Shown in pieces: positions 1 through 57,384 of a DNA stretch of 57,384 nucleotides (within the stretch, counting starts at the first letter, position 1; every line of letters starts with the position of its first letter). The notes under the pieces are model-generated. The model had not been told where the DNA came from and did no database searches. It worked only from the letters and a program-made list of their open reading frames with translations. The stretch covers positions 1-57,384 of the forward strand of contig JAKBMG010000064.1 in NCBI GenBank assembly GCA_021831685.1. Direction: 5' to 3'. The position numbers and the translations under genes are program-made. Source of the DNA: Bacteroidota bacterium (GTDB lineage Bacteria; Bacteroidota; Ignavibacteria; Ignavibacteriales; Ignavibacteriaceae).

Positions 1-931
1 TTAACTTTTTTGCTGGTGCAAATGAATGATTAAGGAAAAATGATACTCCCGGTAAAAGTGTACAGACCGTTTCGGATGCCCCAATATTTTTTATATCCGT
101 TTGATTTATTACTTCGAGATGATCTATGCTAACTGCTTTGTGTTTCAAAGCCGTAGATATCCCTTGCATCGAATTAAATTGATCTGTGTGAAGTTTTACT
201 TTTAAACCCAATTCTACAGCTTTATCAAAAATCAAATCAACTTCAGCGGCAGAAAATGCGGTCTTCTCGCAAAAGGCATCGCAAAATTCCGCAAGCTTAT
301 TCCCCGCAATGTAAGGAAGCATTTTGTTAATTATTAAATTTAAGTAGTCACCGTGGTTATCCTTAAATTCATTTGGATAAGTATGTGCTCCAAGAAATGT
401 GGAGATTATTTCAATTGGATAGATTTCATTTAACCTTTTAATTACCTTTAATAATTTAATCTCATTTTCAAAGTCTAATCCGTAACCGCTTTTAATTTCC
501 AACGTAGTAATGCCCTGTGAAATAAAATATTCGATTCTAGGCCTAACAGTTTTTATTATTTCGTCAAAACTTGCCTCGCGAACCGCGATTACAGTTTTAT
601 TTATTCCACCACCGTTTGCAGCAACTTCTTCATAGGTTTTCCCGCTAATTCTATCGCGAAATTCATCGGCCCTTGAGCCACAAAATACTGTGTGAGTGTG
701 GCACTCGACTAATCCCGGTAATATTATTTTGTTTTTTAATGAAATGTTTTGATATGAAGAAAATTTTGAAAGTGATTGTGTGGGGATAAAATCTTTTATT
801 GTGGAATTCTCGACTAAGATTGAATGATCCGGGAGAAGATTAATCTGGTCTAACGATTTCCCGCGTTTGACATTTTCTCCACCTGTATCGACAGTAATAA
901 TCACAGATGGATTAGAAAAAATTTTAATCAT
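1..931 (-). CDS. hutI: Imidazolonepropionase (partial, C-terminus outside window)
   Basis: Third step of histidine degradation: hydrolyses 4-imidazolone-5-propanoate to N-formimino-glutamate, a cytosolic metal-dependent amidohydrolase. The minus-strand frame starts at ATG 931 (MIKIFSNPSV) and stays open to the window edge, giving 310 codons of a family that is usually about 400-420 aa. Visible signatures are the metal-binding CHTHTVFCGSRADEF around residues 77-91 (His78, His80), GKTYEEVAANGGGI, the FLGAHTYPNEF segment, and TVCTLLPGVSFFLN near the cut. No other hut gene is visible, so the pathway context lies outside. Identity is recognised from family motifs; the missing C-terminus cannot be judged. 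Confidence 0.93.
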   Translation of the reverse strand, partial: MIKIFSNPSVIITVDTGGENVKRGKSLDQINLLPDHSILVENSTIKDFIPTQSLSKFSSYQNISLKNKIILPGLVECHTHTVFCGSRADEFRDRISGKTYEEVAANGGGINKTVIAVREASFDEIIKTVRPRIEYFISQGITTLEIKSGYGLDFENEIKLLKVIKRLNEIYPIEIISTFLGAHTYPNEFKDNHGDYLNLIINKMLPYIAGNKLAEFCDAFCEKTAFSAAEVDLIFDKAVELGLKVKLHTDQFNSMQGISTALKHKAVSIDHLEVINQTDIKNIGASETVCTLLPGVSFFLNHSFAPAKKL

Positions 932-942
932 GTCTAAAAATC

Positions 943-1476
943 TTACTGATAAATATTTATCTTAGAACTTATCACCCTGGAATCACCATATCCCATCTGC
1001 TTTAATTGAAAGCTAAGATTTTTAGCATCTCCCATAACTCTAAAATCTCCGACTTCAACCTTGTAGAATGGAGGGTCAAAGACAATATATACATCCTGGC
1101 GATTTGTTTTTATCGCAACATCGGACTTTGTTGAGTCAGCTTCATCTAAATTATCGCTTGTGTAAACTAATATCCTGTATCCTTGAGTAGTTTTGATTAC
1201 AACTTTTGTTGATGAAGTGTCAGGTGCATTTTTATAATTATACCATACAACATTTTTCTCCGGCGAAGAAATATTTTTTGTATCTGGGAAATTTAATTTC
1301 GTTCTATAATTTGTCAGATCAAAATTTTCCTGTTCTTTAATTTTTTTTGTCTCCTTTATTGAATTTTCTTTTGAAGAGGGCTTTTGTTCATATCTTGTTG
1401 CAACCGAAGTGCCGCAAGAAGCTATTAAAAGGCTCACTATTAAAAAGCAAAATAGAAAAATAAATTTCCGGTTCAT
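943..1476 (-). CDS. Lipoprotein with SPOR-like C-terminal domain
   Basis: Probable envelope lipoprotein. I chose ATG 1476 (MNRKFIFLF) rather than the upstream ATG at 1515, because it places a normal signal peptide directly before a lipobox (LIASC). The middle is charged and low-complexity (KENSIKETKKIKEQE). The C-terminal about 80 residues (VVIKTTQGYRILVYTSDNL ... YKVEVGDFRVMGDAKNLSFQ) have the shape of a SPOR domain, which binds denuded septal peptidoglycan: a YRILV strand, then YKVEVGDF, then a helix. It lies 11 bp downstream of hutI's start on the same strand and may be co-transcribed with it. Function otherwise unknown. Confidence 0.7.
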   Translation of the reverse strand: MNRKFIFLFCFLIVSLLIASCGTSVATRYEQKPSSKENSIKETKKIKEQENFDLTNYRTKLNFPDTKNISSPEKNVVWYNYKNAPDTSSTKVVIKTTQGYRILVYTSDNLDEADSTKSDVAIKTNRQDVYIVFDPPFYKVEVGDFRVMGDAKNLSFQLKQMGYGDSRVISSKINIYQ

Positions 1477-1594
1477 TAAATCCCATCGATAAAAAATGAT
1501 ATTAATTCTATTCAAATATAAAACAAAGTGAATAATACTGAAAGCATAAAAATATTATTAAGAAAATTGTCTCGCACTATTGACGTTCTAAAAG

Positions 1595-1626
1595 GTTGTG
1601 GCGTAAGTAATTATTTCGTAAATTTG
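1595..1626 (+). promoter_or_regulatory. Predicted Bacteroidota-type promoter of glgA
   Basis: A -33-like TTG at 1596-1598 and a -7-like TAAATTTG at 1619-1626 match the Bacteroidota consensus TTTG-N19-TAnnTTTG, here with 20 nt between them. The glgA ATG follows 27 nt downstream. Pattern match only; whether this organism's housekeeping sigma uses that consensus is assumed. Confidence 0.4.
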
Positions 1627-1653
1627 CCGCAATAAAAACAAACCTTTTAGCAA

Positions 1654-3147
1654 ATGTCAGTAAAAAAACTTAAAATTTTGTTTGTTACTTCCGAAGTTGT
1701 TCCATTTATGAAAACCGGAGGTCTAGCTGATGTTTCGGCTGCTTTGCCTCAAATGTTGGCAGAAATGGGGCACGAAGTAAGAATCGTAGTCCCCAAATAC
1801 GGTGCAGTTGATACAAGAAAATTTAAAATTCATGAGGTTGTAAGGCTTAAAGATTTAACAATGAAAATTGGGGATAAGGATGTTGTTTTTTCTTTAAAAT
1901 CTTGCTTTTTACCAGGGCAGAAAATTAGAGTGCAAATTTATTTCCTTGATAACCAGGATTATTTCGGAAGTAGAAACAGCCTTTATGTTAACCCTGTTAC
2001 AGGTCTGGATTATCCAGATAATGATGAAAGATTTATCCTTCTTACTCATGCTGTTTTTGAATTAATCTCAAAATTAGGATGGATACCTGATATTATCCAT
2101 GGTAATGATTGGCAGTGCGGCTTAATACCGGCATACTTAAAAACTATTTATAAAGACAACGAAGCTTTTTCAAAGTTCAAAACATTATTTACGATACATA
2201 ATCTTGCTTACCAGGGAGAATTTCCCAAATCATCTTTTGTTAAAACCGGTTTACCCGAGGAATTAAATTCCGAAAAGGGTATTCAAATTTACGATAAAGT
2301 TAATTTTATGAAATCCGGATTGCTTTATGCCGACGTAATCAATACGGTTAGTGAAACTTATTCTAATGAAATTAGATCGGATGATGAATTAGGAGCAGGC
2401 TTAAGACAAGTCCTAGCAAAAAGGAAAAATGATCTTTACGGAATTATAAACGGTATTGATGAAAAAGTCTGGAACCCTGAAAAAGACAAACTCTTACCGA
2501 AGAAATATTCTCTAAAAAATTTTGAAGGTAAGGTTGAAAATAAAAAAGAACTTGCAGAAAAATTTGGATTTAATTTTGACGAAAACATACCGATTATCGG
2601 AGTAATTTCACGTCTCTATGAAGCAAAGGGTTATGATTTAATTAGTGAGGCATTTCCGGAATTAATGAAATTAAATATTCAAATGATTATTCTGGGAACC
2701 GGCGATAAGAAATATCATAATTTCTTTGATAAAATGAGCAAAAAATATCCAAGTAAGTTTGCATGTTACCTTGGTTTTAACGACGATCTTGCACATTTAA
2801 TAGAAGGCGGTTCAGATATCTTTCTAATGCCTTCTCGCTACGAACCTTGCGGACTAAATCAAATGTACAGCCTTGTTTATGGAACCGTCCCGGTTGTTAG
2901 AGAAACCGGCGGTCTTGCCGATACAGTCGAGCGTTTTAATGAAAAAACCGGAGAAGGTAATGGCTTTGTCTTCAAACAATATGAAGCTTCTGCACTTATA
3001 AAGGAACTCAAAAGAGCTTTAAAGTTTTATGAAGATAAAAAAATATGGATGAAGATAATCCGTAACGGCATGAAATGCGATTTTAGTTGGAATGCATCTG
3101 CAAAAAAATATATAGAACTTTATAGAAAAATTTTGAATAACGATTAA
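1654..3147 (+). CDS. glgA: Glycogen (starch) synthase
   Basis: GT-B glycosyltransferase family 5 enzyme that elongates alpha-1,4-glucan from ADP-glucose in the cytosol. The 497-aa length is normal. The ADP-glucose-binding KTGGLADV motif is at residues 20-27. The C-terminal domain carries the family's PSRYEPCGLNQMYSLVYG and the second TGGLADTV repeat. The stop overlaps the next gene's start (TAATG), so glgA and the HAD phosphatase are translationally coupled. Glycogen storage is expected. No oddities seen. Confidence 0.96.
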   Translation: MSVKKLKILFVTSEVVPFMKTGGLADVSAALPQMLAEMGHEVRIVVPKYGAVDTRKFKIHEVVRLKDLTMKIGDKDVVFSLKSCFLPGQKIRVQIYFLDNQDYFGSRNSLYVNPVTGLDYPDNDERFILLTHAVFELISKLGWIPDIIHGNDWQCGLIPAYLKTIYKDNEAFSKFKTLFTIHNLAYQGEFPKSSFVKTGLPEELNSEKGIQIYDKVNFMKSGLLYADVINTVSETYSNEIRSDDELGAGLRQVLAKRKNDLYGIINGIDEKVWNPEKDKLLPKKYSLKNFEGKVENKKELAEKFGFNFDENIPIIGVISRLYEAKGYDLISEAFPELMKLNIQMIILGTGDKKYHNFFDKMSKKYPSKFACYLGFNDDLAHLIEGGSDIFLMPSRYEPCGLNQMYSLVYGTVPVVRETGGLADTVERFNEKTGEGNGFVFKQYEASALIKELKRALKFYEDKKIWMKIIRNGMKCDFSWNASAKKYIELYRKILNND

Positions 3148-3722
3148 TGCCAAATGCTGCCATATTCTTTGATAGAGACGGTACGCTTAATGAAGATCCC
3201 GGCTATTTAGGAGATCCAAATAAAGTTAAATTATTTCCGGGTACAGGAGAATCTCTTTCTTTATTAAAGAAAAAATTTGATTTTTTGTTTATCGTTATTT
3301 CAAATCAATCCGGAATTGCAAGAGGAATTCTTACCAAAGAAATGGTTGATGCGGTAAATTCAAAAATAAATGAACTGCTTTCCGTTTACGACACAGCAAT
3401 TGATGCATTTTATTATTGCCCTTCGCATCCTGATTATAGTAGTGAAAATGATTGCTCTTGTCGAAAACCTTCGCCGGAGCTTGTCTTCAAAGCTGCAAAT
3501 GATTTTAATATAGACCTTAGCAAATCATATTTTGTCGGAGATACAGTTAGCGATATTCAGTGCGGATTAAATGCCGGCTTAAAAACAATCTTAGTAAAAA
3601 CCGGTTTCGGTACGGAAAGTTTTTCTATCTTGAAAAAGCAAAATATATTTCCGACTTTTGTTGCCGATAATATTAAAGATATATCTACTTTTATTCAAAA
3701 AGATTTTAGCGGAGATAAATAA
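3147..3722 (+). CDS. HAD-IIIA phosphatase, GmhB-like (heptose bisphosphate phosphatase type)
   Basis: HAD hydrolase of 191 aa. Motif I is FFDRDGTLNED near residue 8, followed by ISNQSGIARG. A zinc-binding loop (CPSHPDY ... CSCRKPSPE) is typical of GmhB, which dephosphorylates D-glycero-D-manno-heptose 1,7-bisphosphate for LPS core synthesis. Motif IV is FVGDTVSDIQCGLNAG. GmhB and the histidinol-phosphatase half of HisB are related, and heptose genes are not adjacent, so the substrate is inferred. Its start overlaps the glgA stop by one base. Confidence 0.8.
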   Translation: MPNAAIFFDRDGTLNEDPGYLGDPNKVKLFPGTGESLSLLKKKFDFLFIVISNQSGIARGILTKEMVDAVNSKINELLSVYDTAIDAFYYCPSHPDYSSENDCSCRKPSPELVFKAANDFNIDLSKSYFVGDTVSDIQCGLNAGLKTILVKTGFGTESFSILKKQNIFPTFVADNIKDISTFIQKDFSGDK

Positions 3723-4913
3723 TTGTCCAAAAATAAATTCCTTCTCATCATAACCGGGGTAATTTCTTTAGCTTTTTATTCTTGCAGTAATAACCCAACT
3801 CCTATCGGAGCTCAATTAGTAGGCAGTGATTTAGTTAATGTGCAAACGATAGATTCTTATGCGGATTCTTTACGTCAAACTTCATCCTATTTCAAAAGCT
3901 CGGTTAATTTATCGTCATCTTCATATCTTTTCCTTGGCAAAAAAAATAATGCTCAAGCCTCTGCATTGATTAAGTTTTATGTTTCCCTCCCCGATTCAAT
4001 AAATCAAGACTTAATTGCAAATAATGCACATGTAATCGCTTCGATTATTTCTTTACCTACTGGTTACACTTATGGAGATAGCAATGCGAGTCTTGATTTT
4101 AATGTTTATAAAATTACTAATGCGTGGACTTCAACAAGTTATACCGCTGATAATATTTCCTCCTTAATATTCGATCCTACAGATGTTAGTTCAAATAGAT
4201 TGGTGACAGATTCATTGACTACTTTTAATATTAGCAATTCCCTCTCAACTTCTTGGCTTATTGCAGCAGCAGATTCTGTTGATTCGACTATATATGGTAT
4301 TTATCTTGTTCCCACTTCCGGCTCCCAAAAAATTCTTGGTTACACTACATCTTCATCTACAACAACAACCAGTATTAGCTTGCAATTAGTAATTCAAAAA
4401 CCAGGTTCTTATACGGACACAACCACTTTTTACCCGCTGCAAGATGTTAGCGTAATTACTGGAAGCCTGCCTCCTGTTAATCATGAAGATATTGTTGTCC
4501 AAGCAGGGGTCGAGATAAATTCCAAACTTTGGTTTGATATCTCCAAGATCCCGGCAAATGCAGTTATCAATTATGCCGACTTAACTTTAACAGCTGATTC
4601 ATCAGCTCAACTTTTTGGAAGTACTTTTTATAATTCTCTTTTAGCTTCAAATCTGGCAGACAGCGCATCTGCTTTGCCTGATTCTTCTTCAACAAGTATG
4701 TACAATATAATGCTCTCTCTAAGCGGAAACCAATATGTCGGAAATGTTACCCCAATTGTGCAAAAATGGTTGTCGTCAAAAAACAACCAAGGATTATTAT
4801 TGGAGGCTGATGGAAATTTACTTGGGTTGGAATTATTTGCTCTGAAAGGAAGTAGCGCATCCAATTTGCAGTTACGCCCGCGTCTAAGAATAACTTATAC
4901 AACAAGAAAGTAG
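3723..4913 (+). CDS. Secreted lipoprotein with DNRLRE-like repeats
   Basis: Lipoprotein of 396 aa starting at TTG 3723, immediately after the previous stop. The signal peptide ends in a lipobox (FYSC), followed by NNPTPIGAQLVGSDLV, which resembles the N-terminus of DUF4270-type Bacteroidota lipoproteins. The two halves each have the pattern of beta-rich DNRLRE domains (for example LWFDISKIPANAVINYADL). It is followed 2 nt later by an outer-membrane protein, so the two probably act together at the cell surface. Substrate or role unknown. Confidence 0.6.
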   Translation: MSKNKFLLIITGVISLAFYSCSNNPTPIGAQLVGSDLVNVQTIDSYADSLRQTSSYFKSSVNLSSSSYLFLGKKNNAQASALIKFYVSLPDSINQDLIANNAHVIASIISLPTGYTYGDSNASLDFNVYKITNAWTSTSYTADNISSLIFDPTDVSSNRLVTDSLTTFNISNSLSTSWLIAAADSVDSTIYGIYLVPTSGSQKILGYTTSSSTTTTSISLQLVIQKPGSYTDTTTFYPLQDVSVITGSLPPVNHEDIVVQAGVEINSKLWFDISKIPANAVINYADLTLTADSSAQLFGSTFYNSLLASNLADSASALPDSSSTSMYNIMLSLSGNQYVGNVTPIVQKWLSSKNNQGLLLEADGNLLGLELFALKGSSASNLQLRPRLRITYTTRK

Positions 4914-4915
4914 TT

Positions 4916-6166
4916 ATGATTAAAAATTTGAAAAAGATAATTTTATTGCTTCTACTCTTATCAGTTTATGTTTTCCCTCAAAGTAGCTCAAGCTACTCAC
5001 GAATAGGAATTGGCGATTTAGTGTTTTCTTACTCTGCAAGAAGTATGGGAATGGGGCAGCTCGGAACATCTTTGGCAGTGCCTGACTTTACCGGTATTAT
5101 TAACCCTGCCGCATGGTTTAAGCTAGACAGAACCCGTTTTGAAATTGCAGTTGACGACAATAATCTCTTCTTAAGCAATAATACTCAAAGCGGAAGGCTC
5201 TCCAGCGCAATTTTTAACGGATTTACTTTAGCTTTCCCCGTCAGCGAGAAATATGGTGTTGGTGTTGCGATGGGAATTGTTCCATATTCTAGAGTAAGTT
5301 ATGATGTATTGCAAAGTTATCCTTCTCCTATTACAAACGTTTCTGATTATCAGCTTAATTATATCGGCAGCGGTGGCTTATCAAGAACTTTTATCGGATC
5401 TTCTTTTGAACTACCTTTTGGATTAGTTTTAGGTGCATCATTCGATTATTATTTTGGAGAGATTGATTACTCTTCACAGGTAAACTTTACAAATACTTCA
5501 AATACTTCTACCAATTATTTGAAAAGTTACAGACCAAACGGAACAGGTACAACCGTAGGTCTAATTACCCCGGATTTATCACCTGTATTAAAATCAAATA
5601 CAATTTCTGACTTAAGATTAGGCTTAGCTGTAAATTATATCTCCAAACTAAATGTTGATACTATCGGAACCTCAAATTCTACATTAGGCGTTGATACAAT
5701 TGGGTTCGGTTCAGCGACAATGAGTATCCCTTTAAGAATATCAGCAGGGTTAAGTATGTCGTTAAGTAAAAAGTATTTAGTTAGTCTGGATTTTCTTACT
5801 CAGCCTTGGCAAAATTATACTTATAACAATGTTAAATCACCCGAATTAAGAAATGCTTATAAAGTCAGCGCCGGATTTGAATATAGACCTTTGCTTAATC
5901 TTGGTTCCTCATTCTGGCAAGCAATTATTTGGCGCGCGGGTTTAAGCTATGAACAGACACAATATTTTGTTAATGGTACTGGAATAAATCAACTTTCTAT
6001 TTCAGGAGGATTTTCGTTTCCGTTGAGTTATCAAAATACGCTCGATGTCGGTGTTCAATATTCTAATAGAGGAACGACCAATTTCAATTTAATAAAGGAA
6101 AATTCTGTAAGAGTTGATTTCGGTTTAAGCATTGGCGAGCTTTGGTTTGTTCAATCTGCGAGATAA
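4916..6166 (+). CDS. Outer-membrane beta-barrel protein (FadL/PorV-like)
   Basis: Protein of 416 aa with a cleavable signal (IILLLLLLSVYVFPQ). It then shows RIGIGDLVFSYSARSMGMGQ and GIINPAAWFKLDRTRFE, the typical start of the FadL/UPF0164-like barrels common in Ignavibacteria. Alternating hydrophobic strands follow (RAGLSYEQTQYFVNG; LDVGVQYSNRG) and it ends in a short strand. Likely an outer-membrane porin or transport barrel. Two nucleotides separate it from the lipoprotein gene. Confidence 0.65.
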   Translation: MIKNLKKIILLLLLLSVYVFPQSSSSYSRIGIGDLVFSYSARSMGMGQLGTSLAVPDFTGIINPAAWFKLDRTRFEIAVDDNNLFLSNNTQSGRLSSAIFNGFTLAFPVSEKYGVGVAMGIVPYSRVSYDVLQSYPSPITNVSDYQLNYIGSGGLSRTFIGSSFELPFGLVLGASFDYYFGEIDYSSQVNFTNTSNTSTNYLKSYRPNGTGTTVGLITPDLSPVLKSNTISDLRLGLAVNYISKLNVDTIGTSNSTLGVDTIGFGSATMSIPLRISAGLSMSLSKKYLVSLDFLTQPWQNYTYNNVKSPELRNAYKVSAGFEYRPLLNLGSSFWQAIIWRAGLSYEQTQYFVNGTGINQLSISGGFSFPLSYQNTLDVGVQYSNRGTTNFNLIKENSVRVDFGLSIGELWFVQSAR

Positions 6167-6199
6167 TTTTTAATAAATCTTAAAAAGCGTAAAAATTTT

Positions 6200-7495
6200 A
6201 TGTATGATTATTTAAAAAACGACAAAGAAATCTTTGATGTTTTGAAGTTAGAAACAAAACGTCAACAAGAAAATTTAGAGCTAATAGCTTCAGAAAATTT
6301 TGTCAGCCCTTCGGTTTTAGAAGCAGCAGGTACAGTGCTAACAAACAAATATGCTGAAGGCTATCCTGGCAAAAGATATTATGGGGGATGCGAATTTGTC
6401 GATATGGCTGAAAATATAGCTCGCGAAAGATTAAAAAAACTTTTTAATGCGGAGTATGCAAACGTACAGCCGCATAGCGGTTCGCAGGCAAATATGGCTG
6501 TCTTAATGACGCTCTTAAAACCAGGCGATAAATTCTTAGGATTAAGTTTAGCCCATGGCGGGCACTTAACACACGGTTCTCCTGTAAATTTTTCGGGGCA
6601 GCTTTATCAGGCAATCGGATATTTGTTGAATAAGGATTCGCATCTTCTGGATTACAATCAGATTGAAGACCTTGCTAAAAAAGAAAAACCAAAACTTATT
6701 ATTACCGGTGCAAGCGCATATTCGCGTGAATGGGATTATTCTAAGTTTCGTCAAATAGCCGATTCTGTAGGTGCTTTATTAATGTGCGATATGGCTCATC
6801 CTGCAGGTTTGATTGCTAAGGGGTTTCTTAACAGTCCGCTTCCTTATTGCGATGTCGTTACTTCTACTACTCATAAAACGCTAAGAGGACCTAGGGGCGG
6901 AATTATTTTGATTGGTAAGGATAAAGAAAATCCTCTCGGAATTAAAACTCCCAAAGGGGATAGGCTAAAACTGATGTCTGAAATTTTTGATAGTATGGTG
7001 ATGCCGGGTATACAAGGCGGACCTCTTATGCATATTATTATGGCAAAGGCAGTTGCATTTGAAGAAGCGCTTCAGGATTCATTTAAGGATTATGCAGGAC
7101 AGATTATTAAAAATGCAAAAACTTTGGCCTCAAAGTTAAAAGGATATGGCTTTGAAATTATTTCCGGCGGAACAGATAATCATCTGATGCTAATCAACGT
7201 TAACAATAAAAATATTACCGGCAAAGAAGCAGAAAATTCTCTGGGCGCAGCAGGAATTACAGTTAATAAAAATATGATACCTTTTGACATACGCAGCCCA
7301 TTTGTGACAAGCGGAATAAGAGTTGGAACCCCTGCTGTTACAACAAGAGGCATGAAGGAAAAAGAGATGGAAATAATTGCTGAGTTTATAAACAAAGCAA
7401 TTAGTAATTCCGGGAATGAAAAAGTTTTGTCTGAAATTAAAGAAGATGTGAAGAATCTTTGCTTAGCATTCCCATTATACACTGAATTGAATTAA
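6200..7495 (+). CDS. glyA: Serine hydroxymethyltransferase
   Basis: PLP enzyme interconverting serine and glycine with tetrahydrofolate, the main source of one-carbon units. The 431-aa length is usual. Signatures: [30 protein letters not shown], the PLP-lysine segment [14 protein letters not shown], and [18 protein letters not shown] near the C-terminus. It precedes tatC by 14 nt, possibly in the same transcript. Confidence 0.97.
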
Positions 7496-7509
7496 GCAAC
7501 TAATACAAA

Positions 7510-8268
7510 TTGGCAACAGAAGAGTTAACAACTTATAGTTCTTCAACTAAAAAAGAAGAAAAAGAAATGACATTCCTTGAACACATCGAGGAATTAAGGT
7601 GGAGAATTATTTATTCCTTAATCGGTGTTGGCATCGGGGCTTTAATCTGTTGGATATTTGTCGATTATTTAGTGGATGATGTTTTGCTTTTACCAGCTAG
7701 TAGAGTTGGTTTGCACCTCCAGAATTTGAAACCTTTCGGCCAACTAATGCTTTACTTTGAAGTCGCGATGGTTGGAGGATTAATATTAAGTCTACCAAAT
7801 GTTTTTTATCAGTTATGGAAATTTATCTCGCCTGCTTTACGAAAGAATGAACGAAGATATATTTCGGCGATAGTCGCGTTCTCTACACTTTGTTTCTTAC
7901 TTGGAATTGTCTTTGCATATTTTATTATGCTGCCTTATTCATTGAAATTTGTGTCGCAATTTGGTTCAAAAAACATAACCAATGATTTTGCGATTGATGA
8001 GTATATGACAATAATTCTAAGTATTATGCTCGGCGCTGGTCTTGTCTTTGAACTTCCAATGATTTCCTTCTTCTTAACAAAACTTGGTATCTTGACTCCT
8101 CAATTTATGCGTAAATACCGCAGGCATGCAATCGTAATTATTTTTATTGCAGCTGCTTTTCTTTCTCCCGGGACAGACCCGGTTTCTCAAATAATCCTTG
8201 CGGTTCCGTTGATTGTGTTGTATGAAATAAGCATTATAATTTCAAAATATTCCAGAAAAAAATCTTGA
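7510..8268 (+). CDS. tatC: Sec-independent protein translocase TatC
   Basis: Core membrane component of the twin-arginine translocase, which exports folded proteins. Starts at TTG 7510; the MTFLEHIEELRWRIIYSL segment from residue 20 is the classic TatC N-terminus. Six hydrophobic helices are visible, with FISPALRKNERRY after helix 2 and FLSPGTDPVSQIILAVPL before the last. Length 252 aa is normal. No tatA/B gene is adjacent. Its end overlaps the next gene's start by 4 nt. Confidence 0.95.
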   Translation: MATEELTTYSSSTKKEEKEMTFLEHIEELRWRIIYSLIGVGIGALICWIFVDYLVDDVLLLPASRVGLHLQNLKPFGQLMLYFEVAMVGGLILSLPNVFYQLWKFISPALRKNERRYISAIVAFSTLCFLLGIVFAYFIMLPYSLKFVSQFGSKNITNDFAIDEYMTIILSIMLGAGLVFELPMISFFLTKLGILTPQFMRKYRRHAIVIIFIAAAFLSPGTDPVSQIILAVPLIVLYEISIIISKYSRKKS

Positions 8269-9245
8269 TTATAAAAGGACTATCAGAAATTAGCCAGCCA
8301 ATAAAATCAGAGCTTGAATCTTTCGACGAACTATTTAAAGAGTCGATTCGTTCAAAAGTTGCTCTGGTTGATTTAATAGCGCGCTATATTATCCGCCAAA
8401 AGGGGAAGAAGATAAGACCGCTCCTTGTCTTGTTATCTGCAAAAGTTGTTGGTAATATTAATGAACGTACGTACCGCGGTGCTGTGTTAGTTGAGCTTCT
8501 TCACACTGCAACTTTAGTACATGACGATGTTGTAGATAATGCCGATAAAAGACGTGGCTTCTGGTCAATCAATGCAATCTTTAAAAATAAAATTGCTGTT
8601 CTGATGGGCGATTATCTTTTATCCCGAGGTCTTATGATTGCGATTGAAGGGAAGGACTATGATTTTTTAGAGGTAATGACGAGAACTGTAAAAAGAATGT
8701 CCGAAGGTGAACTGCTGCAAATTCGTAAGACCAGGAAACTTGATATCGATGAAGAAACTTATTTCAAAATAATTTCTGACAAAACTGCATCTCTTCTTGA
8801 AACTTGCTGTCAGATAGGAGCACTCAGCGGCTCAGATAACGGTAGTTATCACGAAGCAATGAAAATATTCGGTGAGTCAATCGGAATAGCTTTTCAAATT
8901 CGAGATGATATTTTAGATTACGAAGGAAATTTTAGTATCACAGGTAAACCGGTAGGCGGCGACATAAAAGAAAAAAAAATAACACTTCCATTAATTTATT
9001 CGCTTAGCAAGGTTTCAAAAAATGAAGCTTCCTCTATCAGAAAAAAAATAAAAAATGGGAATAAGAACGAAAGCGTTAAAGAAATTATTGAATTCGTTAG
9101 GCAAAATAATGGAATAAATTATGCCACCGAAATTGCCCAAAAATATTCTCTTAAAGCTAAGGAAGCATTAAAAATTCTTCCCGATTCGCAAAGTAAAATT
9201 GCTCTTGAAGCTTTAGTTGACTTTGTTATCGAACGGAAAAATTAA
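8265..9245 (+). CDS. Polyprenyl diphosphate synthase
   Basis: All-trans prenyl diphosphate synthase of 326 aa, TTG start, overlapping tatC by 4 nt. The first Asp-rich motif is LVHDDVVDNADKRRG and the second is FQIRDDILDYEG, with GKKIRPLLVLL as the isopentenyl-diphosphate-binding region. It most likely makes the octaprenyl or heptaprenyl tail of menaquinone. Chain length cannot be read reliably from sequence. Confidence 0.9.
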   Translation: MIIKGLSEISQPIKSELESFDELFKESIRSKVALVDLIARYIIRQKGKKIRPLLVLLSAKVVGNINERTYRGAVLVELLHTATLVHDDVVDNADKRRGFWSINAIFKNKIAVLMGDYLLSRGLMIAIEGKDYDFLEVMTRTVKRMSEGELLQIRKTRKLDIDEETYFKIISDKTASLLETCCQIGALSGSDNGSYHEAMKIFGESIGIAFQIRDDILDYEGNFSITGKPVGGDIKEKKITLPLIYSLSKVSKNEASSIRKKIKNGNKNESVKEIIEFVRQNNGINYATEIAQKYSLKAKEALKILPDSQSKIALEALVDFVIERKN

Positions 9246-9246
9246 A

Positions 9247-9263
9247 ACCCATCTTTTGTGGGT
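9247..9263. terminator. Weak bidirectional hairpin between convergent genes
   Basis: ACCCA and TGGGT arms (5 bp) with a 7-nt loop lie between the convergent prenyl synthase and usp genes, followed by a T-rich stretch (TATTTTTTATT) on the plus strand. Location and shape suggest a shared terminator; the stem is short. Confidence 0.4.
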
Positions 9264-9272
9264 GAATATTTT

Positions 9273-9758
9273 TTATTCTTTTCGTATCTCTTCTTTATAA
9301 TCAAAACCTTTTATCGGTTCTCTTAAAGTTAAAACAGGGCAGGGAGCTTTTCGCACAACTTTTTCGGCGGTGCTTCCGAAAAGAATATGTTCCATTCCGG
9401 TATGACCGTGAGTGGAAATTATTATTAAATCAATTTTTTCTTCTGAAGCGGTTTCAATGATTTCGATAAATGGCTTGCCGGTTTTAACAATAGTGTTTAC
9501 TTTGATTTCATGTGGGATTTCTTTTTTTGCAAGCTTTTCAAGCTCTTCAACCGCTCGTTTATCCATTTCCAAGTCTACAGATGGAATTGCGATTTGTCCC
9601 ATGCTGAAATCAGGCGGGTAAATTACCGGCTCAACTACATAAATTAAATAAAGCTCGGCTCCGAATATTTTTACAAAGTCTACGGCATACCTGAGTGAGT
9701 TTTTAGAGTAATCGGAAAAATCAATTGGTACCAAAACTTTTTCTATCTTAAGTTCCAT
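9273..9758 (-). CDS. Universal stress protein (UspA family)
   Basis: Single-domain Usp of 161 aa. The N-terminus KVLVPIDFSDYSKNSLRYAV and the ATP-binding loop STHGHTGMEHILFGSTAEKV follow the GX2GX9G(S/T) pattern, so it should bind ATP. Last gene of the minus-strand operon acd-hisA-cNMP protein-usp, separated from the upstream gene by 2 nt. Its partner, a cyclic-nucleotide sensor, suggests stress signalling; the exact function is unknown. Confidence 0.9.
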   Translation of the reverse strand: MELKIEKVLVPIDFSDYSKNSLRYAVDFVKIFGAELYLIYVVEPVIYPPDFSMGQIAIPSVDLEMDKRAVEELEKLAKKEIPHEIKVNTIVKTGKPFIEIIETASEEKIDLIIISTHGHTGMEHILFGSTAEKVVRKAPCPVLTLREPIKGFDYKEEIRKE

Positions 9759-9760
9759 TT

Positions 9761-10306
9761 TTATTCTCCTATATTATTTTTTTGTTGCTCTTTTATTGAA
9801 AGAAAATCATCATCCATCTTTCTTAAGCGGTAAGTTATAATTTGTAGAACGCCTTTCAAAATTTTAACCCCCTTTTGAGGGTATTTTTCAATAAACTCAT
9901 CCAGGTCGGGTTTAAATATAACCGCGATTTTTGTATCTGTCTTTGCAATTGCTGAAGCAGATCTTTTTTCACCGTCGATCAATGCAAGTTCACCAAAAAA
10001 ATCTCCCTTAAATAATGTCGCAAGAAGTAGCCCTTCGTTTTCGGATGTAAATTTTTTAATTGTAACTTCGCCGTTCCGGATAATGTACAATCCTAAACCC
10101 GGATCGCCTTGAGAAAAAATATATTCCCCGGCAATATAACTTCTGTTGTTGATCAACTTGGAAACCAGCGATAAGTCTTTTTTACTCAATTCCTTAAACA
10201 TAGGAATGGCTTGAAGGCTTTTTTCAAGGTCAGATTTTTCCGTAGGTGTATTAAAAATATTAGACCAGACACTGCTATGAACTACATTTCCATTTTTATT
10301 TTCCAT
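9761..10306 (-). CDS. Cyclic nucleotide-binding domain protein
   Basis: About 181 aa from ATG 10306 (MENKNGNVV). An upstream ATG at 10360 exists but would overlap the preceding hisA gene by 46 bp. A single cNMP-binding domain spans about residues 35-150, with GDFFGELALIDGEKRSASAIA as the phosphate-binding cassette including the conserved Arg. There is no DNA-binding helix-turn-helix, so it is a stand-alone sensor rather than a CRP-type regulator. It lies between hisA and usp. Confidence 0.85.
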   Translation of the reverse strand: MENKNGNVVHSSVWSNIFNTPTEKSDLEKSLQAIPMFKELSKKDLSLVSKLINNRSYIAGEYIFSQGDPGLGLYIIRNGEVTIKKFTSENEGLLLATLFKGDFFGELALIDGEKRSASAIAKTDTKIAVIFKPDLDEFIEKYPQKGVKILKGVLQIITYRLRKMDDDFLSIKEQQKNNIGE

Positions 10307-10314
10307 AATATCCT

Positions 10315-11067
10315 CTATTGAAAAATCCCGGATTCGGCAACGCGCCACATTTTTTGGCATGGGAATCTGTTTTCGTAAAGCGCACGTCCGATTATTACCG
10401 AATCAACTCCGAGTGATAATAAACTTTGAACATCCATAAGTTCATCTTTGTTTCTAATTCCGCCGGAGTGAGTAACTTTTTTCCTGGTGATTTGTGCAAC
10501 ATCTTTGGTATAAGTTAAATTTGGACCGCCAAGAACGCCGTTACGCAATACATCTGTTACAATAAATCTTTCAATTCCGATGGCTGACATTTTTTTAGAA
10601 AAATCTTTATAATGAATTCCGGTTTTTACTTGCCTGCCTTTGATTACAATTTCGTCATCTATAATATCAAGTGCAATAGAAATTTTTGCCGGCCCATATT
10701 TCTCAAATGCTGAAATAAAATCGACAGGAGATTCTATAGCCATGGTGCTTAAAACAAGGCGGCTGATTCCTAAATCCATAATCATTTTTACATCTTCTAA
10801 TGACCTTATCCCGCCCGCAAATTCAACAGGGATAATCACCGAAGAACAAATTTTTTCAATTATAGAAAAATTATTTCTGCTATGGTCGGCGGCTGCGTCA
10901 AAATCTACTACGTGAATTAATTTTGCATTTTCAGCGCGCCAAATTTTTGCCATCTCTACCGGATCGTTTCCGTATTCTTGACAGTTTAGTTCCGGTATTC
11001 CTTTTACAACCCGGACTGTTTTGCCGTTCTTTATATCGATAGATGGAATTACTAATAAATATGCCAT
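10315..11067 (-). CDS. hisA: HisA-like ProFAR isomerase
   Basis: TIM-barrel protein of 250 aa with the HisA/HisF layout: IPSIDIKNGKTVRVVKG at the N-terminus with the catalytic-position Asp11, VEFAGGIRSLEDV as first phosphate site, and THSGGIRNKDEL as second. HisA isomerises ProFAR in histidine synthesis. No other his gene is adjacent. The gene instead follows an acyl-CoA dehydrogenase (1-nt overlap), so a stand-alone HisA paralogue with another substrate is possible. Confidence 0.8.
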   Translation of the reverse strand: MAYLLVIPSIDIKNGKTVRVVKGIPELNCQEYGNDPVEMAKIWRAENAKLIHVVDFDAAADHSRNNFSIIEKICSSVIIPVEFAGGIRSLEDVKMIMDLGISRLVLSTMAIESPVDFISAFEKYGPAKISIALDIIDDEIVIKGRQVKTGIHYKDFSKKMSAIGIERFIVTDVLRNGVLGGPNLTYTKDVAQITRKKVTHSGGIRNKDELMDVQSLLSLGVDSVIIGRALYENRFPCQKMWRVAESGIFQ

Positions 11068-12215
11068 TATACTTTCCGCTTACCGTTATTTTTAATTGTA
11101 TTTCTGCTAATGATTAATTTTTGTATTTCGTTAGTACCTTCAAAAATCTTAAGGATTCTTGCATCGCGGTAAATCCTTTCAAGAGAAAGTTCTCTCGAAA
11201 ATCCCATTCCGCCGTGGATTTGTATTCCCTTATCAGCTATTTCAAGCATTGCTTCTGAACAGAAAAGCTTTACGATTGCCGATTCGTTGGAAATATTTTT
11301 ATTCAAATCGTAATTATGAGCTGTCCGGTATAGGATGCTTTCCATTGCATATATTTTTGTTTCCATTTCTGCAAGCATAAATTGAATTGCTTGAAATTTT
11401 GAAATCGATTCTCCGAATTGTTTGCGTTGTTTTGAGAATTTTACTGAAAGCTCTAATACTTCCTTTGAACCTCCGAGGCAGCCTGCACCTAGCCCCAATC
11501 TTCCTGCATCTAATGTAGCCATTGCAATTAAAAAACCTTTGCCGTCGATTCCTATAATATTTTCTTCCGGCACTTCGACATTTTCAAAATTAATTGAATT
11601 TGTGACACTTCCTTTTATGCCAAGTTTTTTTTCATTTGGACCGACAAAAACACCGGGAAAATCTGCTTCAACTACAAAGCCCGTAATTCCATTCTTCGTT
11701 CTTGCGAAAACTGAAAATATATCTGCAATTCCAGCGTTTGTAATCCACATTTTTGAACCGTTTATTATCCATTTATTGCCATGTCTCTTAGCGACTGTTT
11801 TCAAATTGAATGAATCCGAACCCGCTTCGGGCTCGGTTAAAGCAAATGCGGCTATTTTTTCCCCGGAGGCTAAAAGAGGCAAATACCTTTTTTTTAATTC
11901 TTCAGAACCGCCGATATAAATGGCATTCGCTCCGATTGATTGGTGCGCGCCTATCAAAGTAGCTGTTGAACCGCATGCCCTGGTTACTTCTTCTTGAGCA
12001 ATACAGTATCCGACTTCTCCAAAGCCTCCTCCACCATACTCTTCGGGAAAGGATGTACCTAAAAGCCCAACTTCGCCAAGTTTTATAATCAACTCCCGCG
12101 GAATGGATTCGTTTTCATCAATCTGCTTGGCTAGTGGTCTTATTTCGGAGTCTGCAAATTCTTTTACAAATCCGCGTAGCATTTTTTGATCTTCTGTGAA
12201 TGTAAAATCTATCAA
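11067..12215 (-). CDS. Acyl-CoA dehydrogenase
   Basis: FAD-dependent dehydrogenase of 382 aa that introduces the alpha-beta double bond in acyl-CoA and passes electrons to ETF. Signatures: EEYGGGGFGEVGYCIAQEE, FALTEPEAGSDSFNLKT, KMWITNAGIADIFSVFART, and IFEGTNEIQKLIISR with the catalytic Glu. The best fit is a short-chain, butyryl-CoA-type enzyme. First gene of the minus-strand operon. A membrane Fe-S protein that could accept electrons from ETF lies about 1 kb away on the other strand. Confidence 0.93.
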   Translation of the reverse strand: MIDFTFTEDQKMLRGFVKEFADSEIRPLAKQIDENESIPRELIIKLGEVGLLGTSFPEEYGGGGFGEVGYCIAQEEVTRACGSTATLIGAHQSIGANAIYIGGSEELKKRYLPLLASGEKIAAFALTEPEAGSDSFNLKTVAKRHGNKWIINGSKMWITNAGIADIFSVFARTKNGITGFVVEADFPGVFVGPNEKKLGIKGSVTNSINFENVEVPEENIIGIDGKGFLIAMATLDAGRLGLGAGCLGGSKEVLELSVKFSKQRKQFGESISKFQAIQFMLAEMETKIYAMESILYRTAHNYDLNKNISNESAIVKLFCSEAMLEIADKGIQIHGGMGFSRELSLERIYRDARILKIFEGTNEIQKLIISRNTIKNNGKRKV

Positions 12216-12563
12216 GGAATTTCTCTCTTTCTGTAAGTGAAAAAATAATCAAACTGTTTATAAAAACAAAGAAAATCAAAAATGGAAGATGCAATCTTAT
12301 CTTAATTTGTACAAAAGTTTTTTAATTGTGCTCAAAAGGGCACAAATTTTAAAAATTCAAAAATTTATCATATTCTTGACTTTTCTTTAAGTAATAAGCA
12401 TATTTGAAAGTGAGACCGATTAGTTTTACGTCTAAACTAACAAATTTCATAAGATTGCTTCTATTCTGAAGTTGCTTAAACGGTGTTAAGAATCCATTTT
12501 AAACAATAAAATTCTTTATTTCTAAATAATAATAAATCTTAAAATCTCTGACGAGGAATTTAC
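12216..12563. promoter_or_regulatory. Divergent intergenic region with two small palindromes
   Basis: This 348-bp gap separates divergent acd and bioY and must carry both promoters. Two inverted repeats stand out: TTGTGC / GCACAA at 12326-12345 (8-nt loop) and TTAGTTT / AAACTAA at 12420-12440 (7-nt loop). The second sits about 125 bp before bioY and has the size of a regulator operator; a biotin-responsive site is possible, but it does not match the textbook BirA site. No coding sequence seen. Confidence 0.35.
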
Positions 12564-13151
12564 ATGGCCTACAAAGAAAACATAGCAAAAAATAAGTTTT
12601 TAAATTTGATTTCAATTCTTAGCGCTTCTCAAGCTTTTTGGATTTTATCATTTACATTTTTAACTGCAATTGCTTCACAAATTACTATTCCCATTAAACC
12701 TGTTCCCTTTACACTTCAAACTATGGTGGTAGTTTTATCAGGTGCTTTCCTAGGAGCTAAAAAAGGATTTTACAGTCAAGTTATTTATTTATTAGCCGGT
12801 TGTTTAGGTCTCCCAGTGTTTGCTCAAGTTCCTGATGCGACAATTGGGTTTGCTCGTTTGTTCGGTCCTACCGGAGGGTATTTACTGGCTTTCCCTGCGG
12901 CAGCTTTTATAACTGGTTATCTAACCAAAATAAATAAGTCCTATTTCTGGGTCCTTATTTCTATGTTTATTGGAAATTTGGTGATTTTATTAACCGGTTC
13001 GATTTACCTCGGTACCTTTTATTTGAAAAATATTTCGCTAGCATTTGAAGTTGGCGTTATTCCGTTTTTAATCTGGGAAATGGTTAAAGTCTTTATCGGT
13101 GTAAATATTTATTTCGGAATCTCAAGAAAAAATCCGGGTACATCTAAGTAA
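12564..13151 (+). CDS. bioY: Biotin transporter BioY
   Basis: Substrate-binding S component of an ECF-type biotin importer, 195 aa, with about six membrane helices. Signatures: ITIPIKPVPFTLQTMVVVLSG, GAFLGAKKGFYSQVIYLLAG and RLFGPTGGYLLAFPAAAF, the biotin-binding region of the family. No ECF ATPase or T component is nearby, so it must use shared ones encoded elsewhere. Confidence 0.94.
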   Translation: MAYKENIAKNKFLNLISILSASQAFWILSFTFLTAIASQITIPIKPVPFTLQTMVVVLSGAFLGAKKGFYSQVIYLLAGCLGLPVFAQVPDATIGFARLFGPTGGYLLAFPAAAFITGYLTKINKSYFWVLISMFIGNLVILLTGSIYLGTFYLKNISLAFEVGVIPFLIWEMVKVFIGVNIYFGISRKNPGTSK

Positions 13152-13193
13152 TTTTGAGTTCATTAAACTTTTACTGAAGGAAGATCTCTCCCG

Positions 13194-15194
13194 ATGGATT
13201 TAAAAAACATTATTTTCATTTTAGTTTTTATATCGGCAATAAGTTTTTTCATTTATAACTCAAATAAAATTATTAAAAACTTAACAGCCGGTAAGAAAAA
13301 AGATTACCGTTTTGATAATATTGGAAAAAGATTAAAGAACGTTTGGGTAATCGCTTTTCTTCAAAAAAAACTACTTAGGGATTTTAAAGCCGGAATTCTT
13401 CATGTCTTTATTTTTTGGGGATTTGTACTTTTCCTTTTTGCTGTCGTTGAAGCATTTATCCAAGGCTTTTATTCGCCTTTTTCATTTCAATTTTTAGGAC
13501 CGGTTTATTCATTAATAACTATTATTGAAGATGTTATGGGCTTGCTGGTCATTCTTTCAGTATTATATGCCCTATATCGCCGCTATGTTATTCATATTCC
13601 TCGTCTTGAAGTTGGTAAGGCTGAAAAGATTGATGCCACGATAATTCTATTGTTAATAATGTTTGTAGTAATAGGGATGTTTGGTGAAAATATTTCTTTG
13701 ATTGCAAGCCATAATTTTGTTTTAAAGAATTATGAAGTAAGACCGATCTCCGCTATTCTCAGTCCGCTATTTTATTCAAATCATCCCACAAATGCAGTAA
13801 CATTTTTTGAAATATTTTGGTGGATGCACGTATTAGTCGTATTAACATTCCTAAATTACTTACCGTTTTCAAAGCATCTTCATGTCTTGACTTCTATTCC
13901 GAATACTTTCTTTGCAAACCTTGAGCCCTTGAGAAATACAATTAAACCTCTCAATCTTGAAGATGAAAGCGTTGAAGTGTTTGGCGCTGCAGATATTGAA
14001 CAGTTTTCTTGGAAACAAATTCTTGACGGATATTCTTGCACTCAATGCGGAAGGTGCTTTTCAGTATGCCCCGCAGCTACCGTTGGAAAATCTTTGTCAC
14101 CAAGAAAAATAATCGTAGATATAAGGCATAGAGTTGAAGAAAAAGCCCCGCTTCTCTTAGAAAATAAAACTGACGAAGAAATTTTCGGTAAAACTTTAGT
14201 CCATGATTATATTGCGGATAAAGAACTTTGGGAATGCACAACTTGTATGGCTTGCGTTCAAGAATGTCCGGTAATGATAGAGCATGTTGATTCTATCGTA
14301 GATATGCGACGCGATTTAGTGCTGACGGAATCTCAATTCCCTTCTAACTTAAATAATGTCTTCAAAAGCCTTGAAACTAACTATACTCCCTGGGCTTTTA
14401 ACCAATCCGACCGCGCTGCTTGGGCAGAAGGTATGAACATCAAAACAATGGCTGAAGATCACAACGGTGATATTCTTTTCTGGGTCGGATGTGCTGGTTC
14501 TTTTGATGAACGCTATAAAAAAGTTACTAAAGCATTTGCTTCCCTGATGCAGAAAGCAAATATCAATTTTAGGATTTTAGGTACTGAAGAAAAATGCAAC
14601 GGCGATACAGCTCGCAGGCTTGGTAATGAATACCTTGCCCAGATGTTGATGAAAGAAAATATAGAAACGCTAAACAATTACGGCGTAAAAAAAATTGTTA
14701 CTGCCTGTCCGCATTGCTTTCATTCGATTAAAAATGAGTATAAACAATTCGGCGGAAATTTTGAAGTGCTCCATCATACGCAGTTTTTAAATGAATTATT
14801 GAGTGAAGATAAAATTAAACTTAAAGATGATGCATCAGTAAAGAAAGTTACTTATCACGATTCATGTTATCTTGGAAGATATAACGGAGTTTATGATTCG
14901 CCCCGTCTTTCATTAGGAAAAATAAACGGATTGGAAATTGTTGAAATGAATCGAAATAAGAGTAAAGGATTTTGCTGTGGCGGCGGCGGCGGAAGAATGT
15001 TCTTAGAAGACGAAGAGGGGGGTAGAATCAATATTGAAAGAACACGCGAAGCCCTTGAAACAGAAGTATCCACAATTGCTTCTGCCTGCCCATTCTGTAT
15101 GACTATGATGACCGATGGAGTTAAACATTTTGAAAAAATTGACGAAGTGCATGTAAAAGATATTGCGGAAATTATATTTGAGAATTCTAACTAA
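13194..15194 (+). CDS. Membrane-bound Fe-S oxidoreductase (HdrD/GlpC/EtfD-like)
   Basis: Protein of 666 aa. Residues 1-230 hold several membrane helices with a NarI-like cytochrome b shape. Two 4Fe-4S clusters follow (Cys282/285/288/292 and Cys348/351/354/358). The C-terminal half has the two CCG cysteine-rich domains of heterodisulfide-reductase subunit D (GCAGSFDERY ... CPHC; CCGGGGGRMFLED). This architecture is typical of the EtfD-type ETF:menaquinone oxidoreductase. With acyl-CoA dehydrogenase and enoyl-CoA hydratase in the window, a role returning beta-oxidation electrons to the quinone pool is inferred. Confidence 0.85.
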   Translation: MDLKNIIFILVFISAISFFIYNSNKIIKNLTAGKKKDYRFDNIGKRLKNVWVIAFLQKKLLRDFKAGILHVFIFWGFVLFLFAVVEAFIQGFYSPFSFQFLGPVYSLITIIEDVMGLLVILSVLYALYRRYVIHIPRLEVGKAEKIDATIILLLIMFVVIGMFGENISLIASHNFVLKNYEVRPISAILSPLFYSNHPTNAVTFFEIFWWMHVLVVLTFLNYLPFSKHLHVLTSIPNTFFANLEPLRNTIKPLNLEDESVEVFGAADIEQFSWKQILDGYSCTQCGRCFSVCPAATVGKSLSPRKIIVDIRHRVEEKAPLLLENKTDEEIFGKTLVHDYIADKELWECTTCMACVQECPVMIEHVDSIVDMRRDLVLTESQFPSNLNNVFKSLETNYTPWAFNQSDRAAWAEGMNIKTMAEDHNGDILFWVGCAGSFDERYKKVTKAFASLMQKANINFRILGTEEKCNGDTARRLGNEYLAQMLMKENIETLNNYGVKKIVTACPHCFHSIKNEYKQFGGNFEVLHHTQFLNELLSEDKIKLKDDASVKKVTYHDSCYLGRYNGVYDSPRLSLGKINGLEIVEMNRNKSKGFCCGGGGGRMFLEDEEGGRINIERTREALETEVSTIASACPFCMTMMTDGVKHFEKIDEVHVKDIAEIIFENSN

Positions 15195-15227
15195 TCATTT
15201 CTATAAACTAAATTTAGGAGGTATCCT

Positions 15228-15419
15228 ATGAGTAAATTTGAAGACTTAGTTCAAGCAGTAAAAACCCTGGAAGCAGATTTTGAAAAATTCTACGAGAAGG
15301 GACAAGCTGCTGCAGGTACGCGTCTACGCAAAGGTCTTAGCGATTTGAGAAAACACGCCCAGGAAGTTCGTAAAGATGTCCAGGAAGTTAAATCTCAAAG
15401 AAAAGCTAGCAAATCATAA
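15228..15419 (+). CDS. Histone H1-like (Hc1 family) DNA-binding protein
   Basis: Small basic protein of 63 aa with a strong AGGAGGT ribosome-binding site. The central GTRLRKGLSDLRKHAQEVRKDVQEVK forms an amphipathic basic helix like the chlamydial/Bacteroidota Hc1 proteins that compact DNA. A near-perfect terminator follows, so it is probably a highly expressed, separately regulated nucleoid protein. Confidence 0.75.
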   Translation: MSKFEDLVQAVKTLEADFEKFYEKGQAAAGTRLRKGLSDLRKHAQEVRKDVQEVKSQRKASKS

Positions 15420-15433
15420 TCCTGTTTATAAAG

Positions 15434-15461
15434 AAGGCTGAATTAAATTTAATTCAGCCTT
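15434..15461 (+). terminator. Rho-independent terminator after the Hc1-like gene
   Basis: A perfect palindrome with AAGGCTGAATTAAA / TTTAATTCAGCCTT arms (14 bp, no loop spacer) is followed by ATTTTTTAT. It ends 7 nt before the capA ATG, so capA transcription must read through or start very close by. Confidence 0.85.
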
Positions 15462-15468
15462 ATTTTTT

Positions 15469-16641
15469 ATGAATAAAAAATTTCCGGTTTTATTTCTTCT
15501 CATTATTTTATCTTTCTTTAGTCTTTTTGTTAATTCTGCAAGTAGTAAATCAACTAACTCAAAAAAAATATATACGGATTCTTTAGTTACGATTTCGATT
15601 TCTGCCGTTGGCGATTTGATGTGCCATACTATTGAATCAAACTATGCAAAAGTATCCGCCGACAGTTTTAATTTTAATCCATTTTTTGATTCTGTAAAGA
15701 AATTTATTAAAGAACCGGATTTTGCCTTTGGTAATTTGGAAACCGTTACAGCGGGAAGATCCGAAGGTTATTCCGGTTATCCGATGTTTAATTCTCCTGA
15801 TGAATTTATTTCGGCAATTAAATATGCAGGTTTTAAATTAATTTCTACTGCTAATAATCACGCTTTTGATCGAGGTGCAGAAGGTGTCTTGCGGACTATC
15901 CAGGAGCTGAACAAAAATCGTTTATGTTATAACGGGACTTTTGTATCGCAAAAAGACAGAGACTCAATTCGCATCTTTAATATTAAAGGAATTAAGGTGG
16001 CTTTTCTTGCGTACACATACGGAATAAATGGGAATAAAATTCCTTCCGGAAAATCTTATCTTATAAATCTTATCGATACAAATTTGATTCGTCAAGATAT
16101 TGCTAAAGCGCGGTTGGATAGTGCCGATGTCGTCCTTCTTCATTTCCATTTTGGAGTAGAATATAAAAGGATCCCGGTAGCATATCAAGAAAAAATTGTT
16201 GCTGCCTCAATTAGAGCAGGTGCGGATATCATAATCGGTGGACATCCGCATGTTATTGAACCCGTAAATTATTTTAAAACTACTGAACCAAATATGGATA
16301 CCGGTTTCGTCGCATATTCACTTGGTAATTTTATTTCAAATCAGAGATGGAGATATTCTGATGCAGGAGTAATTTTGACTTTAAATATTACAAAGAATTT
16401 TTCCAATAATTCTATGCGAATTTCGAATGTCGAATATTTACCTATGTGGGTATTCAAAGGCAAAACCTCTCAAGGAAATCAATATATCATTTTACCTTCA
16501 CAAGAAGCCTTTGGAAATAATATCCCCAAATATTTAACAGGTTCAGACTTAATGAAAATGCGCCAAGCTTTTCAGGATACAAAAAATATTTTGTCTCTGT
16601 TTACAAAAAAAATATCGCTTGAAAAAATTCCCGGATATTAA
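15469..16641 (+). CDS. CapA-family metallophosphatase-like protein
   Basis: Exported protein of 390 aa: N-terminal signal peptide (FLLIILSFFSLFVNSAS), then a CapA/PgsA calcineurin-like domain. Motifs: VGDLMCHT, NLETVTAG, STANNHAFDRG, LHFHFGVEY, GGHPHVIEPV and YSLGNFISNQ. CapA is tied to poly-gamma-glutamate capsule synthesis in Bacillus, but many homologues act elsewhere; no capB/C is present here. The start lies just after the Hc1 terminator. Confidence 0.88.
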   Translation: MNKKFPVLFLLIILSFFSLFVNSASSKSTNSKKIYTDSLVTISISAVGDLMCHTIESNYAKVSADSFNFNPFFDSVKKFIKEPDFAFGNLETVTAGRSEGYSGYPMFNSPDEFISAIKYAGFKLISTANNHAFDRGAEGVLRTIQELNKNRLCYNGTFVSQKDRDSIRIFNIKGIKVAFLAYTYGINGNKIPSGKSYLINLIDTNLIRQDIAKARLDSADVVLLHFHFGVEYKRIPVAYQEKIVAASIRAGADIIIGGHPHVIEPVNYFKTTEPNMDTGFVAYSLGNFISNQRWRYSDAGVILTLNITKNFSNNSMRISNVEYLPMWVFKGKTSQGNQYIILPSQEAFGNNIPKYLTGSDLMKMRQAFQDTKNILSLFTKKISLEKIPGY

Positions 16642-16700
16642 AGCAATTTATCATTTCAAAATAAAATCTTATATTTAATCTAATTTACCAAAAGATTTCT

Positions 16701-17582
16701 ATGGAATACAATAAGTCTATTGAAAATAAAGAAAAAAACCGGGTAACATATTGGTCGGTAATTGCTGCCATTTTTTTGACTTCATCTAAATTAATTATTG
16801 GACTGACCACCAACAGTCTAGGAATATTATCCGAAGCTGCTCACTCAGGCTTGGATTTAATTGCTGCACTTATGACTTACTATGCGGTAAGATTCTCTAG
16901 TAAACCTGCCGATGAAGACCATAATTTCGGTCATGGCAAAATTGAAAATTTTTCTGCGCTGTTTGAAACACTACTTCTATTGATTACTTGCGGCTGGATT
17001 ATAGGTGAAGTAATAAAGAGATTGCTTGGAGAAAACATCCATATCACAGTTAATATTTGGAGCTATATAGTTATAGTCTCATCAATTATTATAGATATAT
17101 CTCGATCAAGGGCGCTTAAGAAAGTTGCCATAAAATATAATAGCCAGGCAATAGAAGCGGATGCACTTCACTTTTCAACGGATGTTTATAGCTCCCTAGT
17201 TGTTTTTATCGGGCTAATCGGTGTTTATTTCAGCTTCACATATGCAGACTCGATTGCGGCATTTTTTGTTGCGATGATTGTGATTTTTATTAGCTTTAAT
17301 CTGGGCAAGAGAGCTATTGATGTCCTTTTAGATAAGGCTCCAAAAGGTATTAAGGAAAAAGTTGAAGAAATAACTTCTCAAATTCCGGCAGTCGTTAAAG
17401 CTCACGATATAAAGATTCGAAGTGCCGGCGCCCAAACATTAATTGAAATGAATATTCACGTAAAGGAAAATTTAACAATAGATAAAGCTCATGAAATTTC
17501 TCATGAAGTTGAGCAAAAACTTCACCAAAGTTTTGATAATATTGATGTCCACATTCATATTGAACCCGAAAAAGAAGACTAA
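16701..17582 (+). CDS. Cation diffusion facilitator transporter
   Basis: Proton-driven divalent metal efflux pump (Zn/Co/Fe/Mn), 293 aa. Membrane region residues 15-205 with the metal-site helices LSEAAHSGLDLIAA and EADALHFSTDVYSSLVVF, plus the family's DEDHNFGHGKIENFSAL. The C-terminal cytosolic domain (VKAHDIKIRSAG ... DVHIHIEP) is the usual metal-sensing dimerisation domain. Last chromosomal gene before the accessory island. Confidence 0.93.
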   Translation: MEYNKSIENKEKNRVTYWSVIAAIFLTSSKLIIGLTTNSLGILSEAAHSGLDLIAALMTYYAVRFSSKPADEDHNFGHGKIENFSALFETLLLLITCGWIIGEVIKRLLGENIHITVNIWSYIVIVSSIIIDISRSRALKKVAIKYNSQAIEADALHFSTDVYSSLVVFIGLIGVYFSFTYADSIAAFFVAMIVIFISFNLGKRAIDVLLDKAPKGIKEKVEEITSQIPAVVKAHDIKIRSAGAQTLIEMNIHVKENLTIDKAHEISHEVEQKLHQSFDNIDVHIHIEPEKED

Positions 17583-17655
17583 TCAAAATTCCATTCCTTT
17601 CCAAAATAATTTTAGAATTTATAATAACCTACGAAATTATACGTTATTATTATTT

Positions 17656-17845
17656 TATATAATTCAATTTGACCGCCGCTGAAGGTAAGCCGTTAAAACG
17701 GCTGCTTTATAGTGTTTGAAATAAGCAGCCCACGACTTCAAGTCGTGGGTAGCTAGATGTAAAACCATATTATTAACCGTTTCAACGGTTTCTAATTCTT
17801 AAATAAAAATTAGCGGTCAACTTGAGTTATATAATTCAATTTGAC
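17656..17845. repeat. Palindromic miniature element flanked by 18-bp direct repeats
   Basis: The 18-mer TATATAATTCAATTTGAC occurs at 17656-17673 and exactly again at 17828-17845. Just inside are inverted ends TTGACCGC (17669-17676) and GCGGTCAA (17812-17819). Between them lie three perfect hairpins: AGCCGTT/AACGGCT (17688-17703), CCCACGACTT/AAGTCGTGGG (17729-17749) and AACCGTT/AACGGTT (17775-17790). No coding capacity. The CCCACGACTT hairpin resembles REP-type elements mobilised by RAYT transposases, but the terminal repeats look more MITE-like. It occupies the 513-bp gap between the efflux pump and the CRISPR island. Confidence 0.6.
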
Positions 17846-17862
17846 TATTAGTTTATATTTAG

Positions 17863-17976
17863 GGGCACTTCTAAAAACTTCAATACCTGCCCGGTAGGCG
17901 GGTTCTCTGCGAACGTTGCGTATTCTTTGCGTTCTCTGCGTTAAATTTTTATAAAAGATAGTTTTAAGAAGAGCCC
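17863..17976. repeat. Second small element with imperfect 17-bp terminal inverted repeats
   Basis: GGGCACTTCTAAAAACT (17863-17879) and AGTTTTAAGAAGAGCCC (17960-17976) are inverted with two mismatches and enclose about 80 bp. The interior holds a CCTGCC/GGCGGG hairpin and the TCTCTGCG / TTGCGT / TCTCTGCG motif set often seen in dispersed Bacteroidota repeats. No ORF. The rest of the gap up to 18095 is AT-rich, with a GGGGGAAG ribosome-binding site before the next gene. Confidence 0.5.
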
Positions 17977-18095
17977 TTAATTTATTTCCCTTCTCTTATT
18001 GTTTTTTTAATTTATTTTTAACAACTTATACAAGAAATAAAACTATTTTCTGTTACTTCCGTTTTTAGTATCCCTAATCAGGGGGAAGCTTATTT

Positions 18096-18719
18096 ATGGA
18101 GTCCAATAAACAGCAGATTGATAAAGATAGACTTGTCTTTTTCCTCGACGGCTATGCTGCCGGGTTGGTCGTAATAAATTACCCCCTCCCAAAAAATGAG
18201 ATTAAAAGGACCTACTTCCTAAATCCATTTTTACCCATCCAACATCCTCTGAATATAATTTATTCTAATGATAGTTTGGAAAATTTTCATTTATATCACT
18301 CTATTAAAGTAAAGAATTTATTTACTAATTATATAATGTTTGTAGATATGCTAATTAATTTATCCAATCATCCGTCAAGCAAATGGAGTAAAGAGCAACT
18401 TGGATCAGCTAAAAATGCTTATAGTAGTATTGTTGACTTGGTATTCCCGGAAATATCTCCTTTTTTAGATTTAGCTGAAATAGAGCAAATAGCAGAAGAC
18501 TACCTAATTAAAATAAAAAATGCCCTTATTCAATCTAAGGATGATAGTAATGCTGTTCATATAATGGGTGAGTTCACTTTTACTTTCAATCTATTGGAAA
18601 TGCTGAAAAAAAATAATATTCCTGCTGTTGCTTCAACTACTTCACGCGAAGTGTACGAGGATAAAGACGGAAATAAACTAAGTAAATTTAATTTTATCCG
18701 GTTTAGAAATTACTATTGA
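18096..18719 (+). CDS. Uncharacterised protein, first gene of the CRISPR ancillary operon
   Basis: Protein of 207 aa, not recognised with certainty. The first 130 residues are mixed and partly helical. The C-terminal about 55 residues (HIMGEFTFTFNLLEMLKK ... VASTTSREVYEDKDG ... FNFIRFRNYY) form a compact alpha/beta unit that looks like a separate conserved domain. It is followed by the csx3 fusion after 60 nt on the same strand, so an accessory role in cyclic-oligoadenylate signalling is the natural guess from position only. Confidence 0.55.
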   Translation: MESNKQQIDKDRLVFFLDGYAAGLVVINYPLPKNEIKRTYFLNPFLPIQHPLNIIYSNDSLENFHLYHSIKVKNLFTNYIMFVDMLINLSNHPSSKWSKEQLGSAKNAYSSIVDLVFPEISPFLDLAEIEQIAEDYLIKIKNALIQSKDDSNAVHIMGEFTFTFNLLEMLKKNNIPAVASTTSREVYEDKDGNKLSKFNFIRFRNYY

Positions 18720-18779
18720 GCTTAAAATGATATCAAATAGTATAAATATATGCTTACAAATAATCCTTTTAGGTACGAA

Positions 18780-19682
18780 ATGAACTCAAAATTGATAAAT
18801 ATTAATTTAATAGATACAGAATTAAATTTTCAAATCCTTGATGTAAAATTAGAAGGTACTATTACACCACAAGGCTTAAAAACTTTAACATTACCCCGGA
18901 CAAAATTAAGCAAGGGTTTAATAATAAATGGTAGAACGCCTATTTGGTTAAGTGCATTTCTTCATTCGGAATATAAAAACAAAATATGGTTAGCCCAGTA
19001 TGATCCGCGGCTTGGCGCTATTATTACCCATGCAAAAGATAAAAAACAATTATTAAAGATTATCCCTAATAATAAAATTGTGAATTATCTTGCAGCTCCT
19101 CAGAATGAACAGCTAATTATAGCTTTATTGGGCCCCCCTCATAGCGGTAAAAGTGTTTTTTTATATGCCCTGTTTAAGAAACTTCTCGAATCTAATTTTA
19201 AATATTTCAATGACCAGGCTTTTATAATTAAAGGTGCGCCGGATGGTGAAGGCATCTGGTCTTCTGAAATATCACAGTCTATTGTAAAGAATATTAGATA
19301 TAAAAATAAATTTTCAAACAATTTTGTTCAAAAGGTTATTAGCCAAATTAATTCGATCAAAAAAACTAAATCACTAATTTTTATTGACTGCGGTGGTAAA
19401 ATCGATGAATCGAACTCCCGTATCCTTTCTAACTGCAATAGTGCAATAATTGTCTCTAACGATCAAGATAAAGCTAATGCCTGGAAGAAAGCTTATATTT
19501 CCGATAAATTAAAGCTGATTGCAGAAATTCATTCAACAATCGATAGTAAGATAAAAACAAAAATTAATTATAAGGAAAATGATCGTTTTGATATGACTAT
19601 ATTCGGGCTTGACAGAGAAAATAAGAATATCATTATTCCTCAGGATTTTATTAATTATTTTATAAAAAATTTCAGGAGTTAA
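18780..19682 (+). CDS. csx3: Csx3 (Crn3) ring nuclease fused to a P-loop ATPase/kinase-like domain
   Basis: N-terminal about 90 residues are Csx3: ISG-like LIINGRTPIWLSAFLHSEY, then WLAQYDPRLGAIITHA, with the His and DPR residues of cyclic-tetra-adenylate ring nucleases. A Walker A (GPPHSGKS, residues 118-125) opens a second domain with SLIFIDCGGKID as a Walker B-like strand. Csx3-AAA fusions are known in type III loci; the role of the ATPase part is not settled. I prefer ATG 18780 (MNSKLININL) over 18750, because Csx3 proteins start directly at this strand. Two nucleotides precede the next gene, so it is coupled to the membrane protein. Confidence 0.82.
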   Translation: MNSKLININLIDTELNFQILDVKLEGTITPQGLKTLTLPRTKLSKGLIINGRTPIWLSAFLHSEYKNKIWLAQYDPRLGAIITHAKDKKQLLKIIPNNKIVNYLAAPQNEQLIIALLGPPHSGKSVFLYALFKKLLESNFKYFNDQAFIIKGAPDGEGIWSSEISQSIVKNIRYKNKFSNNFVQKVISQINSIKKTKSLIFIDCGGKIDESNSRILSNCNSAIIVSNDQDKANAWKKAYISDKLKLIAEIHSTIDSKIKTKINYKENDRFDMTIFGLDRENKNIIIPQDFINYFIKNFRS

Positions 19683-19683
19683 T

Positions 19684-20829
19684 ATGTTAGGTTGGTATTT
19701 TAAATGGTGGAGGGTTCGTCAGCTTAAAAAGCAGTCTCACATCCCTCATAAGCTAAAATTAAATACTCAAAGATTAAAATCCGAATGTGTTTATGAGATC
19801 AAAGAAAGATATAAACCGATTATGGATACTTTTGCAATGCTTAACCGTAAGCTTGTTGTAAAAGGTATAAAAGAAGATATCATTAAAGCAGATAGGGATG
19901 AGCATGGCATTGAAAAAGAAAAAAAAGATATCCTTTTTACACAAGGTGAAATTGAAAAGATGAAATCACTGCGGAGGTTCTATTGGTTTATTGTATTACT
20001 TTTCGTAATGGCTGAATCCGGACTTTATTACCTAACCGCCCAAGTTTTTTTACCCGGCGGTGCCGAATATGCCAAGCTGATACTTGCTCTTTTCCTGGGC
20101 TTAGTCGTTATGGTTGTTCTTAATTTTTCTTTTGAAAAACATTTTGAATATCGTGAAATAGTTGCAAATAAGGAAAAATTAAATATAAGCGATGAGGAAC
20201 TTAAGAATAAGAGAGATATTAGAATACTTGGTTACATCCTTGGGTTTTTATCCTTTGCTATTATGCTTACTGCCGGACTTGTAAGAATATATTTCCTTGA
20301 ACAAATGGATTTAACCGGTTATACTGCTCAAGAAGTAGCAAATTTACAAAAGGTTGGTACCTGGGCTTCTTACTTAACATTAGCCGTTACCTTTGCTTTA
20401 GCAATATTTCTGGCTTTACTTAAAAAGCAGCAGATGGCTAATAGTTATGCTTATAAAAGATATAAAAAATGGAACGAGACTATAAAAAAGGCTAATGAAT
20501 ATACACAGGATAGAATTAAAGCTAAACAAGATTTGGAAAATATTTATAAACCGTTGATTGACAAATATTGGCAGCTTGTTAAAGAACTTGAAAGAATTTG
20601 GGGTATTGAATATGATGAACAGGATAAAGATTTATTTGAAGATCTTAAAAAGCTAAGAAGATCAGGTACTTTAGAAATTAATAATAACGCCTATCAGAGA
20701 TTTGGAGAGGTCTTATACGCAGATTATGATTTATTCAAATTCGGTATTGAAAGAGATGCCGGAATAAAAGATATTCTTGCCCCGGTAAATGAAAGTAATG
20801 CTTCTAAAAAACCGGAGAATGTAGAATGA
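19684..20829 (+). CDS. Four-helix membrane protein coupled to a vWA lipoprotein (copy 1)
   Basis: Protein of 381 aa. Charged N-terminal about 95 residues, two membrane helices (FYWFIVLLFVMAESGLYYL; LILALFLGLVVMVVLNFS), a short cytoplasmic loop, two more helices (ILGYILGFLSFAIMLTAGLV; WASYLTLAVTFALAIFLALL), then a charged, coiled-coil-like C-terminal 130 residues. It overlaps the vWA lipoprotein by 4 nt and follows csx3 by 1 nt. A second gene of the same layout lies at 45640-46716. Family not recognised. A membrane effector or scaffold used by the type III response is inferred from position. Confidence 0.7.
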   Translation: MLGWYFKWWRVRQLKKQSHIPHKLKLNTQRLKSECVYEIKERYKPIMDTFAMLNRKLVVKGIKEDIIKADRDEHGIEKEKKDILFTQGEIEKMKSLRRFYWFIVLLFVMAESGLYYLTAQVFLPGGAEYAKLILALFLGLVVMVVLNFSFEKHFEYREIVANKEKLNISDEELKNKRDIRILGYILGFLSFAIMLTAGLVRIYFLEQMDLTGYTAQEVANLQKVGTWASYLTLAVTFALAIFLALLKKQQMANSYAYKRYKKWNETIKKANEYTQDRIKAKQDLENIYKPLIDKYWQLVKELERIWGIEYDEQDKDLFEDLKKLRRSGTLEINNNAYQRFGEVLYADYDLFKFGIERDAGIKDILAPVNESNASKKPENVE

Positions 20830-21611
20830 AAAAAGTTTCTTTTTATTTTGTATTGGTTTTTCTATTTACTATAACATTTTTCTCTTGCTCTAATTCTAAA
20901 TCAAATGAGTCTTCTAATTTTATTTGCCTTGTTGACTTTTCTAAAAGTATTCCGCCTTCGACTCTCGATTGGTATAGAGAAGTTATTAAAAATAATATAA
21001 TCGCAAATCTAGGCGCGAAAGATAGAGTTACTGTCTTACCAATTGATTACGGCAGCCAGACAAGCAGTTCTGAAATTTTTGTTGCTGATCTTCAAAAACA
21101 ATCATTTAGAAAGCAATTTGACTCCCCTTTGCAGCAAGATATAATTGCCAAAAGGCGCCTTAAAATTTATATAGACAGCATTGAAGTGCTATTTGATTCA
21201 GCATTTAATAAAGCAAAAGTAGAACGTAGCAAATACAGCCAGGGTACAGATATTATTGGCGGCTTTACCCAAGCAAATAAATATTTTACACCGGGTCAAA
21301 ATAATATGATGGTCGCTTTTACAGATATGATACAGGAAACTGAACAATTAGACTTATATAAGAGTCTTTCTTCTGAAAAAGATATTAATATATTATTGAA
21401 AAAAGCGCCAATTCCTAATTTCAACAAGTTTGATGTATTTATAATGACGGGTGAGCAGCCTAAAATAAAAATAGAAAAATATGAACTGCTTAAAAAATTC
21501 TGGCAGACTTATTTTTCTAAAACAAACTTAAATCTTATTCAATATGAAAGCGGCGGAGAAAATATATTGGTAAATAAAATTAACTCTTATAAATCGAATA
21601 AAGACAATTGA
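20826..21611 (+). CDS. vWA-like domain lipoprotein (copy 1)
   Basis: Lipoprotein of 261 aa: signal peptide with lipobox (TFFSC), a Ser/Asn-rich linker, then a von Willebrand A-type fold. A MIDAS metal site is readable: DFSKS (DxSxS), GTDIIGGF with the Thr, and AFTDMIQE with the Asp. The end (YELLKKFWQTYF) matches a similar end in the second copy (IYAIEKFWIKYF). The mature protein would face the periplasm or outer membrane, next to its membrane partner. Function unknown; the domain suggests metal-dependent protein binding. Confidence 0.72.
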   Translation: MKKVSFYFVLVFLFTITFFSCSNSKSNESSNFICLVDFSKSIPPSTLDWYREVIKNNIIANLGAKDRVTVLPIDYGSQTSSSEIFVADLQKQSFRKQFDSPLQQDIIAKRRLKIYIDSIEVLFDSAFNKAKVERSKYSQGTDIIGGFTQANKYFTPGQNNMMVAFTDMIQETEQLDLYKSLSSEKDINILLKKAPIPNFNKFDVFIMTGEQPKIKIEKYELLKKFWQTYFSKTNLNLIQYESGGENILVNKINSYKSNKDN

Positions 21612-21619
21612 TATTTGTA

Positions 21620-21682
21620 GCACAGACTATCAGTCTGTGCAAGAAAATTACTAGCGATTCTATAATCGATTAAAATTTTCTT
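21620..21682. repeat. Nested hairpins between ancillary and effector operons
   Basis: A perfect 9-bp stem (GCACAGACT / AGTCTGTGC, 3-nt loop, 21620-21640) is followed directly by AAGAAAATT ... AATTTTCTT (21641-21682), enclosing CGATT/AATCG. This structured block in the 166-bp gap after the vWA gene could end the ancillary transcript or be a REP-like insertion. The remainder up to cas10 has only an AT-rich leader and a GGAG ribosome-binding site. Confidence 0.5.
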
Positions 21683-21777
21683 GATTTATTTTATTATAAA
21701 AACAAAAAGAATATTTATGGAAAAGATAATTTTATCACTCTACTTAATATTAAATTATACAAAGAAATGGAGTAAGT

Positions 21778-23262
21778 ATGACTAAAACTGCACTTTTAAT
21801 AGACATCACTTCCATTCAGAAATATGTTTTTTTAAGCAATAAGCTTAAAGAAAATCTTGGCGCATCATTTCTTATCTCGGATTTATATAATTCAATGGTC
21901 TCCAAAAACGATGCTGTCAAAGATATTCCGTTGAAAATAAATGGTGAATATGATGGTTACATGGGAGGTGGTAATGCTCTACTATTTTTTAATAGTAAAG
22001 TTGATGCAGAGGAATTTGTCATTGAATGGACAAAATCGTTATTGGTTCTTGCACCCGGTGTAACTGTTGCAACCGCTATTAATGAATGGAATGAGGGTGA
22101 AGACAAATTTACAAATTCCCGTGATGCTTTATTCGATAAATTAAGAGAAAACAAATCTAGATTTATTTCCCAAACTATTATCCCACGACACGGTATATCG
22201 GCAGAATGCAAGTCGGATGGCTATTCGATGGACGTTTGGAGCAACTCTGAAGGAGACTATATTTCTGCTTCAACAAATGCAAAAATATGTGCGTTCCCCG
22301 CCTCGAAAAAGAAAACAGATGAAGATTTTAACGAACCATTAGGAACTAATTTCTACTTTACTGATTTACTCGAAGATCTTGGTCAGAGCAAGGGAAGCGA
22401 AAACCATATTGCTATAGTCCATATTGATGGCAATTCTATGGGAGACAGGTTTAAAAAATTAAACTCACTTGAAGCTACTAAGCAATTATCGAAAGATGTT
22501 GAAAAAGCTGTTAAGGAATCTTTCAAAATACTTTTGAAAGCAATTGTCTTTGAACTTCAGGATGAAAAAAAGAAAGGTTATTTGTCCATCAAGAAAGAAG
22601 GTGAATTGCCAATTCGACCGATAATTATGGGCGGAGATGATATCACTTTTGCCTGCGATGGCAGAATGGGTATTTATTATGCCAAAATCTTTATGGAAGC
22701 TTTTCAAAACCAGGAAGACAATAATGGGAATAATCTTAAATTATCAAGTTGTGCCGGTATTGCTGTTATAAAAACAAAATATCCATTCTATAAAGGATAC
22801 CAGCTTGCAGAAGAATTATGCGCTAATGCGAAAAGCAAAAGAAGGGAAATGGGTAACAACGGTTCCTGGCTTGATTTCCATATTGCCTATGGAGGTTTTT
22901 CCGGCTCTCTTAAAGAAATCAGAGATATTCATTATAATGCTGCATTGGGAAGTCTGATTTATCGACCATATAAAATTCTGGATTCATCGGAAAATTCTTT
23001 TGAAACATTTATTTCTAATGCTAAAGAGTTAAGTAAAAAATGGCCAAATAATAAGCTTAAGGAACTTAGAGAAGTATTAACCCTAGGCAATGATGCAGCT
23101 AAAATTTTTGTTAGCGAAATGGAAGCACGAGGACTTGAATTGCCTGACATTGACACGAAAGGTTATAATAAGATACTATTTAAAAACCGGCTTACTCTAT
23201 ATTTTGATATGCTTGAGCTTCTTGAATACTATCCCAAATATGAATTGGAGGATGCAAATTGA
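21778..23262 (+). CDS. cas10: Cas10, HD-less, with GGDD cyclase motif
   Basis: Large subunit of a type III effector, 494 aa, much shorter than usual Cas10 (700-1000 aa). It starts directly with a palm domain (LLIDITSIQKYVFLSNKL); no N-terminal HD nuclease is present. IVHIDGNSMGDRF marks the second palm's first strand, and GGDD (residues 285-288, MGGDDITFACDG) is the cyclic-oligoadenylate synthase motif. So it should make signalling rings from ATP on target RNA binding but not cut DNA. It overlaps the next gene by 4 nt and heads an eight-gene operon. Confidence 0.92.
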   Translation: MTKTALLIDITSIQKYVFLSNKLKENLGASFLISDLYNSMVSKNDAVKDIPLKINGEYDGYMGGGNALLFFNSKVDAEEFVIEWTKSLLVLAPGVTVATAINEWNEGEDKFTNSRDALFDKLRENKSRFISQTIIPRHGISAECKSDGYSMDVWSNSEGDYISASTNAKICAFPASKKKTDEDFNEPLGTNFYFTDLLEDLGQSKGSENHIAIVHIDGNSMGDRFKKLNSLEATKQLSKDVEKAVKESFKILLKAIVFELQDEKKKGYLSIKKEGELPIRPIIMGGDDITFACDGRMGIYYAKIFMEAFQNQEDNNGNNLKLSSCAGIAVIKTKYPFYKGYQLAEELCANAKSKRREMGNNGSWLDFHIAYGGFSGSLKEIRDIHYNAALGSLIYRPYKILDSSENSFETFISNAKELSKKWPNNKLKELREVLTLGNDAAKIFVSEMEARGLELPDIDTKGYNKILFKNRLTLYFDMLELLEYYPKYELEDAN

Positions 23263-23942
23263 AAACAATTAAAATGACTATTGAATTACTTTCTGATACT
23301 CTATCCGGTTCCGGCGAAGGATTTGGAGCCGTGATTGATACGGATGTCCAATATGATGAATGTGGAATACCCTATATTTCTTCAAAAAGAATTAAAGGTT
23401 CTCTTCGTAATTCGCTAAATGATTTGCTCATAATGCCTGCGGTTTGGAAAGCTTTGGATTTTAAAGACGATAAAGGAAAAGATAAAATTCTAGATAAATA
23501 TTTCGGCGAAAAAGGGGCAGTTCAATCTTCACCCTTTAGTATTTCCAATTTTGTTATTGAAGATTATGAGTTGGTTAAGCCGTGGTTCGCTTTTCTTAAA
23601 ACTAAGTACTCAAGTATTTTTTCCAATGAAATAATATTATCGTCATTTACAAACATCCGCCGACAGACAAGCGTTGATGATGAAGGAATAGCTCTCGAGC
23701 ATAGTCTGAGAACATCGCGTGTCGTAAATAAGAAATTAAAATTTGTAGCCGATATAACATTTGAAAATGAAGATTTAGAAATTGAAAAATATCTTTCCCT
23801 TGCGTGTGCTAATCTTAAAAGAATAGGTTTAAAACGTAATAGGGGTCTCGGCGAGATTCGCTGCTCGCTTGAAGGAAATTTGATTCCTGCTGCTATCAGT
23901 AATTTTGAAGAAGTTTTGGAGGGTGCAAATGAAAAAAATTAA
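23259..23942 (+). CDS. Csm3-like RAMP (Cas7 family)
   Basis: Backbone-type RAMP of 227 aa, TTG start inside the cas10 stop (TTGA overlap). Signatures: MTIELLSDTLSGSGEGFGA, GIPYISSKRIKGSLRNSL and the glycine-rich GLKRNRGLGEIRCSLEG near the C-terminus. In the family, such subunits line the crRNA and cut target RNA every 6 nt through an Asp in a loop; the Asp-rich segment DTDVQYDE near residue 30 could supply it. Confidence 0.87.
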   Translation: MKTIKMTIELLSDTLSGSGEGFGAVIDTDVQYDECGIPYISSKRIKGSLRNSLNDLLIMPAVWKALDFKDDKGKDKILDKYFGEKGAVQSSPFSISNFVIEDYELVKPWFAFLKTKYSSIFSNEIILSSFTNIRRQTSVDDEGIALEHSLRTSRVVNKKLKFVADITFENEDLEIEKYLSLACANLKRIGLKRNRGLGEIRCSLEGNLIPAAISNFEEVLEGANEKN

Positions 23943-25464
23943 GTATCAGATCAGAACACTTGACCCGATAATTATTTCTTCTGAATCGGGCAATCAATTT
24001 ATGGTCCCAACAAAAGACTATGTCCCCGGAATAAATATTCTCGGCGCTCTCGCAGCAAAATACATCCAACAAAATAACCTTGGTAACTACTTTAATCAGC
24101 AAAAGCCGGATGACGCTAATTTTTTGGATTGGTTTATTAACGGCAAAGTTAATTTTTCTAACGCTTATAAGACCGATAAAATTGACGGCAATGAGTATGT
24201 AACTTATCCTCTTCCATTTTCAATTCAACATCTTAAAAATGATGAAAGCAAAATCTTTGATTTGTTATATGAAGAATCATCTGAACAAACTAAAGCTTTC
24301 AACGGTTTTGGATTATTAAAGGATTTAAAATTATATAAAACAAAAATTAATAAGTCCACCGATCCGCACCACGAAAGAGATTATACGACCGGAGCTCCAA
24401 AACAAAATGTCTTTTTTAACTATGAATCTATTGATGCAAACCAAACTTTTGAAGGGACTATATACGGTGATGATAATTGTATCGAAGAATTTTATAAACA
24501 ATTTTCTGATTTACTTCAACTAAGAATCGGCAGATCTAAAACTTCAGAATATGGCAAAATACAATTAAGTCTAAGTCAGCCGGAAAACCAATCAGAAGAT
24601 AATATTGTACCGAATGAAGATGAAACAATTTCATTAACATTTTTTTCTAATGTAATTCTGTATGATAAAAACGGTTCTACTTCATGTAGCATGCAAACTC
24701 TTGAAGAATATCTTAAAGAAAAAATTTCGGGTATTAGCAAAATTAAAAAGGCGTTTCTCAGAACCGAAGAAATTGAAAACTACGTTTCAGTTTGGAAATT
24801 GAAAAAACCATCTGAAGTTTCATTTCAAGCAGGCTCTTGTTTGCTTCTTAAAGTTAAAGCAAGCGATATTGAAACAATGAAAAAATTGCAATCAGACGGA
24901 ATCGGCGAAAGAAGGAACGAAGGTTTTGGCCAAATTACCTTTGGACTACAAAGAATGCGAATTACAAAAGCTGAATTTGAAAAAGAAGTATCTAAAAGTC
25001 CAACATTACCAGTTCCGGAATTAGTTAAGAAAAAAACTTTCAAAATTGTCGAAGAATATCTCAAAAAAATATCTGCTGTTGAAGCGCTTAAAATTGTAAG
25101 CTCTAATTCAAAAGGGTTGAACAAGAAAATATCTTCTTCACAAATCAGTAAGCTTGAGGGGATCTGTAGAATTAGCGATTCTGATAAAACCTTTAAGAAA
25201 AAAATTGATAGCTTAAGGAAAATATCAAAAGAACAACTTATCAGCTGCCGTTTTGATAAAAGCAATCTGTTCGATTTTCTGACAAAAGAAAACATCCTAA
25301 ATAACTCCGATATTAGAAATGAAATAACAAAAATGGGAACGCTATTTACTGACGTTGGAATTGAGTTAACTAAGATTGAAGAAATTACTCCCCAACTATA
25401 CAGAGCATATTATTTAATCTTGTTTGCTGCTATGCGTAAAGCAATTAAAGGAGGACAAAAATAA
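23929..25464 (+). CDS. csx10: Csx10-like RAMP (type III-D Cas5-like) with helical tail
   Basis: About 511 aa from ATG 23929 (MKKIKYQIRTLDPI); the in-frame ATG 24 nt earlier lacks a good site, while GGAGG lies before 23929. Overlaps the previous gene by 14 nt. SSESGNQFMVPTKDYVPG at the N-terminus and DGIGERRNEGFGQITFG near residue 345 are typical of Csx10, the crRNA 5-prime-handle-binding subunit of subtype III-D. After about residue 365 the protein changes to roughly 145 residues of charged helices. These could stand in for the small Cas11 subunit, for which no separate gene is seen. Confidence 0.85.
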   Translation: MKKIKYQIRTLDPIIISSESGNQFMVPTKDYVPGINILGALAAKYIQQNNLGNYFNQQKPDDANFLDWFINGKVNFSNAYKTDKIDGNEYVTYPLPFSIQHLKNDESKIFDLLYEESSEQTKAFNGFGLLKDLKLYKTKINKSTDPHHERDYTTGAPKQNVFFNYESIDANQTFEGTIYGDDNCIEEFYKQFSDLLQLRIGRSKTSEYGKIQLSLSQPENQSEDNIVPNEDETISLTFFSNVILYDKNGSTSCSMQTLEEYLKEKISGISKIKKAFLRTEEIENYVSVWKLKKPSEVSFQAGSCLLLKVKASDIETMKKLQSDGIGERRNEGFGQITFGLQRMRITKAEFEKEVSKSPTLPVPELVKKKTFKIVEEYLKKISAVEALKIVSSNSKGLNKKISSSQISKLEGICRISDSDKTFKKKIDSLRKISKEQLISCRFDKSNLFDFLTKENILNNSDIRNEITKMGTLFTDVGIELTKIEEITPQLYRAYYLILFAAMRKAIKGGQK

Positions 25465-26921
25465 TGAATGACGGTAAATTAGTTCTCGAAGGCAAAATAG
25501 AATTACTTTCTCCCCTTCATATCGGTAGCGGCGAGAATGATTCGACCGACCTTGATGTAATAATGGATAACGATGGCAATCCTTTTATTACTTTTACCTC
25601 CTTTATCGGAGCGCTTCAACATCATCTTAGGAAGAATTATACTACTGACGATAGTGAGATGAAAAAACTTTTTGGGTTTACTGAAAATGATATTTCTCAA
25701 GGAAGCACAATCATTGGAACTGACCTGTTTTTATTCAAAGATACCAAAAGTGTTATCGCAACAAGAGATGGTATTAGAATAGATTTAAAAACCGGTATAG
25801 TAGCTGATAAAGCTAAATATGATTATCAAATTGTTGATAAAGGCGCTAAATTTTCTTTCACTTTAGAAGCTGCTTATTCTTCTCTTCCAGACAAAATCTC
25901 TAAACAAACTTTGATTCAATATTCTTCAACAATTTTAGAAATGCTTAAGGTAAATGATGTCGATGATGAACAGTCTGGTTTGAGAATTGGCGCAAAGACA
26001 AATAATGGGCTTGGTAAAATTCAGCTTATTGATGAAAAGCTTTATGATTATGATTTTACTGATTACAAAAATGTTATTTTATGGTTGAAAGGAAATCTAG
26101 AGGGAAATCAAGAAAAACCTGCCCGTATTGATATCAAAAATGTTATTCCGTTGCAAAAAAATGAGATCGATTTAATTATTGACGCTTATCTTGATCTTAA
26201 AACTTCTCTCATTCAACGTTCTTATAACGATGATCCTTCAATGCCGGATGCTTCCCACATCCAATCGGAAGAAATTCTAATTAAACCGGACGGTAAGGAA
26301 GAAGTGATAAAAAATAATATTTTAACCGGATCGGGAACCAAGGGCGCTATTACCGCAAGAGCCAAAAGAATTCTTAATACCATTTGGACAAATGATGAGC
26401 AGTCTAAACTCAAATTTATTGATAAGCTATTTGGTTATGTTAATGATCCAAAAGATGCAACAGACAAGCGGGAGGACAAAAAGCCTAAAAAAGCAAAGCT
26501 GCAAATTGAAGAACGTGAACTTCCTGCTTATGTTGCTGAATTACAATCACGCATTAAAATAGACCGCTTCACGGGAGGAACAATCAACGGAGCTTTATTT
26601 GATTCTATGCCGTTGTTTAATACCAAACAAGTTGCTCAGGAAATTGACTTAAAGAAGAAATATACCAGAATAACTATACGTGTAAGAGATTGTTCAGAAG
26701 CTGAAGCTGGTTTAATGCTTCTTGTTCTTAAAGATTTGTGGACAGGTGACCTTCCAGTTGGTGGTGAAAAGGGAATCGGCAGAGGTGTTTTTAATGGCGA
26801 TTCTGCATCAATAAAATTTCAGAACAAAACAATAATGCTGAAACAAGGACTTAATAACTTGTCTGAGTTACAAAAATATGTTGATGCTTTAGTAAAAGAA
26901 GCTGGAGGTAAAAAATGTTGA
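25464..26921 (+). CDS. Double RAMP protein (Cas7-like fusion)
   Basis: RAMP of 485 aa with two Cas7-like units. The first begins GKIELLSPLHIGSGENDSTD and ends near SGLRIGAKTNNGLGKIQL. The second has NNILTGSGTKGAITARAKRI, the acidic-basic IKIDRFTGGTINGALFDS (Csm3-type hinge), and the glycine-rich LPVGGEKGIGRGVFNG. Such fused Cas7 subunits are typical of III-D. Start overlaps the csx10 stop; end overlaps csx19 by 7 nt. Confidence 0.87.
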   Translation: MNDGKLVLEGKIELLSPLHIGSGENDSTDLDVIMDNDGNPFITFTSFIGALQHHLRKNYTTDDSEMKKLFGFTENDISQGSTIIGTDLFLFKDTKSVIATRDGIRIDLKTGIVADKAKYDYQIVDKGAKFSFTLEAAYSSLPDKISKQTLIQYSSTILEMLKVNDVDDEQSGLRIGAKTNNGLGKIQLIDEKLYDYDFTDYKNVILWLKGNLEGNQEKPARIDIKNVIPLQKNEIDLIIDAYLDLKTSLIQRSYNDDPSMPDASHIQSEEILIKPDGKEEVIKNNILTGSGTKGAITARAKRILNTIWTNDEQSKLKFIDKLFGYVNDPKDATDKREDKKPKKAKLQIEERELPAYVAELQSRIKIDRFTGGTINGALFDSMPLFNTKQVAQEIDLKKKYTRITIRVRDCSEAEAGLMLLVLKDLWTGDLPVGGEKGIGRGVFNGDSASIKFQNKTIMLKQGLNNLSELQKYVDALVKEAGGKKC

Positions 26922-27580
26922 GTAATACGAAATCCCGCATTGCGGGAAATAATGAAAACACAATAAACGGACTTGAGTTAAAAGAAATATCTTCTCAAGC
27001 ATTTCCTGTAAGCGCATTTGATGAATTGGATAATAAACAACTGAGTACAATACTTGATGAAATAAATAAAAAAACTCCCCTCTCCTTTATAAGGAAAGGG
27101 GCTGGGGTCGCTTTTGTTGTAGCTTATCTCGATTACAAAGTTCTCATCGGCAAATATACAAACGGCTCTTTTCCTTTTTTCAATAACGAACAAATTGAAC
27201 CCAAATTTATTCAGCGAATAAGAATATTCAATCAAAATGAAGAACTTATGCTGTGGAGAAGCGAGGGGAAATTAAAGGGAAGGTACCGCAAAGATAATGA
27301 TGGGAATAAAATTGATGTCGTTGATAACGATCAGGTTTTATTCGGTACAAAAGCTGAAGAAATTAACGGTTATACAAAACTAACTGAAGAACGGGGAACG
27401 GAGATCATTATTCCATTTAAAGATATAATTCTTGATGGAAACAAGAAAGAAGATAGAATAAAAATTAAAACAAGAAATTATATCGGCTTCAACGAAATTC
27501 ATCAAGCTACTTATATTGACAGCAGGTTCGTTGAATTTACTTTTGTTAAAGAAAATAATCCAACCGGAGGAATAAAATGA
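26915..27580 (+). CDS. csx19: Csx19-like type III-D accessory subunit, carrying repeat insertions
   Basis: Protein of 221 aa. FNQNEELMLWRSEGKLKGRY, DNDQVLFGTKAEEINGYTKL and the EERGTEIIIPF segment match the Csx19 pattern that goes with Csx10 in subtype III-D; its function is unknown. GGAGG precedes ATG 26915. Two palindromic repeats lie inside the frame: CCCGCA/TGCGGG at 26934-26946, and a CCCCTCTCC-type hairpin at 27077-27101 that adds the peptide TPLSFIRKGAG. Both keep the frame open. Overlaps both neighbours by a few bases. Confidence 0.75.
   Translation: MLSNTKSRIAGNNENTINGLELKEISSQAFPVSAFDELDNKQLSTILDEINKKTPLSFIRKGAGVAFVVAYLDYKVLIGKYTNGSFPFFNNEQIEPKFIQRIRIFNQNEELMLWRSEGKLKGRYRKDNDGNKIDVVDNDQVLFGTKAEEINGYTKLTEERGTEIIIPFKDIILDGNKKEDRIKIKTRNYIGFNEIHQATYIDSRFVEFTFVKENNPTGGIK
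27077..27101. repeat. REP-like hairpin inserted in csx19
   Basis: CCCCTCTCCTT and AAGGAAAGGGG form an 11-bp stem with one mismatch and a 3-nt loop, followed by CTGGGGTCG. This resembles the CCCCTCTCC ... GGAGAGGGGCTGGGGTGAGG repeats scattered in many bacterial genomes. It sits in frame within a coding sequence, which is unusual. Confidence 0.6.
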
Positions 27581-29670
27581 GTAAAAGAGATATTATAAAG
27601 CAATCAACTTCAAAAGAAGATTGGCAAGAAAAACTTATAAAAAATAAAAGTAAAATAATTAGTGACAATGCTTCAGTAATAGCTGAAGATATTGCTTCAA
27701 ATATTAATTCCCCAATCCAAGATATGAGACAATTAGAGAAATCTAATATCTTGAAAGGTTTTATTGATGTGGATATTAATAATTTTTATACAACTCAAGT
27801 TTCGCCAATTGAGGATAAAGAAAACAGAGAAGCTTTTGCACCATATAACTTTATTCCGTTAAATGATAAAATTGTCCTTTCTGATTTTGATATAAAGAAG
27901 GAAAAGTTTCAGTTAGATAAATATCATCTTAACAAAAGAACAGGTTATATTACTCTTGATATCGAAACTAAATCACCGGTTTACATCAGAGATACACTTA
28001 CAGAAGCTCAATTAAAAGTGATAAACTCCTTTGATGAAAAAATTGAAAAGGCAAAAAAAAATAAAGACCGGAATCTTGAAGATCTCAAGATTCAAAAAGC
28101 AGAAAAGCTTTGGGAATATTCTGATTTCTTCTCTCCTGTAAACAGTAAATTAAGAATACCCGGAAGCACAAAACGTGGTCTTGTTAAAAATATTATTGAG
28201 ATTGTTTCTTATGGCAAGTTCAATAATTTTGAAGATAAACGTCTTTATTTTAGAAGCTTTGATTCAAGTAATTTGCAGAAGGAATATGAGAGCTATGGTT
28301 TAAATCATTACCGCACGTATCAAATGCTTTGTGGTATTCTTAAAAAAGAAGATTTGGATTATTTCCTTTATGAAACCGGGACACCAGGTCAAATTTCTAA
28401 TGTAAATGCTCAAACTGAAATTACCAGTACTGGGGTAACAAATTTTAACCCCAAGAAAATGAAAGCTTATCCAATTAATTCAAAAAAATATTATATCGTA
28501 GTAACTGGTTATGTTGGTAGAGGAGCTAAACCCAATCATTGGATCGTAAACTTTATGAATCCCAGCTCAAATAGAATACCTGTAAGTAAAAAAGACATTG
28601 AAGATTATAAAGGTGATGAAAATAGAGCAGAAAAAGTAATTGATATTTTAAAAGAAGCTGACTCAAAATACGGAATACCTTGTTTCTATACGAAATGGAC
28701 TGATGATGATGGAGACAGCAGAATTTATTTTGGACATACCGGAATGTTCAGAGTTCCATATAAAAAAACCATCGGCGAGCATATACCAGTTGAATTGAAA
28801 GACGAAATGTATATTGATATTACTGAAGCCATCTTTGGCAACGAAAAGACTTTTGCAGGCAGAATATTCTTTGAGGATGCATTTTGCAATGAACCGGATG
28901 CATCCAAAGTTTTACTTGGTGCAAAACATCCGAAAATTTTATCTGGTCCAAAGCCGACAACGTTCCAACATTATTTGACTCAGCCGGAAGAAGAAATAAA
29001 TAAATTAAAACATTACAATCCTGATACTGAAGATGACAACAAATTATCAGCTATTCGAGGTTATAAACAATACTGGCATAAAATAGGCAATGACTGGATT
29101 AATGCAAATCAAAACATAGATGATAAAGACAAAAAACAATACACAAAAATCAATCCGGTTAAACCCGGTACAACCTTTACCGGTCGTATCCGTTTCGAAA
29201 ATCTTTCCGATGTTGAACTTGGCGTATTGCTATTTGCTTTAGACCTGCCTTATGAAAAGGATGAAAAAGGTGATGTAATCTCAGAGTGCTGCCATAAAAT
29301 CGGTATGGGTAAGCCTCTCGGTCTTGGTTCTATTCATATTACACCAACTCTTCATCTCTCAAATAGGGAAAATCGTTACACAAAACTTAATGAAGAATGG
29401 TCCACAGATTTACCTGAATCAACTGACGAGCCTAAGACAATTACCGATTTTAAAAATGCTTTTGCAACTCATATTCTAAATGCATTAAATGGAGATACTA
29501 ATCAGCATACAAGTGATGAGCTTTGGAAGGTTGATAGGTTAAACGAATTAAAAACCATGTTGGACTTTAAAAATAGACCGGCTAATTCCAAAACAAGATA
29601 TATGAAAATTCAACCGACTAATGAGTTTAGAAACAGACCTGTTCTTCCCAAACCAAGCGATGTTAAATGA
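27577..29670 (+). CDS. Large RAMP protein (TIGR03986-like)
   Basis: RAMP of 697 aa, starting by a 4-nt overlap with csx19. FAPYNFIPLNDKIVL near residue 88 and TGYITLDIETKSPVYIRDT then RIPGSTKRGLVKNIIEIVSYG are the usual start of the TIGR03986 RAMPs. The second unit has GTTFTGRIRFENLSDVELGVLLFALDL and the glycine-rich CHKIGMGKPLGLGSIHI near residue 575. Probably the large Cas7-type subunit at the far end of the III-D complex. Ends in an ATGA overlap with the HD hydrolase gene, coupling their translation. Confidence 0.85.
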   Translation: MSKRDIIKQSTSKEDWQEKLIKNKSKIISDNASVIAEDIASNINSPIQDMRQLEKSNILKGFIDVDINNFYTTQVSPIEDKENREAFAPYNFIPLNDKIVLSDFDIKKEKFQLDKYHLNKRTGYITLDIETKSPVYIRDTLTEAQLKVINSFDEKIEKAKKNKDRNLEDLKIQKAEKLWEYSDFFSPVNSKLRIPGSTKRGLVKNIIEIVSYGKFNNFEDKRLYFRSFDSSNLQKEYESYGLNHYRTYQMLCGILKKEDLDYFLYETGTPGQISNVNAQTEITSTGVTNFNPKKMKAYPINSKKYYIVVTGYVGRGAKPNHWIVNFMNPSSNRIPVSKKDIEDYKGDENRAEKVIDILKEADSKYGIPCFYTKWTDDDGDSRIYFGHTGMFRVPYKKTIGEHIPVELKDEMYIDITEAIFGNEKTFAGRIFFEDAFCNEPDASKVLLGAKHPKILSGPKPTTFQHYLTQPEEEINKLKHYNPDTEDDNKLSAIRGYKQYWHKIGNDWINANQNIDDKDKKQYTKINPVKPGTTFTGRIRFENLSDVELGVLLFALDLPYEKDEKGDVISECCHKIGMGKPLGLGSIHITPTLHLSNRENRYTKLNEEWSTDLPESTDEPKTITDFKNAFATHILNALNGDTNQHTSDELWKVDRLNELKTMLDFKNRPANSKTRYMKIQPTNEFRNRPVLPKPSDVK

Positions 29671-30104
29671 GTTCAAATTATTCTATTGAAAAAGCTATTG
29701 CAATTGCCCTTGAGGGGCATAAAGATCAAAAAGATAAATCCGGTTTGCCTTATATTTTGCATCCTCTCCGCGTAATGCTTAAAATGGATACTGAGGAGGA
29801 AATGATTCCCGCGGTATTGCACGATATTTTGGAAGATACTCAGTTAGATGTGAGCTATTTATTATCCCAAGGAATTTCTTCCGATAGTATTGAAATAATA
29901 AAATTTCTTACAAAAAAAGATGATGAGGAGTATTTGGCTTATATACAAAAAATTAGAACAAACCCTATCGCCGCTAAAATAAAAAAAGCAGATATAACCG
30001 ATAATCTTAATCTTTTAAGGTTGCATCAAATCCAGGTTTCCGATTTAGAAAGACTAAATAATTACATACAAGCGTTCAAGATTCTATCCGGAGTAGCAGA
30101 ATGA
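29667..30104 (+). CDS. Small SpoT-like HD hydrolase (alarmone hydrolase, SAH/MESH1-like)
   Basis: Single HD domain of 145 aa with the full metal-dependent (p)ppGpp-hydrolase motif set: YILHPLRVM (His32), AVLHDILEDT (His52-Asp53, Glu57-Asp58) and KKADITDNLNLL (Asp109). In known SAH enzymes this domain removes the 3-prime pyrophosphate from alarmones and can neutralise toxic small alarmone synthetases. Both ends overlap neighbours by 4 nt (ATGA), so it is made together with the Cas subunits and the CARF-Rel protein. Best reading: the off-switch or antidote for the next gene. The substrate is inferred. Confidence 0.85.
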   Translation: MSSNYSIEKAIAIALEGHKDQKDKSGLPYILHPLRVMLKMDTEEEMIPAVLHDILEDTQLDVSYLLSQGISSDSIEIIKFLTKKDDEEYLAYIQKIRTNPIAAKIKKADITDNLNLLRLHQIQVSDLERLNNYIQAFKILSGVAE

Positions 30105-31351
30105 ATACTTTAATTTGCACACTTGGCACCGCAGCGCCTATTATAACCGAAACTCTTATCTCATTAAAAAAAGAGAAGAAAATAGAAATCAATAAGCTTC
30201 ATATTATTCATACGTCTTCCCCTGAAGTTTACAACAAAAAAATTAAAGATAAAGAAGTAGGGTTAAACGCTCTAAAAGTTTTTCTAAAAGAAAAATACCC
30301 GGAACTAAAATTACACCTTCATAAATTAAATACTGACGATATCAACACCGTTGAGGACAATGACGCTCTGTTAAATCTCGTTGTAAACCTTATTTCTAAA
30401 GAGAAAAAATTAAACAACAAAGTTTATGTTAGCATTGCCGGCGGTAGAAAAACGATGTCCGCCATTGCTCTTTTTGCTTCATATCTTTCCGGCTGCGACG
30501 GTATTTTCCATGTGTTGGTTAAAGGCAACGAATTTGAACTAACTGCTGAAAAAGGATTTAATATACCGCCAAAGCTTCTCACTCTAATTTCTCTTCCACA
30601 AATAAATCTTTCTACAATCTTAGAATCGGTTATTAAGGATATTTTTAAAAATGAAAAAACTTTTTATAACGGCGCCGATATTTCGCTTTTGCTTGATAAT
30701 CTTAATTCCAAATTGTTATCAAACATTAATTTAAGAAAGCTGAAAGAAGAATATGAGAAGCTCCAAGGTAAATACTCATTGATGTGTAATGCAGTTGAGG
30801 CAATTTTAATATCAAGAAGCAATAACCTTAATATTATGCGCCCTGTTTTTGAAAAGAGAGTTAAATCCTTTGAGAGTATTATAAATAAAATTGTGAAAAA
30901 AGGAGAAAACAATGAAGTAGTTATAGACCCCTTTGCTAGATTTAAAGATATAGCTGGTGTAAGGGTGATATGTTATTTTAGAGAAGATGCTAAAGAATTA
31001 TGTAAAATAATAAAAGAATGCAACGACTTTACGATTGTCCAACCCAAAAGAAAGACAGAACCATTTGGGTACAATGCCGATCATTTTATTATAACACTAA
31101 AAGGAAATAGAACACGCTTAGTCGAATATCAAAAATTGAAAGACATAAAGTGTGAAATTCAAGTTAAAACAATCTTTTCTCACGCATGGGCGCAGCTTGA
31201 CCATCGTTTAATATATAAATCTGAGGAATTTAAAACCTTTAGTGATAATACAAAGAAATTGATTGATAAAGTATTTACTGCCGGTAGCTCGCAGCTCAAA
31301 AGTGCAGAAATGGAATTTAGTAAAATAAAAAAATATTACTCAATAATTTAA
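30101..31351 (+). CDS. CARF domain fused to RelA/SpoT-type nucleotide (pyro)phosphotransferase
   Basis: Protein of 416 aa. Residues 1-180 form a CARF domain of the NE0113/Csm6-like group: TLICTLGTAAPIITETLISL, the ligand-loop SIAGGRKTMS at 111-120, then DGIFHVLVKG. After a helical linker (about 190-250), residues 250-375 carry the RelA/SpoT synthetase fold: FKDIAGVRVICYF (Asp283), FGYNADHFIITL (Tyr324, His328), and CEIQVKTIFSHAWAQLDHRLIYK, split around Glu352. The canonical GYxSxH Ser is Ala/Asp here. No HEPN or other nuclease is present. Prediction: cyclic oligoadenylate binding switches on alarmone synthesis or pyrophosphorylation of a target such as tRNA. Last gene of the cas10 operon. Confidence 0.85.
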   Translation: MNTLICTLGTAAPIITETLISLKKEKKIEINKLHIIHTSSPEVYNKKIKDKEVGLNALKVFLKEKYPELKLHLHKLNTDDINTVEDNDALLNLVVNLISKEKKLNNKVYVSIAGGRKTMSAIALFASYLSGCDGIFHVLVKGNEFELTAEKGFNIPPKLLTLISLPQINLSTILESVIKDIFKNEKTFYNGADISLLLDNLNSKLLSNINLRKLKEEYEKLQGKYSLMCNAVEAILISRSNNLNIMRPVFEKRVKSFESIINKIVKKGENNEVVIDPFARFKDIAGVRVICYFREDAKELCKIIKECNDFTIVQPKRKTEPFGYNADHFIITLKGNRTRLVEYQKLKDIKCEIQVKTIFSHAWAQLDHRLIYKSEEFKTFSDNTKKLIDKVFTAGSSQLKSAEMEFSKIKKYYSII

Positions 31352-31375
31352 ATTAATGATGTGAATTATGATTTC

Positions 31376-31411
31376 ATAGTTTTAAGAATTATTTGCCGAG
31401 CTTAAAACTAT
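31376..31411. terminator. Strong hairpin between CARF-Rel and cas6
   Basis: Perfect 11-bp arms ATAGTTTTAAG and CTTAAAACTAT with a 14-nt loop, 24 nt after the CARF-Rel stop. It probably ends or attenuates the effector transcript before the cas6-csx1-cas2-RT-cas1 group. There is no clear T-tract, so an RNA-processing or regulatory role is also possible. Confidence 0.5.
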
Positions 31412-31447
31412 TATCAAATAATAAAATATAACCGAAGCAATAATAAA

Positions 31448-32407
31448 ATGAATAATTTACCTGAATTAGTTTTGTATAAATTTCTCTTTAATCTTGAAGC
31501 CCTGCAAGACATGCTTCTACCTGAATATAAGGGTTCTACCATAAGAGGTGCATTCGGCTGGGAATTTTTTGATTCAGTTGGTCCACTAAAACCTATTTTT
31601 GATTATGTTTTTATTTCACCAGCTCCAAAAGACCTTCCAAAGGATTTAAAAGGAACAGAAAATGTTCCTCACCCCATCATTATCCGCCCTCCGTTATTCA
31701 ATAATAGGGAAATTAAAAATGGCGACATATTCAATATTGAATTAATAGTTATAGGCAATACTTATAACTTTATTCCTTTTTTTATTGATACGATTAATAA
31801 AATGGGGAAAACCGGTTTAACAACCAAAGGATACAATTTTAGGTTAATGAATATTTATAATTTAAATGCCAATAATTCCCAAAGGTTAGCATACGAAGAT
31901 CACAAAGGGATATTAAAAACAGATTTTGCTCAAATTACTTCAGAGCAGATTATTAATAATAGAAATCTGAATCATAAAAAATTAGTATTGAGATTTAAAA
32001 CACCCTTCTTGATGCAAAAATTGGTTGAACCTGGTAAAAAGAGTAAGGAGATTAAATGGTTAAGGGATATTGATTTAATCACGCCTCAACTATTAGCAGA
32101 TTATCTTGAACGTAGAAATAGGCATCTTGCATGGCTTTATTGCGATTCAAAATTCGATAAACAAAAATTCGACGCATCGGATATAAAAATTACGAAAACT
32201 AAGCTGTACGAATTTAAGTCGATCAGAAAAAAAAGTGAAGATAATAATAATAAAGAAAAATATGAAAATTATTACGGCTTAGTCGGCGATATTGTTTTGG
32301 AAGGCAACCTTTCCAGCATCCTTCCTCTAATTTATGTCGGCGAGCAAATTCATCTCGGTAAAAAAACAAGTTTTGGATTCGGCAAGTATAGCATTATAAC
32401 TATGTAA
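31448..32407 (+). CDS. cas6: Cas6 pre-crRNA endoribonuclease
   Basis: RAMP ribonuclease of 319 aa that cuts pre-crRNA within the repeat to leave an 8-nt 5-prime tag (here ATTGAAAC). Family signs: LPEYKGSTIRGAFGWEFF at the N-terminus, NKMGKTGLTTKGYNFRL midway, and the glycine-rich IYVGEQIHLGKKTSFGFG at the C-terminus. It is a separate gene here, whereas many RT-Cas1 loci fuse Cas6 to RT-Cas1. Confidence 0.9.
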   Translation: MNNLPELVLYKFLFNLEALQDMLLPEYKGSTIRGAFGWEFFDSVGPLKPIFDYVFISPAPKDLPKDLKGTENVPHPIIIRPPLFNNREIKNGDIFNIELIVIGNTYNFIPFFIDTINKMGKTGLTTKGYNFRLMNIYNLNANNSQRLAYEDHKGILKTDFAQITSEQIINNRNLNHKKLVLRFKTPFLMQKLVEPGKKSKEIKWLRDIDLITPQLLADYLERRNRHLAWLYCDSKFDKQKFDASDIKITKTKLYEFKSIRKKSEDNNNKEKYENYYGLVGDIVLEGNLSSILPLIYVGEQIHLGKKTSFGFGKYSIITM

Positions 32408-32422
32408 CAATTAATTATCATT

Positions 32423-33724
32423 ATGGCTAATAAACATTTAATACTCTTTCTGGGTAAAGGTCAGAAGATTTTAACGAATCTTAACGATACCACCTATAGA
32501 AAAGCGAAATATATACTCCACGACAGTTCTAATGAAGTTGTCGAAACTCCCTTTGTCGGCGAAGCAATAATAAAGCTTCATCAAGGGAGATTCACTCACT
32601 GCCATATATTAGGTACTAAGAATGCAATGTGGGAAACATTATTTGCAAGGCTTGTTGAAAATTATCATGATGACACAATTACAAATCAATTTTTATCTCT
32701 TAGCGAAAAAATAACTCATGGAAATCTTGTTAATGAAGATTTGATGATCATAAGTTCTTACTTCAAAGAGAGTTTTAATCTTAATGCTGATTGCAGGATA
32801 ATAGATATTGGAAAAACAGAAGAAGAAATTTGGCAAATTTTTAATACTATTATCGATATTGATATTCAGCCCGGTGATGAAATTTCCATCGATATAACAC
32901 ACAGCCTAAGGTTTCATCCTATAATTGTGTTAATGAGCTTATTTTATTTTAAAGCTGTTAAAAAAAATATTTCTATCGGTTCCTTATTTTACGGCGGGTT
33001 GGAATTAACAAATGAATTTAATGGATTTGCTCCGATTTTCGATTTAAAACCATTCGTGGAAATGCTCGATTGGATAGACGCTGCAAACTCATTTAACCAT
33101 TACGGAGATACTTCTTTAATTGCTAAATTATTTACCCTAAAAAATATTGAGAGTGATATTACAAAACCGCTCATTTATTTTGCTAACGTCATTCAACTAA
33201 ATACACTTACTGAAATTAAATCCAATTCTAAAAACCTAATTAAAGCATTAAACAGAATTAAGTCTGATAACGGTAAACTTAAAGCTCTTGAATTAGTTTT
33301 GCCTTCTCTAAAGCAGTTCCCCTATGAAATTGTTCAAAAGCAAAATGTACCTCAAATTATGTTTACCGTTGCTAAAAGAAATTGGGAAAAAGGACAGCTT
33401 GGTCTGGCAATATTAACTCTTTGGGAAGCGGTTATTGAACGATTAGCCGAGATTTATGGTTTGGATGCTAATAAGAAAAACCAGTATGAAAAAATTACTG
33501 CGCTTTTTAAGAATAATAAGTTAACAACTTTAGACCTAATAGAATTTCATAATCGATGTAAAATACTATCAAAATTCCGTAATTCTATTGCACATGCCGA
33601 GCAAGGGAAAAAATTTAATCCAAATGAAGTTATTGCAAAGGGTAAAGATCTAATAAAATATTTTGAAGATAATCTTTTTAATCCGGGATTGGAAAATAAA
33701 CTGAAGTCAATAAAACTTAAATAA
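32423..33724 (+). CDS. csx1: Csx1-type CARF-HEPN ribonuclease (TM1812 family)
   Basis: Protein of 433 aa. The N-terminal CARF domain has LILFLGKGQ, HILGTKNAMWETLFA, and ISIDITHSLRFHPIIVLMSL, the TM1812/TIGR02221 signature. The C-terminal HEPN domain carries the catalytic RX4-6H motif RNSIAH (Arg386-His391). Cyclic oligoadenylate binding should turn on non-specific RNA cleavage. It lies 15 nt after cas6 and 9 nt before cas2. Confidence 0.9.
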   Translation: MANKHLILFLGKGQKILTNLNDTTYRKAKYILHDSSNEVVETPFVGEAIIKLHQGRFTHCHILGTKNAMWETLFARLVENYHDDTITNQFLSLSEKITHGNLVNEDLMIISSYFKESFNLNADCRIIDIGKTEEEIWQIFNTIIDIDIQPGDEISIDITHSLRFHPIIVLMSLFYFKAVKKNISIGSLFYGGLELTNEFNGFAPIFDLKPFVEMLDWIDAANSFNHYGDTSLIAKLFTLKNIESDITKPLIYFANVIQLNTLTEIKSNSKNLIKALNRIKSDNGKLKALELVLPSLKQFPYEIVQKQNVPQIMFTVAKRNWEKGQLGLAILTLWEAVIERLAEIYGLDANKKNQYEKITALFKNNKLTTLDLIEFHNRCKILSKFRNSIAHAEQGKKFNPNEVIAKGKDLIKYFEDNLFNPGLENKLKSIKLK

Positions 33725-33733
33725 TATTATTAA

Positions 33734-34012
33734 ATGCACTTTTTTATATGCTACGATATCTCCTCCGATAAAAAAAGAATTAAAGTCTCCAAATTATTAG
33801 AGGATTTTGGCGTTCGCGTTCAATACAGCGTTTTTGAGTGCGAGCTGACTAAAAAAGAGCTTAAAGAATTAAAGCCTAAGCTTTCGGAAATAATAAATGG
33901 AAAAACAGACTCTGTTTTGTTCCTTTTGCAATGTGAAAATTGTACAAATAAAAAAGAATATTTAGGCGTAGAGCTTTCTATCAAAAGAATAAATATTCTT
34001 ACTGTTAAATAA
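33734..34012 (+). CDS. cas2: Cas2
   Basis: Structural partner of Cas1 in spacer integration, 92 aa. FFICYDISSDKKRIKVSKLLEDFG and RVQYSVFECELT are the standard Cas2 strands, with the conserved early Asp8. It precedes RT-cas1 by one base, so the two are co-translated. Confidence 0.95.
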   Translation: MHFFICYDISSDKKRIKVSKLLEDFGVRVQYSVFECELTKKELKELKPKLSEIINGKTDSVLFLLQCENCTNKKEYLGVELSIKRINILTVK

Positions 34013-34013
34013 T

Positions 34014-36293
34014 ATGGTTTCCTTTGAACAAATCTTTTCTACAAGCAGCTTATTAACAGCATGGGAAAGTGTTAAACAAAAAAATAAAAGCGGCGGGATC
34101 GATAACGTAACTATTTGTGATTTTCAAAAAGATATCGAACCAAATATAAAAAAACTACAAGCCGAACTTTATGAATATAAATATATTCCCGAACCGTACA
34201 AAAGATTTTATATACAGAAAGATGTGTCCGGGCTTAGACCTCTTTCTTTACTAACTATAAAAGATAAAGTAATTCAGCAATGCTTCTTTAATTATTTTAA
34301 CTTTAAAATTGATAAAACATTTGCAGATACCAGCTACGCTTATCGCGCAAATAAAAGCCATACTAAGGCAATAAACAGAATACAAGATTTCATCAACAGA
34401 GGCTGCAAATGGTTCTGCCCGGTTGATATTGATAATTATTTCGATTCAATAAACAGAAAAATTCTTATTGAAAAATGCAGCAATATCTTTCAAAACGAAA
34501 AAATAATTAAACTTATTGAAATGTGGACTTATATTGGCTCAATACAAAATGGTAAATATGTAGATTCCGGCAAGGGCATTCCCCAGGGCGGCGTAATTTC
34601 ACCCATGTTGTCCAATATTTACCTTAATGATTACGACAAAGCAATGAAAACCAAATCCTACGATAACGTTAGATATGCAGATAATATTTTACTAATCTCA
34701 AAAGAAAAAGATAAATTGCTTGAAACCTTGGGCTATACCGTAAGTTATTTAAAAGATAATCTGGGGTTATCCTTAAACAAAATTGAAAAAAATGCAGTCA
34801 ATATTACTGAACCTTTTACCTTTTGCGGCATTCAATTTAACAAAGGCAAAAAGGTTATCGATCCGCATAAATATGACCGGATGATTCAAGATTTTGAACA
34901 AATACTTAAAAAAGGAACCCTTATAGAAATTTCTTCAAAAATAAGTCAACACTTCGATGGTATTAACCGGTACTACTTTCCCTTCGATACAAAAGAACAA
35001 ATAGGGCAATTGCAAGAAAAGTTTTTTAGTCTGATTTCTTCAAAATTAAAAACAGAATTACAGCAAAAGATTATTCCTGCAATATCTGAAGCAAAAAACA
35101 TTTTAAGACAAATTACATTTATCGGAAGTCAAAATAATGTGCCTAAAGAATTTTTTGTTAATAATATTATTAACCGCATAAAAGAAGATAAATTTGAGCC
35201 TGCTAAAACAGCCCTTATAAACCGTGATGTTTCAAAAGCAATAAATATTAAAAGGCGACAATATCAAAAATTCTGGTATGATGCACTGGATATTAACATC
35301 CCATCTCTAAATTCCCAGATAGGTAAATCCGGATATAAAATAATTATCCGGAGAGAAGGAAAAATTAAAAATGAAATTTCTGCCGATAAAATACAGAACA
35401 TTCTAATTTCGGCAAAGGGTGTTACTATTTCCTCCGATGCCGTAAGATTGTGCGCTGAAAAAAATATTAGAATAAACTATTTCGATGAGCTCGGTAAGCC
35501 CTATGCGAGTATGGTCTCATTAATAATGCCCGTGTTATCAATAGGTAAACAGCAAGTTTCTGCTTTAATGGATGATAAAGGTAAAATAATAATTAAATCT
35601 CTAATTTCGGCTAAAGTAAAAAATCAGTTGAGTGCAGTAAAATATTTTATAAAAAATAAAAAACTAGATGAAAATGATGAAAAGTTAATTTCAGCCGAAA
35701 TTGAACGGATGAATAATTATATAGTTGAGATCAAATCTTTAAGCCTAAAACAGGATATCGAAGAACTTAAAGGAAAAGTATTTGGATTTGAAGGTCTGTC
35801 TGCTTCCTCTTATTGGAATGCGCTTAAGGTTTTAATTCCCGCTGGATATAGCTTTGAAAAAAGAGAGCACCAGTATTCAAAAGACATTGTAAACATGATG
35901 CTGAACTATTCCTATGGAATTCTCTACACACGGGTTTTAAATGCCGTAATTTCAAACGGCTTGGATCCAACTATCAGCTTTCTGCATTCAGGGCAGAAGG
36001 GTAAGCCCACTCTCGTTTTTGATTTAATAGAGCAATTTAGAGCCCCGGTTGCTGATAGATCAGTTGTTGCCATGCTTACTAAAAATGTTAAAGTCTCCGT
36101 AAAGAACAATCTTCTTTCCGATGACACAAAAAATAAGCTTGCAAATAAAGTCTTATTTAAATTGAACAACGAATTTTATTATAAAGGAAAGCTGACAAGC
36201 TTTAATGAAATAATTTATTTGCAGGTGAAAAATTTGGCAAATTACCTAAAAGGCGAAACAAAAATTTTTAAGCCCTTTTTATCCAAATGGTAA
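34014..36293 (+). CDS. cas1: Reverse transcriptase-Cas1 fusion with altered YADN motif
   Basis: Protein of 759 aa. Residues 1-330 are a group II-intron-like reverse transcriptase: LRPLSLLTIKDKVIQ, CPVDIDNYFDSI (Asp138), GKGIPQGGVISPMLSNIYL, and YADN at 221-224 where YADD is expected. From about residue 400 comes Cas1 with all catalytic residues: Glu593 (GFEGLSASSYW), His658 (SFLHSGQKG) and Asp670 (LVFDLIEQFR). RT-Cas1 proteins can acquire spacers from RNA. The Asp-to-Asn change at the second position of the polymerase motif may weaken cDNA synthesis, although the first Asp is kept. No Cas6 domain. Confidence 0.93.
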   Translation: MVSFEQIFSTSSLLTAWESVKQKNKSGGIDNVTICDFQKDIEPNIKKLQAELYEYKYIPEPYKRFYIQKDVSGLRPLSLLTIKDKVIQQCFFNYFNFKIDKTFADTSYAYRANKSHTKAINRIQDFINRGCKWFCPVDIDNYFDSINRKILIEKCSNIFQNEKIIKLIEMWTYIGSIQNGKYVDSGKGIPQGGVISPMLSNIYLNDYDKAMKTKSYDNVRYADNILLISKEKDKLLETLGYTVSYLKDNLGLSLNKIEKNAVNITEPFTFCGIQFNKGKKVIDPHKYDRMIQDFEQILKKGTLIEISSKISQHFDGINRYYFPFDTKEQIGQLQEKFFSLISSKLKTELQQKIIPAISEAKNILRQITFIGSQNNVPKEFFVNNIINRIKEDKFEPAKTALINRDVSKAINIKRRQYQKFWYDALDINIPSLNSQIGKSGYKIIIRREGKIKNEISADKIQNILISAKGVTISSDAVRLCAEKNIRINYFDELGKPYASMVSLIMPVLSIGKQQVSALMDDKGKIIIKSLISAKVKNQLSAVKYFIKNKKLDENDEKLISAEIERMNNYIVEIKSLSLKQDIEELKGKVFGFEGLSASSYWNALKVLIPAGYSFEKREHQYSKDIVNMMLNYSYGILYTRVLNAVISNGLDPTISFLHSGQKGKPTLVFDLIEQFRAPVADRSVVAMLTKNVKVSVKNNLLSDDTKNKLANKVLFKLNNEFYYKGKLTSFNEIIYLQVKNLANYLKGETKIFKPFLSKW

Positions 36294-36889
36294 ATATTGT
36301 TCTTTGAAAAACTGAAGATGGTTTGATAGTCAAAATTTTTGGCGATTCAGCCCATTCAAAAATAAAGACTTCTTGAACTTAAACGGGAACTTGAACATGA
36401 ACTTGAGCTTGAACTTAATCCTGTTGCTTTCCATTCTGCTCGTTATTAAGAGAAATATAGGAATCATTTTTTATTCTGTTAAATTATCTGTATTAAAATA
36501 GTTACAGCATTTTGTTCAAGCTGGCCCAAAAAATAATACCGTCTCTTATGCTTTACTTAAGAACAAACCGTTAACGATGTGAGAAAAACAGGTAGAACAC
36601 GGCTTAAAAATTCTTGATAATCTAAGCATTTTTAAATGAAATTTCTCTTATCCTAAAAATTTGTAATAATTAGCTTGAAAAGAGAAAATTTAATTATGCA
36701 AAAACGTTAGAAAAACAAAAGATTGACGTTAATTTAAGCAATAAAGTAAAAGTAGCTGCCGGTATATATTATATGGAAAAGAGAAAAAATTAAAAGAGAA
36801 GACCTAAACAATGGAATTACTAAACCTTAAGCTTTCATTTGGAAAGGGAACAAAAAAATATTATTTTTTAAGTGGTTAATATATATACT
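36294..36889 (+). promoter_or_regulatory. CRISPR leader region
   Basis: This 596-bp AT-rich stretch between RT-cas1 and the first repeat is the leader side: repeats are on the plus strand, end in ATTGAAAC, and the degenerate repeat is at the far end. At 36374-36417 there are imperfect tandem copies of a TTGAAC/GAACTT-type hexamer. The last bases before the array are AT-only (TTAATATATATACT). One 39-codon open stretch ends near 36792 but lacks a start. The promoter of the array should be here; I cannot place it. Confidence 0.6.
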
Positions 36890-39800
36890 ATTATCTATTG
36901 AAGCCTTGATTGAAAGGATTGAAACCAATCAGAGCAACTGCCTCGCGGAAATGTCTAACTATATCATTATCTATTGAAGCCTTGATTGAAAGGATTGAAA
37001 CTATTAAATCTACTAATAAACAAGTTAAGCACATTGCTCTTATTGTATTATCTATTGAAGCCTTGATTGAAAGGATTGAAACATATGAGGATCTCCATAT
37101 TAAATAAAGATGTCTTTCCAATTATCTATTGAAGCCTTGATTGAAAGGATTGAAACAAAGAGCATCTTCTTTCTATCAACAAGTTGGCCATTGATTATCT
37201 ATTGAAGCCTTGATTGAAAGGATTGAAACTTAGCACTAATGTTATTGTAAAAAATAAACTCATTTTTCCATTATCTATTGAAGCCTTGATTGAAAGGATT
37301 GAAACTACCACCTTGATCGCGAGATAGTTATCTTTCGAATCAACATTATCTATTGAAGCCTTGATTGAAAGGATTGAAACTTGCTACAGGCATTACTTTC
37401 CACATGAATCACAAATGGGGATTATCTATTGAAGCCTTGATTGAAAGGATTGAAACAAAAAACTCCACTATTGCCATGACATCCCCTTTGTCGATTATCT
37501 ATTGAAGCCTTGATTGAAAGGATTGAAACGAATAAATTTCAATTATCGCCGAAGTTATCAGGAATTATCTATTGAAGCCTTGATTGAAAGGATTGAAACG
37601 CATCGCGCTTAAAGCGTCCGGTTCAAATTGGCCGTTATTATCTATTGAAGCCTTGATTGAAAGGATTGAAACAATTTATACTCTCTTGGCCATTCAAACC
37701 AATCTGCTTGTAATTATCTATTGAAGCCTTGATTGAAAGGATTGAAACACGAGGTGGTGATTATATAGATGTTATGTACTTCTTCAGGGTTATTATCTAT
37801 TGAAGCCTTGATTGAAAGGATTGAAACGACGTAATTGGTGCCGTGAGATTAATTGATCCATTTACAGATTATCTATTGAAGCCTTGATTGAAAGGATTGA
37901 AACGAAACTTTCCTTCTCCATTCCTGCAATAGCATTCTCCGAATTATCTATTGAAGCCTTGATTGAAAGGATTGAAACTTTCAGTTTTTAGATTGTATTG
38001 GCCGTAAGTGGCGGGAATTATCTATTGAAGCCTTGATTGAAAGGATTGAAACAGTTTCCTTTGGCATCAAAATCAGCCAGATTGTGATATTATCTATTGA
38101 AGCCTTGATTGAAAGGATTGAAACTCTTGGATTGATTTTTTCTGATCGCAGATCCTCAACAAAGATTATCTATTGAAGCCTTGATTGAAAGGATTGAAAC
38201 GAATATTCACCGTTCTCTTTAATCAGAAAGAATGTGCCATATTATCTATTGAAGCCTTGATTGAAAGGATTGAAACGAAATGGAAAACTTGCTAATTGCC
38301 ACCCATTCCCAGCAGTATTATCTATTGAAGCCTTGATTGAAAGGATTGAAACGTTAGCGGCTAATCTAAACAACTTGAGCCAGGGCTTAGATTATCTATT
38401 GAAGCCTTGATTGAAAGGATTGAAACAATTGATGACGGTAAAGAGCTTGTTGCCGATAGCTATTATTATCTATTGAAGCCTTGATTGAAAGGATTGAAAC
38501 GACATGTTTACCATCTCTTCATGCGATTCTGTTACATTATCTATTGAAGCCTTGATTGAAAGGATTGAAACTAATTTTATACATAACCATTTGGCTTATT
38601 ATGCCAAACAGGAAGATTATCTATTGAAGCCTTGATTGAAAGGATTGAAACTTTTGCTTTACTTTTATCACTGAAATTACCATCTTTAATTATCTATTGA
38701 AGCCTTGATTGAAAGGATTGAAACACTAAAAACAATATTTTATATATCGTTTTCATGGTACATTATCTATTGAAGCCTTGATTGAAAGGATTGAAACAAA
38801 AGACCAGAAAATACAATATACTGCAAATATGCATTATCTATTGAAGCCTTGATTGAAAGGATTGAAACAAGAGTTTTGTTGGGAGAAAATAATTTATATA
38901 TACAAATACATTATCTATTGAAGCCTTGATTGAAAGGATTGAAACATTCCTTCAAGGACGATGAGGCAAAAATCTTGCCTTGATATTATTATCTATTGAA
39001 GCCTTGATTGAAAGGATTGAAACATTACATTAGGGCCATCTTGCACTGGAGCGGAATTATTATCTATTGAAGCCTTGATTGAAAGGATTGAAACAAAAGT
39101 GCACCACGCACCATGCTGTCCCATCTTCACCATTATCTATTGAAGCCTTGATTGAAAGGATTGAAACAACAGCTCCCAATCTGCAATCGGCGCAAAGTGC
39201 ATGCCATTATCTATTGAAGCCTTGATTGAAAGGATTGAAACATTTGTGAGATGCACCCATGTTTTTCCCTTGTCTTTTATTATCTATTGAAGCCTTGATT
39301 GAAAGGATTGAAACGCTGTTGTGATAGGAGGCTGGGAGATAGTTTTGGGAACATTATCTATTGAAGCCTTGATTGAAAGGATTGAAACTGCCGGAAATAA
39401 ACCGAAGAATTGAGGGGTTCGCTTTAGCATTATCTATTGAAGCCTTGATTGAAAGGATTGAAACTTTTTAGTTTGATAGTAAATCTATACTAATTTAGGT
39501 ATTATCTATTGAAGCCTTGATTGAAAGGATTGAAACGTAAACCGCCTCTTCGGCCGATTTACTCCTCCACATTAATTATCTATTGAAGCCTTGATTGAAA
39601 GGATTGAAACGATACCCACTTTGGGTCATTAACCACATTATTTAATTATCTATTGAAGCCTTGATTGAAAGGATTGAAACGAATAATTGTCTCCATAATT
39701 TTTCTGTTTTCTGGTATTATCTATTGAAGCCTTGATTGAAAGGATTGAAACCTTTCAGGTGTTGAAGACGATTAGCAAGAATCTTTTATTATCTATTGAA

Positions 39801-41338
39801 GCCTTGATTGAAAGGATTGAAACGTCTAGCTCTAGTTTGAAGGCATTCTAGTTCTCCCTAAGTGCAATTATCTATTGAAGCCTTGATTGAAAGGATTGAA
39901 ACAATAAATAGGAGCAAAGAATTTTTTGCATACATGGAATTATCTATTGAAGCCTTGATTGAAAGGATTGAAACAACTGTTGAATCTCAAGTCTACCGGC
40001 ACGCTTCCATATTATCTATTGAAGCCTTGATTGAAAGGATTGAAACAAGTAATTACATTAAATACTGACATAGAATCCATGAAAGAACTCCCAATTATCT
40101 ATTGAAGCCTTGATTGAAAGGATTGAAACATTTTTTATCCAACTCTTCCTGAAAAACAGTTCTCATTTCATTATCTATTGAAGCCTTGATTGAAAGGATT
40201 GAAACAATCAAAGTTTTTTTTTATTCTTAACCTCACGTTTAATATTATCTATTGAAGCCTTGATTGAAAGGATTGAAACGATGTGTTTGAATGTAGATAT
40301 CTTTCAAATATTTGATTATTATCTATTGAAGCCTTGATTGAAAGGATTGAAACGATTTATTACCGCCTCTAATATCAAACTCCCTGAAAAATTATCTATT
40401 GAAGCCTTGATTGAAAGGATTGAAACTTTATCTTCCACTCAGGTTTATTCACCGTGGCGGTTGGATTATCTATTGAAGCCTTGATTGAAAGGATTGAAAC
40501 AAAAAGAGCATCTTCTTTCTATCAACAAGTTGGCCATATTATCTATTGAAGCCTTGATTGAAAGGATTGAAACGATTCCGAAGATTTTTACCGTGTATGT
40601 TTTACCGGGAACATTATCTATTGAAGCCTTGATTGAAAGGATTGAAACTGCAAGATCTAAAGGGTGTATGCCGGGGCCGTATATAGATTATCTATTGAAG
40701 CCTTGATTGAAAGGATTGAAACAGTCTGATATTTGATACTTGCTCATCAGTTAACTCACATCTCACTTGATAATAAAACATTATCTATTGAAGCCTTGAT
40801 TGAAAGGATTGAAACCAAACAACTTGGAAGCAAGCATTATTCCAAACACCACATATTATCTATTGAAGCCTTGATTGAAAGGATTGAAACCCCTTTGAAC
40901 ACCGTCAAGCTTTCGATTCGTCTCGCCGGTATTATCTATTGAAGCCTTGATTGAAAGGATTGAAACAGCAAGCCCTCAATGCACAAGGTTCAGTTGAACT
41001 TCCGGGATTATCTATTGAAGCCTTGATTGAAAGGATTGAAACCGATTCGGATTGGCGTAAGTCACGGCGGCGGAAGCTTATTATCTATTGAAGCCTTGAT
41101 TGAAAGGATTGAAACAAAAAATCCGACGTAGGCAGAGACCTTCACTGTCTTGCGAATTATCTATTGAAGCCTTGATTGAAAGGATTGAAACTCACAACCA
41201 ACGAATTAAAGTTTGGGTCGGTTGCAATTATTATCTATTGAAGCCTTGATTGAAAGGATTGAAACGATCCCAATATATTGAAGCGGACATCTCGGCGGAA
41301 ATCGTGATTATCTATTGAAGCCTTGATTGAAAGGATTG
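36890..41338 (+). CRISPR. CRISPR array, 60 repeats and 59 spacers
   Basis: The repeat is 36 bp, beginning ATTATCTATTGAAGCC and ending AAAGGATTGAAAC. I count 60 copies from 36890; the first 59 appear identical, and the last (41307-41338) loses its final four bases. Spacers are 34-47 nt apart from one of 57 nt (40723-40779). Transcription is plus-strand: the 3-prime ATTGAAAC end gives the type III crRNA tag, and cas6 and RT-cas1 lie upstream. The spacers at 37157-37193 and 40501-40537 come from the same protospacer, offset by 2 nt. Short ORFs read through the repeats (peptide LSIEALIERIET) are artefacts. Confidence 0.99.
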
Positions 41339-41342
41339 TTGA

Positions 41343-41388
41343 GCCCGGTTGAATCGGGCGAAATCCCGTGAAGTGAAACGGAGCGGGA
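41343..41388. terminator. Paired hairpins just after the array
   Basis: GCCCG/CGGGC (41343-41359) and TCCCG/CGGGA (41364-41388) follow the terminal repeat directly. They could end array transcription, though no T-tract follows. The remaining 127 bp before the ATPase gene are AT-rich with an AAGGA ribosome-binding site. Confidence 0.35.
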
Positions 41389-41515
41389 AAACGTAAGAAG
41401 TAAGATCAACAGAGTTTAATAGCATTTTTATTGTGCCTATTTAATTTGTAAATACAAAGTTTATAACTTATGTTTTTACTTACACCACTTAATATTTTAA
41501 ATTAAGGATATATTT

Positions 41516-43969
41516 ATGAAGGAAAATTTATTAATACAAAATGTTTTCGCAATTAAGATTAAATCCTATTATTTGCCCATTAATGAAAATGATAAACTTG
41601 ATTTGAATGAGAGATATCTGCGGCAGCTTTCATGGCTAAAATCAATATTTATTAAAGATGATTTTCGCTTTGTATATGAGCTGCGAATTATTTATTTACC
41701 GGAGAGAGTAGAGCAAAACGCCGGGAAAATCGAATTTTATTTGATAATTAAAGCTGCCGGCATTGATAAGCAAACATTCTATGTATATTGTAATGATTTG
41801 TTTAACCTAGCCGTTATTTCTTTCCCTGAATATGATTTTGAAATGATTGTAAATGAACAATTGCAACATATATTATATCCGTTCATTGTTAATTTTGTAT
41901 TTGAGTTAAAGCGAACTATTGATAATATAAACCTGGATACGCTTGGCGACAGCAAAGTAAATAGAATTGGCTTTAATGATAAACTCGATGAAAAGAATAA
42001 CGGCATTTCAGAATCCAATATTTTTAATGTAACTCCATATCCCATCACAAAAAATCCGGCAAATACTTTTTACAAGCAATTAGTTTCATCAAAATCTAAT
42101 TATATATTCTCAATTATACTTCGTCCTGTTAATTTAAACGACGACTTTTTAAAATTTATAAATAAACAGATACTTATTTGTGAAAGATTTTCTCAATTAA
42201 ACTTAAGCATTTCATCTGATGTTAACAGTCTTTTCCCGGCTCTTAAGGAAAAAGCGAAATTTTATCAGAGCTTTCAGAATCACATTCTAAATTCATTAAA
42301 AGAAATACCTTTAACAATTAATATCTATATGGGCTCAAATAATGTTTTACAGGATATACTCGCAAATACTTTTATTTCATTTTTAACCGGAGAAAATTCA
42401 AAAATAACTATTAAGCGTCCTATTAGTAATTCAAATTACATTAATTTAAAAATGAAAATTGTCGGTGCTAAAAATATTTTTAATTTACCTTCTGTTAAGG
42501 ATCCTTGTAATGCTGAACCCAAAGGTAAGGATGATTACCAGAGTATCAATAATCTTTTGGAACATACGATTGGTTTAGAAGATGCTGCTTCTATATTTTC
42601 ATTCCCTCTGTTGGATGCTGAAAATTTGGAAGGAATAGAGACAAAAAGATCAAGACAAATACCAACTTTTGAAAATTTTCCCTCTGAAGGAGTTGAAGTA
42701 GGTGTTAATGTTTTTGGCAATAAAGAAATTCATATTAAATTGAAGGAAGACGATAGAAGACGACATTTTTATATCGTGGGTCAAACTGGAACAGGTAAAA
42801 CAAATTTATTAAAAAATATGATTCTCTCCGATATAAGACAGGACAAAGGTTTGTGTGTAATTGATCCGCACGGGGATTTATTTAATGAATTACTTAATTC
42901 AATGCCTGCTTCACGAATTAAAGATGTTGTATTAATTGACCCTACGGATGTTAAGTATCCTGTTGGAATAAATCTTCTAGAATATAAAACCGAAGAACAG
43001 CGGTATTTTATTGCTCAGGAAATGGTTAATATATTAAAAACACTTATGATAGATGAGTTCGGGGTTTCCTCAATTCCTAACTATGCCGGGCCCATATTTT
43101 TTCAACATGTAAAAATGAACTTACTACTTGTTATGTCTGATCCGCAAAAAATGGGTTCCTTATTCGATTTTTATAATGTCTTTCAAATTAACGACTATTG
43201 GAAGAATTGGCTGCCGTTAAAAATTTCCGACCCACACCTTGAAAACTGGGTGACATCTGTTTTACCAAATACCGATTATCAAAGACAAGGTAGCGATGGG
43301 GCATCACTCGGCGCTTATATAAGCAGTAAGTTTGAACAATTTCTTTTCGATCCGCTTTTAAGAAATATCTTTTCTCAAAAACAATCTACTATCGATTTTA
43401 AAGAGGTTATGGATTCAGGTAAAATCCTGTTGGTCAATTTGTCAAAAGGCGCACTTTCACAAATTAATTCAAGGTTTTTGGGCTTGGTAATTATGGCTAA
43501 ATTACAGTCTGAGGCTCTACAAAGAATTAAAATTGATAAGTCTTTGCGAAAAGATTTTTTTGTTTATATTGATGAATTCCAAAGCATTACAACAGAAAAC
43601 TTTGTAACTCTTCTTTCTGAAGGCAGAAAATTTAGAATTAGTTTAATCCTTGCAAATCAGTTCATTTCTCAAATCCCGAAAAATATATTAGAAGCTATAT
43701 TCGGCAACACCGGTACAATAGCATCATTTAGAGTAGGAGTAGAGGATGCAGAAATCCTGGGAAAAAAATTCTATCCATTTCTTTCGAAGATGGATCTGAT
43801 AAACTTACCCAATTGGAATGCTTATATGTCAACGCTTAATAAAGGCATACCTGTTCCTCCATTTAGTATTAAGACAGAATTTGAGACTATTTGTATTAAT
43901 AAGAATATTGTTGAAAAAATTTATTCGAATTCCAGAAATCTATGTTCAATAAAGAATCAAAATGAGTAA
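41516..43969 (+). CDS. HerA/TraC-like DNA-pumping ATPase (type IV secretion DNA-binding family)
   Basis: Protein of 817 aa. The N-terminal about 390 residues are not recognised. The ATPase has Walker A GQTGTGKT (422-429), IDPHGDLFNELLNSMP typical of TraD/HerA-type pumps, Walker B VYIDEFQS (Asp686-Glu687), and the SLILANQF motif III with a possible arginine finger at FRVGVEDAE. Related proteins move DNA through hexameric rings. No relaxase or conjugation gene is near, so it is probably a chromosomal or defence-associated member rather than a conjugative coupling protein. Its last bases overlap the HD-hydrolase remnant. Confidence 0.75.
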   Translation: MKENLLIQNVFAIKIKSYYLPINENDKLDLNERYLRQLSWLKSIFIKDDFRFVYELRIIYLPERVEQNAGKIEFYLIIKAAGIDKQTFYVYCNDLFNLAVISFPEYDFEMIVNEQLQHILYPFIVNFVFELKRTIDNINLDTLGDSKVNRIGFNDKLDEKNNGISESNIFNVTPYPITKNPANTFYKQLVSSKSNYIFSIILRPVNLNDDFLKFINKQILICERFSQLNLSISSDVNSLFPALKEKAKFYQSFQNHILNSLKEIPLTINIYMGSNNVLQDILANTFISFLTGENSKITIKRPISNSNYINLKMKIVGAKNIFNLPSVKDPCNAEPKGKDDYQSINNLLEHTIGLEDAASIFSFPLLDAENLEGIETKRSRQIPTFENFPSEGVEVGVNVFGNKEIHIKLKEDDRRRHFYIVGQTGTGKTNLLKNMILSDIRQDKGLCVIDPHGDLFNELLNSMPASRIKDVVLIDPTDVKYPVGINLLEYKTEEQRYFIAQEMVNILKTLMIDEFGVSSIPNYAGPIFFQHVKMNLLLVMSDPQKMGSLFDFYNVFQINDYWKNWLPLKISDPHLENWVTSVLPNTDYQRQGSDGASLGAYISSKFEQFLFDPLLRNIFSQKQSTIDFKEVMDSGKILLVNLSKGALSQINSRFLGLVIMAKLQSEALQRIKIDKSLRKDFFVYIDEFQSITTENFVTLLSEGRKFRISLILANQFISQIPKNILEAIFGNTGTIASFRVGVEDAEILGKKFYPFLSKMDLINLPNWNAYMSTLNKGIPVPPFSIKTEFETICINKNIVEKIYSNSRNLCSIKNQNE

Positions 43970-44120
43970 AATTGAAACTGCATTAAAAATTGCACTTATT
44001 GCACATAGGAATAAAGTTGAATCCATCATACGTCTTCCATATTCCATTGCGGCTTGCCGCACCGTCTTAAGTATGACGATAAGAGACTTTATTAATTCAG
44101 TGGTATTAATTAAATTATAA
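43962..44120 (+). pseudogene. Remnant of a second SpoT-like HD hydrolase
   Basis: ATG 43962 overlaps the ATPase stop by 8 nt and opens a 52-codon frame. Its start MSKIETALKIALIAHRNKV has the pattern of the first helix of small alarmone hydrolases; compare YSIEKAIAIALEGHKDQKD in the intact gene at 29667. After about residue 19 the similarity ends: a short palindromic repeat (TGCGG/CCGCA, 44048-44061) and unrelated sequence follow, so the HD residues are lost. The gene was therefore coupled to the ATPase and later destroyed by an insertion or deletion. Homology rests on a short segment. Confidence 0.55.
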
Positions 44121-44122
44121 GT

Positions 44123-44641
44123 ATGAATATGAAATATCCAAGAGAATTGTCAAGGGGAAACAATAATGTTGTTATTGCCATATCTAAAACCGAAGTAGGA
44201 AAGATATTTACACCGGATACTCGGGTAGAAGTCACGGTTGAGGCGAGGAATATGCAATACGCAAATAATATCAACGGATTAGTCGTTAAATTCATTAGAA
44301 TTGATATCGATGACACTAATCAAATATTGGTAATGGAACGGCTTAATATACTCGAACCACGGACTCTTGAGAAAGAAATACGTGAGACTATATATTCTGT
44401 CTTTGTTGATGAACTCGCTCATTTACATAAAAATGGATTCTGTCATAGAGATATCAAACGACCTTCAGGCTTTGGGGGACGCCCATACGATAATGTAATA
44501 CTTACTGAATCCGGAATAAGACTAATCGATGTGGGTATATCTGCCATTAAAGATTTGGCAGGAAATTCTCTATTCGACAACTACATAAAGTCAGAAATGA
44601 AAGAGGTCGAGGAATTCTACGAGTATTTTGTTAACCAATAA
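44123..44641 (+). CDS. Compact protein kinase-like protein
   Basis: Protein of 172 aa with a minimal eukaryotic-type kinase layout: Lys27 (VGKIF) and Glu40 in the N-lobe, hinge ILVMERLNIL, catalytic loop CHRDIKRP (108-110), Asn124, and Asp136 in LIDVG (DVG instead of DFG). The HRD-to-Asn distance is longer than usual because of an SGFGGRPYD insertion. The N-lobe is short and the C-lobe ends soon after the metal Asp, so much of the normal C-lobe is missing. It is either a reduced active kinase or a relative of lipopolysaccharide/antibiotic kinases. Convergent with the following minus-strand operon, overlapping it by 11 nt. Confidence 0.65.
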   Translation: MNMKYPRELSRGNNNVVIAISKTEVGKIFTPDTRVEVTVEARNMQYANNINGLVVKFIRIDIDDTNQILVMERLNILEPRTLEKEIRETIYSVFVDELAHLHKNGFCHRDIKRPSGFGGRPYDNVILTESGIRLIDVGISAIKDLAGNSLFDNYIKSEMKEVEEFYEYFVNQ

Positions 44642-44888
44642 AACTAATACACAACTTATTACTTAAGAACTCTTCATCATTTATTTTATATTTATCTCCA
44701 AAATATTCTGCATTTGCGTTCTCCCAATAATTCTTAAATGATTTTTGAATTAAAGATAAAAGAAATTCACCAGATTTAAATGCTTTAAAACCTCCGAGTC
44801 CTTTAGCTACATTTTTTGCATCCTCAATCATTTTCTTGATATTATTTTTATCAAATCCATTATCGAAATTAGAACTACCGTCTTTCAT
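44631..44888 (-). CDS. Small uncharacterised protein (possibly N-terminal fragment)
   Basis: Protein of 85 aa with a good AAAGG ribosome-binding site before ATG 44888. Central segment GLGGFKAFKSGEFLLSLIQKSF then KNYWENANAEYFGDKY looks like the beginning of a longer family, and the last residues (LCISFIG) look like readthrough into unrelated sequence where it collides with the kinase gene. It is the last gene of the minus-strand membrane/vWA operon, 42 nt after the vWA gene. May be truncated; function unknown. Confidence 0.5.
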   Translation of the reverse strand: MKDGSSNFDNGFDKNNIKKMIEDAKNVAKGLGGFKAFKSGEFLLSLIQKSFKNYWENANAEYFGDKYKINDEEFLSNKLCISFIG

Positions 44889-44930
44889 TTCTTTTCCTTT
44901 TTCTTTATAATTAAATTTTTATTCCGTATG

Positions 44931-45680
44931 TCAATATTCAAAATTCAATAATCTTGTAGCATATCTGCTGTCGGTTAGTTGAGCTCCGCAGGCGGAAAAA
45001 TATTTTATCCAGAATTTTTCAATGGCATAAATTTGTGCAGGCTTTATTTGCTGCTGGCTACCTGAATTTGCTGTTGCGCCTACCACGTAAACTTTTACTC
45101 CCGCTAAGTTTGGCATCCTGCCCTCAACCTCCTCCTCTTTAATTATTGAGCTTATTCTCTGTGTTGTTAAATCATCATGGTCAAAACTATAGTTTCCTGA
45201 ATCCTCAATCATATCGGAAAAGATAACCAATACTTTATCTTTAACGCTTATAAACCTGTCCTCATTAAATACTTTGCCTGCTAACTGAAATGCGTTCATC
45301 AAATCTGTCCTTTGTGAATAAGCGCTATCAATTATTTTTTGAGCTGCTGCAATAATATCTTTATTGGTTGTGTCCATTTTCTCTTTGTAAGTTAGCTGAT
45401 TTTCTTCAAACTGATCAAAGCCGCCGATTGTATTATTCAAAGGGAAAGTAGCAGTTGCCATACTATTTGCTGTTATTACATCGCCCTCCAATTGTGTCCC
45501 TCCATGCAGCCTGCCTAGCATCTTTTTAAAATCTTCAAAATAATGCTCACGTACGGTTTTATCATTGGTGCTTATAGAAGCATCGAAAAGCACGAACACA
45601 ATCGCGTTAGTTTTCTTTTCAGTGCAGCCGCTAAATAAGCTAATTATTGTTAACGTTAATAATATTATTGTCGTTTTCAT
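44931..45680 (-). CDS. vWA-like domain lipoprotein (copy 2)
   Basis: About 249 aa from ATG 45680 (MKTTIILLTL). Lipobox SLFSGC, then a vWA fold with complete MIDAS: FDASIS (DxSxS), RTDLMNAF (Thr) and IFSDMIED (Asp). C-terminal AIEKFWIKYFSACGAQL parallels copy 1 at 20826. It overlaps the end of the membrane-protein gene, as copy 1 does. The two lipoproteins share layout but little sequence, so the duplication is old or the copies came in separately. Confidence 0.72.
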   Translation of the reverse strand: MKTTIILLTLTIISLFSGCTEKKTNAIVFVLFDASISTNDKTVREHYFEDFKKMLGRLHGGTQLEGDVITANSMATATFPLNNTIGGFDQFEENQLTYKEKMDTTNKDIIAAAQKIIDSAYSQRTDLMNAFQLAGKVFNEDRFISVKDKVLVIFSDMIEDSGNYSFDHDDLTTQRISSIIKEEEVEGRMPNLAGVKVYVVGATANSGSQQQIKPAQIYAIEKFWIKYFSACGAQLTDSRYATRLLNFEY

Positions 45681-46716
45681 ATTTGTTCTTTCCATTTTTT
45701 CGATTAGATAAATTTTCAGAACTTATCCCTATTTTTTCATTCCACTCAAGATTCCTTAACTCGTCCGGAATGATAATTTCTATAGGTTCAGGTATATTCC
45801 CTTCGTTATTAACTTTTCTTTTGCGGAGGTTGGCAGTCCAGTAAATATTTATCCGCTGGTTAACCGCATCTTGAATCTCATTAGCCTTATGCTGGTAAAA
45901 ATTAAACTTCTTCTCCCTAAATGTTTTTGTTTTGTCTAATTTTTTTTCAGCTCTTTCCAGGTCTCTTTGTGCTTTTCTATTTAAAGCAGCGGCTTTATGT
46001 ACTGCTATTAAGTGCGGATTGTGAATTCTATATGAATATAATGCTGCAATTACAAAGTAGAGAAAATTAAAAAACCCGAAAGCAAACATAAGAGTATTAT
46101 CACTTACCATTCCTTCAACTTTGTGCAGGTATAAGGCCCTAAGATATCCCACAAAAAATATTGCAGCAATAACAGCTATTGGAAGAATAAAGCAAGCCGC
46201 TTTCTTTATCATATTTGATTTATACTCGTGCAGATAATGACCTAACATGTGTCCTGCTAATAATATTACAATGCCAATACCGCCTGCAACCAAATAATTA
46301 AAAATCTCTGCTTCTCCAAATAATCTGAAGACGACATTGTTTATCGGAAATTCTGACAAGAACATTATGCCTATTACTATCCAATAAAAAGCATACGCAG
46401 TTCCTTTACGCATAGAAGGAATTTCACCGTTGTATAACAGTTTGTATCTTTCAACCGCTTCAGTTTCCTTCAACTGAGCGTTCACAGCCCTTTCTCCGGC
46501 TCTCACTTTAGTGGTTTCTGCATTCAACCATCTCGTCTTTAGCTTTTTATCCAGCTTTGCCCATTTGCCGGCAATGCTTTTAATAGTTGCCTCTCCTAGC
46601 TTGCAGAACTCTTTCACATAAGGTGGGTTAACATCGATATTTGCCGGTATGTTTAATCTCCCGTCCTTTTTACCGTTGGATGAAGCGCCTATTTTCCAGT
46701 ATCTAAAGTTTAACAT
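45640..46716 (-). CDS. Four-helix membrane protein coupled to vWA lipoprotein (copy 2)
   Basis: Protein of 358 aa: charged N-terminal about 110 residues, helix pairs AFYWIVIGIMFLSEFPI / LVAGGIGIVILLAGHML and AACFILPIAVIAAIFFVGYL / FAFGFFNFLYFVIAALYSY, then a long charged coiled-coil-like tail (ALNRKAQRDLERAEKKLDK). Same topology as 19684-20829. It is the first intact gene of the minus-strand operon, with an AAGGTG ribosome-binding site. Family not recognised. The shared pairing with a vWA lipoprotein is the main clue that the two form one membrane complex. Confidence 0.7.
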   Translation of the reverse strand: MLNFRYWKIGASSNGKKDGRLNIPANIDVNPPYVKEFCKLGEATIKSIAGKWAKLDKKLKTRWLNAETTKVRAGERAVNAQLKETEAVERYKLLYNGEIPSMRKGTAYAFYWIVIGIMFLSEFPINNVVFRLFGEAEIFNYLVAGGIGIVILLAGHMLGHYLHEYKSNMIKKAACFILPIAVIAAIFFVGYLRALYLHKVEGMVSDNTLMFAFGFFNFLYFVIAALYSYRIHNPHLIAVHKAAALNRKAQRDLERAEKKLDKTKTFREKKFNFYQHKANEIQDAVNQRINIYWTANLRKRKVNNEGNIPEPIEIIIPDELRNLEWNEKIGISSENLSNRKNGKNKYENDNNIINVNNN

Positions 46717-46745
46717 TTTATCACCTTATTGTTTGTGTCCTTTTT

Positions 46746-46980
46746 TTAATAAGAGTCTACCAATTGAAATTTTTCCAAAACTTTCTTTTTAAATATTTTA
46801 AGGATAACCAAAGATGCGTCCTTTCTGGGATCTGGGTCAAATGATAAAGTTCCTAGCTAATACATTATCCATTATCATAATATAATCTGATTTCAAAAAT
46901 TGTTTATCAAATTTATCCGGGCTCATTAATAGATGAGCAAAAAGTTTAAAATCTTTCCCATCTTTAGACAAAATTAAATT
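46746..46980 (-). pseudogene. Frameshifted gene remnant upstream of the membrane/vWA operon
   Basis: On the minus strand a coherent frame (NLILSKDGKDFKLFAHLL ... SDYIMIMDNVLARNF) runs from about 46980 to a stop near 46838. Another frame then continues sensibly (LSFDPDPRKDASLVILKI ...) to a stop at 46746. The DPDPRKDAS segment looks like the end of a protein kinase C-lobe. So a kinase-type gene may once have headed this operon; the call is weak. The rest of the 410-bp gap up to 47126 is AT-rich and shows no gene. Confidence 0.35.
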
Positions 46981-47126
46981 CTAAATGATATTGCGAAAAT
47001 CTTTAAAGATATTTGAATAAATATATTATTCTATTTAACTTAACATTAAGTGAATTGATAACTATTAATATTTTTAGGCAAATTCGAAAGTAATTTGCAT
47101 TTTGATTTTTATAATTTGGATAAGTT

Positions 47127-47591
47127 TTGAATCCTAAAAAAACATATGCTTCATTGCATGAAGTACATAAAGTAAAGAAAAAAGAAATTAAAAAATTTTC
47201 CCGCTCCGAAAAACTAAATGCTGCAATTGTAAAAAGAGAGTTAAAATTACACTATGGCTCAGTCTGGGGTATAGATGATAAGTCTGTACCTTTTGATGCA
47301 AAAAGAAAAGATGAAGATTTGAAAGAATCTCTAAGACCTTGTTTAGTGATTGAGACACCCAAATCATTTGAAGATTATGATTTAGTTGAAATGGCTCCCG
47401 GAACTACGCATTTTCATCCAGTAGGTATTGAATACCCTGAATGTTTAAGAGCCGATGTTCCACCGGAAGATTTATATAAAACTACTTATTTCCTTTTATA
47501 TCTTCGATGGTCTTCTGTTCAAAAGAACCTTTTCAGAAATCTGACTGAACTTTCAACAGAACTAAAGAATTTATTGATTAAATATTTATAG
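47127..47591 (+). CDS. Uncharacterised protein, tentative MazF/PemK-like fold
   Basis: Protein of 154 aa with a TTG start and a lysine-rich N-terminus. The middle (LHYGSVWGIDDKSV ... RPCLVIETPKSFEDYDLVEMAPGTTHF) follows the beta-barrel pattern of MazF/PemK proteins: a GxVW start, RPxxVI, and PGT. The usual toxin residues are not clearly present. It is the first gene of a four-gene plus-strand operon ending at 50749. A binding or regulatory role is as likely as toxicity. Confidence 0.4.
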   Translation: MNPKKTYASLHEVHKVKKKEIKKFSRSEKLNAAIVKRELKLHYGSVWGIDDKSVPFDAKRKDEDLKESLRPCLVIETPKSFEDYDLVEMAPGTTHFHPVGIEYPECLRADVPPEDLYKTTYFLLYLRWSSVQKNLFRNLTELSTELKNLLIKYL

Positions 47592-47666
47592 TCAGAGGTT
47601 ACCATTTTAACCGACTCATTACGAAAATTCTATAATAATAAAGAAAACTTAAAATTTGCAAATGCT

Positions 47667-48692
47667 TTGCTGGATGACCTGCTCAATTTTGCGCGAAATA
47701 AGTTGTATAGCATACAATCACGGTTTGCTGATTTTGATAATGATTTAATAGATATCACCAATTCTATAATTGAAGAATTACTGAAGTCATTTAATAGTGA
47801 TATTGTTGAAATTTGGGACGAAACAATTAATGTTACAGATAAAACAACTGAAGAAACAGAAAATAATAACGCAAGGATTCTAAGTTATTTATATTCCATC
47901 TTACGGACTGTTACAAATCAGTTTTTTAAGGGAACGGTATATGAGGAAGATATAAAGTTAACACAAATAGTTAGCGATCAAATAAAAATATTAGTAGAAA
48001 ATAATAATCTTTCTTTTCAATCAATAAATTATAAAAAATTATATTTTATATCTGGCAAAAATATTGCGGCAAAATATTATGATGAAGTTAAGTCTTATAC
48101 GGGTCCATTTATTAATATTTGGCGAGGGGAAAATAAAGAGGAAAGAAAACAGTTAAATCATGAATCAATTAAAAACGGTATTTTGGAAATTATTAGGACT
48201 TTAGAAGACTATAAGTTTTCAATCTCTGATATAAGTAGGATTATTAAAAATAATTCCAATTTCGATATCCCTGTTGAAAAAGTGGAACTCTTAAATGATG
48301 ATGGTGATAGGGATGATTCTAAAAACGAAGGAGAGAATGTATTCGTCGATAGTAGTAAAAAGCCTGATGAATTAGTAAATGAATATCGAAATAATGCTGT
48401 AAGATTCTTAGAAAAATTTGAAAACCTTTACCCTGATACTAAAAATGGTAAAAAAATTTTTAATGAAGATATTAAGATATTATACTGGAAATATGCCGAT
48501 AACGACTTGACTCAAGAACAAATAGCTTTAAGAGTCTTCAATAATAAGAAGCGCTTTCGTACAATTTCTACCAGGCTGGTTTCAATTAATAAAAAATTAA
48601 ATCTTCTTAAAAGCGTTAACATCTTTAATCCGGATACCGTTGAAATGAATGCCATTTTAGTACTAATTAAGAAAAGATTTATTATTAAATAA
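47667..48692 (+). CDS. Uncharacterised protein with C-terminal helix-turn-helix-like segment
   Basis: At least 341 aa from TTG 47667. The open frame continues upstream with protein-like sequence (TDSLRKFYNNKENLKFANAL) to a stop at 47589. No ATG/GTG/TTG exists there, only an ATT at 47604 with AGAGGT before it, so the true start may be ATT, giving 362 aa. The body is helical and acidic. The last about 70 residues (LYWKYADNDLTQEQIALRVF then NNKKRFRTISTRLVSI) resemble a helix-turn-helix of sigma-like or regulator type. Family not recognised. Confidence 0.5.
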   Translation: MLDDLLNFARNKLYSIQSRFADFDNDLIDITNSIIEELLKSFNSDIVEIWDETINVTDKTTEETENNNARILSYLYSILRTVTNQFFKGTVYEEDIKLTQIVSDQIKILVENNNLSFQSINYKKLYFISGKNIAAKYYDEVKSYTGPFINIWRGENKEERKQLNHESIKNGILEIIRTLEDYKFSISDISRIIKNNSNFDIPVEKVELLNDDGDRDDSKNEGENVFVDSSKKPDELVNEYRNNAVRFLEKFENLYPDTKNGKKIFNEDIKILYWKYADNDLTQEQIALRVFNNKKRFRTISTRLVSINKKLNLLKSVNIFNPDTVEMNAILVLIKKRFIIK

Positions 48693-48701
48693 GTAATTTA
48701 T

Positions 48702-49610
48702 ATGTTAAATGGAATTGAAGTGGAAAATAAGTTCCTTAAAAATTTATTGAACAAACCTAAAGAATTTAAGCCCGGACAAGTTTGGCTGCTTAAAAGAGAT
48801 TCTGATGAGTACCTCCCAATTGAAGTTGTATTAACTGATTCGCAATATACTGATAAAATTGGGATTGTACGTGGGGCTGCCTTATCAAGAGTTAATAACG
48901 GTGGCGATACTCATGATGTAATATTAAATAAGAAAAATTACCCGGATACTTTCCCTAATGGAAGGGTTTGCTTAAGATTAACAGACTGTGCTTTTCCTAA
49001 AGATAAGCTGGAGTTTTTTATAGATGAACTGACTAAGAGTGACTGGAATAAGGTAAAACAATCTCTCAATATTAAAGATTCTTTCCATACTGAAGCACAA
49101 TTGGAATTAGTAGGCAGCCTTATAGAAAGACTTTCCCTATTTCGATCTGAGGCTACTGCCTTATATGAAAAATGGCTTGACTCTCAAAATAAAATTTTAC
49201 TTCTCGTTATTCTTTCAATTATTAATAAAACTAAAACAATCCGAAGTTATTATCGTTTAACCGGTTCCAGCCTTGACGAAACCATTTCATTGGATGAGCT
49301 TTGGTCTAAAGTCGAAAAAAATAAAGATAAAGCCATCTGCTTATTTGAAGATAAAATTTTAATAGTTGATTTTATTATGCTTGATAATCTTCCGCATCTA
49401 ATTTTCTATTCCTCTGTTAAATCAACTATTAACTCTATTGAATTAACAAAAGGCAATAGAACTGTTAAATCGGCTGATGTTGAATTCTCTATTATTAAAG
49501 ATGGAAAGTTTATAACTCCTTTAGATCCTTCTCTGCTTGAAGCCGGTGAATGGATACTTAAATTTAATATTAATAAAGAACAAAAAACTATTCTTCTAAG
49601 GATAGAATGA
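48702..49610 (+). CDS. Uncharacterised protein, middle of the Lon-like operon
   Basis: Protein of 302 aa, not recognised. N-terminal FKPGQVWLLKRD then LPIEVVLTDSQYTDKIGIVRGAAL suggests a small beta-domain. Residues about 130-165 are helical. The C-terminal third has DGKFITPLDPSLLEAGEWILKF, a beta-sandwich pattern. It starts 9 nt after the previous gene and overlaps the next by 4 nt, so the products are made together and probably interact. Confidence 0.5.
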   Translation: MLNGIEVENKFLKNLLNKPKEFKPGQVWLLKRDSDEYLPIEVVLTDSQYTDKIGIVRGAALSRVNNGGDTHDVILNKKNYPDTFPNGRVCLRLTDCAFPKDKLEFFIDELTKSDWNKVKQSLNIKDSFHTEAQLELVGSLIERLSLFRSEATALYEKWLDSQNKILLLVILSIINKTKTIRSYYRLTGSSLDETISLDELWSKVEKNKDKAICLFEDKILIVDFIMLDNLPHLIFYSSVKSTINSIELTKGNRTVKSADVEFSIIKDGKFITPLDPSLLEAGEWILKFNINKEQKTILLRIE

Positions 49611-50749
49611 TGATTAATTTATTTTATCCCGATTCTCTTAAAGATGAAGGAAATTACAACCAGGCAATTGCAGCCTATCATAAAACGCTGTTAAATAATT
49701 TGAGTTTAAGAGAGAAAGCTGATGTTAACCAAAAAATTGCAGCAGCTAAAGGTTTTTATATCTCCGTGGCTAATATTTCCGTTGGTGAAGTCTTTTTCCC
49801 CGTAATAAATGAAGCTAATTCAAGAGGAATAGTATTAACAGGCAAAGTAAGTCTGAATGAAGATAATAAACTATCCGATGAACTTACTGAAAGATGGCAG
49901 AAAATTAAAAAGATTACTGCAAATTTTCTTGATAAATATTTGTTTGAAAATATTAAGACTGTAATGGCTCTTGATTGGGGAATCGAACAATACAATTATT
50001 CTATCAAGACTATTCCAAATTCTAAAATTGATTTAGATGAATTGGTTGAAGGTGAATCTGTAGAACTTGCAATGTTCATCTCTCTTGTGTCCTTTATTAT
50101 AAACAAAAACATTGGTAATACTTTTGCTTTTACAGGTAAAGTAAATGATAATTTTTCCGTTGGTTTTGTTACACGAATTCAAGAGAAAAATAATGTAATA
50201 AGTGCTGAAAGACCAATGGTTAAAAAGTTCATTGTTCCTTTCGGTAGCAAAACAAATACTAAATTCCAGGTAGAGTTAAATACTCTTGAAAAAGTTGTTA
50301 AAATCGTTTTCCCAAATTTCAATAAAATGCTAATAAAAAAGCAAAATGATATAGGTAATAGAAGAATTACTTTGAATACATATAAAACTACAGCTATGGA
50401 TAGGAAGAAACATTGGGTTGTTAAATTCACACATCAAGATTTACAAAATTCTGAAGCAACAAAAATTCATGATTTTCTTAAAAATAATGCTGAACATTAT
50501 ATTAAAGCAGATGGTGTTATTATTGATGGATTGCTTATTACTTATGCTATCCCAATGCTTGTGTCATTAAGAGAAGTAACAAATCATATATCTGACTTTA
50601 TTGCCGTCCGCTATGGTCGTAATATCAAAAATGGTTTTGCAGAAGCTTTTGTTATTAGAACAAAAAATATAGGCGGCTCAAGATTTGTCGGTGAGCATTT
50701 TGAATATAAAATTAATCCCGAATATGAGCATGTAAAAACCATAACATAA
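49607..50749 (+). CDS. Lon S16-like domain protein lacking the catalytic Lys
   Basis: Protein of 380 aa. Residues about 115-215 follow the Lon protease domain: EGESVELAMFISLVSFI corresponds to the DGPSAGxAM helix with Ser151 in the nucleophile position. TFAFTGKVNDNFSVGFV corresponds to the MTGEI strand, then IQEKNNVISA to LKEKLLAA, with Gln192 where the dyad Lys should be. The C-terminal domain (from about 265) has VIIDGLLITYAIPMLVSL then DFIAVRYGRNIKNGFAEAFV, whose pattern recalls Csx3-type domains. If so, this would be a nucleotide-sensing pseudo-protease; both assignments are pattern-based. Confidence 0.45.
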   Translation: MMINLFYPDSLKDEGNYNQAIAAYHKTLLNNLSLREKADVNQKIAAAKGFYISVANISVGEVFFPVINEANSRGIVLTGKVSLNEDNKLSDELTERWQKIKKITANFLDKYLFENIKTVMALDWGIEQYNYSIKTIPNSKIDLDELVEGESVELAMFISLVSFIINKNIGNTFAFTGKVNDNFSVGFVTRIQEKNNVISAERPMVKKFIVPFGSKTNTKFQVELNTLEKVVKIVFPNFNKMLIKKQNDIGNRRITLNTYKTTAMDRKKHWVVKFTHQDLQNSEATKIHDFLKNNAEHYIKADGVIIDGLLITYAIPMLVSLREVTNHISDFIAVRYGRNIKNGFAEAFVIRTKNIGGSRFVGEHFEYKINPEYEHVKTIT

Positions 50750-50985
50750 ATACAATTATTCTGTTTACAAACTCATAATTGTTCCTAACCACTTCTTTTC
50801 ATTTTAACTTTACTTCGAACATTATTTCTATGCAGAAATGGATTCCATTCTTTTCTCCGAGTTGAAAATCCATGCCCCTTCATTAATCATAAAATCCGAA
50901 AACTGTGAAAAAAATATTTGTAAATAGTTTGGAGAAATATCAAACTCCACACTCCTATCAAGTAAAATAATGGAGTTATAAAGAA

Positions 50986-51330
50986 ATGCCGAAGAATGAT
51001 ATTCAAGATAAAATAAAAATACTGGTGAGACATTTATCTGAAAAGAAATTATCTCGTCCTTTATATGTTCGCTTCAGAACCCATAAGCAAAATTTAATCT
51101 TGCCGGTAAATGATATTGCAGTAGTTCCTAACGGTTTAGTAGTATATACTGGCAATGCAAAATATTTCTTCAAATATCTAGATTTTAAAGTAATAACAGG
51201 GATTGAAGCCTTATGCGACAGTCAAAGAAAACCATTTTTTCTAAATGATTTTAATGAAGTTGGTGTTAAGGAAGAACTAATTCCTAATTCAGAGTTACTT
51301 AACAAGATAAATAATTTACTTTCGACTTAG
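50986..51330 (+). CDS. Uncharacterised small protein
   Basis: Protein of 114 aa, not recognised. Helical, basic start (IQDKIKILVRHLSEKKLSRP), then strands (LYVRFRTHKQNLILPVND; AVVPNGLVVYTGNAKYFF) and a helical end. The 236-bp gap before it shows no other gene. The AT-rich coding style matches its neighbours. No functional clue. Confidence 0.55.
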   Translation: MPKNDIQDKIKILVRHLSEKKLSRPLYVRFRTHKQNLILPVNDIAVVPNGLVVYTGNAKYFFKYLDFKVITGIEALCDSQRKPFFLNDFNEVGVKEELIPNSELLNKINNLLST

Positions 51331-51361
51331 AACAGCTATTGCCCGTTTATACTGTTGGGGC

Positions 51362-51652
51362 ATGACGGCAAGGGATTATTTCTCTCATTATAACCCGGAA
51401 GGCTTAACAATTGCCGAGCGGCTTACAAAAGCTAAAGTAGAATGGTCTATTGTCGGCGAAAATATTGCAGTGGGTGATGATGTCGCTGCCGCTCATATTG
51501 GTTTTATGGAGGAACCTCCATTTAAGGAAAATCATCGCTCCATTGTTTTAGATAACCGGTTTACACATTGTGGTATCGGGGTTATTCGCCCTGCAGATGG
51601 TTTATCCTTTGTTTCGGAAATATTTTTTAAGCCAAAAGATTTTAAGAATTAA
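51362..51652 (+). pseudogene. Truncated CAP/SCP-domain protein
   Basis: Ninety-six residues match the second half of a CAP (SCP/PR1) domain: TARDYFSHYNPEGLTIAERL, VGENIAVGDD, and FKENHRSIVLDNRFTHCGIGV. The first helix and any signal peptide are missing; upstream in-frame codons to 51311 (including RTAIARLYCWG) do not supply them. CAP proteins are normally secreted, so this is likely a remnant, or a protein that lost export. Confidence 0.6.
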
Positions 51653-51675
51653 TATTTTCAATTGGAGTCATAGGT

Positions 51676-51849
51676 ATGTTCGAAATGATTTTAATATTTC
51701 TAAACTCATTATATTTAGCCAAAAGGACCCGGCATCCTTCCAAAAATATTCTTAAAGGATGTCTTTTCGTTCTTATTTCTCCTTTCATACTTTTAATTCT
51801 TTTTGCTGTTTTGCTAAAAGGTTGTGCGGCAATTTTAAGCGTTAGGTAA
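51676..51849 (+). CDS. Small predicted membrane protein
   Basis: Fifty-seven codons from ATG 51676, preceded by GGAG 10 nt upstream. Sequence: an amphipathic start (MFEMILIFLNSLYLAKR), a basic stretch, then a clear membrane helix (GCLFVLISPFILLILFAVLL). No family recognised. Its coding status rests on the ribosome-binding site and the hydrophobic pattern. Confidence 0.35.
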   Translation: MFEMILIFLNSLYLAKRTRHPSKNILKGCLFVLISPFILLILFAVLLKGCAAILSVR

Positions 51850-51920
51850 ACGATGATTATTATATAGAATCTTTAGCTAAATTTTTGATTCTTATAAACT
51901 CAAACTGGAGAAATAATATT

Positions 51921-52091
51921 GTGCCAAAAGTTAAATGTGTATTTTGCTCCAAAGTTGAATGGTCAGAGAAAATGTATTATTGTAACCATTGCAAATTTTG
52001 GATATGCGGTAGCTGTGTAGAAAAATCTGGATTTTTAGGCACTGGTGCTTTTAAGTGTTCAAGATGCCATCATAAATTATTTGATAAATAA
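51921..52091 (+). CDS. Small zinc-ribbon protein
   Basis: Fifty-six residues from GTG 51921, chosen because GGAG lies 10 nt upstream and the earlier in-frame ATG at 51885 adds unrelated residues. Four Cys pairs or knuckles (CVFC, CNHC, CGSC, CSRC) plus HH predict a double zinc-binding fold of treble-clef or RING-like type. Probably a protein- or nucleic-acid-binding adaptor; partner unknown. Confidence 0.55.
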   Translation: MPKVKCVFCSKVEWSEKMYYCNHCKFWICGSCVEKSGFLGTGAFKCSRCHHKLFDK

Positions 52092-52146
52092 ATTTTTAAA
52101 CGTAATTTTTACTCACTCAAAAAATAATTATGGTTAAATTTATCTT

Positions 52147-52473
52147 ATGAATTACAATGATGCTTTAAATATTTATTCTTCAATCAAAGGTACCTCTCTT
52201 ATTAAATTGAAATCAGATTTAATTAAATCAGCTGTAAGATATTCACGTCTGCGTGTTGAATGGCGTTTAATTGATCTTGAAAGACGTAAAAATTTAAGCC
52301 AGGAGAGAACTTCTGCTCACAATGCTTTTATCGATTCATGTAATATACTCGGTAGAGAAATGGCTAAAATCGGTGAAAATAATAGATGGCGTGTACTACT
52401 TGGAAGCGAAAGAGAAACAATCGGCGATTTCGCATGCTACCTAAATTGCATCCTCGGTATTGAAGCAGGCTAA
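52147..52473 (+). CDS. Uncharacterised helical protein
   Basis: Protein of 108 aa, all-helical pattern with a basic middle (YSRLRVEWRLIDLERRKNLS) and a more polar end (GSERETIGDFACYLNCILG). Similar small proteins of about this size occur in Bacteroidota accessory regions, but I do not recognise a family. No operon partner is obvious. Confidence 0.5.
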   Translation: MNYNDALNIYSSIKGTSLIKLKSDLIKSAVRYSRLRVEWRLIDLERRKNLSQERTSAHNAFIDSCNILGREMAKIGENNRWRVLLGSERETIGDFACYLNCILGIEAG

Positions 52474-52848
52474 ATAGGTTTTTTAATTGAAAGGAAGCAT
52501 TCCATTCCTTCATTTGTCAATTTTTAACGATGTAATTTTAGTCAAAGTAATCTTTAATCCTTCCCGAACTCTAAAGTGCTTCTAACTTACCTATTCTAAT
52601 TCTTGCCTCTCAAAAAAAATCAAACTCTACTAAAAATCTGTCCGCAAATTTGTCGAATATTATCCTCCGTAGCATAGTATACCAAACTGCGCATCTCTAA
52701 TGACAAAGTCAACTCAAGCTCCTCAAGAATCTCAATGCTAATAATTGATAAATCAGAAAGAATGAAGAATTCTTGACTTATTCTTGAAAATTCATTGACT
52801 TTGATTCTTGCTCATATTAGATTAATTGAAAAATTTGAAGGTTTTCCG
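52474..52848. other. 375-bp gap with a possible minus-strand remnant
   Basis: No intact gene. On the minus strand 52813-52620 a frame without a start codon reads sensibly (EFSRISQEFFILSDLSIISI ... YYATEDNIRQICGQIFSRV) and ends at a TGA at 52620-52622, which may be a gene fragment. The rest is AT-rich. The next plus-strand item is the broken DUF499-like gene. Confidence 0.25.
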
Positions 52849-53225
52849 ATGAGCTACTCAAATATATTGACACCGCGTAGTGAAGTTCTTAAAGGCGAAG
52901 GTATTCAAGGTGTAATTGATCTTGAAAATCTTCGAAACCAAAAAAGAAAACACTTGAATCATCACCAAAAGAATTTTTAGACCTTACCTTTCCGACAAGT
53001 GATATTAAATATGTTCTTGAGAAGCTGAATGAAAGGTATAATCCCTCTTCTCAAACAGCGGGATTATTTTTATTAGAAGGATTCAAAGGCATTGGAAAAT
53101 CACATCTCGAATTGCTGATATATCATTTACTTTCAAGCCTGGAATTAGCAAATCAATGGTTAAATATCCAAAATATAAACTTCAAATTGCCTAACGATAT
53201 TATAGTTCTGAGATGGAAATGTTAA
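52849..53225 (+). pseudogene. Truncated, frameshifted DUF499-like ATPase
   Basis: From ATG 52849 (MSYSNILTPRSEVLKGEG) one frame runs to about 52955. Then a one-base shift is needed to continue ESSPKEFLDLTFPTSDI ... AGLFLLEGFKGIGKSHLELL to a stop at 53223. The order TPRxEVL, EFLxxTFPT, Walker A-like GFKGIGKSH, and YHLLSSL is that of DUF499 ATPases, predicted phage-defence proteins of about 1000 aa. Only the first about 125 residues remain. A DUF1156-like start lies 0.8 kb downstream, the usual partner. Confidence 0.6.
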
Positions 53226-53274
53226 CTCCGTGGCCCGTTATAAAAGAGATTAGTTATTCAAAGGAGTAATAATT

Positions 53275-53541
53275 ATGTCAAAGATAAGACAACAGGATAA
53301 AAAAGAAAAAATTGTAACAATTCTCGACAAGAATATTGTCAGGAAGATTAAAGACCGCTCTTATAAAGAAGGAAGATCAATAAGTCAAATTATCCAGGAT
53401 GCGATTCTTAAATATGAAGACCTTGAACCGACAAAACTTGAATTAAGAAAGTCAGCTGTAAATAGGTTCTGCTCAAAGCCATTTAATCTTAATCAAAGCG
53501 ATATTGAAGAATTATTAATAGAAGATTATTACGAACAATAA
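53275..53541 (+). CDS. Ribbon-helix-helix antitoxin-like protein
   Basis: Protein of 88 aa with an RHH DNA-binding N-terminus (EKIVTILDKNIVRKIKDRSY and KEGRSISQIIQDAILKYED) and an acidic C-terminal tail, which in VapB-like antitoxins binds the toxin. The broken PIN-domain gene starts right at its stop, so the pair was once a toxin-antitoxin module inserted between DUF499 and DUF1156 genes. The antitoxin itself is intact. Confidence 0.7.
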   Translation: MSKIRQQDKKEKIVTILDKNIVRKIKDRSYKEGRSISQIIQDAILKYEDLEPTKLELRKSAVNRFCSKPFNLNQSDIEELLIEDYYEQ

Positions 53542-54043
53542 ATTTATTACAAATACCCCAACAACAGCCGGTTTTAATAGATACTAATATCTTCGTATAT
53601 GCTGCTCAGAGAAGTTCTCTTCAATGTATTAAACTTTTAGAGAATTTTGCAAACGAGGAACTGTACGGTATAATTCCTACTCATATACTTGTAGAATTAA
53701 CACATGTAGTAATGCTCGCCGAAGCAAGAGACTTAGACATGATTAAAGGTTCTAATCCGGCAAAGCAGCCATCGGAAAATCCGAATAAAATAAAAGCATT
53801 AAATAGATATGAATCGTTAATCCGTGATCTTTTATCTATCGGATTAAAATTAGAATCTCTGCAAAGGGAAGACTTTATAACCGCAATGACGCTTCAACGA
53901 CACTCAACGGATTGTTAACTAACGACGCTTTATTTCTAGCTGTTGCTACAAGACTTCGAGTCAATGCTATAGTTTCAGCCGATTCTATTTTCAGAAATGT
54001 TCAAGGAATTATTCTTTATGCACCGGATGATATAAATGGATAA
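53541..54043 (+). pseudogene. PIN-domain toxin, frameshifted and without start codon
   Basis: Reading from about 53541: QPVLIDTNIFVYAAQRSS (first PIN Asp), IIPTHILVELTHVV (Glu), then a shift near 53880 into NRNDASTTLNGLLTNDALFL (Asp) and VNAIVSADSIFRNVQG (last Asp), stop at 54041. All four acidic PIN residues are still encoded but in two frames. There is no ATG, GTG or TTG in frame before the domain. So the VapC-like ribonuclease is inactivated while its antitoxin survives. Confidence 0.65.
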
Positions 54044-54152
54044 TAAAAAACGAGCTATAGAAGAATCTTTTCCTATTGTTGAAATAAATAAACTTTCTGT
54101 TCCTGAACGGAAAGCATTTAAGCCAATATATAAAATGCACAAGCAGAACTAA
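54036..54152 (+). pseudogene. N-terminal stub of a DUF1156-type DNA methyltransferase
   Basis: ATG 54036 overlaps the PIN stop by 8 nt and encodes 38 residues: KKRAIEESFPIVEINKLSV, then KAFKPIYKMHKQN. This is the start of DUF1156 methylases, which continue MHKWWARR; here the sequence leaves the family right after MHK. Partner of DUF499 proteins in a predicted defence cluster. Deleted to a stub. Confidence 0.5.
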
Positions 54153-54230
54153 ACTGGCAGCAGAGGACATAGTAGTCCCGAAAGAAAAGTGTTATATTTG
54201 CAATAGTAAAAATGATTTAATTGTAATTTT

Positions 54231-55226
54231 ATGTTTTCAGTTGGAAAAATAAATATTGAGAAAGCCATCCTTCTTGCTCCTATGGAAGATATCTCGGATG
54301 TTTCTTTTCGTTTGGTTTGTAAAGAACTTGGCGCAGATGTAGTATACACTGAATTTGTAAATTCAGAAGGTTTGATAAGAAAATCTGAAAAAACTCATAA
54401 GAAATTAGAAATAATTGAAGAAGAACGTCCTGTTGGTATACAAATTTATGGCAGTGGAATTGACTCAATGGCTTCAGCAGCTAAAATTGCGGAGAAAAAA
54501 AATCCAGACCTAATTGATATTAATGCAGGCTGCTGGGTTAAAAATGTTGTTGCACATGGTGCCGGTGCCGGATTGCTAAAAGACCCGCCGTTTATGCAAA
54601 AATTAGTTAAAGAAGTTGTTGACTCGGTCTCTCTTCCTGTTACAGTGAAAACACGTCTTGGATTGGATAACGATAGCATCCAAATTTTAGATGTTGCGAA
54701 ACGTCTGGAAGACGTTGGGGTCAAAGCTTTAACTATCCATTGTAGAACAAGAGTAATGGGACACAAAGGTGAAGCCGACTGGGATTGGATACCGCGAATC
54801 AAAGAAGTTGTTAAAATCCCTGTTGTAGTGAATGGAAATGTTCTGACACCTCAAGACGTACAAAAAGCGTTTAACGAAACGGGCGCGGACGGTGTCATGA
54901 TTGCCCGCGGCGCTATAGGCAATCCGTGGATTTTTTATGAAGCTAAACAAATTCTAAACCATGGCAGCATAACTTCTATTGTTGATGAAAATCTTAAGAT
55001 TAAAACTTGTTTACGGCATCTGCATCTTGCTATAAAAGTAAAAGGCGAAAAACGAGCCGTTTTGGAACACAGAAAATTTTATTCCGGTTATCTGAAAGGT
55101 TTACCTTTCGCTTCACAGATAAGAAAGGAATTAATGGCTATTATGGAATATAATTTTGTGGAAGATATCTTACTCAAATATCTCGAAAGACTACAAAACG
55201 AACCCGTAGAAGAAGTAATAACCTAG
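54231..55226 (+). CDS. dusB: tRNA-dihydrouridine synthase, DusB-like
   Basis: FMN enzyme of 331 aa that reduces uridines in tRNA D-loops. LLAPMEDISDVSFRLVCKE, INAGCWVKNVVAHGAGAGLL with the catalytic Cys101, VKTRLGLD, LTIHCRTRVMGHKGEADWDW and GVMIARGAIGNPWIF are the family blocks. Typical Dus proteins have GCPVKK at the Cys; here it is GCWVKN, a modest deviation seen in this clade. First gene of the right-hand chromosomal block. Confidence 0.93.
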   Translation: MFSVGKINIEKAILLAPMEDISDVSFRLVCKELGADVVYTEFVNSEGLIRKSEKTHKKLEIIEEERPVGIQIYGSGIDSMASAAKIAEKKNPDLIDINAGCWVKNVVAHGAGAGLLKDPPFMQKLVKEVVDSVSLPVTVKTRLGLDNDSIQILDVAKRLEDVGVKALTIHCRTRVMGHKGEADWDWIPRIKEVVKIPVVVNGNVLTPQDVQKAFNETGADGVMIARGAIGNPWIFYEAKQILNHGSITSIVDENLKIKTCLRHLHLAIKVKGEKRAVLEHRKFYSGYLKGLPFASQIRKELMAIMEYNFVEDILLKYLERLQNEPVEEVIT

Positions 55227-55282
55227 TATTTCACGGTCCCAATTTTGTAACCACCAAAAACAATTAATACTTTGGAAAAACT

Positions 55283-55879
55283 TTGTCAAAAAAAATAGCA
55301 AGAATTATTTCTACGGTATTTGTTCCTCCGTCCTTTACCCTGATATTTTTTACAGCCCTTTCATTTTATCTTGAGAAAATATTTCAAAAAAGCCTTGTAA
55401 TGATTTTAGTTGCTCTGATTTTTGGTTTTATTGCCCCAATAATCCTATTTGTCTTTATGCGGAAAAACGGGAAATTGGTAGATATAGATGCTTCGGTCAA
55501 AGAGGAAAGAACAGTCCCATTTTTAATAGCAGAGATATTTTATTTGATCGGATTATTAATACTAATCTTTTATAAGATTAATATTATTTCAATAGCATTT
55601 TGGTTTTGCTATATTTCCAATACGCTCATAATTATTTTTATTAATAAGTATTGGAAGATTAGCGTTCATGCGATGGGTGCCGCTGGTCCTGCTGCTGCAT
55701 TTATTCTTCTTTTCGGCTGGATTGGATTATTTATGTTCATTGTCGTGGCTTTAGTCGGATGGTCAAGGATCAAATTGAAATGCCATTCCATAAGCCAAGT
55801 AATGGCTGGCGCCTTGTTCGGTTTTATTTCGACATATTTCCAAATTTATTTAATCTTAAAACTTTTCAACCATGCCTGA
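55283..55879 (+). CDS. PAP2-like membrane protein
   Basis: Integral membrane protein of 198 aa, TTG start, about six helices. The pattern FINKYWKISVHAMGAAGPAA then GWSRIKLKCHSISQVMAGAL resembles the second and third phosphatase motifs of the PAP2/UppP-like superfamily (His at SVH and KCH-S). Could be a lipid phosphate phosphatase; motif 1 is weak. Its stop overlaps a short ORF that links it to the enoyl-CoA hydratase gene. Confidence 0.65.
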   Translation: MSKKIARIISTVFVPPSFTLIFFTALSFYLEKIFQKSLVMILVALIFGFIAPIILFVFMRKNGKLVDIDASVKEERTVPFLIAEIFYLIGLLILIFYKINIISIAFWFCYISNTLIIIFINKYWKISVHAMGAAGPAAAFILLFGWIGLFMFIVVALVGWSRIKLKCHSISQVMAGALFGFISTYFQIYLILKLFNHA

Positions 55880-55979
55880 AAAAAAGGAAATAGTATCCTT
55901 GCTTGAGTCCATAAATTGCTTTACTGAAAATGATTTCAAAATATTTCTTTGCAGAAAAATAAAAAGGAAATTAATTTGA
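55872..55979 (+). CDS. Possible 35-codon small ORF bridging PAP2-like and enoyl-CoA hydratase genes
   Basis: ATG 55872 overlaps the previous stop by 8 nt, and its TGA (55977-55979) overlaps the hydratase ATG at 55979 (TGATG). Encodes MPEKKEIVSLLESINCFTEN and a basic end. The double overlap is what translational coupling would look like. It may be a leader peptide or chance. Confidence 0.3.
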   Translation: MPEKKEIVSLLESINCFTENDFKIFLCRKIKRKLI

Positions 55980-56734
55980 TGGATATGCTTAAATATACTG
56001 AAAAAAATAACGTCGGATTTATCTTACTTAACCGCCCGGAAAAGAGAAACGCTTTACATCCGGAGCTGATTCAACACTTGACAGAAAAATTGATTGAAAT
56101 TGAAAACGATAACGATGTTAAGGTCGTTATCATTAGCGGCGAAGGGAAAAGTTTCTCAGCTGGTGCGGACTTGGAATATCTAAATAAGCTTAACAATTTT
56201 TCTATTTTAAAAAAGGAAGAAGATTCCGTAAATCTCGGAAAAATGTTTCTTCAGCTTTATAATTTATCGAAGCCTACTATTGCCGCTGTAAATGGCGCTG
56301 CAATTGCCGGTGGGTGCGGACTTGCAAGCTGCTGCGATTTTGTAATTGCCGGTAAACAGAATGCAAAATTCGGTTACTCCGAAATTAATATAGGTTTTCT
56401 TCCGGCAATTGTATCAATTTTTCTAATCAAAAAAATTGGCGAAGGGTATGCCAGGCAAATGCTTTTATCAGGCGAAATTATCTCCCCACAAAGAGCATTT
56501 GAGATAGGCTTTGTTAACATCCTTTCAGATGATGTAGTGGAAGATGCATTTTCCCTGGCTGAGAAATTATCTGCAAATTCAGCATTTAGCATGAGTATGT
56601 CAAAGAAAATGATCAATAATATCTCTAATTTAGGAGTGGAAAATGCTGTAGATTATTGCATCAATCTAAACACAATCGCAAGAACTTCGGAAGATTTTAA
56701 ACATGGACTTGAGAAATTTCTTAACAAAAATTGA
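55979..56734 (+). CDS. Enoyl-CoA hydratase/isomerase family protein
   Basis: Crotonase-fold enzyme of about 251 aa. I prefer ATG 55979 (MDMLKYTEK), which has AAGGAA upstream, over TTG 55949. Motifs: ILLNRPEKRNALHPELI, GKSFSAGADLEYL (oxyanion loop), and AAVNGAAIAGGCGLASCCDF (second oxyanion Gly). The acidic residue position after GYSEINIGFLPA indicates a methylglutaconyl-CoA or enoyl-CoA hydratase type. Ends 4 nt into the following reading frame region before apt. Confidence 0.9.
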   Translation: MDMLKYTEKNNVGFILLNRPEKRNALHPELIQHLTEKLIEIENDNDVKVVIISGEGKSFSAGADLEYLNKLNNFSILKKEEDSVNLGKMFLQLYNLSKPTIAAVNGAAIAGGCGLASCCDFVIAGKQNAKFGYSEINIGFLPAIVSIFLIKKIGEGYARQMLLSGEIISPQRAFEIGFVNILSDDVVEDAFSLAEKLSANSAFSMSMSKKMINNISNLGVENAVDYCINLNTIARTSEDFKHGLEKFLNKN

Positions 56735-56745
56735 GGCTTAATAAA

Positions 56746-57270
56746 ATGGATTTGAAACGTTACATCAGAAATGTAAAAGACTTCCCAAAAGAAGGAATAA
56801 TGTTTAGGGATATTACAACTTTATTGAAAGATCCCGCAGCATTAAAAAAAACTCTTGATGAATTATATGACTTAACAAAAAACCTTGATATAACAAAAGT
56901 TGTCGGTATTGAATCCCGCGGATTTATATTTGGCTCTATGCTGGCCGAGAAATTAAACGCCGGCTTTATCCCGATCCGCAAGCTCGGAAAACTTCCTGCT
57001 GAAATTGAAAGCCAATCTTATGCCTTGGAATATGGAAATGATACGATTCAAATTCATAAAGATGCAATTAAAATCGGCGAGCGGGTTCTCTTGCATGATG
57101 ATCTTCTTGCTACCGGAGGTACTGCACTAGCTGCCGCAAACTTAATAGAAAAGCTTGGCGGCGAAGTTGTACAAATTTCTTTTGTTATTGAATTGAGCTT
57201 TTTGAATGGTAGAGATAAATTGAAAATGTATGATGTTAAATCTCTGGTAGATTACAAAAACGAAGAATGA
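56746..57270 (+). CDS. apt: Adenine phosphoribosyltransferase
   Basis: Purine salvage enzyme making AMP from adenine and PRPP, about 174 aa from ATG 56746 (MDLKRYIRNVKDFP); the upstream TTG 56731 would add five residues not usual for Apt. Signatures: FPKEGIMFRDITTLL, GIESRGFIFG, and the PRPP loop LLHDDLLATGGTALAA. Confidence 0.95.
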   Translation: MDLKRYIRNVKDFPKEGIMFRDITTLLKDPAALKKTLDELYDLTKNLDITKVVGIESRGFIFGSMLAEKLNAGFIPIRKLGKLPAEIESQSYALEYGNDTIQIHKDAIKIGERVLLHDDLLATGGTALAAANLIEKLGGEVVQISFVIELSFLNGRDKLKMYDVKSLVDYKNEE

Positions 57271-57271
57271 A

Positions 57272-57384
57272 TTAATTTTTCTTCCATTTGGAAGGAGCAA
57301 TAACTATTACGAATTCTCCTTTTATCGTTTTCCCCGGAAGAGAGTTGAGAATTTCAGAAGGTTTCCCTCTCCAAACCTCTTCAA
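57272..57384 (-). CDS. rsmI: C-terminal end of 16S rRNA 2-prime-O-methyltransferase RsmI (partial)
   Basis: The last 37 codons on the minus strand read EEVWRGKPSEILNSL, then GKTIKGEFVIVIAPSKW, ending at a TAA 57272-57274. This matches the C-terminal tail of RsmI, which methylates C1402 of 16S rRNA. The rest lies beyond the window, so the call rests on a short segment. Confidence 0.7.
   Translation of the reverse strand, partial: EEVWRGKPSEILNSLPGKTIKGEFVIVIAPSKWKKN

Follow-up and report, generated by a model that had tools for sequence, protein, structure and literature searches.

Two spacers sharing 35 nt at a 2-nt offset in the array of a type III-D-like RT-Cas1 CRISPR locus

The CRISPR-Cas operon, its RT-Cas1 fusion and the array

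The stretch of DNA analysed here (the window, 57,384 nt) is one entire contig of a host assembly that comprises 4.52 Mb in 221 contigs. Its type III-D-like CRISPR-Cas operon closes with Cas2 and an RT-Cas1 fusion, and a 59-spacer array lies downstream (Table 1). The RT-Cas1, Cas2, Cas6 and effector genes are all open frames. Among the effector subunits, Csx19 scores above its cut-off (TIGR03984, E 8.5e-39); the Csx10 match (TIGR02674, E 1.5e-22) reaches 80.3 bits, below the curated cut-off of 177.3. Taken together, the Cas10, Csx10 and Csx19 markers would place the system in subtype III-D, and we term it III-D-like. The profile matches also point to an adaptation module in which an RT domain is fused to Cas1 and Cas2 adjoins the fusion. 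Searched against Rfam, the window gave no match at gathering scores.

Table 1. Coordinates of the locus features within the window.
Feature	Coordinates	Strand	Details
Csx20-like protein and Csx3 ring-nuclease domain	18096-19682	+	upstream of Cas10
CRISPR-Cas operon, type III-D-like	21778-36293		
Cas10	21778..23262	+	PF22335 above cut-off (palm2 domain); GGDD motif by eye in translation
Type III-D-like effector subunits	23259..29670	+	profile matches: RAMP protein, Csx10-like, Csx7-like, Csx19, TIGR03986 RAMP
CARF-RelA protein and the small protein before it	29667-31351	+	CARF-type domain (PF09623; Csx14/Csm6-like) fused to RelA/SpoT synthetase domain (PF04607)
Cas6	31448..32407	+	PF10040, E 1.6e-11
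Cas2	33734..34012	+	PF09827, E 2.9e-23
RT-Cas1 fusion	34014..36293	+	PF00078 + PF01867, one 759-aa protein; group II intron-like RT, YADN not YADD
CRISPR array	36890..41342	+	60 repeats of 36 nt (ATTATCTATTGAAGCCTTGATTGAAAGGATTGAAAC), 59 spacers, leader left
Spacer 4	37157..37193	+	37 nt: shared 35-mer, then TG at 3' end
Spacer 49	40501..40537	+	37 nt: AA at 5' end, then shared 35-mer
Spacer 52	40723-40779	+	57 nt
Last repeat	41307		degenerate, 4 mismatches
TrwB/HerA-type ATPase	41516-44641	+	ATPase gene begins ~170 nt past array end; interval listed for it and the ORF after it

Several further genes at the locus deserve mention. The operon includes a protein in which a CARF-type domain is fused to an alarmone synthetase domain; the small protein encoded directly before it is without a Pfam match, and resembles the (p)ppApp hydrolase 7smg (E 1.6e-32) as well as part of SpoT. 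Within a type III operon, this pair looks like a signal-activated alarmone synthetase together with its own antidote, as judged from the domain matches. Upstream of Cas10 there are a Csx20-like protein (44.2 bits, below the curated cut-off of 70) and a Csx3 ring-nuclease domain with an additional C-terminal part. Given the Csx20-like and Csx3 matches, the operon may encode several enzymes that handle cyclic oligoadenylates. On the other side of the array, the ORF that comes after the TrwB/HerA-type ATPase has a weak protein-kinase match (26.4 bits versus a cut-off of 31.7).

The canonical catalytic motif of reverse transcriptases is YxDD. The window RT-Cas1 departs from it and has YADN at residue 224, a motif found in 7 of 13 aligned RT-Cas1 proteins (the window's included), the remaining six having [YF]ADD. 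Motif A reads D[IV]DN in all seven YADN proteins and also in one YADD protein. The Cas1 residues E593, H658 and D670 are kept in 13/13 of the aligned proteins. A scan of the genome_contigs set gave 4 loci, two of them equal in length to contigs already included in the comparison; the four relatives of the fusion that have named records are labelled Melioribacter, Chlorobiota, Ignavibacteriales and Ignavibacteriaceae. The host genome itself encodes a second RT-Cas1 fusion on another contig (C16, L033:4909-8388), which is 1159 aa long, has YADD and is extended by an extra region at the N-terminus; the 11-kb contig that encodes it yielded no array.

The first 59 repeats of the array are perfect and the degenerate one is the last. 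Since RT-Cas1 adjoins the left end and the degenerate repeat sits at the right end, we place the leader on the left. Spacer lengths range from 34 to 57 nt, spacer 52 being the longest and the other 58 measuring 34-47 nt. A 33-nt piece of the repeat had no further match in the genome with up to 3 mismatches allowed. The same genome has a second array (L035:51-2248), with a 30-nt repeat and 33 spacers, on contig C154, where another Cas1 match lies; no stretch of 13 nt is common to a spacer of this array and one of the window array.

The spacer 4 / spacer 49 pair

We compared all 59 spacers with one another. As the first-pass annotation had it, spacers 4 and 49 share exactly 35 identical bases in the same orientation and are offset by 2 nt, the shared stretch beginning at base 1 of spacer 4 and at base 3 of spacer 49. 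The longest stretch common to any other pair is 10 nt (1711 spacer pairs, both orientations), so that chance is excluded as the origin of the 35-nt match. The ranks assigned to the two spacers, fourth and forty-ninth from the leader, are likewise correct with the leader on the side of RT-Cas1. Forty-four other spacers lie between them, and the spacers that flank them (3 and 48 on one side, 5 and 50 on the other) are unrelated. The pair had been read as two separate acquisitions and not as a duplication within the array, and this reading held up: the ends of the two spacers differ, their neighbours are unrelated, and the extra bases (TG and AA) differ from those of the repeat. Overlapping spacers with different ends and without duplicated neighbours form the pattern that marks re-acquisition.

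That both captures chose the same strand had also been stressed. The shared orientation is real; it carries little weight, since two events agree in strand with even odds and type III immunity selects for one strand. Type III crRNAs function only when complementary to a transcript. A strand bias among Thermus type III spacers has been ascribed to selection and not to capture (excerpt of PMC7515739), and for the Marinomonas RT-Cas1 system the orientation of spacers is described as only partly tied to the source transcript (excerpt of PMC5576922). We examined the strand of the window's spacers using a codon model built from 45 window genes, which called 2149 of 2700 known sense pieces correctly. 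With this model, 35 of the 59 spacers were antisense-like and 24 sense-like; a mixture estimate gave 54% antisense, 26% sense and 20% noncoding, with overlapping intervals. Capture of RNA through the predicted RT-Cas1 is possible.

Other arrays served as controls. In seven further arrays adjacent to RT-Cas1 genes (16, 27, 13, 13, 20, 4 and 2 spacers; 95 in total), no pair shares 15 nt or more, and the same is true of 165 spacers in 12 arrays that adjoin other Cas1 genes, many of these arrays being truncated where their locus ends. These counts exclude loci that repeat the window array or an array already counted, a second listing of one array with a variant repeat, and one doubtful 3-spacer array; no overlap appeared for any of those excluded. 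The controls give no sign that offset pairs are a general habit of RT-Cas1 systems, and with 95 + 165 spacers the sample is too small for the pair to be called rare.

Source searches, capture odds and spacer starts

The origin of the shared sequence was sought in host, virus and plasmid sequences. With up to 3 mismatches, the 35-mer occurs in its own 4.52-Mb assembly at two places, both of them in the array; its absence from the rest of the assembly argues against a host transcript in that assembly as the source. An order-wide search at the same tolerance matched 1 of 164 genomes, namely its own, and the 163 others held no source. An exact 28-mer had no match in genome_contigs. In IMG/VR there were no matches to an exact 24-mer of the pair, to any of three patterns left free at every third base, or to the left 20-mer of the pair. 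The right 20-mer matched two contigs with identical reading frames, in which 26 of the 39 bases of the union of both spacers agree, 21 of them in one run. We took these two contigs to be chance matches, though, judged by eye, each of them has an open frame that contains the run. Beyond the pair, spacer 48 (exact 24-mer) and spacer 1 (exact 23-mer) were searched in IMG/VR and gave no matches either.

Searches of phage and plasmid records were similarly negative. Spacer 49 drew 27 phage records, the best 20 of which all had E values of 2 or worse, and 4 plasmid records with E 5; the whole array drew 13 phage records (best E 1) and 16 plasmid records (best E 0.3). Two phage candidates were set aside as chance. 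One is a Streptococcus phage terminase gene which aligns with 30 of the 37 bases of spacer 49 at 83% identity, the longest among the matches listed. The other is a gut phage (two records) whose terminase gene aligns over 21 bases at 95% identity, on the strand opposite to the Streptococcus match. Spacers of RT-linked Arthrospira systems are likewise reported to have almost no traceable source, and the sources of RT-linked spacers have largely gone untraced (as far as the available part of PMC5513706 goes).

We then asked how often uniform capture would yield a same-strand pair with starts no more than 2 nt apart, using a collision model in which the size of the source and the number of spacers per source were varied. 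The probability is 0.11 when a single 40-kb genome supplies all 59 spacers and 0.045 when that genome measures 100 kb; with 20 spacers drawn from 40 kb it is 0.011, and with all 59 drawn from 8 kb it is 0.42. These values imply that much of the array stems from sources that are few or small, that the site is favoured, or that luck was involved. A pair within 2 nt is 7-16% as probable as one within 27 nt when the source measures at least 40 kb, and likewise for 10-20 spacers from 4-8 kb; the figure is 42% when all 59 spacers come from 8 kb.

The first two bases of the spacers are biased, as an end signature left by capture or integration would be. AA or GA begins 26 of the 59, versus a background of 14.5% inside spacers (P 4e-8), a bias that was noticed post hoc; only 9 of 20000 random draws matched the count reached by the two commonest starts. 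Such starts are spread over the array, with 13 in the newest 30 spacers and 13 in the oldest 29. The preference helps explain two captures 2 nt apart, because both starts are AA within the run AAAAAGAG. The other RT-Cas1 arrays, as printed, do not show an AA/GA start bias. Two of them, L051 and L052, have AA as the last two bases of 8/13 and 9/20 spacers, respectively, in the printed orientation, which may be reversed; these end biases may have another cause, e.g. a misplaced repeat border.

Readings of the pair and what it means for RT-Cas1 systems

We consider it very probable that RT-Cas1/Cas2 captured one short stretch of a foreign element on two independent occasions, giving rise to spacers 4 and 49. 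An outside sequence captured twice accounts best for the pair because the adjacent spacers show no duplication and the repeat does not supply the additional bases at the ends; this reading requires no extra premise. The source would be a mobile element that was encountered at least twice and remained unchanged over 35 nt. The AA/GA start preference of this array would have raised the odds of two nearby starts in the run, and the shared orientation would be due to chance or to selection for crRNAs that can base-pair with the transcript. How literally the 2-nt shift should be taken is uncertain: since RT-Cas1 enzymes can add noncoded bases to ends, the offset need not reflect a displacement along the source.

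One variant of the double capture follows from this point. The same core, of 35 nt or less, would have been templated both times, with AA and TG added by a terminal transferase activity of RT-Cas1. Most new spacers of the RT-Cas1 systems of Marinomonas mediterranea, F. saccharivorans and Vv have at least two noncoded bases at the spacer-repeat junctions, the M. mediterranea enzyme preferring A (excerpt of PMC11014452), and the AA/GA bias of first bases in the present array would agree with such additions. However, the preference described applies to the 3' end of captured RNA, where A comes first and then G. A 5' AA on the top strand would correspond to a 3'-terminal TT in a bottom-strand RNA, TG is not a favoured tail, and across the 59 spacers no base bias at P<0.05 is seen in the final eight positions. 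We regard this variant as unlikely, albeit worth keeping in mind.

Another form of double capture supposes a strongly favoured site, with a defined transcript end or a structured RNA of the invader feeding RT-Cas1. The presence of RT-Cas1 and the tight offset, which is mildly suggestive under the uniform model, speak for it. On the other hand, the 39-nt union, folded by itself and outside its source context, is no more stable than its shuffles, whichever of the two strands is taken (z 0.92 and 0.55), so the secondary structure that had been proposed for the source is not seen there. The spacers captured by M. mediterranea RT-Cas1 are moreover uniform over the source gene (according to the accessible part of PMC11014452), and the case consists of a single pair with no source and an RT whose motif is YADN. 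Such a site is a doubtful explanation, if one with some claim to attention. The initial proposal of either a long-lived recurring invader or a strongly preferred capture site thus went further than one pair allows; with no source found, the alternatives are inseparable. More specifically, RT-Cas1 proteins of the YADN group might repeatedly bank RNA fragments with nearly fixed ends from a preferred transcript, the ends being short noncoded or slipped additions. We think this improbable; if true, pairs such as 4/49 would be a natural, readable trace of RNA-end capture.

Re-capture from the array, in which spacer 4 would have been made from spacer 49 (from array DNA, a precursor or a mature crRNA) with no invader at all, is very improbable. 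Copied in this way, spacer 4 should continue past the core with the repeat bases AT, but it has TG; in the reverse direction, from spacer 4 to spacer 49, the repeat bases AC should precede the core, but spacer 49 has AA. Only noncoded bases would rescue the idea. Type III crRNAs begin within the repeat, about 10 nt before the position at which spacer 4 starts. What can be said for re-capture is that a source was not found elsewhere and that RNA uptake is possible for RT-Cas1 systems (excerpts of PMC11014452 and PMC5576922). Duplication or recombination of an array segment with later mutation of the ends, or an artefact of assembly, is hardly credible: duplication of spacers through recombination is known in CRISPR arrays and leaves an identical spacer, usually with copied neighbours, whereas here the flanking spacers differ, two separate 2-nt changes would have to fall precisely at spacer-repeat borders, and the k-mers of the assembly should separate the copies because the exact match extends over only 35 nt with differing bases on both sides.

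Two captures of one site have precedents. In T. thermophilus, 4 bases separate the start of a spacer in strain HB27c from that of a partly matching type III spacer in HB8, and the authors concluded that it was acquired independently from an unknown element (excerpt of PMC7515739). As in that case, we find type III array spacers that match in part and have different ends; unlike it, where two strains without an RT are involved, the present pair lies in one array of an RT-Cas1 system. Among 1567 spacers of 26 Thermus genomes, seven shared pairs were considered to be independently acquired on the basis of differing array types and/or partial overlap, and the authors mention similar cases in other microbes (available portion of PMC6452258). 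We take these pairs to be the same phenomenon, which here occurs within a single array and with RT-Cas1. Offset pairs from independent captures are thus already known in Thermus, and the pair taken alone is ordinary. The excerpts available from PMC6452263, PMC8473940, PMC9048733 and PMC6013744 contain nothing that decides between the readings of the pair, and a literature search for "partially overlapping protospacers" gave no match under that phrase. Marinomonas mediterranea and Arthrospira likewise have an RT-linked Cas1 in a type III setting; their systems are III-B (excerpts of PMC11014452, PMC5576922 and PMC5513706), whereas that of the window is III-D-like and its RT has the motif YADN.

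What the pair adds is a single natural array, in a type III system with RT-Cas1, that records the same site twice, with 44 spacers in between. Because the sources of RT-linked spacers are largely untraced, a site captured twice is a good probe. If its source were found in a metagenome from the habitat, both true ends of the captured stretch would become visible, and hence whether noncoded bases are added to spacers in nature.
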